A DNA stretch of 64,000 bases, from contig OZ025248.1 of NCBI GenBank assembly GCA_964019135.1, forward strand, positions 41,843,670 through 41,907,669, in the 5' to 3' direction. The notes under the pieces were generated by a model. That model did no database searches, was not told where the DNA came from, and saw only the letters and a program-made list of their open reading frames with translations. Of this stretch, positions 1 through 64,000 are shown in pieces. Source of the stretch: Arenicola marina (taxonomy: Eukaryota > Annelida > Polychaeta > Arenicolidae). The position numbers were made by a program, and so were the translations under genes. Every line of letters begins with the position of its first letter. Positions within the stretch are counted from its first letter, which is position 1.

Positions 1-536
1 CCCTTTACATTCCGCCTGCCAAGCGCCAGTGCAAGGAAAATATAAGAATGTTCTTAGATGGGACGTGGGCTGTGCCGTATGATCACTAGTGTGTGATGTG
101 GTCAGAGAGTTGAGAACGTGCTCAGCTGCAAGTGAAATGTACCAACATTTTGACACAGAATAAGGTTTTGGGCCACACACGTTTTCTTTTCTTCATGTAC
201 CAAACATACATAAATGGCGGTATTTAAAATTACATTCTAGTATTATATTCCAGCTATGGCATGTTGTACCGGCAAATAACTATATATGTATTGATATGTG
301 GCCGTCATGTTCGTACACCTGCTGTGACTACACGATTCCATATTAATAATGCACTTACATAAATCCTTTATTAATATAGGTGTGTTATTATTATTTATAT
401 ATGTAATAAATAATGCACTGCCAGTTTTGTAGGCTTTTGTAACTATAGGTTTTCATAAAACAATAAACTACATGTATTAATTGTTTATTGTGTTTTTTTG
501 GTTCTATTTATTGAAGGGAATACTGTTCTATTGCAG
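1..536. other. Upstream intron sequence, no feature seen
   Basis: AT-rich sequence ending in the acceptor of exon 1. Short open stretches in the first 60 bases could be the edge of an upstream exon, but no B-box cysteine/histidine pattern is visible and I do not call one. Confidence 0.5.
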
Positions 537-637
537 ATATTGAGCCACGCGGTTCCAGGGGTGAAGACCAAAGTGAGCCAGTTGACCGATGACATACGGC
601 AGCAGTTCGCGGCATTGCATCGGGCATTACAGGCCAG
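537..637 (+). CDS. Exon 1 of window: TRIM-like coiled coil
   Basis: Acceptor ctattgcag, donor gtatgc, phase 0 to 2. It encodes ILSHAVPGVKTKVSQLTDDI and continues with heptad-like residues up to HRALQA. Residues such as LTDDIRQQFAALHRALQAR resemble the coiled coil that follows the B-box in TRIM proteins, which supports a RING/B-box upstream of the window. Confidence 0.8.
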
Positions 638-3600
638 GTATGCTGTCACTAACGTTGCCACTGCATTGGCCAGTGGATGTATTCTGCTTCTGTATTGGTG
701 TCATTTTATTCTCCATCTTTTATGATTCCGTCTCAGTCATAACTGAAGCCGATATGTAATACTTATGTAATCTAGAACTGTTTTACAGGGAAGCAGAACT
801 ACTGCATAGCCTCAACCAAACCGTGCAATGCGAGGCGAATCCTTTGGAGGAAACGGTTTGTCCTGATATTCTGTATGGAAATAAATCTATATCTTAACCT
901 AATTGTTGCATATCTGTAGCTCTATGTGATATTGTGGAATTTTGCATGCCGCTGAAGCATATTTGGGGAAACATCAACGTAATACCACTGTAACTTATCA
1001 AGTTGTTATATTGCGATTAGCATTTTTAAGACGTATGCCTACATACTGGGCATACTATGGTTAAATTTCATGAATAATGTTACTTTATTGTTGCGGAGTT
1101 GTAAATCCGTGGCTTTGAACTGAATACAGAGAAAGACGCTGTTGAAAGACATGAAAAGTGTGGAGGCTGCGTTGAAAGGTGAGTAGCCCCGGTGTATGTC
1201 CCGGTGGTCGGTCCACGTTACTATTGGTCGTCAAACGTAAAGGCTCCATCCACAGGCTGGTGAAGGTGCTTATTATCATAAGGTAGCAAAATTGCAAAAA
1301 ATGATTTCAATGACATTGACCAGTAGAAAATTGCATGTTGGTGGTTGCGCATTAAAATTGCTTTTTGGGATTGCTCTGTAACTTGTAGGAGGCAAGGTAG
1401 ACGAGCTGATAATACCCATGATACTTCCGCCTAGTCCCCGTTCTTCCATGTAGAACGAACCATTGGTTCAACATAGGTGGGGGGGGGGGGGGGGGGGAGG
1501 GGTTTGACTAAGGTCTCATAACTTGCGCTCATAATATATATGAACAACTTGCACTGCCAAGGCGTAGATGAACGAAAACGGTTAAATTTATCATAAATAT
1601 ATTGCCCACATTAATTTGAATAATATTGGTTGAAAAACGAATCCCTGAAGATGGCTGTACACTAATAAACGCTCGTTGTTGGTCTCAAACCATAGGGGGC
1701 TCCATGATGTTAGTGGTTAAAGCACTAAACCGCAGATCAATAGGTCCTAGGTTCGAATCCTGGCCTGGGTACCTAATATGGGGCATGTTTCGTCCGTTCA
1801 TCCTTCATCGTCCAATACAGTATATCGGTCTAACGCAACCAAATTTCAAACAAAGGAGAAAGAACGCCTCACAGACTTATCTATATTAGTGTAAAGCGCA
1901 ATGACCTGAATGGTGTAGGGTGCTGACTTAATCCCTTGGTTTGGCTTGGGTCTCTGTAGAAGGTCGCCAGTTGGTGAATGACGGCGGTCGGGTGGTGGTG
2001 AACGCCCAGGCGATGCTGGACAGACTGCGGGGCGCCGACAACCTGCCCTCGGTGGCCCTCCGCATGGAGACCCAGCAGGAGGCCACGCCGTTACGGTCAG
2101 TGCCAGACAGAGCCAGCCTAGTGACCGCTACAGCAGAAGCGCAGGGAGATATATCCCTCTCACCCATTGATACCTTCATATTCTACGTACCAGGGCAATG
2201 CCATTGTGCTACATATCAAATAAGACGTCTAACCCGGCATGCTACTGTTTGCCATATGGAGTAATATATAGGCGCAGGATTGTATAGTTAGCGTAGTTAT
2301 TCAAACAGTATTTTGATCTCTTATTTTATCATTTCTTTCCATAACAAAAGCAGATTGCGAATGCAAGCATAGTATGCTCACAGAACAAGTGGCAGTAACT
2401 TCCCGTTGACATAGATCAATACCTCTATGGACATCACTAACCTGTCTTTCCGCGTTTCTTAAAGATTTTCCATGAACGAGGACCTGATGACACTGATTCA
2501 AAGTGCCGGCAGTGTGGAAGGTCACACGGGCATCAGGTAGATACGCCATTACAACCTGATTCCTATGCCAACCTGGCTTCTTCTTATATACAATATTTTC
2601 ATTGTTAACAGTAACGAAGTCCTACCCTTATCAGTCTTGTTCATACGAAGATTGACAATATGATTAACTTCACAGAATGAATGATGTGCTTGAATATACT
2701 GGAAGCATTAATATAGTATTTTGTAGTGTTAGTACATAAATATTATTTGCACAGTGAATATGTTTGAAAGATTATTGTTGAAGGTATAACTGATATATAT
2801 TGTGAGGATGCTACGCTCGCTTGTGTTGTTACCTTGTAGAGTGACGGTGAAAGCTCTGAGCGAGGTTCCAGAGGAGATACTCCCGCCGATGGATGACCTG
2901 GCTGACACTGCCTCCAGCTCCCGCCATTCCCCGGACTCTACATCCTCCCTGTACACGGAGAGTGAGTATCTGTCGCCATGAGCTACTTGCTAGACACTGC
3001 CTCCAGCTCCCGCCATTCCCCGGACTCGACATCCTCCCTCTACGCGGAGAGTTAATATCTGTCGCGATGAGCTACTTACTAGACACTGCCTCCAGCTCCC
3101 GCCATTCCCCGGACTCGACATCCACCCTCTACACGGAGAGTGAGTATCTGTCGCGATGTGCTACTTGCTAGACACTGCCTCCAGCTCCCGCCATTCCCCG
3201 GACTCTACATCCTCCCTCTACACGGAGAGTGAGTATCTGTCGCCATGAGCTACTTGCTAGACACTGCCTCCAGCTCCCGCCATTCCCCGGACTCTACATC
3301 CTCCCTCTACACGGAGAGTGAGTATCTGTCGCGATGAGCTACTTGCTAGACACTGCCTCCAGCTCCCGCCATTCCCCGGACTCGACATCCTCCCTCTACA
3401 CGAAGAGTGAGTATCTGTCGCGATGAGCTACTTGCTAGACACTGCCTCCAGCTCCCGCCATTCCCCGGACTCTACATCCTCCCTGTACACGGAGAGTGAG
3501 TATCTGTCGCGATGAGCTACTTGCTAGACACTGCCTCCAGCTCCCGCCATTCCCCGGACTCTACATTCTCCCTCTACACGGAGAGTGAGTATCTGTCGCG

Positions 3601-6600
3601 ATGAGCTACTTGCTAGACACTGCCTCCAGCTCCCGCCATTCCCCGGACTCGACATCCTCCCTCTACACGAAGAGTGAGTATCTGTCGCGATGAGCTACTT
3701 GCTAGACACTGCCTCCAGCTCCCGCCATTCCCCGGACTCGACATCCTCCCTCTACGCGGAGAGTGAGTATCTGTCGCGATGAGCTACTTGCTAGACACTG
3801 CCTCCAGCTCCCGGCATTCCCCGGACTCGACATCCTCCCTCTACGCGGAGAGTGAGTATCTGTCGCGATGAGCTACTTGCTAGACACTGCCTCCAGCTCC
3901 CGCCATTCCCCGGACTCGACATCCTCCCTCTACACGACGAGTGAGTTTCTGTCGCGATGAGCTACTTGCTGGACACTGCCTCCAGCTTCAGTAATGTTTG
4001 ATCGGTTCGTCATTCCTCATTTAGCGTCTCGAGGGGTTATTTGCCTCCGTTTAGCCCATGTGCACACACAAGCGGCCTAAAACGCCATTGGTTTGCAGAC
4101 GGTCTCTCGGATGCTGCTGACGGCGAGTCGGACAGCCAATCAGTGAGCAGCTCTCACAGCCGTGCGAGCAGGCGTCTCCAGCCCAAGATACGCCTCAACA
4201 TACCCCGCCCGACCCGTCGTCCACGTGGTAGGTGTTTGTCTGCCTGGCTCTAGGGGGGTCCTAACTCTAAGCACTTCACAGGGCTGCATGTTCCACATAA
4301 CGTGTCATTGGCTGGTCGCCAATCGTATTATTATGCAAGTTAGTCTTTATGTAAACGCATCAATAGTGTGTCTAATATGTAAACGTGTGCAATAGTGGAT
4401 CTAACATGTAAACCTGTTTAATAGTGGATCTAACATGTAAACGTGTCAGTCTTACATATGACATGTAAACACGTCAGTAGTGTATCTAGCATGTAAACCT
4501 ATTCATATCGGTTTTAATATGTAAACATGTCAATACTGGTTTTAATATGTAAACATGTCAATATTATCTATACTGTAAACGTGTCGTTTGTTATAGCCAA
4601 GCAGCAGACAGTGTACGTGACCCATATCAAGTCTCCCGCCACATTCATGGTGCAGAGCGCAGACGACATGAGCGATTTCCAGAAGATGACTCGTCAGATC
4701 AGACAGCATTGCGCGCAGCCGCCCTCTGCCGGGGAAATCCCCGTCCTGCTCCACATAGGTGAGTTTTCACCCCGGGCCATGCTCCACATAGGTGAGTCCT
4801 GCACCCCGGGCCATGCTCCACATAGGTAAGTCTTCACCCCGGGCCATGCTCCACATAGGTGTGTCTTCACCCGGGGCCATGCTCCACATAGGTGAGTCCT
4901 GCACCCCGGGCCATGCTCTACATAGGTGAGTCCTGCACCCCGGGCCATGCTCCACATAGGTGAGTCCTGCACCCCGGGCCATGCTCCACATAGGTGAGTC
5001 CTGCAACCCGGGCCATGCTCCACATAGGTGAGTCCTGCACCCCGGGCCATGCTCCACATAGGTGAGTCCTGCACCCCGGGCCATGCTCCACATATGTGAG
5101 TCCTGCACCCCGGGCCATGCTCCACATAGGTGAGTCCTGCAACCCGGGCCATGCTCTACCTAGGTGAGTCCTGCACCCAGGGCCATGCTCCACATAGGTG
5201 AGTCCTGCACCCCGGGCCATGCTCCACATAGGTGAGTCCTGCACCCTGCCCATGCTTTATATAGGTGAGTCCTGCACCCCGGGCCATGCTCCACATAGGT
5301 GAGTCCTGCACCCCGGGCCATGCTCCACATAGGTGAGTCCTGCACCCCGGGCCATGCTCCACATAGGTGAGTCCTGCACGCCGGGCCATGCTCCACATAG
5401 GTGAGTCCTGCACCCCGGGCCATGCTCCACATAGGTGAGTCCTGCACCCCGGGCCATGCTCCACATAGGTAAGTCTTCACCCCAGGCCATGCTCCACATA
5501 GGTGAGCCCTGCACCCCGGGCCATGCTCCACATAGGTGATTCCTGCTTCCCGGGCCATACTTCACGTAGGTGAGTCCTGCACCCGGGCCATGCTCCACAT
5601 AGGTGAGTCCTGCACCCCGGGCCATGCAACACATAGGTGATTCTTGCATCCCGGGCCATACTCCACATAGGTGAGTCCTGCACCCCAGGCCATGCTCCAC
5701 ATAGGTGATTCCTGCATCCCGGGCCATACTTCACGTAGGTGAGTCCTGCACCCGGGCCATGCTCCACATAGGTGAGTCCTGCACCCCAGGCCATGCTCCA
5801 CATAGGTGATTCCTGCATCCCGGGCCATGCTCCACATAGGTGAGTCCTGCACCCCGGGCCATGCTCCACATAGGTGAGTCCTGCACCCCGGGCCATGCTC
5901 CACATAGGTGAGTCCTGCAACCCGGGCCATGCTCCACATAGGTGAGTCCTGCACCCCGGGCCATGCTCCACATAGGTGAGTCCTGCACCCCGGGCCATGC
6001 TCCACATATGTGAGTCCTGCACCCCGGGCCATGCTCCACATAGGTGAGTCCTGCAACCCGGGCCATGCTCTACCTAGGTGAGTCCTGCACCCAGGGCCAT
6101 GCTCCACATAGGTGAGTCCTGCACCCCGGGCCATGCTCCACATAGGTGAGTCCTGCACCCTGCCCATGCTTTATATAGGTGAGTCCTGCACCCCGGGCCA
6201 TGCTCCACATAGGTGAGTCCTGCACCCCGGGCCATGCTCCACATAGGTGAGTCCTGCACCCCGGGCCATGCTCCACATAGGTGAGTCCTGCACGCCGGGC
6301 CATGCTCCACATAGGTGAGTCCTGCACCCCGGGCCATGCTCCACATAGGTGAGTCCTGCACCCCGGGCCATGCTCCACATAGGTAAGTCTTCACCCCAGG
6401 CCATGCTCCACATAGGTGAGCCCTGCACCCCGGGCCATGCTCCACATAGGTGATTCCTGCTTCCCGGGCCATACTTCACGTAGGTGAGTCCTGCACCCGG
6501 GCCATGCTCCACATAGGTGAGTCCTGCACCCCGGGCCATGCAACACATAGGTGATTCTTGCATCCCGGGCCATACTCCACATAGGTGAGTCCTGCACCCC

Positions 6601-9600
6601 AGGCCATGCTCCACATAGGTGATTCCTGCATCCCGGGCCATACTTCACGTAGGTGAGTCCTGCACCCGGGCCATGCTCCACATAGGTGAGTCCTGCACCC
6701 CAGGCCATGCTCCACATAGGTGATTCCTGCATCCCGGGCCATGCTCCACATAGGTGAGTCCTGCACCCCGGGCCATGCTCCACATAGGTGAGTCCTGCAC
6801 CCCAGGCCATGCTCCACATAGGTGATTCCTGCATCCCGGGCCATACTCATTCCGTGCAGTCTGACAACTTAGTAATGTCATATATCGAAAGGTGTGTTTG
6901 CTTGTTTTTGTTTAACGATTTCTGTTTGCGACAGATGTTCGTTGATGCTCTGTGGTTTCGTATGTTGCCTCACAGGTGACGACTTGCTGGCCCAATACAG
7001 CCAGGATAACGTCTGGTACCGCGCCAAGGTCATTGAGGTCACATATCCAGAAGAGGCCCTAAATCCCGAGGATCAGGTCAAGGTCGCTTTTGTAGATTAT
7101 GGCAACACGGACCTAGTGACAGCTGACAGGTGAGCCTCGTTATCGTGTTACCCATCACATAGTTGTAAAAAGTTTTTTTTAAAAATAAAAATAGCTAGGA
7201 TAGCTTTGCTTTCGAGTAAGTCATTCCTGTCAAACGCATGCGCGGGATCTGTGCCGCATGGGTTTTGTGGACGTTCTATGTCACGAGTTACTTTCTGTGT
7301 GTCACGTACATGTATTTCTAACTAAGTTGCGGTATGGCTGGATACAAAATGGCGCTGTGACCCTCTTCTCACACTTCTTGTTGACAGTTCTACTTGATTA
7401 GTTTAAAATGGATGCATTGTTAAGATTAGCTAAGATAAAACTTTATTTAACGTCGGTATATAAGTTAACAATAAACGTTAGTCCAAAGTGCTATTGGCCT
7501 GTGATCCCCGACAGGAACTAATGAGGTATATTTATATATAATAATGACCATCTAACAACAATTCCATGAACTCTGTAAACCTTACCCAGTAGCTATACTG
7601 CACCATGTCCAAGATCTACAGTGACGCGAGACAACATCCAACGCGGACAGCATCGTTGAATATTTTAAATTATATGATTGATTAAGAATAACTAAAAGAT
7701 GGACTGAATCAAGTTCAGCCTGATATCTGATTGGCTCCACAGGATCAGGACCATACCGGGCAAGTTTCTGAAGCTGCCCGCCCAGGCCCGGGAGTGCACC
7801 CTCTTCGACATCGTCCCGGCCGGAGAGGTGGGTCACGTCGTCTCGAAGGGACGTAAACCTTTGATACCATTGCCTTCTACCAAACTATAGTCTGTGTTCT
7901 TAATGTTTGTTATGACGGAAAATGATTTTTCCGACATCTATCAACTTGTAAGTTTTTCTGTGCGTGTGTCTGTCTGCGCGCGCTCTGTAGGTAGCAAAAC
8001 GCAACATTTCATTCCGTCGAAAATGGGACTTTCATAAATACGATGTTGTACATTCGGTTTGAACTTGTTCCACTGCATTAGTGTTGAATCCGTGAGACGT
8101 GTTTCCGACATGTGCATGACACGACAAGAACATTAAATGCGCATTTGGTGCCTTCCAAACTATCATTAATACACTCCTCAAAAAAAGACTGCTATATTCA
8201 CTATCTACTAAGCCAACTAAGCATGTTATGTTGTTTTGTTTCTCTGGGTTACGTGTATGCCCGTATTTTAATTGTGGGCCAATTGTGAACATACTGCCAG
8301 ATATTGGGAAACGTATCCTGTAACCGATAAACTTTTTGAACCTTATAAGGCAGCAGAGATCCACAGTACAAGTCACCAAAATTACAAGTTACCCATACAG
8401 CAATATTTCCCCTTAAAACTCTGAAAACCCTGAAAACCTGAAAAATGTCTTGAACGGAAATAGCGTATTTAGGTTCTTAGTGTATAATAACACATAAATG
8501 TAATGCAGTCTATAGCAGGGCATGTTCTTAAGCCACGTGTCAATGTGTCCATGATGTTTGTCAACCACATTTTAAAATTCTTAATGTTGATAGCAAATTG
8601 CTGTATGAGCAGCTGTACATAACGGCATGGGAGAGGCTTCATTGCCGATCGTAACCTATTGAGCGAACCATGTATCTATCCACTGGTGTTCATGGCTATG
8701 GTGTTTCTGCTTCAGGACATGCAGTGGTCGGCCGAGGCGATACGTAACTTCGCGCTGATGACGGGAGACAAGCCGATGTTACTGACGGTATATACTTAAT
8801 GTTCCTCACAAGTTGTAGACGTACTGACGATATGGTGGGCGATAAAGGGGGGCGTAATACATACCATTCCCTGGAATCCTGGTCGCCAAATTAAATCGTA
8901 ATTTCAAGTCTTCGCCATATCGATTATGTTTGCTATATTAATTTTATTGGCGTTTATTTTAATGAAGAACTCCTGGCATTCACATACTGCGATAAAAGAG
9001 ATTATCATCATGGGCGTCACATAATCAAATATAGTTTAGTACTCTGTCCAATAAAGTGGCGACTTAATGTTGCAGTTATAGGGACTCCCTGGTGTAGTGG
9101 TTAGGCAATAGAGCGTGGGTTGAAAGCCGGGCCCTGGCACCTAATGTGTGGCATGGTTCATCCTTTAACCTCCCGATATGTTCCTTGGCCCAGTTTAGAG
9201 ATCGTGTGCACAAAAGCGGCATAAAACACCTATTTATGTCTATTCATAAACAAAGTGATTTTGAATGTTACGGTACTTAAGAAGCACGCGCATTGGCGGT
9301 TAAATCGTAGCAGGTAAGAGTGGCGTCGGCACCTTAACAACAAGGACAAGAGTGTTCGCGTCACACTTCTGCAAAACTCCGATCTTTGAAAAATCAGTAA
9401 ATAACGATGAAATCAGTTTATGGTCCTGGGAGGTTCCTTAACCGAGTGTAGCAGAAAAGGGGCCTAAATTGATGTCCTTTTGGTTCAGGTTATGTCTGAG
9501 ACTACCGAGGGCGTTGCGAACGTAGACCTCTCCAAGCCGGGCGCCGACGCCATTGAAGACGATCGCCCCATCTCAGTCCGGGACGCCCTGGTCTTCCTGG

Positions 9601-12600
9601 AGCTGGCCTGCTTCGTGTCCCCAATGTCTGTGCCCAGTCCGGACACTGGTAAGTCTGAGTGTGGGGCGGACTGTGATGTGTGGAGCGAGCAGTGTGGGAC
9701 GCACAGTGTGGGGCGCACAGTGTGGGACGCACAGTGTGACCCGCACAGTGTGACCCGCGCAGTGTGGGGCGCACAGTGTGTGGCGCACAGTGTGGGGCGC
9801 ACAGTGTGGGGCGCACAGTGTGGGGCGCACAGTGTGGGGCGCGCAGTGTGGGGCGCACAGTGTGGGGCGCACAGTGTGGGGCGCACAGTGTGGGGCGCAG
9901 TATGGGGCGCACAGTGTGAGGCGCACAGTGTGGAGCGCACAGTGTGGGGCGCACAGTGTGGGGCGCAGTATGGGGCGCACAGTGTGGGGCGCAGTGTGAG
10001 GCGCACAGTGTGGGGCGCACAGTGTGGGGCGCACAGTGTGGGGCGCAGTATGGGGCGCACAGTGTGGGGCGCACAGTGTGGGGCGCACAGTGTGGGGCGC
10101 GCAGTGTGGGGCGCACAGTGTGGGGCGCACAGTGTGGGGCGCACAGTGTGGGGCGCAGTATGGGGCGCACAGTGTGGGGCGCACAGTGTGGAGCGCACAG
10201 TGTGGGGCGCACAGTGTGGGGCGCAGTATGGGGCGCACAGTGTGGGGCGCAGTGTGGGGCGCACAGTGTGGGGCGCACAGTGTGGGGCGCACAGTGTGGG
10301 GCGCACAGTGTGGGGCGCAGTATGGGGCGCACAGTGTGGGGCGCACAGTGTGGGGCGCACAGTGTGGGGCGCAGTGTGGGGCGCACAGTGTGGGGCGCAC
10401 AGTGTGGGGCGCACAGTGTGGAGCGCACAGTGTGGGGCGCGCAGTATGGGGCGCACAGTGTGGGGCGCACAGTGTGGGGCGCCCAGTGTGGGGCGCGCAG
10501 TGTGTGGCGCACAGTGTGAGGCGCAGTATGGGGCGCACAGTGTGGGGCGCGCAGTATGGGGCGCACAGTGTGGGGCGCACAGTGTGGGGCGCACAGTGTG
10601 GGGCGCGCAGTGTGTGGCGCACAGTGTGGGGCGCACAGTGTGGGGCGCACAGTGTGGGGCGCAGTATGGGGCGCACAGTGTGGGGCGCACAGTGTGGGGC
10701 GCACAGTGTGGGGCGCACAGTGTGGAGCGCACAGTGTGGGGCGCACAGTGTGGGGCGCAGTATGGGGCGCACAGTGTGGGGCGCAGTGTGAGGCGCACAG
10801 TGTGGGGCGCACAGTGTGGGGCGCACAGTGTGGGGCGCACAGTGTGGGGCGCACAGTGTGGGGCGCGCAGTGTGGGGCGCAGTGTGAGGCGCACAGTGTG
10901 GGGCGCACAGTGTGGGGCGCACAGTGTGGGGCGCACAGTGTGGGGCGCAGTATGGGGCGCACAGTGTGGGGCGCACAGTGTGGGGCGCGCAGTGTGAGGC
11001 GCACAGTGTGGGGCGCACAGTGTGGGGCGCACAGTGTGGGGCGCACAGTGTGGGGCGCAGTATGGGGCGCACAGTGTGAGACGCACAGTGTGGGGCGCAC
11101 AGTGTGGGGCGCACAGTGTGGGGCGCACAGTGTGGGGCGCACAGTATGGGGCGCACAGTGTGGGGCGCACAGTGTGGGGCACAGTGTGGGGCGCACAGTG
11201 TGGGGCGCAGTATGGGGCGCACAGTGTGGGGCGCACAGTGTGGGGCGCACAGTGTGGGGCGCAGTGTGGGGCGCACAGTGTGGGGCGCACAGTGTGAGGC
11301 GCAGTGTGGGGCGCACAGTGTGAGGCGCAGTGTGGGGCGCAGTATGGGGCGCACAGTGTGGGGCGCAAGGTGGGGCACAGTGGGGCGCACAGTGTGAGGC
11401 GCAGTGTGGGGCGCACAGTGTGGAGCGCACAGTGTGGAGCGCACAGTGTGGGGCGCACAGTGTGAGGCGCACAGTGTGGGGCGCACAGTGTGAGGCACAG
11501 TGTGGGGCGCACAGTGTGGGGCGCACAGTGTGGGGCGCACAGTGTGGGGCGCACAGTGTGGGGCGCACAGTGTGGGGCGCAGTATGGGGGGCACAGTGTG
11601 GGGCGCAGTGTGAGGCGCACAGTGTGGGGCGCACAGTGTGGGGCGCACAGTGTGAGGCGCAGTGTGGGGCGCACAGTGTGGGGCGCACAGTGTGGGGCGC
11701 ACAGTGTGGGGCGCAGTGTGGGGCGCACAGTGTGAGGCGCAGTATGGGGCGCACAGTGTGGGGCGCACAGTGTGGGGCGCACAGTGTGAGGCACAGTGTG
11801 AGGCGCACAATATGTGGTGCACGGTGCGGGCGCTGTGGTGCATTTACGTACATGTAATCAGTGAAGCATGGTTGTTTACAGGACTGATGCCCAAGCCGAA
11901 GCGCCAGTTTATTAGCCCCGAGATGCCCAGTGCAGGAGAGAGTTTCGTGGGCGTCATCACACACAGCCAGTCTCCGGACGGTTTCTACATGCAGAAGGTA
12001 CGCTCGACTTGAACTTGGGCCGTTATTCACAAGCCACACGTGGCTTCCGCATGGGATTGGCCGGGCCCACCAGGCCGTCACTGACGTCCTCACCATTGTA
12101 TCTGCCACATTGATTGCTGCTGCGGTCATAATTAATTTAAATGTTACATAGAACACATTAATCTGTGCGTCAGTAGCTGCGAAAGGACATGATGCGCAAA
12201 CTACGAAATGTTCGTCACATTCTGTTTGGCTCCCGCGAGTTTTCTGGCACGTCCAATCCAAGGCTGGTGCTTGGCGAGCGATAATTGAAGTCTTCTATCC
12301 AATCCCAAAGAACATGGAGTTGACCCCTACGTGAAGACAGTCCTTAAACTCAGCCGTCTTCTATTCTTACGGGTTTCGTTTGTCTCCCTTGTTTTATGAA
12401 ATGATGGGACACAGATGTTTGACCTTAAGTTGTCATTGGCGTATGGTATACCGTGGTGCCACCGGTGTAAGGCTGAAGTTCCTGGTGACTGGCTGTTATG
12501 AAGGATATTTTTTTTCGTCCAGGTGGGAGCCGAGGTGCACTACTTGACGGAAATGGCGCTGGAGATGCAAGCTACATACAGCAAAAAATCGGCTGACCTC

Positions 12601-15600
12601 TACGCTGTCTTCTTTCCACAGAAAGGTCAGGAGGCGTGTGCGATATCACGCATGTAGACATCGGACCAGTGATCGCGCAGGTTTCCGTAATAGCGTCCTG
12701 AACAAGATATGGTAAAAATAATATGCACATCGCTTAGAGTATTACGAAATAAACATCAAGTCATCTGTTTGATAAATGTTTGGCCCCAAATTCTTATGGA
12801 TAAAGTAGCGCGTGTATTTCTGATAGGCCGAAATCACTGGTACCTGTGCAATAATTTCATTTTTTGTTTGCTGTGCCTCCCTGTACCCAGGACAGGTGTG
12901 TGTTAGCCAGTTATCACTGCCCCCCCACCCTTCTCTACCCAGGCCAGGTGTGTGTGAGCCAGCTATCACTGCCCCCCCCCCCTCTCTACCCAGGCCAGGT
13001 TTGTGTGAGCCAGTTATCACTGCCCCCCCCCCCTCTCTACCCAGGCCAGGTGTGTGTGAGCCAGTTCTCCGTGGACAACGCCTGGTACCGCGCCCTGGTG
13101 ACCGGTCTGCCGGGGCGGGCGGAGGTCCAGGTCCTCTACGTGGATTACGGCAATGTGGAACGTGTGTCCTATCTGCGGCTCCGGAAGATCCTCGACAAGT
13201 TCTTGATCCTACCGACACAGGTAAACAAACAATCCGGGACTTCCTGTTATGAATCTGGGCCAACCAACTGTTTTTTGTCCTGCATGGTTAATCGTATTTG
13301 TAAGTGTATGAAATATCGGCTTACGTAAATCTTTATGTGGATAACCTCGTTGAGGTAAATTATAATTAAAATCGTGTGACTCCTCTCTGAAAGTACCAGA
13401 AGTACGATGTGCTCAATCAAAATATGTATGTGACAGTTGTATGGTCAGTTATCTGAGGAGGAGTACGAGGAGGAGTTAGATCTGGGTGAGTTGCGCCCCC
13501 TATTGGCCAGACTTGTCAGCATCCCGAGCTGCTGTTTCCGGTGCCACATGGCGGAAGTGCAGCCCGCAGGCGACATCTCGCCTGTTGTATTGATTCGCAG
13601 TCCGTCCCACCTGGCTATCAGTAGGTAAATTCCTCTCTGTATTTCACCATGTACCAGGCCATCTCCTGTAAGCTGGCCGATGTCTGTCCTCCCGGTGGTC
13701 TACAGAAGAAATGGTCTCAGGAGGTAGGTGTCGATGTCTGTCTTCCCGGTGGTCTACAGAAGGAATGGTCTCAGGAGGTAGGTGTCGATGTCTGTCCTCC
13801 CGATGATCTACAGAAGGAATGGTCTCAGGAGGTAGGTGTCGATGTCTGTCCTCCCGGTGGTCTACAGAAGGAATGGTCTCAGGAAGTAGGTGTCGATGTC
13901 TGTCCTCCCGGTGGTCTACTTAATGCATACTTCTATTGTTTCCTCGGAGTCGTGTTTTGCCGGTAAGAACCTGCGGACCGTGAGCAGGGGGTCATTATTG
14001 TACCAGAGCGGGTCATTATAATTCCGTCACAATAATGACCCCTCGCTCACATACTCCATGCCATCGCCGCCTCCTCGGAGGAAACAATAGAAGTTTGCAT
14101 TAAGCCAGATAAGGAATGAGTTGTAGGTCATTATTGGGATCTCACAACTTCTCGGCTACGCCTCGAAGTTCTTCGATTCCAATAATGACCTACAACTCAT
14201 TCCTTATCTAATACAGAAGGAATGGTCTCAGGAGGTAGGTGTCGATGTCTGTCCTCCCGGTGGTCTACAGAAGGAATGGTCTCAGGAGGTAGGTGTCGAT
14301 GTCTGTCCTCCCGGTGGTCTACGGAAGGAATGGTCTCAGGAGATAGGTGTCGATGTCTGTCCTCCCGATGGTCTACAGAAGGAATGGTCTTAGGAGGTAG
14401 GTGTCGATGTCTGTCTTCCCGATGGCCTACAGAAGGAATGGTCTCAGGAGGTAGGTGTCGATGTCTGTCCTCCCGGTGGTCTACAGAAGGAATGGTCTCA
14501 GGAGGTAGGTGTCGATGTCTGTCCTCCCGGTGGTCTACGGAAGGAATGGTCTCAGGAGATAGGTGTCGATGTCTGTCCTCCCGATGGTCTACAGAAGGAA
14601 TGGTCTTAGGAGGTAGGTGTCGATGTCTGTCTTCCCGATGGCCTACAGAAGGAATGGTCTCAGGAGGTAGGTGTCGATGTCTGTCCTCCCGGTGGTCTAC
14701 AGAAGGAATGGTCTCAGGAGGTAGGTGTCGATGTCTGTCCTCCCGGTGGTCTACGGAAGGAATGGTCTCAGGAGATAGGTGTCGATGTCTGTCCTCCCGA
14801 TGGTCTACAGAAGGAATGGTCTTAGGAGGTAGGTGTCGATGTCTGTCTTCCCGGTGGTCTACGGAAGGAATGGTCTCAGGAGATAGGTGTCGATGTCTGC
14901 CCTCCCGATGGTCTACAGAAGGAATGGTCTTAGGAGGTAGGTGTCGATGTCTGTCCTCCCGATGGTCTACAGAAGGAATGGTCTCCGGAAGTAGGTGTCG
15001 ATGTCTGTCCTCCCGGTGGTCTACAGAAGGAATGGTCTCAGGAGGTAGGTGTCGATGTCTGTCCTCCCGGTGGTCTACGGAAGGAATGGTCTCAGGCGGT
15101 AGGTGTCGATGTCTCTCCTCCCGATGGTCTACAGAAGGAATGGTCTCAGGAGGTAGGTGTCGATGTCTGTCCTCCCGGTGGTCTACGGAAGGAATGGTCT
15201 CAGGAGGTAGGTGTCGATGTCTCTCCTCCCGATGGTCTACAGAAGGAATGGTCTTAGGAGGTAGGTGTCGATATCTATGGTCTGCAGCAGGAAATACCCC
15301 TGAGCCGTATAATTAAGTTGTCATGCTAAAAGGAAAACAAAATCGTTTATATACCGGTACATTTTGATTACTGTATAATGAAGCGTAGTCTCAACTTTTC
15401 TATTTTACAATATCTTTTGATCATATGCAATATATATAATGTATGAAGTGAATAATTTAGCAGCATAGTCTGCTGACTGTACTGCAAAGAGCATATATGA
15501 ATTGTATTAAAAAACTAAAGGTTAAATAAAATATGTGACTGACTGTCACACATGTTGCAGGCGGTGGACTTCATGGCCAAGCAAAATTTCAAGCAAGTCA

Positions 15601-18600
15601 GCGTGCAGGTGCAAGGTTTGTTCAAGTCCGATGCTGTTAAGTTAAAATCACGAAAACACATTGACACCTAACCTATTAAACTGTACTTATGTTCGTTTTG
15701 ACGATGGACCCGTTCTGTCTCTGTATAGCAAGCACGGGCTCCGTCTTTACGAGAACATTAATCCCCAGATCCACATAAAGGATGATTCATACACAGCTTT
15801 AGTACGTCCTTGTGATCCCAGCACGGGCCTCAGTGAGTCCTAGTGAGACAATGGCTCCATGTCATTCATGTAATACATTGTGAGTACTTGGCAATGTAAT
15901 GAGGGTTAGCATGGTCTGTTTTCAGCGACACTGGGCAACAGACTCCTGGACGTGGTCGTCTGTGACGAACTGGACGTGTTGAATACTCAACTGGTCGACC
16001 AGGGACTGGCGGTCAGCACCGGGCCCTGGTTCGTACCTTCAGTAGTAGTTACATAGCTCACGTATCACTCGCTCCTAGAAGGTATAATTGATCGCGTGTA
16101 CGCTGGTGGACCACGAACAGATGTGTCAAAATATAACATATACGTATTGTATACGTAAACATAAGGTTCTCTGATGATATAGTTATGTTGCTGAAAGTGG
16201 CAGGTATTATTTTATAAGGCCTCCAATTGTCCAATTTAGTACCAGAACAATTCAACTTTGGATCTGTGTAGGTATTACATTGGTATGCTCTTAAACTATA
16301 CGTGACTGCTTGTATATTCGACTGATCTAAATACTTATATTACGTGTATAGTACAAATCTTGGAAGTGTCTATTAAAACCAAACGCATGTTAATGATAGG
16401 GAACATGATCCGCATGCCCAAGTCCCAAGTCCAAGGTTCATTTATTTTCCTAAATGTGCAAGTATTAAAACAGTAAATGGTGGATGTAAACTAACAAAAT
16501 GTCGACATTTAGGATGGTTGACCCGGGCTAAGACCATAGGGTCGCTGTCACCCGGGCTACCTGACCAACAGGAATGTGATTTTTAATAACATCAAAATAG
16601 AAGAAAAACTACTAATAATAATAAGAAGAACACCGGGCCAAAAATAGGGAAAGGATAAGATAAGATGTTACCGGTACAAAACGTACAAAAGCTTGAACAA
16701 ATCGAAAATTGAACAAATGGAAACTTGGCAAGTGAGAGGACACGGGAATATACTTATCAATGAATTACACAGATAATGGATCACGCAATCACATAAGAAA
16801 CCTTAACACAACAGTTGGGTTCGTTACTATTAGAACATCATTAAAAACTAAAATTAAAACGAGTTGTACAAAACCAATGAGATAACGAGTTCATTTCCAA
16901 TCATAATTGACTAATTACCCAATTGACATACATAACAGTTCGGTTCTGTACATGATATACCATAGTTCGACAAAATATCTTAACATAGGAAGCAAAACCA
17001 GTAAGCCTAAAGTCAAAGTCATAAATACCGTAGACACACGTTTCGGCCCATATTTTCCGCGATTGTGCTGCGATCGCTCTACAAATCACTGACATGAGAA
17101 AGCAACACTAGACCATTTCAATGATACCAAACTTACGTTTGTACTGCAATGTTATCCTTTTTTATGACACAATCAATATTTCTCCATGCTGACCTTCCAT
17201 TGACAGCAGACACACTTTCACAAATAGACTAAATCCCAGACAATGAAAGGCTCTATAGTTGCCATGGCATCATCGTGGCTGGTATAAATTTAGAGCATGT
17301 ATTGTTCAAAGCACGTTCGGCGCCATGGCAACCATCATTTTATGACGCGTGTTTTAGTATTTTGGCGACAGAGCGTTTTCTGCCAATGGCGTGTCAGCAT
17401 GGAGAAATATTTTTTGTGTCCTAAAAAAGGATAACATCGCAGTACAAACGTAAGTTTGGTATCATTAAAATGGTCTGGTGTTGCTTTCTCACGTCAGGGA
17501 TTTTGAGAGTGATCAAGGCAAATTCGTGGAAAATATGGGCCGAAACGTGTGTCTACGGCATTTATGACCGACTTTATGTGTGTGAATTTTATCAATAATG
17601 TTTGATGGCTCAGTATTAACTAGTTTGATGATGCTATATCTAATACTTTTGGTTGCGAAGTCGTGATAGTGTCTGTTGGTGTGTAGCATTTGCTTGTTTC
17701 TGGTATTATATGTATGAACGTCTTTACTACGATAGAATATCATGTTCGAAAAGTAAGACGGAAGCCCACCATTTTCAAGTTTGTGATAGAATTTTAACAT
17801 GTGTAACCTGTGAATATCGGGAAGTTTCAATAACCGAAGTTGCGTAAATAAGGGGTGTGTATGCGCATTGTATCTACTGCTCGTTAATAAACGTATAGCT
17901 CTTTTTTGTAATTTATGTCACCTTTGATATTGATATCCCCATGCAAGAATACAATAGTTGAGATGTGGAACTAGTAATGAGTTGTAAATGATTTTTAAAG
18001 CCTCTGATGGGAGAGTAAATTTAAGGGTCCTTAAAATCCCAACAGTTTTTGATATCTTCCCAGCTACTTTATCAATATGTGATTGCCATTTCAAGCTTGG
18101 AGTTATGGTGAGGCCGAGTAGATTAAATTCCTCTACACGTTCTAATCGTGTGGTATGCATAATTAGGTTTGGGATTGTTACGTATTTTTGTGGCATATGA
18201 AATACCATATATTTGCATTTACTCCGGTTTAATGTCGACTTATTTGTTCTAAACCAGGTAGAAATGTTTACCAACTCATTATTTAACAAGTCCGTGTGGT
18301 CATTGGTGGAGTCATAATAACCACTTGGGCATAACGTACTGAATAAGTTAGTATCATCAGCATAAATAATGAATCTGAAAAGCTTACTAGCAGCTGTATC
18401 GTCATTAATATAGATGATGAATAGTAGAGGTCCAAGTATGGAGCCTTGTGGAACCCCTGTTTCCACAGATGACAGTTCTGAATTGACGTTCTCCACTTGG
18501 GTATATTACTTTCGATTTGCTAAATAGTTTTCTATCAATAATAATGCTTTATCATGAACACCATAGTGCTGTGTCGGTGTCAAATGTTTTAGTGAGATCT

Positions 18601-21600
18601 AGGTATATATGGATTGGTACGTCTCCTTTGTCCATGCTATCTAATGTTCTATCAATTAGTTTCAGAGCAGCTAATTCAGTTGAGTTTTTTGCGAAACCCA
18701 TATTGACTTTTATTTAACAAATTGTTGTCGACAAAATGATCGTACAGTTGGTCGGCGACAATTTTTTCAAATACTTTTAAGATAGCAGGTAGTATCGAAA
18801 TTGGCCTGTAGCTACCGAATTGGCATTCGTCGCCCTTTTTACAAATGGGTATAACTTTAGCCATTTTGAGTTTATCTGGAAACAATCTGCCCCTTCCCTT
18901 GCAGCTCCCTGATCCAGCCATCGGACGACACCGGACCGACCGCGGTGCCTGATGATCGCGGCAGTAAGCTGCCAGTGAGTGGGGTGGACATTGAGGCAGA
19001 CTCAAAGCTGGCGATCTCTATGGTACCTCTTCCATGTTAAGGCGGAACATCGTTTCAGCATAGCTCACCTATGACTCACGCCTACCATTGACTACAATAG
19101 TACATTTCATGGGTTCTTGATATCACAGATATTTTCCATACTTTCAACTGGCTATTATTGGGTGTTCATAGTATTTTGCATTGTACTGAAGTCACCTAAG
19201 TATACTTGGTAAGTAAAGAGGCGATTGCAGGTGATTTTGTTTAGTTCCACAGTCGGTTGGAGAAGTTCAAATCGCCTTACTATAACCGCGGATGTGTAGT
19301 TGTCCTTTTGCCAGTCGCCACACTAAAGCCAGAGAAAGGAATGTTTGGTGTGATGAACACTTAAAAACTTCTGTAGCGGTCACGTTATCACTTAGTATTT
19401 GATCATCAGTCTATATTGGGCATGCCATGACTTTCATTGTTGACCCTATATGTGACATTTAGATGACGAAGAAGGAGACCGAAGCGCCCTCTGTTAGACA
19501 ATCCGCTAAAGCCTCGCGGCTAAACCCGGACATGACTGCCGCCGCGAGACTGGTGGCGGCCGGGAACCGGCTACCTACTGCGGGGAACATGGCAGTGCGT
19601 GGTGGGAGCCAAGCCGCAGTGACAGGGAACCAGCCTGCATCCCAAGCGGGGCCCAAGCCGGGCTTGCTGCGGCAGGAGTCGTGGGTGGAGGTGCCGGACT
19701 CGCACCAAGTGGTGGTCAGCCACACCCGGAACCCCGGCCACTTCTACCTGCAGATGGCCTCCGTGGGGCAGGACACTCTCTACCAGTGAGTCGGCCACGC
19801 CACCCCCCCCACCCCATTAGCCCATCGCCCGGATGTACACTGTGATTAAGGAGGAATACTCGTACCTAAAACAAGCTAATTGCAAGCGTGCTTCAGGCCA
19901 GCTTTCCGGACATGAAGCATATATTTTAGAAGTTTTATGAAGTACTTATGTTATAAGTAGCAGTTCGTATACTTTGGTATATTGTGGGCAATGATTTCAT
20001 TGTATTATGCATTACCGCTCAAATGGAAGATGGTTGAAAGAGGTACACAAAAGTGCTTCTAATAGAATCAAATATTTTTGCAATTTTTGTAATCAGTTCT
20101 GTAATATCAGATATCAGTATAATAATCAATGTATATGAACTATTTCTGATAATATATGTATTAAGGAAATATAAAATACTCCCTTAAGCAATTTACGGTA
20201 AGGTCGCCTGTCTTGATGTCTGTCAGCGCAATGACCCCTCTCTTGCCTTGCTTTACTGCCACCTAACACCTGTAACCTGCTCTGGTTTTCGTCTTGATGC
20301 AGGTTGATGGAGGACCTGGATGCCGCAGCCATGGCGAGGTCCACCTCGGTCAGCCTGGCCAAGTGGAAGGAGGGTGCTTGCTGTGCCGCCAGGCGTGCGG
20401 AGGACCAGCTCTGGTACAGGGCCAAGATTATCAGTCTCGCACAGGACGGGAAGGCAAAGGTAAAACTGTCACCGGTATGGCTGGCTGGGGCAGGACAACG
20501 GGTTAAAGGTAGGGCTGACTGGGCCAGGACAACGGGTTAAAGGTAGGGCTGAATGGGGCAGGAGGACGGGTTAAAGGTAGGGCTGACTGGGGCAGGAGGA
20601 CATGGTAAAGATAGCGGTGACTGGGGCAGGAGGACGGGTTAAAGGTAGGGTTGATTGGGGCAGGACGACGGGGTAAAGGCAGGGCTGATTGGGGCAGGAA
20701 GACGGAGTAATGGTAGCGGTGACTGGGGCAGGAGGACGGGGTAAAGGCAGGGCTGATTGGGGCAGGACGACGGAGTAAAGGTAGCGGTGACTGGGGCAGG
20801 ACGGCGGGGTAAAGGTAGGGCTGACTGGGGCAGGAGGACGGGGTAAAGGCAGGGCTGATTGGGGCAGGACGACGGAGTAAAGGTAGCGGTGACTGGGGCA
20901 GGACGACGGTGTAAAGGTAGCGCTGTCTGGGGCAGGAGGACGGGGTAAAGGCAGGGCTGATTGGGGCAGGAAGACGGAGTAAAGGTAGGGCTGACTGGGG
21001 CAGGACGGCGGGGTAAAGGTAGCGGTGACTGGGGCAGGACGGCGAGGTAAAGGTAGCGGGGACTGGAGCAGGACGGCGGGGTAAAGGTAGCGGTGACTGG
21101 AGCAGGACGGCGGGGTAAATGTAGCGGTGACTGGAGCAGGACGGCGGGGTAAAGGTAGCGGTGACTGGAGCAGGACGGCGGGGTAAAGGTAGCGGTGACT
21201 GGAGCAGGACGGCGGGGTAAAGGTAGGGCTGACTGGGGCAGGAGGACGGGGTAAAGGCAGGGCTGATTGGGGCAGGACGACGTAGTAAAGGTAGCGGTGA
21301 CTGGGGCAGGACGACGGGGTAAAGGTAGCGCTGTCTGGGGCAGGAGGACGGGGTAAAGGCAGGGCTGATTGGGGCAGGAGGACGGAGTAAAGGTAGCGGT
21401 GACTGGGGCAGGACGACGGAGTAAAGGTAGGGCTGACTGGGGCAGGACGACGGGGTAAAGGTAGCGGTGACGAGCAGGACGGCGGGGTAAAGGCAGGGCT
21501 GATTGGGGCAGGACGACGGAGTAAAGGTAGCGGTGACTGGGGCAGGACGACGGGGTGAAGGTAGCGGTGACGAGCAGGACGGCGGGGTAAAGGTAGGGCT

Positions 21601-24600
21601 GACTGGGACGGGGTAAAGGCAGGGCTGATTGGGGCAGGACGACGGGGTGAAGGTAGCGGTGACGAGCAGGACGGCGGGGTAAAGGCAGGGCTGATTGGGG
21701 CAGGAGGACGGGGTAAAGGTAGGGCTGATTGGGGCAGGACGACGGAGTAAAGGTAGCGGTGACTGGGGCAGGACGACGGAGTAAAGGTAGCGGTGACTGG
21801 AGCAGGACGGCGGGGTAAAGGTAGGGCTGACTGGGGCAGGAGGACGGGGTAAAGGCAGGGCTGATTGGGGCAGGACGACGGAGTAAAGGTAGCGGTGACT
21901 GGAGCAGGACGGCGGGGTAAAAGTAGCGGTGACTGGAGCAGGACGGCGGGGTAAAGGTACCGGTGACTGGGGCAGGACGACGGAGTAAAGGTAGCGGTGA
22001 CTGGGGCAGGACGGCGAGGTAAAGGTAGCGGTGACTGGGGCAGGACGGCGAGGTAAAGGTAGCGGGGACTGGAGCAGGACGGCGGGGTAAAGGTAGCGGT
22101 GACTGGAGCAGGACGGCGGGGTAAATGTAGCGGTGACTGGAGCAGGACGGCGGGGTAAAGGTAGCGGTGACTGGGGCAGGACGGCGAGGTAAAGGTAGCG
22201 GGGACTGGAGCAGGACGGCGGGGTAAAGGTAGCGGTGACTGGAGCAGGACGGCGGGGTAAATGTAGCGGTGACTGGAGCAGGACGGCGGGGTAAAGGTAG
22301 CGGTGACTGGAGCAGGACGGCGGGGTAAAGGTAGCGGTGACTGGAGCAGGACGGCGGGGTAAAGGTAGGGCTGACTGGGGCAGGAGGACGGGGTAAAGGC
22401 AGGGCTGATTGGGGCAGGACGACGTAGTAAAGACAGCGGTGACTGGGGCAGGACGACGGGGTAAAGGTAGCGCTGTCTGGAGCAGGAGGACGGGGTAAAG
22501 GCAGGGCTGATTGGGGCAGGAGGACGGAGTAAAGGTAGCGGTGACTGCTGCAGGACGACGGGGTAAAGGTAGGGCTGACTGGGGCAGGACGACGGAGTAA
22601 AGGTAGGGCTGATTGGGGCAGGACGACGGAGTAAAGGTAGCGGTGACTGGGGCAGGACGACGGTGTAAAGGTAGCGCTGTCTGGGGCAGGAGGACGGGGT
22701 AAAGGCAGGGCTGATTGGGGCAGGAAGACGGAGTAAAGGTAGGGCTGACTGGGGCAGGACGGCGGGGTAAAGGTAGCGGTGACTGGGGCAGGACGGCGAG
22801 GTAAAGGTAGCGGTGACTGGAGCAGGACGGCGGGGTAAATGTAGCGGTGACTGGAGCAGGACGGCGGGGTAAAGGTAGCGGTGACTGGAGCAGGACGGCG
22901 GGGTAAAGGTAGCGGTGACTGGAGCAGGACGGCGGGGTAAAGGTAGGGCTGACTGGGGCAGGAGGACGGGGTAAAGGCAGGGCTGATTGGGGCAGGACGA
23001 CGGAGTAAAGGTAGCGGTGACTGGGGCAGGACGACGGGGTAAAGGTAGCGCTGTCTGGGGCAGGAGGACGGGATAAAGGCAGGGCTGATTGGGGCAGGAG
23101 GACGGAGTAAAGGTAGCGGTGACTGGGGCAGGACGACGGGGTGAAGGTAGGGCTGACTGGGGCAGGACGACGGAGTAAAGGTAGGGCTGACTGGGGCAGG
23201 ACGACGGGGTAAAGGTAGCGGTGACGAGCAGGACGGCGGGGTAAAGGCAGGGCTGATTGGGGCAGGACGACGGAGTAAAGGTAGCGGTGACTGGGGCAGG
23301 ACGACGGGGTGAAGGTAGCGGTGACGAGCAGGACGGCGGGGTAAAGGTAGGGCTGACTGGGACGGGGTAAAGGCAGGGCTGATTGGGGCAGGACGACGGG
23401 GTGAAGGTAGCGGTGACGAGCAGGACGGCGGGGTAAAGGCAGGGCTGATTGGGGCAGGAGGACGGGGTAAAGGCAGGGCTGATTGGGGCAGGACGACGGA
23501 GTAAAGGTAGCGGTGACTGGGGCAGGACGACGGAGTAAAGGTTGCGGTGACTGGAGCAGGACGGCGGGGTAAAGGTAGGGCTGACTGGGGCAGGAGGACG
23601 GGGTAAAGGCAGGGCTGATTGGGGCAGGACGACGGAGTAAAGGTAGCGGTGACTGGAGCAGGACGGCGGGGTAAAAGTAGCGGTGACTGGAGCAGGACGG
23701 CGGGGTAAAGGTACCGGTGACTGGGGCAGGACGACGGAGTAAAGGTAGCGGTGACTGGGGCAGGACGGCGGGGTAAAGGTAGGGCTGACTGGGGCAGGAG
23801 GACGGGGTAAAGGCAGGGCTGATTGGGGCAGGACGACGGAGTAAAGGTAGCGGTGACTGGGGCAGGACGACAGGGTAAAGGTAGCGGGGACTGGAGCAGG
23901 ACGGCGGGGTAAAGGTAGGGCTGACTGGGGCAGGAGGACGGGGTAAAGGCAGGGCTGATTGGGGCAGGACGACGGAGTAAAGGTAGCGGTGACTGGGGCA
24001 GGACGACGGGGTAAAGGTAGCGGGGACTGGAGCAGGACGGCGGGGTAAAGGTAGGGCTGACTGGGGCAGGAGGACGGGGTAAAGGCAGGGCTGATTGGGG
24101 CAGGACGACGGAGTAAAGGTAGCGGTGTCTGGGGCATGACAACGGAGTAAAGGTAGCGGTGACTGGGGCAGGACGGCGGGGTAAAGGTAGGGCTGACTGG
24201 GGCAGGAGGACGGGGTAAAGGCAGGGCTTATTGGGGCAGGACGACGGAGTAAAGGTAGCGGTGACTGGGGCAGGACGACGGGGTAAAGGTAGCGGTGACT
24301 GGAGCAGGACGGCGGGGTAAAGGTAGGGCTGACTGGGGCAGGAGGACGGGGTAAAGGCAGGGCTGATTGGGGCAGGACGACGGAGTAAAGGTAGCGGTGT
24401 CTGGGGCAGGACGACGGAGTAAAGGTGGCGGTGACTGGGGCAGGACGGCGGGGTAAAGGTAGGGCTGACTGGGGCAGGAGGTCGGGGTAAAGGCATGGCT
24501 GATTGGGGCAGGACGACGGAGTAAAGGTAGCGGTGACTGGGGCAGAACGACGGGGTAAAGGTAGCGGGGACTGGAGCAGGACGGCGGGGTAAAGGTAGGG

Positions 24601-27600
24601 CTGACTGGGGCAGGAGGACGGGGTAAAGGCAGGGCTGATTGGGGCAGGACGACGGAGTAAAGGTAGCGGTGACTGGAGCAGGACGGCGGGGTAAAAGTAG
24701 CGGTGACTGGAGCAGGACGGCGGGGTAAAGGTACCGGTGACTGGGGCAGGACGGCGGGGTAAAGGTAGGGCTGACTGGGGCAGGAGGACGGGGAAAAGGC
24801 AGGGCTGATTGGGGCAGGACGACGGAGTAAAGGTAGCGGTGACTGGGGCAGGACGGCGGGGTAAAGGTAGGGCTGACTGGGGCAGGAGGACGGGGTAAAG
24901 GCAGGGCTGTCTGGGGCGGGAAGACGGGGTAAAGGTAGCGGTGACTGGAGCAGGACGGCGGGGTAAAGGTAGCGGGGACTGGGGCAGGACGGCGGGGTAA
25001 AGGTACCGGTGACTGGGGCAGGACGGCGGGGTAAAGGTAGGGCTGACTGGGGCAGGAGGACGGGGAAAAGGCAGGGCTGATTGGGGCAGGACGACGGAGT
25101 AAAGGTAGCGGTGACTGGGGCAGGACGGCGGGGTAAAGGTAGGGCTGACTGGGGCAGGAGGACGGGGTAAAGGCAGGGCTGTCTGGGGCGGGAAGACGGG
25201 GTAAAGGTAGCGGTGACTGGAGCAGGACGGCGGGGTAAAGATAGCGGGGACTGGAGCAGGACGGCGGGGTAAAGGTAGGGCTGACTGGGGCAGGAGGACG
25301 GGGAAAAGGCAGGGCTGATTGGGGCAGGAGGACGGGGTAAAGGCAGGGCTTATTGGGGCAGGACGACGGAGTAAAGGTAGCGGTGACTGGGGCAGGACGA
25401 CGGGGTAAAGGTAGCGGTGACTGGAGCAGGACGGCGGGGTAAAGGTAGGGCTGACTGGGGCAGGAGGACGGGGTAAAGGCAGGGCTGATTGGGGCAGGAC
25501 GACGGAGTAAAGGTAGCGGTGTCTGGGGCAGGACGACGGAGTAAAGGTGGCGGTGACTGGGGCAGGACGGCGGGGTAAAGGTAGGGCTGACTGGGGCAGG
25601 AGGTCGGGGTAAAGGCATGGCTGATTGGGGCAGGACGACGGAGTAAAGGTAGCGGTGACTGGGGCAGAACGACGGGGTAAAGGTAGCGGGGACTGGAGCA
25701 GGACGGCGGGGTAAAGGTAGGGCTGACTGGGGCAGGAGGACGGGGTAAAGGCAGGGCTGATTGGGGCAGGACGACGGAGTAAAGGTAGCGGTGACTGGAG
25801 CAGGACGGCGGGGTAAAAGTAGCGGTGACTGGAGCAGGACGGCGGGGTAAAGGTACCGGTGACTGGGGCAGGACGGCGGGGTAAAGGTAGGGCTGACTGG
25901 GGCAGGAGGACGGGGAAAAGGCAGGGCTGATTGGGGCAGGACGACGGAGTAAAGGTAGCGGTGACTGGGGCAGGACGGCGGGGTAAAGGTAGGGCTGACT
26001 GGGGCAGGAGGACGGGGTAAAGGCAGGGCTGTCTGGGGCGGGAAGACGGGGTAAAGGTAGCGGTGACTGGAGCAGGACGGCGGGGTAAAGGTAGCGGGGA
26101 CTGGGGCAGGACGGCGGGGTAAAGGTACCGGTGACTGGGGCAGGACGGCGGGGTAAAGGTAGGGCTGACTGGGGCAGGAGGACGGGGAAAAGGCAGGGCT
26201 GATTGGGGCAGGACGACGGAGTAAAGGTAGCGGTGACTGGGGCAGGACGGCGGGGTAAAGGTAGGGCTGACTGGGGCAGGAGGACGGGGTAAAGGCAGGG
26301 CTGTCTGGGGCGGGAAGACGGGGTAAAGGTAGCGGTGACTGGAGCAGGACGGCGGGGTAAAGATAGCGGGGACTGGAGCAGGACGGCGGGGTAAAGGTAG
26401 GGCTGACTGGGGCAGGAGGACGGGGAAAAGGCAGGGCTGATTGGGGCAGGACGACGGAGTAAAGGTAGCGGTGACTGGGGCAGGACGACGGGGTAAAGGT
26501 AGGGCTGACTGGGGCAGGAGGATGGGGTAAAGGCAGGGCTGATTGGGGCAGGAAGACGGAGTAAAGGTAGCGGTGACTGGGGCAGGACGACGGGGTAAAG
26601 GTAGCGCTGTCTGGGGCAGGAGGACGGGGTAAAGGCAGGGCTGATTGGGGCAGGAAGACGGAGTAAAGGTAGCGGTGACTGGAGCAGGACGGCGGGGTAA
26701 AGGTAGCGGTGACTGGAGCAGGACGGCGGGGTAAAGGTAGCGGTGACTGGGGCAGGACGACGGGGTAAAGGTAGCGGTGACGAGCAGGACGACGGGGTAA
26801 AGGTAGGGCTGACTGGGGCAGGAGGACGGGGTAAAGGTAGGGCTGATTGGGGCAGGACGACGGGTTTAAGGTAGCGGTGACTGGAGCAGGACGGCGGGGT
26901 AAAGGTAGCGGTGACTGGAGCAGGACGGCGGGGTAAAGGTAGCGGTGACTGGGGCAGGAGGACGGGGTAAAGGTAGCGGTGACTGGGGCAGGACGACGGG
27001 GTAAAGGTAGCGGTGACGAGCAGGACGGCGGGGTAAAGGTAGGGCTGACTGGGGCAGGAGGACGGGGTAAAGGCAGGGCTGATTGGGGCAGGACGACGGA
27101 GTAAAGGTAGCGGTGACGAGCCGGACGGCGGGGTAAAGGTAGGGCTGACTGGGGCAGGAGGACGGGGTAAAGGCAGGGCGGATTGGGGCAGGACGACGGA
27201 GTAAAGGTAGCGGTGACGAGCAGGACGGCGGGGTAAAGGTAGGGCTGACTGGGACGGGGTAAAGGCAGGGCTGATTGGGGCAGGACGACGGAGTAAAGGT
27301 AGCGGTGACTGGAGCGGGACGACGGTGTAAAGGTAGCGGTGACTGGAGCAGGACGACGGGGTAAAGGTAGCGGTGACGAGCAGGACGGCGGGGTAAAGGT
27401 AGCGGTGACTGGGGCAGGAGGACGGGGTAAAGGTAGGGCTGACTGGGGCGGGAAGACGGGGTAAAGGTAGCGGTGACTGGGGCAGGACGACGGAGTAAAG
27501 GTAGCGGTGACTGGGGCAGGACGGCGGGGTAAAGGCAGGGCTGATTGGGGCAGGGTGACGGGGTAAAGGTAGCGGTGACTGGGGCAGGAGGACGGGGTAA

Positions 27601-30600
27601 AGGTAGCGGTGACTGGGGCAGGACGGCGGGGTAAAGGTAGCGGTGACTGGAGCAGGACGGCGGGGTAAAGGTAGCGGTGACTGGAGCAGGACGGCGGGGT
27701 AAAGGTAGGGATGTTTAGTGAATTAGATATCAGTGATGTTGCTTGTTTTAATGACGACTTCTTCCCTAATCCGTTTCGTTACGTTACCATGACAACCAGG
27801 TACTGATGCTGGACTACGGGTACGAGGAGGAGTTGGATGTGGGTGAGTTGCGCCCCCTGTTGGCCAGACTTGTCAGCATCCCGAGCTGCTGTTTCCGGTG
27901 CCACATGGCGGAAGTGCAGCCCGCAGGCGACATCTCGCGGTGGTCACAGACGTCAATCGAATTCATGGCGGAGAAACTCTGCAATACACCAAGCTTCATA
28001 GTCAGCAAAGTGAGTTATAGTTTGCCATATTAAGCGCAATAGCCACTAGTGGAACACCATGATCTAGATCTGTTCGTTGTGGAGTCTTTGTTAATGTCGT
28101 TGCGTCGCCAACTTCCCCTGAGGTGACCACAATCCCAAAACCGTATCTATATAGCCTTGACACTCACCTTCTTGGTATCTTCACATAGATCGGATTCATG
28201 TTGCAAAAGAACGTTCTCCCATTGCAGCATCAGTGATTTCCACGGAATAAAGCAATGAGATATTTACAATTTATCACATCTTTACCCAACTAAAGAGACG
28301 CGCGTTCAAACAATGTTAGCCCGTACTGCTCCTTGTTACCGTGACACGCCTGTTGTTGCAGGGTCTGAGGCATTCACCATTCGTCATCCCGGACCCCGCT
28401 TAACCCTGTTGTGCACAAACGCGGCGTAAACCACCAATTTATTTCATTTCGCTTGTTGTTGCAGGGTCCTGTGGACGAGAGGGGTTCCCTGCCAGTGGAC
28501 CTGTTGCTCCAGGAAGTCGTGCAAGGGGACGCCCTGTCCTCAGACCAAGTCAACTTCAAGAGCTTCCAGCAGATGCTGCTCGACAGGGGCCTGGCCCTGC
28601 CTAAACGCAGGTACAACGCGCGTCTTCTGGCTTGTCAATCTCTATTATTTCCCGTTTCGTCCCCTACTTTTGAGGCGAACGTAGCCTCCCTTGATCTCTA
28701 TTAACACTTTGTTATTAATATATGTTTTTTTTTTGTAGTTTGACCATGTATTAGATGTTCGTGATGTACGTAATATGGAAGACCTTCCGCAATGGTCTGT
28801 AGACAACCGACAGCAAAACCTTTTGCTTGGCTATTTAAATTCATCAATGGAATATTCAAAAGCTTCCTGCATGTATCTATAGCACTGTTGACGTTGGTGG
28901 TTGCAGCATGCGGCGTCCCGCTGGGAGCGGTTCGGGCACTTCCGGCGGCACGACTTCCGGTGAGTCCACGCCGAGCCAAACTCCGGGGGCCTCATCTCCA
29001 CTAGGACCGCCGACCCGGGGACCGTCCGCAAGCTCTTCCGCGCCATCGACGCCTAAAGCCCCATCCCCAGGCAAGCAGGCCACATCGGGGGCATCCAGCC
29101 CACGCCCCGATTCCCAATCTCCAGTCGCACCCAAGCCAACATCCAGCCCGAGCCCCGATTCCCAATCTTCAGTCGCACTCAAGCCAACATTCAGCCCGAA
29201 TTCCGACTCCCAATCTCCAGTCGCACTCAAACCAACATCCAGCCCGCTTTCCGGTTCCCAAACTCCAGTCGCACCCAAGCCGACATCCAACCCACATTCC
29301 GGTTCCCAAACTCCCGTCGGGCCGCCGCGTGTAGGCGTGGCTTCCGCTAGTCCCCGGCAGATGGTTAAACCGGGAAGCGGCAGTCTGGGTCGCGCCTCTC
29401 CAAGACCGTCCATTATCACTCAAATAGCCAACTCCGTGTCCCTGAACAGCATGGCTAAATCCCTGGACAGCGCCGTTAATGCCAAGCCAGACGAGGCCGC
29501 CGTCGCAGAGGCTCGCCTGGAGTCTGGTTTAGACTTAGGCCTAGCGATCGCCCCGCTGGAAGGCGCGGAAGAAGATGAAGAGTCTGACAGCCCCATCGGT
29601 GACCCGCCCAAGACCCCTCCAGCGTTCACCCCGGCCGAAGACGAGCTGGCGCCCGTACCGACCCATAGACACATCGAATACCAACCCCCGGACGAGCCCG
29701 TCCGCAGGCTCATGACTGTGGTGCCGACCTACGTCGACTACAGCGCGTTGATATATGTGCAAGAGGTGCAGCCAGGTCAGTACTTTTAATCTAAATTGTT
29801 GACATTATTGTATTAACATATTCTCGCGATTGCTAACTGTCAGGGGCCCGTTTCATAAAACTGTTTTAGGGATTACGTAATGCAGGGGCCTGTTTCATAA
29901 AACTGCATTAGGGATTACGTAATGCAGGGGCCTGTTTTATAAAACTGCATTAGGGATTACGTAATACAGATATGGTCTAATCAAAATTATTTAATACAGA
30001 TATGATTTTTTTATGGGTTTCATAAAAGTTAATCCTACTTACGTTTGCCGACTTAATCCATGTTAACTAATACACCTCCGCAGGTGTATTAAGGCTTTGT
30101 GGCCTGGCAACGGGCCATTCCTAGCAGATATGGCCTAATTTTGGGGCTGGGTTACTGATTCAACTGGAATATTATTTTGTTCTTGCCATTGTATGGGCAT
30201 TTTAGCCAATAAAGCGCAAAACTGACGATAACAAAGGAGACTGTGTGCTGAGTCACCACGGTCAGTGCGTGTCTCCATGACTAATGACGTCAATAAAGAA
30301 ATCAACCATACAATGTTGCAAACATGATGAGTGCACCTCACGTGCATAACTTGGCTTTGCCATAAAGCAAAGAGAGCCCATATGGCATAATACGCAATCA
30401 AATAACAGGTGACTGTCCATGATACCAGAACTGTCGGACCGCATTTTGTGAAAATAAATTCACTCGAGTTGACAATTGTCGCATAAAATGGCCCAGTTTA
30501 GTTCTGCACGGAAGAACAAACTTGGACATGGACGAATAAACCAAAGTAGGCAAGTGTCGTTTTTTACTAGAAAGCAAACAGTAACTGCTCGTTCGATTAC

Positions 30601-33600
30601 TATAATATTTAGGCCTTTTCTTCTTTATGACAATACCTATCTGCTTATTGATAAAAGTTTAACATAATCGAAGCGACAGTTTTGGCGTCATCGTTGAAAT
30701 CATATCGCTGTTATTATTGAACTCGTCGAAGCGATCGATTGGGCGTTAAATATACTGCCTCACATGTGTTGCGCTGCATGGGCAATAAGAGGACAACCGT
30801 GCGATCAAATTTATTTATATTAACCAGGTCGACTCTTTATTCCAATTAATATAAAATGCTGAAACATCAGCAAAATCGAAGCGGCAGTTTTTGCCTAATC
30901 TTAATCTGAAACTTTGGGAGGCGGTCTGCTCGTAGAAAGTTATAGACCTTTCTACCGGAACAACTAATTTGTTTTCCGTTTATAATCTGACCGCCCTTGA
31001 TGTAATGAACTACTGAACGCGTAGAAGGCACATATATATCTACTTGAAACATTATTCGGGCGTATTTACAGGCATCTGATTGTCGCTACTTTGCGTCAGT
31101 GTATGACTTGCGTATGCATGATGAGTGCTATCATGCTCGTACGGTCATGCTGTACGCTAAAATGCTGTATTCTGACCCAAACCGCCCTGCTGCCCATGCA
31201 ATCGACAATCGTTGCCATGGCGACATTGCATAGAACAATGAAACAGGATGTTACGCCCAGTGTGTGTTCTCGCTGTATCGTGACCTTACCCAGTGTGTGT
31301 TCTCGCTCTATCTTGACCTTACCCAGTGTGTGTTCTCGCTCTATCTTGACCTTACCCAGTGTGTGTTCTCGCTCTATCTTGACGTTACCCAGTGTGTGTT
31401 CTCGCTCTATCTTGACCTTACCCAGTGTGTGTTCTTGCTCTATCTTGACCTTACCCAGTGTGTGTTCTCACTATATTTTGACCTTACCCAGTGTGTGTTC
31501 TCGCTCTATCTTGACCTTACCCAGTGTGTGTTCTCACTATATCTTGACCTTATCCATTGTGTGTTCCCGCTCTATCTTGACCTTACCCAGTGTGTCTTCT
31601 CGCTCTATCTTGACCTTACCCAGTGGGTGTTCTCGCTCTATCTTGACCTTACCCAGTGTGTCTTCTCGCTCTATCTTGACCTTACCCAGTGGGTGTTCTC
31701 GCTCTATATTGACCTTACCCCGTGTGTGTGCTCACTATATCTTGACCTTATCCATTGTGTGTTCCCGCTCTATCTTGACCTTACCCAGTGTGTGTTCTCA
31801 CTATATCTTGACCTTATCCATTGTGTGTTCCCGCTCTATCTTGACCTTAACCAGTGTGTGTTCTCACTATATCTTGACCTTATCCATTGTGTGTTCTCGC
31901 TCTATCTTGACCTTACCCAGTGTGTGTTCTCGCTGTATCTTGACCTTACCCATTGTGCTTTCCCGATGCCTTCGGAAGACTGCGCCGTCGTTATGTACTC
32001 CAGGTTCAATATTGCCTCAAGGAGACTGACTTGATTCCCATACCGGTGTGACTATTGTCCTGCTTTCAGACGAGAGTCAGGAGGGCAAGCTGGGCTTCTT
32101 CCTGAAGGAGAACACCATCGAGGTGGTCCTGCAGGACGCCTACCTCGCCCAGACCGGCCTGCGCCGCTTCAAGATCGTCCGCGACGGTAATTGCCTGTTC
32201 CGGGCGCTGGCGGCGGCGCTGTGGCGCGACCAGGGCCGCCACGCCGAGACCCGGCGTGCCGTCTGCGGGGTCCTGCGCCGCAACTGGTTCCTCTTCGAAA
32301 ACGTCATGGCGGGCCAGTCGCGCGAGGACTACCTCGCCGCCGTGGAGCGAGACGGTTCCTACGGTGGCGAGCCCGAGATCCAAGCGGCCTGTCACGGGTA
32401 CGGGCTACGCGTCAAGCTCTTCCTCGGCGGGCTTGAGTCAAATGTCGTCTGCCGCTCGTACGGTGGCGGGAACGCGGCGCAGGCGAGCGGCGGGGAGGAG
32501 AACAGCGAAGACGGGGACAGCAGGGAGGTGGACGGAGGCCGCCTGGTGCGCCTGTCCTATGTGTCTGATGGGCTGTACGATAACGGTCATTACGACCTGG
32601 TGGTGGCCTGCGCCGAGGACGAGGGGTATCAAGATGACGGCGCCTACATCGACTGGAGGCAAACCCGCATCGAGGACTTCCGGAAGAGCGAGCGGTTCTC
32701 GGACAACAAGGTCTACGGTGAGGGAAATGGCAGTCGGCATCGCTCTCTCAGCTTCAACACCGTCAGAATGTAAATAAAACAAGATCGATGAATAAAAAAT
32801 GATACGTGTATCGAAACACGATTCCGTTTAACGACCGACTGAGCCTGTAACATTGAACGAGATAAATATGTGAGTGTAGAAATTGGATGATTCCTAAGAC
32901 GTGTTGACCTTCGCCAAAGACCCTACGTTTATTATGGACAACATTGATATTTAATGTTGGTGCCTCAACCTACAAGGAAGAGATTATTGAAGAGACTGTT
33001 GTGAGCGTGCTTGTGTGTGTGTGTCTCCAGAGCATAGCATCCTGCAGCAGTTGATGGACGTACTGCAGAAGAGGTTCCGGGACTCCAGCCCCCCTGCTTG
33101 CCCCACGTGGTCGGTGGGCCAGTCGATGGTGGCACGGTACACGCTGGACGACATGTACTACAGAGCTCGCATCACCGACATCACGGAGTCAGGTCTCAAG
33201 GTAAGCCACCCCCCTCAACCCCACATCCTCCATCTACACTCTCATGACATCACCCCCACCCTCCATCTACACCCTCATAATATCACCCCCACCCACCATC
33301 TACACCCTCATGATATCACCCCCACCCTCCATCTACACCCTCATAATATCACCCCCACCCACCATCTACACCCTCATGATATCACCCCCACCCTCCATCT
33401 ACACCCCCATGATATCACCGACATCAAGGAGTTAGGCCCTAAGGTCAGCCATCCCCCTCAACCCCCCACCCACCATCTACACCCTCATGATATCACCCCC
33501 ACCATCCATCTACACCCTCATGATATCACCCCCACCCACCATCTACACCCTCATGATATCACCCCCACCCTCCATCTACACCCCCATGATATCACCGACA

Positions 33601-36600
33601 TCAAGGAGTTAGGCACCAAGGTCAGCCATCCCCCTCAACCCCCCACCCACCATCTACACCCTCATGATATCATCCACCCCATTCAAACCTAAGACGATAA
33701 TTCGGATTCCGATCAAGTAATGTTGCCTCATGTCTGTAACTGACTTCTACTTATCTAACCGGTGTACGAGATCAGTTATCGTAAAGGGACTTGTTTCAGT
33801 TTCCATAAACGTAAGTGACATTGAGGTATAGGCCTTGCACGCTAGCGCACCACCTCGGGGATCGCCTCTTTGACTGCTGTGTGACGCAGGTGATGTACGT
33901 GGACTTCGGCAACTCTGAAGTGATCCCGGCCAGCAGACTGCGCGACCACGTGGCCCTGCCCGACATCCCCCAACAGTGCATCCCGTGTGTCCTGGCAAAC
34001 ATAGCGCCGGTAGGTGCTCGTGCGCCTGCGCGTACTCGTGCGCATGCGCGTGCTCGTGCGCCTGCGCGTGCTCGTGCTTGTGCGCCTGCGCGTGCTTGTG
34101 CGCGTGCCTGTGCATATGCACGTGAGCCTGCTTGAATATATATTCTGATTGGATAATTAACAGTGCCATTTATATACTGCTTGGATATTGACTGTGCGAT
34201 ATGTCAGTTGCATATATACCTGTGAGATATATTAGGTGGATATTTAACTTGAGATATATTAGTTGGATATTTAACTTGAGATATATTAGTTGGATATTTA
34301 ACTTGAGATATATTAGTTGGATATTTAGCTTGAGATATATTAGTTGGATATTTAACTTGAGATATATTAGTTGGATATTTAACTTGAGATATATTAGTTG
34401 GATATTTTAACGTGGCGATATATATACTACTTTGATATTGATATGTCTGGGACACGTGATCAGTGCCATGTCTGGGACACGTGATCAATGCCATGACTAG
34501 GACACGTGATCAATGCCATGACTAGGACACGTGATCAATGCCATGTCTAGGACACGTGAATAATATATCTAGGACACGTGATCAGTGCCATGTCTGGAAC
34601 ACGTGATCAATGCCATATCTAGGACACGTGATCAATGCCATGTCTGGGACACGTGATCAATGCCATGTCTAGGACACATGATCAATGCCATGTCTAGGAC
34701 ACATGATAAATGCCATGTCTAGCACACATGATCAATGCCATGTCTAGGACACATGATCAATGCCATGTCTAGGACACATGATCAATGATATGTCTAGGAC
34801 CCGTGAATAATGCCATGTATAGGACACGTGATCAATGCCATGTCCAGGACACGTGATAAATGCCATGTCTGGGGCGTGATCAATGCAATGTCTAGGACAC
34901 GTGATCAATGCCATGTCTAGGACACGTGATAAATGCCATGTTTTGGACTCGTGATAAATGCCATGTCTAGGACAAGTGATCAATGCCATACCAGTGACAA
35001 AGGCTGTGCGCTATGAATGCTAAGCCACGGTTGCTTTCCCTGTTTCAGGTATCTGAAGACGGTCGCTGGAGTGTTCCCGTGTTAGACAAGATCCACGGCA
35101 TGGTGGTGGGCAAAACATGCACGTTGGACGTACTGGTAATTACCTTGATTATCCCTTCAGTGACGTTACAGTGGCGCAGGTCTTTTGTCGCCAATAGAGC
35201 AGTCTGCCTTCTGTCGCCAATAGAGCAGTCTGCCTTCTGTCGCCAATAGAGCAGTCTGCCTTCTGTCGCCAATAGAGCAGTCTGCCTTCTGTCGCCAATA
35301 GAGCAGTCTGCCTTCTGTCGCCAATAGAGCAGTCTGCCTTCTGTCGCCAATAGAGCAGTCTGCCTTCTGTCGCCAATAGAGCAGTCTGCCTTCTGTCGCC
35401 AGTAGAGCGGTCTGCCTTCTGTCGCCAGTAGAGCGGTGTGCCTTCTGCCGCCAATAGAGCAGTCTGCCTTCTGTCGCCAATAGAGCAGTCTGCCTTCTGT
35501 CGCCAATAGAGCAGTCTGCCTTCTGTCGCCAATAGAGCAGCCTGCCTTCTGTCGCCAGTAGAGCAGCCTGCCTTCTGTCGCAAATAGAGCTGTCTGCCTT
35601 CTGTCGCCAATAGAGCAGCCTGCCTTCTGTCGCCAGTAGAGCAGCCTGCCTTCTGTCGCAAATAGAGCAGTCTGCCTTCTGTCGCCAATAGAGCAGTCTG
35701 CCTTCTGTCGCCAATTGAGCAGTCTGCCTTCTGTCGCCAATAGAGCAGCCTGCCTTCTGTCGCCAATAGAGCAGTCTGCCTTCTGTCGCCAATAGAGCAG
35801 TCTGCCTTCTGTCGCCAGTAGAGCGGTGTGCCTTCTGTCGCCAATAGAGCAGTCTGCCTTCTGTCGCCAGTAGAGCGGTGTGCCTTCTGTCGCCAATAGA
35901 GCAGTCTGCCTTCTGTCGCCAATAGAGCGGTCTGCCTTCTGTCGCCAATAGAGCAGTCTGCCTTCTGTCGCCAATAGAGCAGTCTGCCTTCTGTCGCCAA
36001 TAGAGCAGGCTGCCTTCTGTCGCCAATAGAGCAGTCTGCCTTCTGTCGCCAATAGAGCAGTCTGCCTTCTGTCGCCAATAGAGCAGTCTGCCTTCTGTCG
36101 CCAGTAGAGCGGTGTGCCTTCTGCCACCAACAGAGCAGTCTGCCTTCTGTCGCCAATAGAGCAGTCTGCCTTCTGTCGCCAGTAGAGCGGTGTGCCTTCT
36201 GTCGCCAATAGAGCAGTCTGCCTTCTGTCGCCAATAGAGCGGTCTGCCTTCGGTCGCCAATAGAGCAGTCTGCCTTCTGTCGCCAGTAGAGCAGTCTGCC
36301 TTCTGTCGCCAATAGAGCAGTCTGCCTTCTGTCGCCAATAGAGCAGGCTGCCTTCTGTCGCCAATAGAGCAGTCTGCCTTCTGTCGCCAATAGAGCAGTC
36401 TGCCTTCTGTCGCCAGTAGAGCGGTCTGCCTTCTGTCGCCAGTAGAGCAGTCTGCCTTCTGTCGCCAATAGAGCGGTGTGCCTTCTGCCGCCAATAGAGC
36501 AGCCTGCCTTCTGTCGCCAGTAGAGCAGTCTGCCTTCTGTCGCCAATAGAGCAGTCTGCCTTCTGTCGCCAGTAGAGCGGTGTGCCTTCTGTCGCCAATA

Positions 36601-39600
36601 GAGCAGTCTGCCTTCTGTCGCCAATAGAGCGGTCTGCCTTCGGTCGCCAATAGAGCAGTCTGCCTTCTGTCGCCAGTAGAGCAGTCTGCCTTCTGTCGCC
36701 AATAGAGCAGTCTGCCTTCTGTCGCCAATAGAGCAGCCTGCCTTCTGTCGCCAATAGAGCAGCCTGCCTTCTGTCGCCAGTAGAGCAGTCTGCCTTCTGT
36801 CGCCAGTAGAGCAGTCTGCCTTCTGTCGCCAGTAGAGCGGTGTGCCTTCTGCCGCCAACAGAGCAGTCTGCCTTCTGTCGCCAATAGAGCGGTGTGCCTT
36901 CTGCCGCCAATAGAGCAGCCTGCCTTCTGTCGCCAATAGAGCAGCCTGCCTTCTGTCGCCAGTAGAGCAGTCTGCCTTCTGTCGCAAATAGAGCTGTGTG
37001 CCATCTGTCGCCAATAGAGCAGTCTGCCTTCTGTCGCCAATAGAGCAGTCTGCCTTCTGTCGCCAATAGAGCAGCCTGCCTTCTGTCGCCAGTAGAGCGG
37101 TGTGCCTTCTGCCGCCAACAGAGCAGTCTGCCTTCGGTCGCCAATAGAGCAGTCTGCCTTCTGTCGCAAATAGAGCTGTCTGCCTTCTGTCGCCAATAGA
37201 GCAGTCTGCCTTCTGTCGCAAATAGAGCTGTCTGCCTTCTGTCGCCAATAGAGCAGTCTGCCTGCTGTCACAAATAGAGCTGTCTGCCTTCTGTCGCCAA
37301 TAAAGCAGTCTGCCTTCTGTCGCAAATAGAGCTGTCTGCCTTCTGTCGCCAATAGAGCAGGCTGCCTTCTGTCGCAAATAGAGCTGTCTGCCTTCTGTCG
37401 CCAATAGAGCAGTCTGCCTTCTGTCGCAAATAGAGCTGTCTGCCTTCTGTCGCCAATAGAGCAGTCTGCCTGCTGTCACAAATAGAGCTGTCTGCCTTCT
37501 GTCGCCAATAAAGCAGTCTGCCTTCTGTCGCAAATAGAGCTGTCTGCCTTCTGTCGCCAATAGAGCTGTCTGCCTTCTGTCGCCAACAGAGCAGTCTGCC
37601 TTCTGTCGCCAATAGAGCAGTCTGCCTTCTGTCGCCAATAGAGCGGTCTGCCTTCTGTCGCAAATAGAGCTGTCTGCCTTCTGTCGCCAATAAAGCAGTC
37701 TGCCTTCTGTCGCAAATAGAGTTGTCTGCCTTCTGTCGCCAATAGAGCAGTCTGCCTTCTGTCGCAAATAGAGCTGTCTGCCTTCTGTCGCCAATAGAGC
37801 AGTCTGTCTTCTGTCGCAAATAGAGCTGTCTGCCTTCTGTCGCCAATAGAGCAGTCTGCCTTCTGTCGCCAATAGAGCAGTCTGCCTTCTGTCGCCAATA
37901 GAGCAGTCTGCCCTCTGTCGCCCATAGAGCAGTCTGCCTTCTGATACCCTCGCCTAACCCACACCAATGAGGTGTCCAGTAAGCATTGTGTGTGTCGTTA
38001 TTACCAATCTGACATACTTGTGTTACCTGTTTCACTAGCATGTGTGTGTTGCCCGCAGTCGGTAGCGGCCGGCCCGGTGCTGACGGTGGACCTGTGGCTG
38101 CCTAACGGGGCCCTACTGACTGACCTGCTGCAGGCCACCGGCATGGCGCGGGACCAGGCCGTGCCCGCGGCAGGGACCGCCCCAGGCACCGCCCCAGGCA
38201 CCGCCCCAGGCAGCGTCCCAGGGCCCGGGGCGGGGGGCCCGGCGGTGGGGGAGGCCGGCACCTCCCTATCAGCAGCCCGGTCAGTGCGGTCGGAGCCGGC
38301 GCCAGAGCCAGAACCCGAGACGGACGCTTACGAGGACCTTGGTGTGCCCCAGAGATCCGTAAGTTACCACATTATGTCAAGTTTTAATGTTATTAAACTT
38401 CATTGAAGTCGTAAGAGTTACTTATGCACATAATGCACATTATTTAAATAATTTCTACCCCTGAGATCAACGTAAATATTTTACATGAAACAACACTTTA
38501 TCTGATATACATGTAATTGAAGCCAACTTTGTAGTTTTTCGCATTTAATCTTATGTCACTGAGTGGTAAAACTCTCCACCGGACTGACGATTGTAATGAC
38601 CCTGTGAGTGCGTGTAGAGCTCATTGCGGCTGGGCATTGATGTGCGTGGTGACTGCTTGCAGACTGCGAGTCCCTTCAGTCCGCTGGTGAGGCCGGCCAG
38701 CGGGGACCTCATGCTGGTGTCTGTCACCCAGGTGGACGCCCCCGACACGGTCAGTACAATCATCGCCATCGTTACAGGTCCCACTGTAGGCCGACCCCAC
38801 TCTGTAGGCCGACCCCACTCTGTAGGCCGACCCCACTCTGTAGGCCGACCCCCCTCTGTAGGCCAACCCCACTCTGTAGGCCGACCCCACTCTGTAGGCC
38901 GACCCCACTCTGTTGGCCGACCCCCCTCTGTAGGCCAACCCCACTCTGTAGGCCGACCCCACTCTGTAGGCCGACCCCACTCTGTTGGCCGACCCCCCTC
39001 TGTAGGCCAACCCCACTCTGTAGGCCGACCCCACTCTGTTGGCCGACCCCACTCTGTTGGCCGACCCCCCTCTGTAGGCCAACCCCACTCTGTAGGCCGA
39101 CCCCACTCTGTTGGCCGACCCCACTCTGTAGATCAACCCCACTCTGTAGGCCAACCCCCACTCTGTAGGCCGACCCCCCTCTGTAGGCCAACCCCACTCT
39201 GTAAGCCGACCCCACTCTGTTGGCCGACCCCACTCTGTAGATCAACCCCACTCTGTAGGCCAACCCCCACTCTGTAGGCCGACCCCCCTCTGTAGGCCAA
39301 CCCCATTCTGTAGGCCGACCCCACTCTGTAGGCCGACCCCACTCTGTAGATCAACCCCACTCTGTAGGCCGACCCCCCTCTGTAGGCCAACCCCACTCTG
39401 TAGGCCGACCCCATTCTGTAGGTCAACCCCACTCTGTAGGCCGACCCCCCTCTGTAGGCCAACCCCACTCTGTTGGCCGACCCCCCTCTGTAGGCCAACC
39501 CCACTCTGTAGGCCGACCCCACTCTGTAGGCCGACCCCACTCTGTTGGCCGACCCCCCTCTGTAGGCCAACCCCACTCTGTAGGCCGACCCCACTCTGTT

Positions 39601-42600
39601 GGCCGACCCCACTCTGTTGGCCGACCCCCCTCTGTAGGCCAACCCCACTCTGTAGGCCGACCCCACTCTGTTGGCCGACCCCACTCTGTAGATCAACCCC
39701 ACTCTGTAGGCCAACCCCCACTCTGTAGGCCGACCCCCCTCTGTAGGCCAACCCCACTCTGTAAGCCGACCCCACTCTGTTGGCCGACCCCACTCTGTAG
39801 ATCAACCCCACTCTGTAGGCCAACCCCCACTCTGTAGGCCGACCCCCCTCTGTAGGCCAACCCCACTCTGTAGGCCGACCCCACTCTGTAGGCCGACCCC
39901 ACTCTGTAGATCAACCCCACTCTGTAGGCCGACCCCCCTCTGTAGGCCAACCCCACTCTGTAGGCCGACCCCATTCTGTAGGTCAACCCCACTCTGTAGG
40001 GCAAGCCCACTCTGTAGGCCGACCCCACTCTGTAGGTCAACCCCACTCTGTAGGCCGACCCCACTGTGTAGGTCAACCCCCACTCTGTAGGCCGACCCCA
40101 CTCTGTAGGTCAACCCCCACTCTGTAGGCAGACTCCCCCCTGTAGGCCAACCCCACTCTGTATGCCAACCCCACTCTGTATGCCAAACTCCTATTTGTTG
40201 GCCAAACCCACTATGCAGGCCGACCCCACTCTGTAGGCCGACCCCACTCTGTAGGCCGACCCCACTATGTATGCCAAACTCCTATTTTTTGGCCAAACCC
40301 ACTATGCAGGCCGACCCCACTTTGTAGGCCGACCCCACTCTGTAGGCCAACCCCACTCTGTAGGCCGACCCCCCTCTGTAGGCCGACCCCACTCTGTAGG
40401 CCGACCCCCCTCTGTAGGCCAACCCCAACTATATAGGCCGACCCCACTCTGTAGGCCAACCCCACTCTGTAGGCCGACCCCCCTCTGTAGGCCAACCCCA
40501 CTCTGTAGGCCGACCCCACTCTGTAGGCCAACCCCACTCTGTAGGCCGACCCCCTATTTGTAGGACAAACTCCTATTCGTTGGCCAAACTGGACTATGTA
40601 GGCTAACCCCCTATTCCTAGGCCAACCCCCCTCTGTGTGCTAATCCCATATTTGTAAGCCAACCCCCCTCTGTAGGCCAAACCCCATTATGTAGTCCAAC
40701 CCCCACTATGTAGGCCAACCTCCACTCTGTAGTCTAAACCCCACTCTGTAGGCTAAACTCCATTCTGTAGGCTAATCCCCACTCTGTAGGCGGACCCCAA
40801 TTTGTAGGGTAACCCCACTCTGTAGGCTAACCTCCACTCTGTAGGGTTACCCCCAGTCTGTAGGGTAACCCCCACTCTGTAGGCGCATCCCCACTCTGTA
40901 GGCGCACCCCCACTCTGTAGGCTAACCTCCACTCTGTAGGCCAACCCCCACTCAGTAGGCTAACCTCCACTCTGTAGGCCAAACCCCACTCTGTAGGCCA
41001 AACCCCACTCTGTAGGCCAATCCCCACTCTGTAGGCCAACCTCCACTCTGTAGGCCAACCCCCACTCTGTAGGCTAACCCCCACTCTGTAGGCCAAACCC
41101 CACTCTGTAGGCCAAACCCCACTCTGTAGGCCAACCCCCACTCTGTAGGCCAACCCCCACTCTGTAGGCCAACCCCCACTCTGTAGGCTAACCCCCAATC
41201 TGTAGGCCAACCCCCACTCTGTAGGCCAACCCCCACTCTGTAGGCCAACCCCCACTCTGTAGGCCACCTCTCACACCGGGAGATTCCTCGACCCAGGTTA
41301 GCCCTTGTGTTGGCATAAAGCGGCCTGACCCCTCGACTTGTTTGCAGGTGTACATTCAGCACGTGAGTCAGGATGACGCCAAGGAGCCCCACTTCACGGC
41401 CATTAACAAGGAGCTGGACCTGCTGCTGCAGCTGTCAGACTACCTCAACTCCAACTGCCATCACTTCCTGCCCCTCGACCGCCTCGCTCCGGGTGAGTCA
41501 CGCCACACCAATGGACCTGGTCACGCCAAGCCGGCCTCAATGGGCCTGGTCACGCAAGCCGGCCTCAATGGGCTTGGTCGCGCTCAGCCGGCCTCAATGG
41601 GCCTGTGGCCAGTATCACGAAACCTTCGTACCGTACCTTACACGTAGCCCATATACGAAGGTTCGTATGAGAATTGTACGTGCGTTTCACGAAGCCTTCG
41701 TACCTCCTTCGTATTTTGTTTGTCTGAAGTGCATCGTACGAACCTTCGTACCACATGTTTTAACACCCAAAATTAAAGAAATACCAATGCGGATGTTATA
41801 AATGCAAAAGGTTTTACATGAAAACATTTAATTGAAACGGGCCTTTGATGTAAGCTTTTGCAAAAATCTAGTGCTTTTGCCGTGCGCTGCAATATTAATT
41901 TGCGTCATTTTTGCTGTTTCCATCCATTCATAATGTGCAAGGCGCCATGCGACCGTTGCCAGGAGACGCTTGATGTCTTGTCATGATGCGCCCCAAGTCC
42001 GCAAAACGCTCTTGTCAAGATGGGGTCATGATGGGGTCATGACGGTGTCATGATGCGCCCCTTGCTTAGTCCTTCAGAAGCTTATCATGACGCGCGCCTC
42101 ATGCTCGTGGGTCACGTCGTGTAAATCATGCAAGTTTATAAAGATTATACATTGTAAGTGCGAAGTCATTCGTTTACTGTGACTGTTCAGCAAATGTTTC
42201 TCCTTGGTGGGGATGTGTGTGTGTGTGATTCGGCTGACCGTCTCACATGCGGATTTGCTAGGTCTCTGCTGCAGGCTGGGCCTTCTAAGTGGGTGTCATG
42301 CCTGTAGCTAAAAAATTAAACGTTAACCTATGCTTTGTTTGTGACCAAATGAAAGTTTGATAATTACTGGCATAAACATTCAAGCGGCGTCATCGATTTT
42401 TCTCATCGGGTAAGGAATAAGGATTTGCAGTTGCATAGCCTGGGGATGCGACCAGTTGGTGTGCACCCTGTGCGGTGAGTGGTCGGCTGTTGTTGCAGGC
42501 ACGGCGTGCTGCGCCCAGTACTCCATAGCCTGGGGATGCGACCAATTGGTGTGTACCCTGTGTGGTGAGTGGTCGGCTGTTGTTGCAGGCACGGCGTGCT

Positions 42601-45506
42601 GCGCCCAGTACTCCATAGCCTGGGGATGCGACCAGTTGGTGTGTACCCTGTGTGGTGAGTGGTCGGCTGTTGTTGCAGGCACGGCGTGCTGCGCCCAGTA
42701 CTCCATAGCCTGGGGATGCGACCAGTTGGTGTGTACCCTGTGCGGTGAGTGGTCGGCTGTTGTTGCAGGCACGGCGTGCTGCGCCCAGTACTCCATAGTC
42801 TGGGGATGCGACCAATTGGTGTGTACCCTGTGTGGTGAGTGGTCGGCTGTTGTTGCAGGCACGGCGTGCTGCGCCCAGTACTCCATAGCCTGGGGATGCG
42901 ACCAGTTGGTGTGTACCCTGTGTGGTGAGTGGTCGGCTGTTGTTGCAGGCACGGCGTGCTGCGCCCAGTACTCCATAGCCTGGGGATGCGACCAGTTGGT
43001 GTGTACCCTGTGCGGTGAGTGGTCGGCTGTTGTTGCAGGCACGGCGTGCTGCGCCCAGTACTCCATAGCCTGGGGATGCGACCAGTTGGTGTGTACCCTG
43101 TGTGGTGAGTGGTCGGCTGTTGTTGCAGGCACGGCGTGCTGCGCCCAGTACTCCATAGCCTGGGGATGCGACCAGTTGGTGTGTACCCTGTGCGGTAAGT
43201 GGTCGGCTGTTGTTGCAGACACGGCGTGCTGCGCCCAGTACTCCATAGCCTGGGGATGCGACCAGTTGGTGTGTACCCTGTGTGGTGAGTGGTCGGCTGT
43301 TGTTGCAGGCACGGCGTGCTGCGCCCAGTACTCCATAGCCTGGGGATGCGACCAGTTGGTGTGTACCCTGTGCGGTGAGTGGTCGGCTGTTGTTGCAGGC
43401 ACGGCGTGCTGCGCCCAGTACGCCATAGTCTGGGGATGCGACCAGTTGGTGTGTACCCTGTGTGGTGAGTGGTCGGCTGTTGTTGCAGACACGGCGTGCT
43501 GCGCCCAGTACTCCATAGCCTGGGGATGCGACCAGTTGGTGTGTACCCTGTGTGGTGAGTGGTCGGCTGTTGTTGCAGACACGGCGTGCTGCGCCCAGTA
43601 CTCCATAGCCTGGGGATGCGACCAGTTGGTGTGTACCCTGTGCGGTGAGTGGTCGGCTGTTGTTGCAGGCACGGCGTGCTGCGCCCAGTACGCCATAGTC
43701 TGGGGATGCGACCAATTGGTGTGTACCCTGTGTGGTGAGTGGTCGGCTGTTGTTGCAGGCTCGGCGTGCTGCGCCCAGTACTCCGTAGTCTGGGGATGCG
43801 ACCAGTTGGTGTGTACCCTGTGTGGTGAGTGGTCGGCTGTTGTTGCAGGCACGGCGTGCTGCGCCCAGTACTCCATAGCCTGGGGATGCGACCAATTGGT
43901 GTGTACCCTGTGTGGTGAGTGGTCGGCTGTTGTTGCAGGCTCGGCGTGCTGCGCCCAGTACTCCGTAGACGGATCCTGGTACCGGGCAGAGATCCTGAAC
44001 ACCGACCAGGGTCCTGAAGCCAGATGCGGAACCCTCTTTGTCGATTACGGGTCGTCGGAATACGTTACCAAGGAGAGGTAAGGGGTGCTTAGACGTACTG
44101 GTGACCACGCCAGCTGTCTGCCCAACCAGGATAACGTTAAGGATAACATTACAATAGATGTATCAAAGAGCGTGGGGAGGGATGTAAGTATGACATGTGG
44201 ATGTGACCACCACCGAATCGCCGTCGCCGGCGGGGGGGGGGGGGGGGCATTACAAGATAGATAATAATCTCTGTTACTGGCCTAGCTTAGCCCAAGTCAT
44301 GAAGTTGCAAGGTGACCCTGGTAACTCAGCGTAAGGCACAAATGTGTGTGCAGGATGAAGATCCCATGTGTTTCTTTGCGAAACGGAGCGGGTTACTCCC
44401 CACATACCTTGACCCTTCTCAGTGTCGCCGTGTGACCTACACGTCAAGGCGTCCTACTTAGATCAATAAAACTCTCTCTCTCTCTCTCGGCAGTGTGCGT
44501 GAGTTACCCGAGGAATGCCTCGAGCTTCCCGCACAAGCCCTCAAGTGTCGCTTGGAGGGCGTGCAACGTCCGAAAGGAGGGTGGCAACGATCAGACTTCG
44601 TCCAACTGTCCAGCCTCGTGGCCTCCAAGGTCCTCATCGCCGTGGTCAAGGTAACGGATGTCTTACGGGTGTTACTTTCTGTTGATTGCAGAGCGTTGAC
44701 GAGGCGATGTGGCTGTGGCGAGGGTCACCTTCTCTTACGGGTGTTGTTGACTGTTGATTGCAGAGCGTTGACGAGGGCGATGTGGCTGTGGCGAGGGTCA
44801 CGTTCTGTTACGGGTGTTGTTGACTGTTGATTGCAGAGCGTTGACGAGGGCGATGTGGCTGTGGCGAGGGTCACGTTCTGTTACGGGTGTTGTTGACTGT
44901 TGATTGCAGAGCGTTGATGAGGACGATGTGGCTGTGGCAAGGGTCACCTTCTCTTACGGGTGTTGTTGACTGTTGATTGCAGAGCGTTGACGAGGACGAT
45001 GTGACGGTGGTGCTGTACGATCACGAGGCTTTCGCGGAGCAGGGCGTGGACGCCCCGCTCGTCTACCACAGCATGCTGCCCGCCCAGCCAGACTCCGACA
45101 GCAGGTGAGGTCCGATACAGGGAGTAGGGAGGGGGAGGGGGCCGCCTTGTCGTTGGGACATGGGCGGAGTCAAGAGCTGGGGCGTGGTTTAGGTCGATCT
45201 ATACCTTGTTATTTTACTTTCAAGGTCAGATTTCAGATATAGAGATATTAGTATACCCAGAATATTGTTGTATCCAATCACTAACCAATATATGCTAAGT
45301 GAGGGGTGAACCATTGGCCCTGTAGTGGATTGCCATACAACCCGCACCCTCCTTGTTCCATGGTTAAGGTACGACTTGGGTCTACTTGCAGCGTCATTAT
45401 TGAGGAATCATACGTGGAGTCTGGGGACGAGCTGGATGCGGCCCCGGAGCAGTCAACTCGTACCTGGGCCGACGTTGCCGGCCAAGATCTCGGCCCAGCA
45501 TCGTGA
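537..45506 (+). CDS. RNF17: Multi-Tudor protein with embedded OTU domain, RNF17/TDRD4-like (34 exons, 5' partial)
   Basis: This spliced gene was assembled by eye from GT-AG junctions; all 33 junctions keep one open frame, giving 5,769 coding bases (about 1,922 residues) to the stop at 45504. Order: TRIM-like coiled coil, acidic linker, eTud 1, eTud 2, linker, eTud 3, Ser/Pro linker, eTud 4 split by an OTU domain, Pro/Ala linker, eTud 5, short acidic tail ending DVAGQDLGPAS. Family knowledge: RNF17 (Qin/Kumo) proteins have RING, B-box and about five Tudor domains, bind arginine-methylated PIWI proteins and act in germ-granule piRNA work. The RING/B-box is not in this window, so the assignment rests on the coiled coil and Tudor count. 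The OTU domain is not known to me in RNF17. Alternatives are another TDRD paralogue or a lineage-specific Tudor-OTU protein. The gene model is strong; the orthology is moderate. Confidence 0.75.
789..855 (+). CDS. Exon 2: coiled coil continued
   Basis: Acceptor tttacag, donor gtttgt (a weak donor), phase 2 to 0. The split codon joins to Arg, then EAELLHSLNQTVQCEANPLE. It completes the typical TRIM coiled-coil phrase in which an REAELL-like motif follows the first helix. Confidence 0.8.
1130..1178 (+). CDS. Exon 3: coiled coil continued
   Basis: Acceptor gaatacag, donor gtgagt, phase 0 to 1, only 49 bp. It encodes RKTLLKDMKSVEAALK, a charged amphipathic helix. The small size fits a coiled-coil exon; the call depends on phase agreement with exons 2 and 4. 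Confidence 0.7.
1179..1689. other. Intron 3, with poly-G tract
   Basis: No coding signal. A run of about 18 G lies near 1481..1497, inside otherwise AT-rich intron. Confidence 0.6.
1690..1885 (+). mobile_element. tRNA-derived SINE
   Basis: The head looks like a decayed tRNA: an A-box-like tagtggttaaagc near 1711 and a near-perfect B box, ggttcgaatcc, near 1750. The following cctgggtacctaatatgggg segment recurs in diverged form near 9139. It does not fold as a complete tRNA, so it is a SINE copy in intron 3. Boundaries are approximate. Confidence 0.6.
1960..2095 (+). CDS. Exon 4: end of coiled-coil region
   Basis: Acceptor tctctgtag, donor gtcagt, phase 1 to 2. Encodes EGRQLVNDGGRVVVNAQAML and on through DRLRGADNLPSVALRMETQQ. 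The second helix AQAMLDRLRG is typical of the region after a TRIM coiled coil. GC content rises sharply over the flanking introns, and the third base of codons is mostly G or C. Confidence 0.8.
2096..2839. other. Intron 4, nothing recognised
   Basis: AT-rich intron without repeats, coding signal or recognisable element. Confidence 0.5.
2840..2961 (+). CDS. Exon 5: acidic/Ser-rich linker; 3' end amplified as a minisatellite
   Basis: Acceptor ccttgtag, donor gtgagt, phase 2 to 1. Encodes VTVKALSEVPEEILPPMDDL followed by ADTASSSRHSPDSTSSLYTE. Low-complexity acidic and serine-rich linker between coiled coil and eTud 1. The last 55 coding bases and the donor recur in each unit of the following 89-bp array. 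Confidence 0.75.
2907..3990 (+). repeat. Donor-type minisatellite, 89-bp unit, 12 donors
   Basis: Each unit repeats the last 55 bases of exon 5, its GT donor and about 34 bases of intron. Donor positions step by exactly 89: 2962, 3051, 3140 and so on to 3941, the last full one. One copy (3051) has gttaat instead of gtgagt; nearly all others keep gtgagtatc. The partial last unit ends near 3990. Confidence 0.95.
4050..4090 (+). mobile_element. SINE tail fragment before exon 6
   Basis: The stretch gtgcacacacaagcggccta followed by aaacgcc matches the 3' tail of the SINE at 9080..9235 and the fragment near 28400. It ends a few bases upstream of the exon 6 acceptor. Confidence 0.45.
4099..4227 (+). 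CDS. Exon 6: acidic-to-basic linker
   Basis: Acceptor gtttgcag, donor gtaggt, phase 1 to 1. Encodes NGLSDAADGESDSQSVSSSH, then a basic stretch ending RPTRRPR. A disordered linker whose basic, Arg-rich end precedes eTud 1. Exon length is divisible by three with equal phases, so skipping would keep frame. Confidence 0.75.
4228..4596. other. Intron 6 with short AT-rich repeats
   Basis: Between about 4370 and 4580 the phrase taatatgtaaacatgtcaat recurs about eight times with variation, as a loose 29 to 36-bp tandem repeat. No coding signal. Confidence 0.6.
4597..4758 (+). CDS. Exon 7: eTud 1, SN-like N-terminal half
   Basis: Acceptor gttatag, donor gtgagt, phase 1 to 1. Encodes AKQQTVYVTHIKSPATFMVQ, then the helix SADDMSDFQKMTRQIRQHC. 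YVTHIKSPATFMVQ is the hallmark start of an extended Tudor domain: a beta strand, an SP turn, then an F-x-V-Q strand, as in TDRD proteins. Confidence 0.9.
4745..6845 (+). repeat. Donor-type minisatellite, 34-bp unit, about 61 copies
   Basis: Each unit holds the last 10 to 14 bases of exon 7 (gctccacatag), a gtgagt donor and about 17 bases of intron. Variants are gtgatt and gtaagt donors and a 33-bp form lacking one C. Long blocks recur exactly at an offset of 914 bp (for example 5156..5727 and 6070..6641), so a block was duplicated within the array. Confidence 0.95.
6976..7129 (+). CDS. Exon 8: eTud 1, Tudor core
   Basis: Acceptor cctcacag, donor gtgagc, phase 1 to 2. Encodes GDDLLAQYSQDNVWYRAKVI and later VKVAFVDYGNTDLVTA. 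The WYRA strand and the VDYGN signature mark a canonical Tudor barrel with the Asn that contacts dimethyl-arginine in well-studied family members. Confidence 0.95.
7130..7742. other. Intron 8, nothing recognised
   Basis: Ordinary AT-rich intron without repeats or coding signal. Confidence 0.5.
7743..7827 (+). CDS. Exon 9: eTud 1, C-terminal SN-like part
   Basis: Acceptor ggctccacag, donor gtgggt, phase 2 to 0. Encodes RIRTIPGKFLKLPAQARECT, then LFDIVPAGE. The pattern P-x-Q-A-x-C-x-L-x-x-I/V after the Tudor core is typical of the SN-like continuation of eTud domains. Confidence 0.9.
7828..8715. other. Intron 9, nothing recognised
   Basis: AT-rich intron; a short open frame on the minus strand over 8032..8379 has no coding character. 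Confidence 0.5.
8716..8787 (+). CDS. Exon 10: eTud 1, helix of SN-like part
   Basis: Acceptor tgcttcag, donor gtatat (weak), phase 0 to 0, 72 bp. Encodes DMQWSAEAIRNFALMTGDKP and MLLT. The W-S-x-E-A-x-x-x-F motif matches the W-S-x-x-A/S-x-x-F helix seen in eTud 2 and eTud 3 of the same gene. Confidence 0.85.
9080..9235 (+). mobile_element. tRNA-derived SINE
   Basis: It starts ctccctggtgtagtggttag, with an A-box-like segment, followed by a degenerate B box and the same cacctaatgtgtggcatgg body as the SINE at 1690. The tail is gtgcacaaaagcggcataaa. It lies in intron 10. Confidence 0.6.
9489..9648 (+). CDS. Exon 11: eTud 1 end and linker
   Basis: Acceptor tggttcag, donor gtaagt, phase 0 to 1. 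Encodes VMSETTEGVANVDLSKPGAD, then SVRDALVFLELA. The tail reads as the end of the SN-like fold (V-D-L at the strand, S-V-x-D-x-L-V at the last helix), then a short linker PMSVPSPDT. Confidence 0.85.
9660..11812 (+). repeat. G-rich minisatellite, 12/14-bp unit (gcacagtgtggggc)
   Basis: It begins about a dozen bases after the exon 11 donor and fills nearly all of intron 11. The unit alternates cacagtgtggggcg with a shorter cagtatggggcg form. Runs of four G recur about every 12 to 14 bases on the transcribed sense. Exon 11 sequence is not part of the unit. Long apparent proteins in both orientations are an artefact of the repeat. Confidence 0.95.
11882..11997 (+). CDS. Exon 12: eTud 2, start
   Basis: Acceptor gtttacag, donor gtacgc, phase 1 to 0. 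Encodes GLMPKPKRQFISPEMPSAGE, then SFVGVITHSQSPDGFYMQK. GVITHSQSPDGFYMQ is the entry strand pair of an eTud domain. Confidence 0.9.
11998..12522. other. Intron 12, nothing recognised
   Basis: No repeats; no coding signal. Confidence 0.5.
12523..12625 (+). CDS. Exon 13: eTud 2, SN-like helix
   Basis: Acceptor ttttcgtccag, donor gtcagg, phase 0 to 1. Encodes VGAEVHYLTEMALEMQATYS, then KKSADLYAVFFPQK. The helix after the F-Y-M-Q strand (L-T-E-M-A-L-E-M-Q) is where the OTU domain precedes the helix in eTud 4. Confidence 0.85.
12880..13056 (+). repeat. Acceptor-type minisatellite, 51 to 52-bp unit, 4 copies
   Basis: The sequence ctctacccag followed by gccaggtgtgtgtgagccag, with a C-rich tract, recurs with AG at 12890, 12942, 12993 and 13044. 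The last is the exon 14 acceptor. Units carry the acceptor and about 20 bases of coding sequence. Only the last reads on into the Tudor core. Confidence 0.9.
13045..13220 (+). CDS. Exon 14: eTud 2, Tudor core
   Basis: Acceptor tctacccag, donor gtaaac, phase 1 to 0. Encodes GQVCVSQFSVDNAWYRALVT, then VQVLYVDYGNVERVSYLRLR and KFLILPTQ. WYRA and VDYGN are intact, so methyl-arginine binding is plausible. Confidence 0.95.
13464..13580 (+). pseudogene. Duplicated fragment of exon 21 inside intron 14
   Basis: These 117 bases match 27821..27937 of exon 21 with three differences by my reading (97%). Both start tacgaggaggagtt and end gacatctcg. The copy lacks the exon 21 acceptor and donor, and in its own frame runs on to a stop near 13626. 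eTud 2 already has its own equivalent in exon 15, so this is a stray copy, duplicated about 14 kb upstream. Use as an alternative exon cannot be excluded. Confidence 0.85.
13658..13723 (+). CDS. Exon 15: eTud 2, C-terminal SN-like strand
   Basis: Acceptor catgtaccag, donor gtaggt, phase 0 to 0, 66 bp. Encodes AISCKLADVCPPGGLQKKWS then QE. A-x-x-C-x-L-A is the usual SN-like strand after the core. About 45 of its 66 bases are part of the following repeat unit. Confidence 0.9.
13679..13919 (+). repeat. Donor-type minisatellite, 54-bp unit (left part)
   Basis: The unit is 45 bases of exon 15 (gatgtctgtcctcccggtgg through tctcaggag) plus gtaggtgtc of the intron. Most of each unit is coding sequence. 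The array is interrupted at 13920 by a foldback element and resumes at 14215. Confidence 0.95.
13920..14214. mobile_element. Foldback/MITE-like insertion in the 54-bp array
   Basis: Two palindromic blocks. Block 1: ttaatgcatacttctattgt at 13920 pairs with its near-complement ending gcattaa at 14103. Block 2: gataaggaatgagttgtagg near 14108 pairs with cctacaactcattccttatc ending near 14211. Loops contain cattattg/caataatg pairs. No ORF. The array continues in register-like fashion on both sides, so it inserted after the array formed. Confidence 0.7.
14215..15290 (+). repeat. Donor-type minisatellite, 54-bp unit (right part, about 20 copies)
   Basis: Same unit as at 13679. A four-unit higher-order pattern of 216 bp is visible, marked by ggagataggt, cttaggaggtaggt and cgatggcctac variants that recur in order near 14340, 14550 and 14770. 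The unit length is a multiple of three, so it stays open over more than 1 kb without being coding. Confidence 0.95.
15561..15615 (+). CDS. Exon 16: eTud 2, helix of SN-like part
   Basis: Acceptor catgttgcag, donor gtttgt, phase 0 to 1, 55 bp. Encodes AVDFMAKQNFKQVSVQVQ. With exon 15 it forms W-S-Q-E-A-V-D-F-M, the same motif as W-S-Q-T-S-I-E-F-M in eTud 3. Confidence 0.85.
15926..16028 (+). CDS. Exon 17: eTud 2, final strands and helix
   Basis: Acceptor gttttcag, donor gttcgt (weak), phase 1 to 2. Encodes ATLGNRLLDVVVCDELDVLN, then TQLVDQGLAVSTGP. L-V-D-Q-G-L-A is the classic final helix of an eTud domain. The donor was chosen because it keeps frame with exon 18. Confidence 0.85.
16029..17017. 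other. Intron 17, left part, nothing recognised
   Basis: AT-rich intron; near 16515..16560 a short cccgggcta motif appears twice. No coding signal. Confidence 0.5.
17018..17567. mobile_element. Long inverted-repeat (foldback) element, about 550 bp
   Basis: The left arm (about 17018..17205) and right arm (about 17385..17567) are near-complementary. Paired landmarks include cgtttcggcccatattttcc with ggaaaatatgggccgaaacg, and ccaaacttacgtttgtactg with cagtacaaacgtaagtttgg. The centre is about 180 bp. No ORF; a non-autonomous DNA element or a duplicated inverted LINE 3' end are both possible, since it abuts the LINE at its right end. Confidence 0.7.
17560..18888 (-). mobile_element. 5'-truncated LINE with reverse transcriptase (Jockey/CR1-like)
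   Basis: On the minus strand the RT domain starts GRLFPDKLKMAKVIPICKKG, followed by YRPISILPAILKVFEKIV, the GVPQGSILGPLLFIIYIND motif, and IIYADDTNLF carrying the YADD catalytic box. A C-terminal part with YNTRNKQ-like residues follows to about 17570. The endonuclease and N-terminus are missing and the frame is broken in at least two places, so it is a dead copy. The 5' end falls about 15 bases before the exon 18 acceptor. Family knowledge: non-LTR elements with this motif set belong to the Jockey/CR1/L2 group. Confidence 0.85.
18905..19022 (+). CDS. Exon 18: linker after eTud 2
   Basis: Acceptor cccttgcag, donor gtacct, phase 2 to 0. The split codon gives Cys, then SLIQPSDDTGPTAVPDDRGS and KLPVSGVDIEADSKLAISM. 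A disordered acidic linker. Its polypyrimidine tract lies at the 5' end of the LINE copy. Confidence 0.75.
19023..19462. other. Intron 18, nothing recognised
   Basis: No repeats or coding signal. Confidence 0.5.
19463..19785 (+). CDS. Exon 19: linker and start of eTud 3
   Basis: Acceptor gacatttag, donor gtgagt, phase 0 to 2. Starts MTKKETEAPSVRQSAKASRL, an Ala/Gly-rich basic linker, and ends with WVEVPDSHQVVVSHTRNPGH FYLQM-type residues. HQVVVSHTRNPGHFYLQ is the eTud entry. The first codon is ATG directly after the AG, which could look like a gene start, but phases join it to exon 18. Confidence 0.85.
19786..20302. other. Intron 19, nothing recognised
   Basis: AT-rich, no repeats. Confidence 0.5.
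20303..20459 (+). CDS. Exon 20: eTud 3, helix and first half of Tudor core
   Basis: Acceptor ttgatgcag, donor gtaaaa, phase 2 to 0. Encodes QLMEDLDAAAMARSTSVSLA, then EDQLWYRAKIISLAQDGKAK. The LWYRAKI strand is Tudor core; the intron then splits the barrel before the L-D-Y-G strand on exon 21, more than 7 kb away. Confidence 0.9.
20438..27710 (+). repeat. Donor-type minisatellite, 34-bp unit, about 213 copies, 7.2 kb
   Basis: The unit ggggcaggacgacggggtaa plus ag, then gtagggctgact, resembles the exon 20 end (acaggacgggaaggcaaag) followed by a GT donor. It thus appears seeded from the junction. Variant blocks mix gcggtgactgg, gctgattgg and 31-bp forms. A rare variant pair (gtcggggtaaaggcatggc and ggcagaacgacgg) occurs at 24481/24541 and again 1,122 bp later, showing a 33-unit duplication. 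Proteins of over 1,600 residues on the minus strand are artefacts. Confidence 0.95.
27800..28009 (+). CDS. Exon 21: eTud 3, second half of core and SN-like part
   Basis: Acceptor gacaaccag, donor gtgagt, phase 0 to 0, 70 codons. Encodes VLMLDYGYEEELDVGELRPL, then SCCFRCHMAEVQPAGD and WSQTSIEFMAEKL. The core signature reads LDYGY: the Asn of D-Y-G-N is Tyr, so ligand binding may differ or be lost. A 117-base fragment is duplicated at 13464. Confidence 0.9.
28010..28350. other. Intron 21, nothing else recognised
   Basis: No repeats or coding signal before the SINE tail. Confidence 0.5.
28366..28453 (+). mobile_element. SINE tail insertion with 15-bp target duplication at the exon 22 acceptor
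   Basis: The 15 bases tgttgttgcagggtc occur at 28351..28365 and again at 28454..28468. The 88-bp insert between them carries gtgcacaaacgcggcgtaaa, the SINE tail seen near 9210. The duplicated target contains the acceptor AG and the first bases of exon 22. Use of the upstream AG at 28361 would meet an in-frame TAA after 13 codons. Confidence 0.75.
28465..28610 (+). CDS. Exon 22: end of eTud 3
   Basis: Acceptor ttgttgcag, donor gtacaa, phase 0 to 2. Encodes GPVDERGSLPVDLLLQEVVQ, then FKSFQQMLLDRGLALPKR. L-P-V-D-L then L-L-D-R-G-L-A are the last strand and helix of eTud; compare LVDQGLA in eTud 2. Confidence 0.9.
28907..29775 (+). CDS. Exon 23: long Ser/Pro linker and first strand of eTud 4
   Basis: Acceptor gtggttgcag, donor gtcagt, phase 2 to 1, 869 bp, the longest exon. 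Starts SMRRPAGSGSGTSGGTTSGE and is disordered for about 230 residues. It holds an in-frame 16-residue repeat (about 4.8 copies, SQSPVALKPTSSP-like). Then come acidic patches (EEDEESDSP), and finally TYVDYSALIYVQEVQP, which aligns with the F-x-V-Q entry strand of the other eTuds. The domain continues after the OTU exon. Confidence 0.85.
29097..29325 (+). repeat. Coding 48-bp tandem repeat inside exon 23
   Basis: Five imperfect 16-codon units share the pattern S-P-x-x-D/G-S-Q-S/T-P-V-A-x-K-P-T-S. Unlike the intronic arrays it is in frame and diverged at first and second codon positions. It may offer repeated S/T-P sites. Confidence 0.8.
29840..29970 (+). repeat. 43-bp tandem repeat, three copies
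   Basis: The phrase cctgtttcataaaactgcat, then tagggattacgtaatgcag, occurs three times near 29849, 29888 and 29930. The gcccgtttcataaaac motif resembles ends of short interspersed DNA elements in invertebrate genomes. Confidence 0.7.
29976..31250. other. Intron 23, left part, nothing recognised
   Basis: AT-rich intron with only short, non-conserved open frames. A missing small exon here cannot be excluded but none is needed for frame. Confidence 0.5.
31255..31965 (+). repeat. 33-bp minisatellite, about 21 copies
   Basis: Unit acccagtgtgtgttctcgct then ctatcttgacctt. Copies alternate between ctcgctctat, cactatat and cccgctctat forms, with a two-unit pattern near 31710..31910. It lies about 100 bp upstream of the OTU exon. 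Each unit holds a pyrimidine stretch and cccag, so each resembles a weak acceptor. The unit is a multiple of three and stays open without being a gene. Confidence 0.9.
32070..32717 (+). CDS. Exon 24: OTU-family cysteine protease domain
   Basis: Acceptor tgctttcag, donor gtgagg, phase 1 to 1, 648 bp (216 codons). It encodes VVLQDAYLAQTGLRRFKIV, then RDGNCLFRALAAALW with the catalytic-type Asp and Cys, HAETRRAVCGVLRRN, EIQAACHGYGLRVKLFLGG, and near the end GLYDNGHYDLVVACAED with the catalytic-type His. Spacing and side motifs match the OTUD4/ALG13/Drosophila Otu group, known deubiquitinases or relatives. All key residues seem present. It is one uninterrupted GC-rich exon, unlike its neighbours of about 100 bp, and lies inside eTud 4. 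Target and activity are unknown. Confidence 0.92.
32718..33030 (+). promoter_or_regulatory. Read-through tail and possible intronic poly(A) signals after the OTU exon
   Basis: Without splicing at 32718 the OTU frame runs 18 more codons to TAA at 32771. AATAAA follows at 32773 and 32791. This could end a short isoform after the OTU domain. AT-rich introns hold such hexamers by chance, so it is only a candidate. Confidence 0.35.
33031..33200 (+). CDS. Exon 25: eTud 4, helix and first half of Tudor core
   Basis: Acceptor gtgtctccag, donor gtaagc, phase 1 to 0. Encodes EHSILQQLMDVLQKRFRDSS, then WSVGQSMVARYTLDDMYYRA. It resumes the eTud fold left at the end of exon 23. The YYRARI strand is Tudor core. 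Confidence 0.9.
33168..33690 (+). repeat. Donor-type complex minisatellite after exon 25
   Basis: A 34-bp unit (caccctccatctacaccctc plus atgatatcaccccc) fills the intron. Twice, near 33413..33445 and 33592..33622, the array carries a copy of the exon 25 end (atcaccgacatcaaggagtt, aggcccctaag-like) followed by gtcagcc, matching the true donor region gtaagcc. The exon end thus entered a higher-order unit of about 185 bp. Confidence 0.85.
33890..34009 (+). CDS. Exon 26: eTud 4, second half of Tudor core
   Basis: Acceptor gtgacgcag, donor gtaggt, phase 0 to 0. Encodes VMYVDFGNSEVIPASRLRDH, then IPQQCIPCVLANIAP. VDFGN keeps the Asn with Phe for Tyr, a common variant. Q-C-I-P-C-V-L-A-N-I is the SN-like strand. 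Confidence 0.92.
34010..34130 (+). repeat. Alternating purine-pyrimidine repeat directly after exon 26 donor
   Basis: A 12/18-bp unit gtgcgcctgcgcgtgctc starts within the first intron bases. The alternation of G/A with C/T over about 110 bp is the composition that favours Z-DNA. Confidence 0.85.
34225..34410 (+). repeat. 27-bp AT-rich minisatellite, about 7 copies
   Basis: Unit gatatattagttggatattt plus aacttga. Nearly perfect copies. Confidence 0.9.
34440..34995 (+). repeat. 25-bp minisatellite carrying CACGTG E-boxes, about 22 copies
   Basis: Unit caatgccatgtctaggacac plus gtgat. Roughly two thirds of the units keep CACGTG; a block near 34680..34790 has CACATG instead. The palindrome TGATCA is also frequent. 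It lies in intron 26. Confidence 0.9.
35049..35135 (+). CDS. Exon 27: eTud 4, SN-like part
   Basis: Acceptor tgtttcag, donor gtaatt, phase 0 to 0, 29 codons: VSEDGRWSVPVLDKIHGMVV, then GKTCTLDVL. The W-S-x-x-V helix and C-T-L-D-V strand fit the eTud pattern. Confidence 0.9.
35170..37948 (+). repeat. 26-bp minisatellite, about 107 copies
   Basis: Unit ttctgtcgccaatagagcag then tctgcc. It starts about 35 bases after the exon 27 donor and fills intron 27. Variants: aatagagcag, agtagagcgg, and in the right third a two-unit alternation with caaatagagctg from about 37140 on. No exon sequence in the unit. Long minus-strand ORFs are artefacts. Confidence 0.95.
38059..38358 (+). CDS. Exon 28: end of eTud 4 and Pro/Ala linker
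   Basis: Acceptor tgcccgcag, donor gtaagt, phase 0 to 0, 100 codons. Encodes SVAAGPVLTVDLWLPNGALL, then TDLLQATGMA, the last strand and helix of eTud. A linker follows with three T-A-P-G repeats and an acidic P-E-P-E-P-E-T-D stretch. Ends DLGVPQRS. The equal phases mean skipping would keep frame but remove the domain end. Confidence 0.9.
38359..38662. other. Intron 28, nothing recognised
   Basis: Short intron of about 300 bp, AT-rich, no repeats. Confidence 0.5.
38663..38749 (+). CDS. Exon 29: eTud 5, entry strand
   Basis: Acceptor gcttgcag, donor gtcagt, phase 0 to 0. Encodes TASPFSPLVRPASGDLMLVS, then VTQVDAPDT. With exon 30 it gives V-T-Q-V-D-A-P-D-T-V-Y-I-Q, the usual eTud entry. Confidence 0.9.
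38777..41270 (+). repeat. 18-bp minisatellite, more than 130 copies
   Basis: Unit ccccactctgtaggccga starts about 27 bases after the exon 29 donor. Blocks of several hundred bases recur (39130..39300 with 39680..39850, for example). After about 40560 copies become diverse, with gctaac, gcgcac and atttgt variants. C-runs on the + strand mean G-runs on the template. Confidence 0.95.
41290..41340 (+). mobile_element. Possible SINE tail before exon 30
   Basis: The stretch gttagcccttgtgttggcat, then aaagcggcctgacc, resembles the diverged SINE tails near 4060 and 9200. It is short and diverged. Confidence 0.3.
41348..41492 (+). CDS. Exon 30: eTud 5, SN-like helix
   Basis: Acceptor gtttgcag, donor gtgagt, phase 0 to 1. 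Encodes VYIQHVSQDDAKEPHFTAIN, then KELDLLLQLSDYLNSNCHHF and LPLDRLAP. It completes the N-terminal part of eTud 5. Confidence 0.9.
41493..42434. other. Intron 30, left part, with a short palindrome-rich element
   Basis: Three imperfect copies of cacgccaagccggcctcaat occur at 41520..41600. From about 41610 to 41765 acgaaggttcgtac and tacgaaccttcgta recur in both orientations, as in a small foldback element. The rest holds repeats of catgatggggtcatga near 42020. No coding signal. Confidence 0.5.
42435..43965 (+). repeat. Acceptor-type minisatellite, 90-bp unit, about 17 copies
   Basis: Each unit has ctgttgttgcag, the first 27 or so coding bases of exon 31 (gcacggcgtgctgcgcccag tactcc), a gcctggggatgcgaccagtt gg segment, and ggtgagtgg. 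Every unit has an acceptor-like AG and a donor-like GT. Period is exactly 90, so all copies stay in one frame. The last copy is the true exon 31 start. Confidence 0.95.
43939..44077 (+). CDS. Exon 31: eTud 5, Tudor core
   Basis: Acceptor tgttgttgcag, donor gtaagg, phase 1 to 2. Encodes GSACCAQYSVDGSWYRAEIL, then CGTLFVDYGSSEYVTKE. WYRAEI is intact; D-Y-G-N is D-Y-G-S, so the usual Asn is lost. The true acceptor was chosen because only it reads into GSWYRA. Confidence 0.92.
44220..44250 (+). repeat. Poly-G tract
   Basis: A run of about 17 G in intron 31 near 44231..44247; similar to the tracts near 1481 and 58421. Confidence 0.7.
44345..44490 (+). mobile_element. SINE 3' half with (CT)n tail forming the exon 32 pyrimidine tract
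   Basis: gatgaagatcccatgtgttt through cctacttagatcaataaaac resembles the 3' half of the SINE at 58555. It ends in nine or so CT units that run straight into ggcag, the exon 32 acceptor. Confidence 0.5.
44494..44650 (+). CDS. Exon 32: eTud 5, SN-like part
   Basis: Acceptor ctctcggcag, donor gtaacg, phase 2 to 0. Encodes SVRELPEECLELPAQALKCR, then LEGVQRPKGGWQRSDFVQLS. L-P-A-Q-A-L-K-C-x-L is the SN-like strand. Confidence 0.92.
44651..44982 (+). repeat. Acceptor-type minisatellite, 73-bp unit
   Basis: The phrase gttgattgcagagcgttgac, then gaggacgatgtg, occurs with AG at 44691, 44763, 44836, 44909 and 44982. The last is the true exon 33 acceptor. Decoy copies run into stops soon after the repeated part. 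Confidence 0.93.
44983..45104 (+). CDS. Exon 33: eTud 5, final strand and helix
   Basis: Acceptor ttgattgcag, donor gtgagg, phase 0 to 2. Encodes SVDEDDVTVVLYDHEAFAEQ, then GVDAPLVYHSMLPAQPDSDS. V-T-V-V-L-Y-D is the closing strand. Confidence 0.88.
45392..45506 (+). CDS. Exon 34: acidic C-terminal tail and stop
   Basis: Acceptor tctacttgcag, phase 2. The split codon gives Ser, then VIIEESYVESGDELDAAPEQ, STRTWADVAGQDLGPAS and TGA at 45504. It ends the protein. Confidence 0.88.
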
Positions 45507-46076
45507 ACACTGTGTGACGTAACAAGTTCTGGCACATGTGGCAGTTGTGTAGAGGGAGTCGAGGAAAACAAGCGATGCTATAATTTACTGATGCCGTCAT
45601 TTATATTAGGTTTATATGAATATTTTACAGAGACAGTATCTGTTTGATTTCGCTCACATAATTGGGATTGGATCGTGTCCGTATCATGTCGGGTAAGGAT
45701 CATTAGTAATCGAGTATTATACTGTGTGTACGACAGGTTTATTATGTTTGTCTTGAGGGGACTGTTTATTGAGAAGAAACAAATGTTGTTGACAGCGACA
45801 CTGTCCATAGGCCTATCAATGGTAAGAGCTGCTCTTGTCTGTTAAGAGCTGGTGCAGAGCGAGCGGTGTCGCATGGCACTCCAGACTCCCGGTCTCTAGG
45901 TGGCCATGTGAGGCGACACTGTGTGAGACAAGGCTACCAGCTCATGTACTAATAGTACGGTCTCCATGCGGAAGACGCGAGCAAGGGTTCTGTGCGTCAT
46001 TTTTATATATTTTTGATATTATGTAAGATTTACGTGTAAGGATATGGTCGGGAAATTGGGTGTGTAATCCTGGCTC
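45507..46076 (+). other. Proximal 3' UTR or downstream sequence
   Basis: No AATAAA or ATTAAA is visible between the stop codon and the 87-bp array, so the transcript probably runs into the array or splices over it. No coding signal. Confidence 0.5.
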
Positions 46077-49000
46077 AGTCATGGTATCATACAAAGGGTC
46101 AGACTGGTGTGACAGCCATATCCACCATGGACATAGAGATGTATGGCAAGTCGTGCTGCAGTCAGTCATGGTATAATACAAAGGGTCAGACTGGTGTGAC
46201 AGCCATATCCACCATGGACATAGAGATGTATGGCAAGTCGTGCTGCAGTCAGTCATGGTATCATACAAAGGGTCAGACTGGTGTGACAGCCATATCAACC
46301 ATGGACATAGAGATGTATGGCAAGTCGTGCTGCAGTCAGTCATGGTATCATACAAAGGGTCGGACTGGTGTGACAGCCATATCAACCATGGACATAGAGA
46401 TGTATGGCAAGTCGTGCTGCAGTCAGTCATGGTATCATACAAAGGGTCAGACTGGTGTGACAGTCATATCAACCATGGACATAGAGATGTATGGCAAGTC
46501 GTGCTGCAGTCAGTCATGGTATCATACAAAGGGTCGGACTGGTGTGACAACCATATCCACCATGGACGTAGAGATGTATGGCAAGTCGTGCTGCAGTCAG
46601 TCATGGTATCATACAAAGGGTCGGACTGGTGTGACAGCCATATCAACCATGGACATAGAGATGTATGGCAAGTCGTGCTGCAGTCAGTCATGGTATCATA
46701 CAAAGGGTCAGACTGGTGTGACAGCCATATGCACCATGGACATAGAGATGTATGGCAAGTCGTGCTGCAGTCAGTCATGGTATCATACAAAGGGTCAGAC
46801 TGGTGTGACAGCCATATCAACCATGGACATAGAGATGTATGGCAAGTCGTGCTGCAGTCAGTCATGGTATCATACAAAGGGTCAGACTGGTGTGACAGCC
46901 ATATCCACCATGGACATAGAGATGTATGGCAAGTCGTGCTGCAGTCAGTCATGGTATCATACAAAGGGTCAGACTGGTGTGACAGCCATATCAACCATGG
47001 ACATAGAGATGTATGGCAAGTCGTGCTGCAGTCAGTCATGGTATCATACAAAGGGTCAGACTGGTGTGACAGCCATATGCACCATGGACCTAGAGATGTA
47101 TGGCAAGTCGTGCTGCAGTCAGTCATGGTATCATACAAAGGGTCAGACTGGTGTGACAGCCATATCCACCATGGACATAGAGATGTATGGCAAGTCGTGC
47201 TGCAGTCAGTCATGCTATCATACAAAGGGTCAGACTGGTGTGACAGCCATATCAACCATGGACATAGAGATGTATGGCAAGTCGTGCTGCAGTCAGTCCT
47301 GGTATCATACAAAGGGTCAGACTGGTGTGACAGCCATATGCACCATGGACATAGAGATGTATGGCAAGTCGTGCTGCAGTCAGTCATGGTATCATACAAA
47401 GGGTCAGACTGGTGTGACAGTCATATCAACCATGGACATAGAGATGTATGGCAAGTCGTGCTGCAGTCAGTCATGCTATCATACAAAGGGTCAGACTGGT
47501 GTGACAGCCATATCAACCATGGACATAGAGATGTATGGCAAGTCGTGCTGCAGTCAGTCATGGTATCATACAAAGGGTCAGACTGGTGTGACAGCCATAT
47601 GCACCATGGACATAGAGATGTATGGCAAGTCGTGCTGCAGTCAGTCATGGTATCATACAAAGGGTCAGACTGGTGTGACAGTCATATCAACCATGGACAT
47701 AGAGATGTATGGCAAGTCGTGCTGCAGTCAGTCATGGTATCATACAAAGGGTCAGACTGGTGTGACAGTCATATCAACCATGGACATAGAGATGTATGGC
47801 AAGTCGTGCTGCAGTCAGTCATGGTATCATACAAAGGGTCAGACTGGTGTGACAGCCATATGCACCATGGACATAGAGATGTATGGCAAGTCGTGCTGCA
47901 GTCAGTCATGGTATCATACAAAGGGTCAGACTGGTGTGACAGTCATATCAACCATGGACATAGAGATGTATGGCAAGTCGTGCTGCAGTCAGTCATGGTA
48001 TCATACAAAGGGTCAGACTGGTGTGACAGTCATATCAACCATGGACATAGAGATGTATGGCAAGTCGTGCTGCAGTCAGTCATGCTATCATACAAAGGGT
48101 CAGACTGGTGTGACAGCCATATCAACCATGGACATAGAGATGTATGGCAAGTCGTGCTGCAGTCAGTCATGGTATCATACAAAGGGTCAGACTGGTGTGA
48201 CAGCCATATGCACCATGGACATAGAGATGTATGGCAAGTCGTGCTGCAGTCAGTCATGGTATCATACAAAGGGTCAGACTGGTGTGACAGTCATATCAAC
48301 CATGGACATAGAGATGTATGGCAAGTCGTGCTGCAGTCAGTCATGGTATCATACAAAGGGTCAGACTGGTGTGACAGCCATATCAACCATGGACATAGAG
48401 ATGTATGGCAAGTCGTGCTGCAGTCAGTCATGGTATCATACAAAGGGTCAGACTGGTGTGACAGCCATATGCACCATGGACATAGAGATGTATGGCAAGT
48501 CGTGCTGCAGTCAGTCATGGTATCATACAAAGGGTCAGACTGGTGTGACAGTCATATCAACCATGGACATAGAGATGTATGGCAAGTCGTGCTGCAGTCA
48601 GTCATGGTATCATACAAAGGGTCGGACTGGTGTGACAGCCATATCAACCATGGACATAGAGATGTATGGCAAGTCGTGCTGCAGTCAGTCATGGTATCAT
48701 ACAAAGGGTCAGACTGGTGTGACAGCCATATGCACCATGGACATAGAGATGTATGGCAAGTCGTGCTGCAGTCAGTCATGGTATCATACAAAGGGTCAGA
48801 CTGGTGTGACAGCCATATCAACCATGGACATAGAGATGTATGGCAAGTCGTGCTGCAGTCAGTCATGGTATCATACAAAGGGTCAGACTGGTGTGACAGC
48901 CATATGCACCATGGACATAGAGATGTATGGCAAGTCGTGCTGCAGTCAGTCATGGTATCATACAAAGGGTCAGACTGGTGTGACAGCCATATCCACCATG

Positions 49001-52000
49001 GACATAGAGATGTATGGCAAGTCGTGCTGCAGTCAGTCATGGTATCATACAAAGGGTCAGACTGGTGTGACAGCCATATGCACCATGGACATAGAGATGT
49101 ATGGCAAGTCGTGCTGCAGTCAGTCATGGTATCATACAAAGGGTCAGACTGGTGTGACAGTCATATCCACCATGGACATAGAGATGTATGGCAAGTCGTG
49201 CTGCAGTCAGTCATGGTATCATACAAAGGGTCAGACTGGTATGACAGCCATATCCACCATGGACATAGAGATGTATGGCAAGTCGTGCTGCAGTCAGTCA
49301 TGGTATCATACAAAGGGTCAGACTGGTGTGACAGTCATATCCACCATGGACATAGAGATGTATGGCAAGTCGTGCTGCAGTCAGTCATGGACTCATACAA
49401 AGGGTCAGACTGGTGTGACAGCCATATCCACCATGGACGTGGAGATGTATGGCGAGTCGTGCTGCAGTCAGTCCTGGTATCATACAAAGGGTCAGGCTGG
49501 TGTGACAGCCATATCCACCATGGACATAGAGATGTATGGCAAGTCGTGCTGCAGTCAGTCATGGTATCATACAAAGGGTCAGACTGGTGTGACAGCCGTA
49601 TCCACCATGGACATAGAGATGTATGGCAAGTCGTGCTGCAGTCAGTCATGGTATCATACAAAGGGTCAGACTGGTGTGACAGCCATATGCACCATGGACA
49701 TAGAGATGTATGGCAAGTCGTGCTGCAGTCAGTCATGGTATCATACAAAGGGTCAGACTGGTGTGACAGCCATATCCACCATGGACATAGAGATGTATGG
49801 CAAGTCGTGCTGCAGTCAGTCATGGTATCATACAAAGGGTCAGACTGGTGTGACAGTCATATCCACCATGGACATAGAGATGTATGGCAAGTCGTGCTGC
49901 AGTCAGTCATGGTATCATACAAAGGGTCAGACTGGTGTGACAGCCATATCCACCATGGACATAGAGATGTATGGCAAGTCGTGCTGCAGTCAGTCATGGT
50001 ATCATACAAAGGGTCAGACTGGTGTGACAGCCATATCCACCATGGACATAGAGATGTATGGCAAGTCGTGCTGCAGTCAGTCATGGTATCATACTAAGGG
50101 TCAGACTGGTGTGACAGCCGTATCCACCATGGACATAGAGATGTATGGCAAGTCGTGCTGCAGTCAGTCATGGTATCATACAAAGGGTCAGACTGGTGTG
50201 ACAGCCATATGCACCATGGACATAGAGCTGTATGGCAAGTCGTGCTGCAGTCAGTCATGGTATCATACAAAGGGTCAGACTGGTGTGACAGCCATATCCA
50301 CCATGGACATAGAGATGTATGGCAAGTCGTGCTGCAGTCAGTCATGGTATCATACAAAGGGTCAGACTGGTGTGACAGCCATATGCACCATGGACATAGA
50401 GATGTATGGCAAGTCGTGCTGCAGTCAGTCATGGTATCATACAAAGGGTCAGACTGGTGTGACCGTCATATCAACCATGGACATAGAGATGTATGGCAAG
50501 TCGTGCTGCAGTCAGTCATGCTATCATACAAAGGGTCAGACTGGTGTGACAGCCATATCAACCATGGACATAGAGATGTATGGCAAGTCGTGCTGCAGTC
50601 AGTCATGGTATCATACAAATGGTCAGACTGGTGTGACAGCCATATGCACCATGGACATAGAGATGTATGGCAAGTCGTGCTGCAGTCAGTCATGGTATCA
50701 TACAAAGGGTCAGACTGGTGTGACAGCCATATCAACCATGGACATAGAGATGTATGGCAAGTCGTGCTGCAGTCAGTCATGGTATCATACAAAGGGTCAG
50801 ACTGGTGTGACAGCCATATCCACCATGGACATAGAGATTTATGGCAAGTCGTGCTGCAGTCAGTCATGGTATCATACAAAGGGTCAGACTGGTGTGACAG
50901 CCATATCAACCATGGACATAGAGATGTATGGCAAGTCGTGCTGCAGTCAGTCATGGTATCATACAAAGGGTCAGACTGGTGTGACAGCCATATGCACCAT
51001 GGACCTAGAGATGTATGGCAAGTCGTGCTGCAGTCAGTCATGGTATCATACAAAGGGTCAGACTGGTGTGACAGCCATATCCACCATGGACATAGAGATG
51101 TATGGCAAGTCGTGCTGCAGTCAGTCATGATTTCATACAAAGGGTCACACTGGTGTGACAGTCATATCCACCATGGACATAGAGATGTATGGCAAGTCGT
51201 GCTGCAGTCAGTCATGGTATCATACAAAGGGTCAGACTGGTGTGACAGCCATATCAACCATGGACATAGAGATGTATGGCAAGTCGTGCTGCAGTCAGTC
51301 ATGCTATCATACAAAGGGTCAGACTGGTGTGACAGCCATATCAACCATGGACATAGAGATGTATGGCAAGTCGTGCTGCAGTCAGTCATGGTATCATACA
51401 AAGGGTCAGACTGGTGTGACAGCCATATGCACCATGGACATAGAGATGTATGGCAAGTCGTGCTGCAGTCAGTCATGGTATCATACAAAGGGTCAGACTG
51501 GTGTGACCGTCATATCAACCATGGACATAGAGATGTATGGCAAGTCGTGCTGCAGTCAGTCATGCTATCATACAAAGGGTCAGACTGGTGTGACAGCCAT
51601 ATCAACCATGGACATAGAGATGTATGGCAAGTCGTGCTGCAGTCAGTCATGGTATCATACAAAGGGTCAGACTAGTGTGACAGCCATATGCACCATGGAC
51701 ATAGAGATGTATGGCAAGTCGTGCTGCAGTCAGTCATGGTATCATACAAAGGGTCAGACTGGTGTGACAGTCATATCAACCATGGACATAGAGATGTATG
51801 GCAAGTCGTGCTGCAGTCAGTCATGCTATCATACAAAGGGTCAGACTGGTGTGACAGCCATATCAACCATGGACATAGAGATGTATGGCAAGTCGTGCTG
51901 CAGTCAGTCATGGTATCATACAAAGGGTCAGACTGGTGTGACAGCCATATGCACCATGGACATAGAGATGTATGGCAAGTCGTGCTGCAGTCAGTCATGG

Positions 52001-55000
52001 TATCATACAAAGGGTCAGACTGGTGTGACAGTCATATCAACCATGGACATAGAGATGTATGGCAAGTCGTGCTGCAGTCAGTCATGGTATCATACAAAGG
52101 GTCAGACTGGTGTGACAGTCATATCAACCATGGACATAGAGATGTATGGCAAGTCGTGCTGCAGTCAGTCATGCTATCATACAAAGGGTCAGACTGGTGT
52201 GACAGCCATATCAACCATGGACATAGAGATGTATGGCAAGTCGTGCTGCAGTCAGTCATGGTATCATACAAAGGGTCAGACTGGTGTGACAGCCATATGC
52301 ACCATGGACATAGAGATGTATGGCAAGTCGTGCTGCAGTCAGTCATGGTATCATACAAAGGGTCAGACTGGTGTGACAGTCATATCAACCATGGACATAG
52401 AGATGTATGGCAAGTCGTGCTGCAGTCAGTCATGCTATCATACAAAGGGTCAGACTGGTGTGACAGCCATATCAACCATGGACATAGAGATGTATGGCAA
52501 GTCGTGCTGCAGTCAGTCATGGTATCATACAAAGGGTCAGACTGGTGTGACAGCCATATGCACCATGGACATAGAGATGTATGGCAAGTCGTGCTGCAGT
52601 CAGTCATGGTATCATACAAAGGGTCAGACTGGTGTGACAGTCATATCAACCATGGACATAGAGATGTATGGCAAGTCGTGCTGCAGTCAGTCATGGTATC
52701 ATACAAAGGGTCGGACTGGTGTGACAGCCATATCAACCATGGACATAGAGATGTATGGCAAGTCGTGCTGCAGTCAGTCATGGTATCATACAAAGGGTCA
52801 GACTGGTGTGACAGCCATATGCACCATGGACATAGAGATGTATGGCAAGTCGTGCTGCAGTCAGTCATGGTATCATACAAAGGGTCAGACTGGTTGGACA
52901 GCCATATCAACCATGGACATAGAGATGTATGGCAAGTCGTGCTGCAGTCAGTCATGGTATCATACAAAGGGTCAGACTGGTGTGACAGCCATATGCACCA
53001 TGGACATAGAGATGTATGGCAAGTCGTGCTGCAGTCAGTCATGGTATCATACAAAGGGTCAGACTGGTGTGACAGCCATATCAACCATGGACATAGAGAT
53101 GTATGGCAAGTCGTGCTGCAGTCAGTCATGGTATCATACAAAGGGTCAGACTGGTGTGACAGCCATATGCACCATGGACATAGAGATGTATGGCAAGTCG
53201 TGCTGCAGTCAGTCATGGTATCATACAAAGGGTCAGACTGGTGTGACAGTCATATCCACCATGGACATAGAGATGTATGGCAAGTCGTGCTGCAGTCAGT
53301 CATGGTATCATACAAAGGGTCAGACTGGTATGACAGCCATATCCACCATGGACATAGAGATGTATGGCAAGTCGTGCTGCAGTCAGTCATGGTATCATAC
53401 AAAGGGTCAGACTGGTGTGACAGTCATATCCACCATGGACATAGAGATGTATGGCAAGTCGTGCTGCAGTCAGTCATGGTCTCATACAAAGGGTCAGACT
53501 GGTGTGACAGCCATATCCACCATGGACATGGAGATGTATGGCGAGTCGTGCTGCAGTCAGTCCTGGTATCATACAAAGGGTCAGACTGGTGTGAGAGCCG
53601 TATCCACCATGGACATAGAGATGTATGGCAAGTCGTGCTGCAGTCAGTCATGGTATTATACAAAGGGTCAGACTGGTGTGACAGCCATATGCACCATGGA
53701 CATAGAGATGTATGGCAAGTCGTGCTGCAGTCAGTCATGGTATCATACAAAGGGTCAGACTGGTGTGACAGCCATATCCACCATGGACATAGAGATGTAT
53801 GGCAAGTCGTGCTGCAGTCAGTCATGGTATCATACAAAGGGTCAGACTGGTGTGACAGCCATATCCACCATGGACATAGATATGTATGGCAAGTCGTGCT
53901 GCAGTCAGTCATGGTATCATACAAAGGGTCAGACTGGTGTGACAGCCATATCCACCATGGACATAGAGATGTATGGCAAGTCGTGCTGCAGTCAGTCATG
54001 GTATCATACAAAGGGTCAGACTGGTGTGACAGCCATATCCACCATGGACATAGAGATGTATGGCAAGTCGTGCTGCAGTCAGTCATGGTATCATACAAAG
54101 GGTCAGACTGGTGTGACAGCCATATGCACCATGGACATAGAGATGTATGGCAAGTCGTGCTGCAGTCAGTCATGGTATCATACAAAGGGTCAGACTGGTG
54201 TGACCGTCATATCCACCATGGACATAGAGATGTATGGCAAGTCGTGCTGCAGTCAGTCATGGTATCATACAAAGGGTCAGACTGGTGTGACAGCCATATG
54301 CACCATGGACATAGAGATGTATGGCAAGTCGTGCTGCAGTCAGTCATGGTATCATACAAAGGGTCAGACTGGTGTGACAGCCATATCCACCATGGACATA
54401 GAGATGTATGGCAAGTCGTGCTGCAGTCAGTCATGGTATCATACAAAGGGTCAAACTGGTGTGACAGTCATATCCACCATGGACATAGAGATGTATGGCA
54501 AGTCGTGCTGCAGTCAGTCATGGTATCATACAAAGGGTCAGACTGGTGTGACAGCCATATCCACCATGGACATAGAGATGTATGGCAAGTCGTGCTGCAG
54601 TCAGTCCTGGTATCATACAAAGGGTCAAACTGGTGTGACAGCCATATCCACCATGGACATAGAGATGTATGGCAAGTCGTGCTGCAGTCAGTCATGATTT
54701 CATACAAAGGGTCAGACTGGTGTGACAGTCATATCCACCATGGACATAGAGATGTATGGCAAGTCGTGCTGCAGTCAGTCCTGGTATCATACAAAGGGTC
54801 AGACTGGTGTGACAGCCATATCCACCATGGACATAGAGATGTATGGCAAGTTGTGCTGCAGTCAGTCATGGTATCATACAAAGGGTCAGACTGGTGTGAC
54901 AGCCATATCCACCATGGACATAGAGATGTATGGCAAGTCGTGCTGCAGTCAGTCATGATTTCATACAAAGGATCAGACTGGTGTGACAGCCATATGCACC

Positions 55001-55005
55001 ATGGA
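46077..55005 (+). repeat. 87-bp minisatellite, about 103 copies, 8.9 kb
   Basis: Unit tcatggtatcatacaaaggg, tcagactggtgtgacagcca, tatccaccatggacatagag, atgtatggcaagtcgtgctg, cagtcag. Divergence is low, a few percent. Variant units (actcatacaaag with cgtggagatgtatggcgag near 49390..49460) recur 4,089 bp later (47 units), showing a large internal duplication. Being 29 codons long and stop-free, it yields ORFs over 1,600 codons in more than one frame. It lies after the gene's stop and before the first poly(A) signal. Confidence 0.95.
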
Positions 55006-55173
55006 CAAGACCGTGTTGGTCCCTGTACTTGGCCTGCCGTGAATAATATGGTCGGAAACTACCTGCTTCAGAATTATGATTATACTCAAACTGAAAGCAA
55101 GAGTGCTGCTACTAATTTTTTACGCCTGGTCAAGTTGTTTTCTGTTATTTCATGTGCCGAGTTCTGTTATTTG

Positions 55174-55179
55174 AATAAA
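55174..55179 (+). terminator. Candidate poly(A) signal of the Tudor gene
   Basis: AATAAA after unique sequence from 55006, followed by T-rich ggcgttttttttctgtc about 25 bases on. A second AATAAA lies at 55244. These are the first such signals after the stop at 45504 that I see. Confidence 0.45.
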
Positions 55180-55249
55180 GCAATATCTCGTTTAAATCTG
55201 GCGTTTTTTTTCTGTCACATCTTTGGAAGGGGGGTGGGGGCGAAATAAA

Positions 55250-56290
55250 GTATAACTATAGTATATGCCACGGGTTTAAATGGCAAGTGCACCTATACCA
55301 GGACCACAACCTCTGGCTAGGCCACTTGAGGTTCACATTCATCAGTGCTGTGACCTGATAGCTGTACGGGTTAATAAGGTTCAGAGCGCCGCTATATGTT
55401 CGAAAACACTGCGAAGGCATTAGTGACACGTGCTGCACGGATCCACCCACACCCCCGAGTCACACCCCGCGCTCACGCATCACTCCACCCCCACCCCCCA
55501 CACTCACACACACCCCGCATCACCTCTCGTCGTTTGCGACTTTCTAACACCCAACAAACCGACTGTCAAAGTTACCAAAATAAAGAAAATAGATGGGCCG
55601 TCAATAGAGATTATACAGGTTCCTGTTGCAGTTATATAGAAAGAAGTTTATTTCAAAGCAACAATGAGCCGAGGCCCTCTTGTTGTGAAAAAAGGGTTCC
55701 AAGCAAGTTTTCATGTTTTGTTAAAAGCGGTTGTCCAACCTAATCTAATCGCGATCTGCAGCGAATGTTTAGATCTTAAAATTAAATTGGCGAGTGTTAA
55801 CGCTTCGTTTCGCCCGACTGGTAATGGAAATTAAGGCCATTCATGTGGCGCCGCCTTACGTTATAACTGGAAGTTATCTCGCGGAGGGAATTTCACAGTG
55901 GAGTTTTAGGGGAAGCTGGCGATTTACGTATGAATTGCGGCAGTTCCAAGCCGCGCTGTAGACCATGATTTTAGTGTTTCATAGAAAATAGCATCGAAAC
56001 AAATTGATATACGTCTTGCAACGATTGTCTCTGTAAAAAAGCCATGATTGGAGTTAGAATCGAAGCTATCTATATTAGCGATGATCAGGTGCTCTTGTTT
56101 TGCTCACACAGCAGGCGTCATTTCCGGTTTAATATAATTATCGCCTCCTACTTAGTCTACTTGGTCAAGTCAATCGCGGATATACCTCCAACAAGGGCCT
56201 GGTTAAGCGGGGTAATCATGGCTGGCGGTCACATCTCAATTTAACTGTAAGTTACAGAATTCTGAAAATTCCGCAATTTGTAGGATAGAC
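55250..56290. other. Intergenic, nothing recognised
   Basis: Mixed sequence with a C-rich stretch near 55440..55530. Short open frames lack coding character. Confidence 0.5.
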
Positions 56291-56293
56291 ATT

Positions 56294-56502
56294 CAGTGGT
56301 GGATCCAGGAATTTGTGAAATGGGGGTGGGGGAGGGGGGGAGGGGGGGCAGACCCCGTGTGAGAAAGTTACATAAAAAAGTAAAATTTTCCAAAAAAGTC
56401 TAACTTCAACAGGGCTTGGCTCGTTCCTGAAAGGAGGGCGCCCGCCCCAGTCGCCCACCCACGGGCGCCCCCCCCCCTACCCCCACTCTGGATCCGCCAC
56501 TG
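56294..56502. mobile_element. Small MITE-like DNA element
   Basis: Ends are cagtggtggatccag and ctggatccgccactg, an imperfect 15-bp terminal inverted repeat. ACATT flanks both sides (56289..56293 and 56503..56507) as a likely 5-bp target duplication. The interior is G- and C-runs, with no ORF. Confidence 0.75.
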
Positions 56503-56507
56503 ACATT

Positions 56508-58550
56508 GGGTATTATAACAATCGGTAAAGCAGCGAGGCCAGGCTAGCGGCTTCTTTTAATGAAAACAGGTTTTTTAGCGAGAGTATCAATTTCATGTTC
56601 TTTTGCGGGTGCGTTTTTGTGGCGAGAGCGTTGCTATAGTAACGGCACGGCCTATGCGCCGCTTGCCGTTGTCGTTGCCCCGTATTGTGGACGACCACCG
56701 AGCTGCCATTCGCTAGATGGCGCTCCGTTCAGACAGCTTACTGGGGACGACCGACGGAGGAGACCACCACCTGGTGACGTGACGTGGGCCGGACTACCAG
56801 TCAGGGCGTCTAGTGCCGGGCCGGGTCGAGACACCGATAGGGGGGTGGCCAGGGTTGAGACTATGTAGGGCGTAATGGTTGGGAATAACGTTGGGGGGGG
56901 GGGGTAAATCACACGGCGCGTGGCATGGCCCTGGACAAGCCGTGTCCTCCTGGGAGGCTGTCCGTCGCTACACGTCTGCGGCTCGTTCACTCCCCACCAC
57001 CGCCCACCCTCATATCCGTCCCTCCCCTTTAATCAAGCTTGTACCGGTGGCGGTGGGAATGTGTGCACATATGTACGTGACTTCGCGAGATTTCGTACAG
57101 CGACATGCTTGTTTTGCCAAACGAAATTTCCTGCAACAAATGACGGAGGGGTGATTGGGGGGGGGGGGGGGGTTGGAAGTCTCCGCTGAACACTTATACC
57201 CCGTCCCCTCACCCCCCTTACCTTCCAGATGCTACAATATAGCCTTCCAGGCTGATGACAGTGCCCGTAAACTCCAATCAAATCAAATTAAACCCCCTAT
57301 CCAGTTCTTTTTGACGAGTCGGTATTGACAAACGTGACGCCATATATTCATGTGTCCGAGACAAATTACGGTTGTGCTGGCGAATTGAAAGATGGACATT
57401 TAAAACCTGGTCGAACCGGCATGGGTCGATTATGGGATGGAGGTGTGGTTTGGAGGGGAGGACGCGGTGGGGCTGGGGGGTGGAGGGGATGTAGGGGAGG
57501 TCTCTGAGCTGGTTGGACAAGGTCGATTGCAGGAAGGCGTTGAGACGTGCGATTGCGATCGACTGTGTGACAGGAACAAAGATATGTTTGCGCCGTTCGA
57601 CGTAATAAGTTTGCCCTGGGTAAACGTGCTGTGTATACGGCAAGGTTTACTCGTTATGTTACCAACGAGATGGCCTCATTTAAGACCGATTTCAAAAGGG
57701 AAATGAATGAATTAGAATCACAATTTTGTGTGTGGTCTATTCATTTTTGCCAATATTGGTGAGCGATATTACAATATACAAAGCCTAGTTTGACTGGCCA
57801 TTGTGAAGGAAAAGAACCATGGCCATGCATATTTATAGGACCTCACCAGGCTTAAATCTGAGCGAAGTTCGGGGTGGGGGGGTGGGGAGGGGGGAATGGG
57901 GTATGCACTGTCTGCCTGTGTCATTTGCGCGACTGGCGCCAGAAACACGTAGGAGGGATTATGCACACATAACAAGAAAAATTAATGGCATATGACTCCG
58001 TCCCGAGGCCTCCGCAAACCAACCGCCACGTGGACACATTTAATCGGATACGTTCTGTTAGCTAGGCAATCACGCCGCAGGGTGTGTACGGCACCACTGA
58101 TATGATTTATTCATGCTGTTACCTGGGCGACCGTGTCAGGCTGTGGGGTCGGTGTTTCTAGTTGCAACAGTGCCGGCGAACCTGAAACACGTGACTTGTG
58201 AACTATTCGCAAAGTTGGCGCCACAATATCAGGGGCTGAAACATACAATCGAGGGGCACTCGCCTACAATGATCGTGGGGCACGTACTCGTCTAGCTCTT
58301 AGCCATGGGCGATTGCCGTGAGATCCGGATGGCCATGGGAGCCAACTTGAGAAGCCCGACCAGGTATGTTTCTTCATATTCCTATATGTATGGAGACATA
58401 ATTATTCATAACCTATCAGGGGGGGGGGGGGGGGGGGGGGCTCAAGGCGTATTTCCGTTCTCCATTTAATTCATCGTGACATTTTTTTTTATTTTTCGTG
58501 ACTTGGGAAAACGATGAATCACACTCCTGGGCCGCAGCTTTGCCACAACA
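56508..58550. other. Intergenic, nothing recognised apart from G-runs
   Basis: A GC-rich stretch at 56620..56870 and several G-runs (56893, 57148, 57870, 58421). Short open frames on both strands match no family I recognise. Confidence 0.5.
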
Positions 58551-58554
58551 CTCG

Positions 58555-58785
58555 AAAACTGAGTGCTCTGGTCATCTGAGAGCCTAACGGCACGTTGATC
58601 GGTAGTTCGAGCCCTGATGGGGCCATGTCTGTGTGGTTGCAGTATAAAGATCCCATGTCTTCCTTCGTAAAGAGCAGGGGGGTACCCCCGAGGACATGGC
58701 TCCACTCTCCCTTCCTTCTCCCATTGATGCGATATGACCAAAAGTGGTTAAAGCGTCTTTAATAACCAACCAACCCTGTGCCGCA
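58555..58785 (+). mobile_element. tRNA-related SINE
   Basis: Head with a B-box-like ggtagttcgagccctg near 58602, a middle gatcccatgtcttccttcgt, and a tail tttaataaccaaccaacc. A related 3' half sits before exon 32. Confidence 0.5.
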
Positions 58786-59261
58786 GTTCCCCCGCCCGCC
58801 CCCCACTCCACGCACAACACACACACATAAACTTAGGTACCCCCTCCCAGGCTTCAGCAGACAGACGATATCTCCGCGATTGGGATTCACGTTTAGCTGT
58901 TGGCAATTGGGGGAGTGGGGGGGATTGTTATCGATACAATTCCTGGTTCAACACGAAGACCCTTTCCCCGCTTAAGCTGCCGTGATCCGTTAATTAGGCC
59001 CATATCAGTCTGCGTGTTCCCCGATATTCGCGATATCACATTTAAACGTGTTTTGTTCGCGCCCGGTCGATCTTGAGCAGTCCTCATCATCGATATTACT
59101 CTCCCTTATTCTTGGGGGTTCGTGACCCAGATCGGGTTTTCCCGCCCTCAGACGTGTCTACGTTCGATCGCAGTTGTCAGTGGTTCCATCGCTGCATGTT
59201 GCCATTGGCAGCCAGTAAATCGGCTGAAAAAAATGTTCAAAATCGACCCGATAAAAAGAGA
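58786..59261. other. Intergenic, nothing recognised
   Basis: No repeats or coding signal; it leads into the 79-bp array. Confidence 0.5.
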
Positions 59262-62200
59262 GACCTGCGTGGCACCGCGTCCACACGCCATGACACGGTG
59301 GACGCCAGACCTCTCATTGCATGACGACTGTCTTTCAGGAGACCTGCGTGGCACCGCTTTCACACGCCATGACACGGTGAACGCCAGACCTCTCATTGCA
59401 TGACGACTGTCTTCCAGGAGACCTGCGTGGCACCGCTTTCACACGCCATGACACGGTGAACGCCAGACCTCTCATTGCATGACGACTGTCTTCCAGGAGA
59501 CCTGCGTGGCACCGCGTCCACACGCCATGACACGGTGGACGCCAGACCTCTTATTGCATGACGACTGTCTTCCAGGAGACCTGCGTGGCACCGCGTCCAC
59601 ACCCCATGACACGGTGGACGCCAGACCTCTCATTGCATGACGACTGTCTTCCAGGAGACCTGCGTGGCACCGCGTCCACACGCCATGACACGGTGGACGC
59701 CAGACCTCTTATTGCATGACGACTGTCTTCCAGGAGACCTGCGTGGCACCGCGTCCACACCCCATGACACGGTGGACGCCAGACCTCTCATTGCATGACG
59801 ACTGTCTTCCAGGAGACCTGCGTGGCACCGCGTCCACACGCCATGACACGGTGGACGCCAGACCTCTTATTGCACGACGACTGTCTTCCAGGAGACCTGC
59901 GTGGCACCGCGTCCACACGCCATGACACGGTGGACGCCAGACCTCTTATTGCATGACGACTGTCTTCCAGGAGACCTGCGTGGCACCGCGTCCACACGCC
60001 ATGACACGGTGGACGCCAGACCTCTCATTGCATGACGACTGTCTTCCAGGAGACCTGCGTGGCACCGCGTCCACACGCCATGACATGGTGGACGCCAGAC
60101 CTCTCATTGCATGACGACTGTCTTCCAGGAGACCTGCGTGGCACCGCTTTCACACGCCATGACACGGTGAACGCCAGACCCCTCATTGCATGACGACTGT
60201 CTTCCAGGAGACCTGCGTGGCACCGCGTCCACACGCCATGACACGGTGGACGCCAGACCTCTCATTGCATGACGACTGTCTTCCAGGAGACCTGCGTGGC
60301 ACCGCGTCCACACCCCATGACACGGTGGACGCCAGACCTCTCATTGCATGACGACTGTCTTCCAGGAGACCTGCGTGGCACCGCGTCCACACGCCATGAC
60401 ACGGTGGACGCCAGACCTCTTATTGCATGACGACTGTCTTCCAGGAGACCTGCGTGGCACCGCGTCCACACGCCATGACACGGTGGACGCCAGACCTCTC
60501 ATTGCATGACGACTGTCTTCCAGGAGACCTGCGTGGCACCGCGTCCACACGCCATGACATGGTGGACGCCAGACCTCTCATTGCATGACGACTGTCTTCC
60601 AGGAGACCTGCGTGGCACCGCTTTCACACGCCATGACACGGTGAACGCCAGACCCCTCATTGCATGACGACTGTCTTCCAGGAGACCTGCGTGGCACCGC
60701 GTCCACACGCCATGACACGGTGGACGCCAGACCTCTCATTGCATGACGACTGTCTTCCAGGAGACCTGCGTGGCACCGCGTCCACACCCCATGACACGGT
60801 GGACGCCAGACCTCTCATTGCATGACGACTGTCTTCCAGGAGACCTGCGTGGCACCGCGTCCACACGCCATGACACGGTGGACGCCAGACCTCTCATTGC
60901 ATGACGACTGTCTTTCAGGAGACCTGCGTGGCACCGCTTTCACACGCCATGACACGGTGAACGCCAGACCTCTCATTGCATGACGACTGTCTTCCAGGAG
61001 ACCTGCGTGGCACCGCGTCCACACGCCATGACACGGTGGACGCCAGACCTCTCATTGCATGACGACTGTCTTCCAGGAGACCTGCGTGGCACCGCTTTCA
61101 CACGCCATGACACGGTGAACGCCAGACCTCTCATTGCATGACGACTGTCTTCCAGGAGACCTGCGTGGCACCGCTTTCACACGCCATGACACGGTGAACG
61201 CCAGACCCCTCATTGCATGACGACTGTCTTCCAGGAGACCTGCGTGGCACCGCGTCCACACGCCATGACACGGTGGACGCCAGACCTCTCATTGCATGAC
61301 GACTGTCTTCCAGGAGACCTGCGTGGCACCGCGTCCACACCCCATGACACGGTGGACGCCAGACCTCTCATTGCATGACGACTGTCTTCCAGGAGACCTG
61401 CGTGGCACCGCGTCCACACGCCATGACACGGTGGACGCCAGACCTCTTATTGCATGACGACTGTCTTCCAGGAGACCTGCGTGGCACCGCGTCCACACGC
61501 CATGACACGGTGGACGCCAGACCTCTCATTGCATGACGACTGTCTTCCAGGAGACCTGCGTGGCACCGCGTCCACACGCCATGACATGGTGGACGCCAGA
61601 CCTCTCATTGCATGACGACTGTCTTCCAGGAGACCTGCGTGGCACCGCTTTCACACGCCATGACACGGTGAACGCCAGACCCCTCATTGCATGACGACTG
61701 TCTTCCAGGAGACCTGCGTGGCACCGCGTCCACACGCCATGACATGGTGGACGCCAGACCTCTCATTGCATGACGACTGTCTTCCAGGAGACCTGCGTGG
61801 CACCGCTTTCACACGCCATGACACGGTGAACGCCAGACCCCTCATTGCATGACGACTGTCTTCCAGGAGACCTGCGTGGCACCGCGTCCACACGCCATGA
61901 CACGGTGGACGCCAGATCTCTCATTGCATGACGACTGTCTTCCAGGAGACATGCGTGGCACCGCGTCCACACCCCATGACACGGTGGACGCCAGACCTCT
62001 CATTGCATGACGACTGTCTTCCAGGAGACCTGCGTGGCACCGCTTTCACCCGCCATGACACGGTGGACGCCAGACCTCTCATTGCATGACGACTGTCTTC
62101 CAGGAGACCTGCGTGGCACCGCTTTCACACGCCATGACACGGTGGACGCCAGACCTCTCATTGCATGGCGACTGTCTTCCAGGAGACCTGCGTGGCACCG

Positions 62201-64000
62201 CGTCCACACGCCATGACACGGTGGACGCCAGACCTCTCATTGCATGGCGACTGTCTTCCAGGAGACCTGCGTGGCACCGCGTCCACACGCCATGACACGG
62301 TGGACGCCAGACCTCTCATTGCATGACGACTGTCTTCCAGGAGACCTGCGTGGCACCGCTTTCACACGCCATGACACGGTGGACGCCAGACCTCTCATTG
62401 CATGACCACTGTCTTCCAGGAGACCTGCGTGGCACCGCGTCCACACGCCATGACATGGTGGACGCCAGACCTCTCATTGCATGGCGACGGTCTTCCAGGA
62501 GACCTGCGTGGCACCGCGTCCACACGCCATGACACGGTGGACGCCAGACCTCTCATTGCATGACGACTGTCTTCCAGGAGACCTGCGTGGCACCGCGTCC
62601 ACACCCCATGACACGGTGGACGCCAGACCTCTCATTGCATGACGACTGTCTTCCAGGAGACCTGCGTGGCACCGCGTCCACACCCCATGACACGGTGGAC
62701 GCCAGACCTCTCATTGCATGACGACTGTCTTCCTGGAGACCTGCGTGGCACCGCGTCCACACCCCATGACACGGTGGACGCCAGACCTCTCATTGCATGA
62801 CGACTGTCTTCCAGGAGACCTGCGTTGCACCGCGTCCACTCGCCATGACACGGTGGACGCCAGACCTCTCATTGCATGACGACTGTCTTCCAGGAGACCT
62901 GCGTGGCACCGCGTCCACACGCCATGACACGGTGGACGCCAGACCTCTCATTGCATGACGACTGTCTTCCAGGAGACCTGCGTGGCACCGCTTTCACACG
63001 CCATGACACGGTGGACGCCAGACCTCTCATTGCATGACCACTGTCTTCCAGGAGACCTGCGTGGCACCGCGTCCACACGCCATGACATGGTGGACGCCAG
63101 ACCTCTCATTGCATGACGACTGTCTTCCAGGAGACCTGCGTGGCACCGCGTCCACACGCCATGACACGGTGGACGCCAGACCTCTCATTGCATGACCACT
63201 GTCTTCCAGGAGACCTGCGTGGCACCGCGTCCACACCCCATGACACGGTGGACGCCAGACCTCTCATTGCATGGCGACTGTCTTCCAGGGACCTGCGTGG
63301 CACCGCCACACCCCATGACACGGTGGACGCCAGACCTCTCATTGCATGACGACTGTCTTCCAGGAGACCTGCGTGGCACCGCTTCCACACGCCATGACAC
63401 GGTGGACGCCAGACCTCTCATTGCATGACGACTGTCTTCCAGGAGACCTGCGTGGCACCGCGTCCACACCCCATGACACGGTGGACGCCAGACCTCTCAT
63501 TGCATGACGACTGTCTTCCAGGAGACCTGCGTGGCACCGCTTCCACACGCCATGACACGGTGGACGCCAGACCTCTCATTGCATGGCGACTGTCTTCCAG
63601 GAGACCTGCGTGGCACCGCGTCCACACGCCATGACACGGTGGACGCCAGACCTCTCATTGCATGACGACTGTCTTCCTGGAGACCTGCGTGGCACCACGT
63701 CCACACGCCATGACATGGTGGACGCCTGACCTCTCATTGCATGACCACTGTCTTCCAGGAGACCTGCGTGGCACCACGTCCACACGCCATGACATGGTGG
63801 ACGCCTGACCTCTCATTGCATGGCGACTGTCTTCCAGGAGACCTGCGTGGCACCGCGTCCACACCCCATGACACGGTGGACGCCAGACCTCTCATTGCAT
63901 GGCGACTGTCTTCCAGGAGACCTGCGTGGCACCGCGTCCACACCCCATGACACGGTGGACGCCAGACCTCTCATTGCATGACGACTGTCTTCCAGGAGAC
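59262..64000 (+). repeat. 79-bp minisatellite, about 60 copies, runs off the right edge
   Basis: Unit gagacctgcgtggcaccgcg, tccacacgccatgacacggt, ggacgccagacctctcattg, catgacgactgtcttccag. A few percent variation (ctttcacacgcc, cacaccccatg, catggcgac). A block starting near 59990 recurs 474 bp (six units) later. Since 79 is not a multiple of three, overlapping 69-codon ORFs appear every unit. The gtcttccag of each unit is acceptor-like, so it may belong to an intron of the next gene. Confidence 0.95.

Follow-up and report, generated by a model that had tools for sequence, protein, structure and literature searches.

Exon 24 of the gene carried by the window (the whole 64-kb stretch of DNA analysed) encodes an OTU cysteine protease domain that lies inside the fourth extended Tudor domain of what is, by sequence, an annelid orthologue of RNF17 (TDRD4). 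The reading we favour, to which we give a probability of approximately 0.72, is that an old insertion of a single exon produced a germ-granule scaffold with a tethered, probably active deubiquitinase, the exon joins being predicted ones.

Exon 24 occupies 32070..32717 of the forward strand (648 bases, 216 codons). It is flanked by AG at 32068-32069 and GT at 32718-32719, and is symmetric, ie in phase 1 at both ends, within a frame that the open reading frame list shows to stay open from 32030 to 32773. Both the coordinates and the 216-residue length put forward in an earlier, sequence-only reading of this DNA were exact. Splice sites were scored with a simple home-made matrix with a print limit of 1.5, on which those of exon 24 reached 3.7 (AG side) and 4.6 (GT side). 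The acceptor of exon 25 scored 1.8 and those of exons 23 and 26 less than the print limit; these low scores mean that the joins concerned rest on frame and homology. Exons 23, 24 and 25 joined give one open frame. Joining exon 23 directly to exon 25 is also in frame, and reads LIYVQEVQPEHSILQQLMDVLQ. The first in-frame ATG of exon 24 is at 32306 and none is present 5' of the catalytic Cys codon, so that exon 24 requires upstream exons. Its GC3 (0.87) is near that of its neighbours (0.84 for exon 25 and 0.82 for exon 26), and the 12 other exons measured gave values of 0.63-0.84. No second copy of exon 24 was found elsewhere within the window.

The interrupted Tudor domain is distributed over four exons of the forward strand. 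Exon 23 (28907..29775), the start of which was set by frame given its low acceptor score, encodes a Pro/Ser-rich linker and then, from 29712, the two opening strands of extended Tudor 4 (MTVVPTYVDYSALIYVQEVQP); it ends in phase 1. Exon 25 (33031..33200) starts in phase 1 and supplies the linking helix and the start of the Tudor core; by homology, the remainder of the core is in exon 26 (33890..34009) and the C-terminal part in exon 27 (35049..35135). When exon 24 is left out, the end of exon 23 and exons 25-27 rebuild one Tudor domain, matching positions 9-121 of the 121 in the Pfam TUDOR profile (E 2.5e-19). If the exon 23 piece is omitted, the coverage shrinks to 29-121 (E 4e-17); the opening strands therefore come from exon 23, which places the OTU within the domain. 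Extended Tudor structures also align with ends on both sides of the OTU (VIA-align). In these respects the sequence-only reading was correct, as it was in numbering the unit, which is the fourth of five by order of homology. It had further proposed, from the protein's own Tudor units 1, 2 and 5, that the strand and the helix are otherwise adjacent. We judged adjacency on aligned RNF17 orthologues that have no OTU, in which only a few residues separate strand from helix at the exon 24 site.

The aromatic-cage residues of extended Tudor 4 (Tyr, Tyr, Tyr, Phe and Asn, at positions that we took from SND1 and Tudor structures and presume to be equivalent) are distributed across exons 25 and 26. They are kept as Y/F, Y, Y, F and N in 4/4 fusion proteins. 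The methyl-arginine cage residues are thus retained in extended Tudor 4, a putative reader. Structure prediction, which the sequence-only reading had suggested, was run on the nested region of Lingula from an alignment of 19 rows, in which the tail of the window row was misplaced over Tudor columns. In that model the Tudor and the OTU are both well folded, with flexible linkers between them.

Exon 24 matched the Pfam OTU family (PF02338) with an E-value of 2.3e-10 and 41.5 bits, against a cut-off of 23.3, and the match is present in all four fusion proteins, ie those of the window, two annelids and a brachiopod. Alignment of the four places the catalytic Asp and Cys codons (D and C of DGNC) at 32183..32185 and 32192..32194, and the catalytic His codon (in NGHYDLV) at 32588..32590, all on the forward strand. 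The three residues are invariant in the four proteins, which bears out the catalytic set first read from the sequence and shows it to be complete. Four residues are missing directly ahead of the His motif in Lamellibrachia, and the Pfam match ends before the His in both Lingula and Lamellibrachia. All four proteins share two segments outside the OTU core, an N-terminal EGxxGxxLxExT and, 3' of the core, a helix with the signature YxxWRxxR (32636..32683, forward strand). The fusion OTU was classed as an OTU fold. Modelled alone, exon 24 of the window gave a moderate result, with a pLDDT of 71 and values below 50 for residues 134-155. Searches for a ubiquitin-interacting motif (UIM), which a short motif could escape, gave no family match in the window exon (E up to 1) or its relatives (E up to 0.01). 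The YxxWRxxR helix may substitute for a UIM as a ubiquitin contact. With its catalytic residues kept, the domain is probably a deubiquitinase.

The remaining extended Tudor domains were located by RNF17 orthology, also on the forward strand: domain 1 in exons at 4602..7827, domain 2 at 11881..13220, domain 3 at 19682..28610 and domain 5 at 38663..44650. Best matches of the Lamellibrachia protein are collinear along the window from 540 to 45078. Those of the Lingula and Tubulanus proteins extend over 534-44692, and all five Tudor units are covered. Five Tudor stretches were found in 4/4 lophotrochozoan RNF17 records scanned, together with B-box and RING-type matches. The window begins 3' of the RING region. 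In the full-length fusion relatives the C3HC4 zinc ligands of the RING are intact (3/3), the Pfam B-box is above its cut-off in all three, and the RING in two; the Lingula RING match is marginally below (20.3 against 21).

A maximum-likelihood tree was built from 895 columns, with the OTU excluded, for the window gene and 42 RNF17-type proteins. These were hand-picked from search match lists; two of them (Acropora and Dendronephthya) are labelled TDRD1-like in their source, and the animal group was assigned by tree position for 11 and by name for 31. Many TDRD1/6/15-like matches were excluded, with several others and one protein that is named RNF17 and has no OTU label (Ylistrum, P0046). For a short stretch the window row had been entered in the wrong frame, and this stretch was not found among the trimmed columns. 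The window gene is sister to Lamellibrachia with a bootstrap of 100, inside a lophotrochozoan group with a support of 78. Deuterostome monophyly alone was not rejected by the AU test (0.297). Placing the window in the deuterostome clade was about 94 log units worse and was rejected (AU 1.6e-06), and values were also low for the window with fish alone (0.026) and with hemichordates alone (7.1e-06). The sequence-only reading had set the gene among lancelets and other deuterostomes; the AU rejection and the pairing with Lamellibrachia rule out a lancelet origin and make the gene most likely annelid.

An OTU at the corresponding point was found in the predicted RNF17 of Lingula anatina (a brachiopod) and of the annelids Owenia fusiformis and Lamellibrachia satsuma, the conserved fusion in other RNF17 proteins that had been named in advance as a test. 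The insertion point is common to the four proteins within a residue or so, and the Lingula protein aligns over the whole nested region at 39%. Alignment with the window covered 42 RNF17-type proteins, of which 3 carry the insert. The 39 that do not are 1 nemertean, 11 molluscan, 2 hemichordate, 6 echinoderm, 1 fish, 9 arthropod and 9 cnidarian proteins. An OTU label was present on 3/120 proteins (the best 120 of 362 matches). The first search, made with the window region, scored the 7992 best word-sharing candidates; it missed Owenia and Lamellibrachia, the latter (2903 aa) falling outside the length range, and absence from such a match list is therefore weak evidence. A consensus search with the four regions gave 13 matches, three with the OTU and 10 to other Tudor proteins, and no further OTU-bearing RNF17.

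From the shared insertion point and the shared EGxxGxxLxExT and YxxWRxxR segments, we infer that the OTU entered RNF17 once. If the gain was single, the OTU has been kept since before the split of annelids and brachiopods. The clade of OTU-bearing proteins has a support of only 66 in the gene tree. Neither annelid monophyly without Lingula (AU 0.078) nor a grouping of the nemertean with the annelids that excludes Lingula (AU 0.135) was rejected, so that loss in the nemertean, whose RNF17 has no OTU, and a later gain are indistinguishable.

Tandem arrays in the gene cluster at splice junctions between 2904 and 45010. Counting arrays with a score of 100 or more, 7/20 begin no more than 30 bases from an exon end (6 when four approximate exon ends are dropped). 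Random placement gave a mean of 0.56, or 0.31 with starts confined to introns, and seven was reached in 0/20000 trials under either null. Some array units contain an exon start (12884-13066, 42434-43968 and 44661-45010). The Lamellibrachia RNF17 record (P0034) holds about 970 residues (approximately 1578-2549) of the ten-residue repeat HLVGIKPVSG, which begins at the point corresponding to the exon 26 end. It has the look of a junction array taken for coding sequence and translated, resembling the junction arrays of the window. Within exon 23, 5' of the interrupted Tudor, there is an in-frame 48-base repeat at 29092-29319 (16 residues, Pro/Ser rich). One Tudor 3 exon has a stray copy in an intron, at 13463-13581, with 97.5% identity over 119 bases to 27820-27938. 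Most of the right end of the window (46075-55007 and 59260-64000) is occupied by very large arrays, with repeat units of 87 and 79 bases and 96-97% matches.

Tandem arrays are present in the intron ahead of exon 24, and the frame is preserved when the exon is skipped, both of them points in favour of its being a separate gene nested in an intron of RNF17, or never part of the RNF17 mRNA. We consider this very improbable, since exon 24 lacks a start codon 5' of the catalytic Cys, its splice sites and phases match at both ends, and in three further species the predicted protein has the OTU joined at the corresponding point. A different origin, in which the OTU arrived with a mobile element and was then co-opted, instead of coming from an OTUD gene of the host, seems improbable to a lesser degree. 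The sole match outside RNF17 in the window-region search (P0003, E 5.2e-06) joins an OTU to PF10551, which we take to be a MULE transposase as labelled, and OTU domains may thus also travel in mobile elements. However, the profile of the four species favours OTUD1 (E 8.5e-22, the next 2.5e-12), in a comparison that is one-sided because it covers solved structures only, among which we know of no mobile-element OTU; and the window holds no other copy of exon 24.

The third alternative accepts the nesting and concerns activity. The OTU could be a pseudo-deubiquitinase, with no enzyme activity in vivo, whose role in the scaffold is only to bind ubiquitin or other proteins. Proteins of the OTUD4 family have repeatedly lost the catalytic Cys (PMC4654579), OTUD1 is weak without its UIM (PMC3705208), and the His loop is shortened in Lamellibrachia. 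We nevertheless regard an inactive domain as unlikely, as the Asp, Cys and His and the flanking DGNC and HYDL motifs are kept in all four proteins, from annelids and a brachiopod alike.

For the preferred reading, an inserted and probably active enzyme, the following course can be proposed. A symmetric exon (phase 1-1) encoding a small OTUD-type deubiquitinase would, in a lophotrochozoan ancestor, have entered a phase 1 intron, at a point in the loop of the fourth extended Tudor between the two N-terminal strands and the linking helix. We infer this history of insertion, with the phases read in the window only. Through its Tudor units the scaffold would recruit methylated PIWI-type clients along with further proteins of the germ granule, and the tethered OTU could then trim ubiquitin chains from the clients or from RNF17 itself, countering the RING finger of RNF17 and other ligases. 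Such trimming might set the lifetime of clients or the composition of the granule. As exon 24 is symmetric, its skipping leaves the Tudor domain intact, and splicing could turn the enzyme on or off.

A fuller version of this proposal, which we offer tentatively and with some doubt, is that annelid and brachiopod RNF17 is a self-contained ubiquitin editor in the piRNA/germ-granule pathway, its single chain combining a RING ligase, an OTU deubiquitinase and five methyl-arginine readers. The interrupted Tudor would direct the OTU to clients, and the symmetric exon would allow the germline to produce the protein either with the eraser or lacking it. Work on how ubiquitin controls PIWI proteins and germ granules has usually dealt with separate enzymes that act on a scaffold; here a likely eraser sits within one of the scaffold's own reader domains. 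The fusion is also a natural test of whether Tudor scaffolds shield bound clients from ubiquitin. Mouse RNF17 forms granules in germ cells and has been connected with PIWIL1 and with the production of piRNAs, though its loss leaves the localisation of PIWIL1 and PIWIL2 unaltered (PMC10359003), a point against the preferred reading.

Among known systems, the solved OTU nearest to exon 24 is OTUD1, by profile, Foldseek and VIA-align. The comparison set was 43 PDB sequences listed, without OTUD4, ALG13, fly Otu or OTUD6. With the single sequence the E-value was 2.9e-13, and the alignment covers the Cys loop, the His being included only in a second, insignificant stretch; the four-species profile extends along OTUD1 to chain residue 149. 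We know of no Tudor domain in OTUD1. Its OTU is followed by a C-terminal UIM, whereas that of the fusion is trailed by the YxxWRxxR helix. The UIM confers Lys63 specificity on OTUD1, which is weak and unspecific without it (PMC3705208).

OTUD4, ALG13, Drosophila Otu and CG3251 resemble the fusion in having an OTU and a Tudor on one chain. In those proteins, as the sequence-only reading had stated and as PMC4654579 agrees, the domains are separate and consecutive (OTU at 29-150, then a single Tudor, at 296-361 in CG3251), and the Tudor is of the T1 type (PMC12147562). In the fusion, by contrast, the OTU splits an extended Tudor of a five-Tudor protein. Fly Otu acts in the female germline, in oogenesis (PMC12263153). 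Both fly Otu and CG3251 have Ser in place of the Cys; one study found them inactive (PMC4654579), but another reports activity for fly Otu, and also that its alternatively spliced piece is the Tudor part (PMC12263153). Fly Otu is thus a mirror case, with the Tudor spliced alternatively there and the OTU exon symmetric in the RNF17 fusion.

A20 (TNFAIP3) resembles the fusion in combining an OTU with a ligase-type zinc finger on a single chain, and is not known to have a Tudor; A20-type OTUs match the fusion profile only weakly (E 0.035-0.058). SND1 and extended Tudor domains have themselves been accounted for by insertion of a Tudor behind two strands of an SN domain (PMC12147562). The OTU insertion uses that same seam, with the difference that those domains have no enzyme inserted. 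A fold itself explained by insertion has thus taken in an enzyme, with apparently neither broken.

No description of an RNF17-OTU fusion was found in titles and abstracts of openly licensed papers, and no openly licensed paper had RNF17, OTU and Tudor together as whole words. A 2025 survey of Tudor genes treats OTUD4 and TDRD4 as separate families and gives the latter a RING zinc finger but no OTU (PMC12147562). The sequence-only reading knew of no RNF17-type protein with a nested OTU, but uniqueness does not hold: the precomputed Pfam column of the protein collection already shows the OTU for RNF17 of Lingula, Owenia and Lamellibrachia, so that the fusion is visible in the records, though, as far as searched, undiscussed. 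RNF17/TDRD4 (Drosophila Qin) is alignable along the window gene and differs in that most RNF17-type proteins (39/42 aligned) are without the OTU. The fusion is a combination of known kinds, an RNF17 scaffold and an OTUD-type protease, and not a new kind of system.
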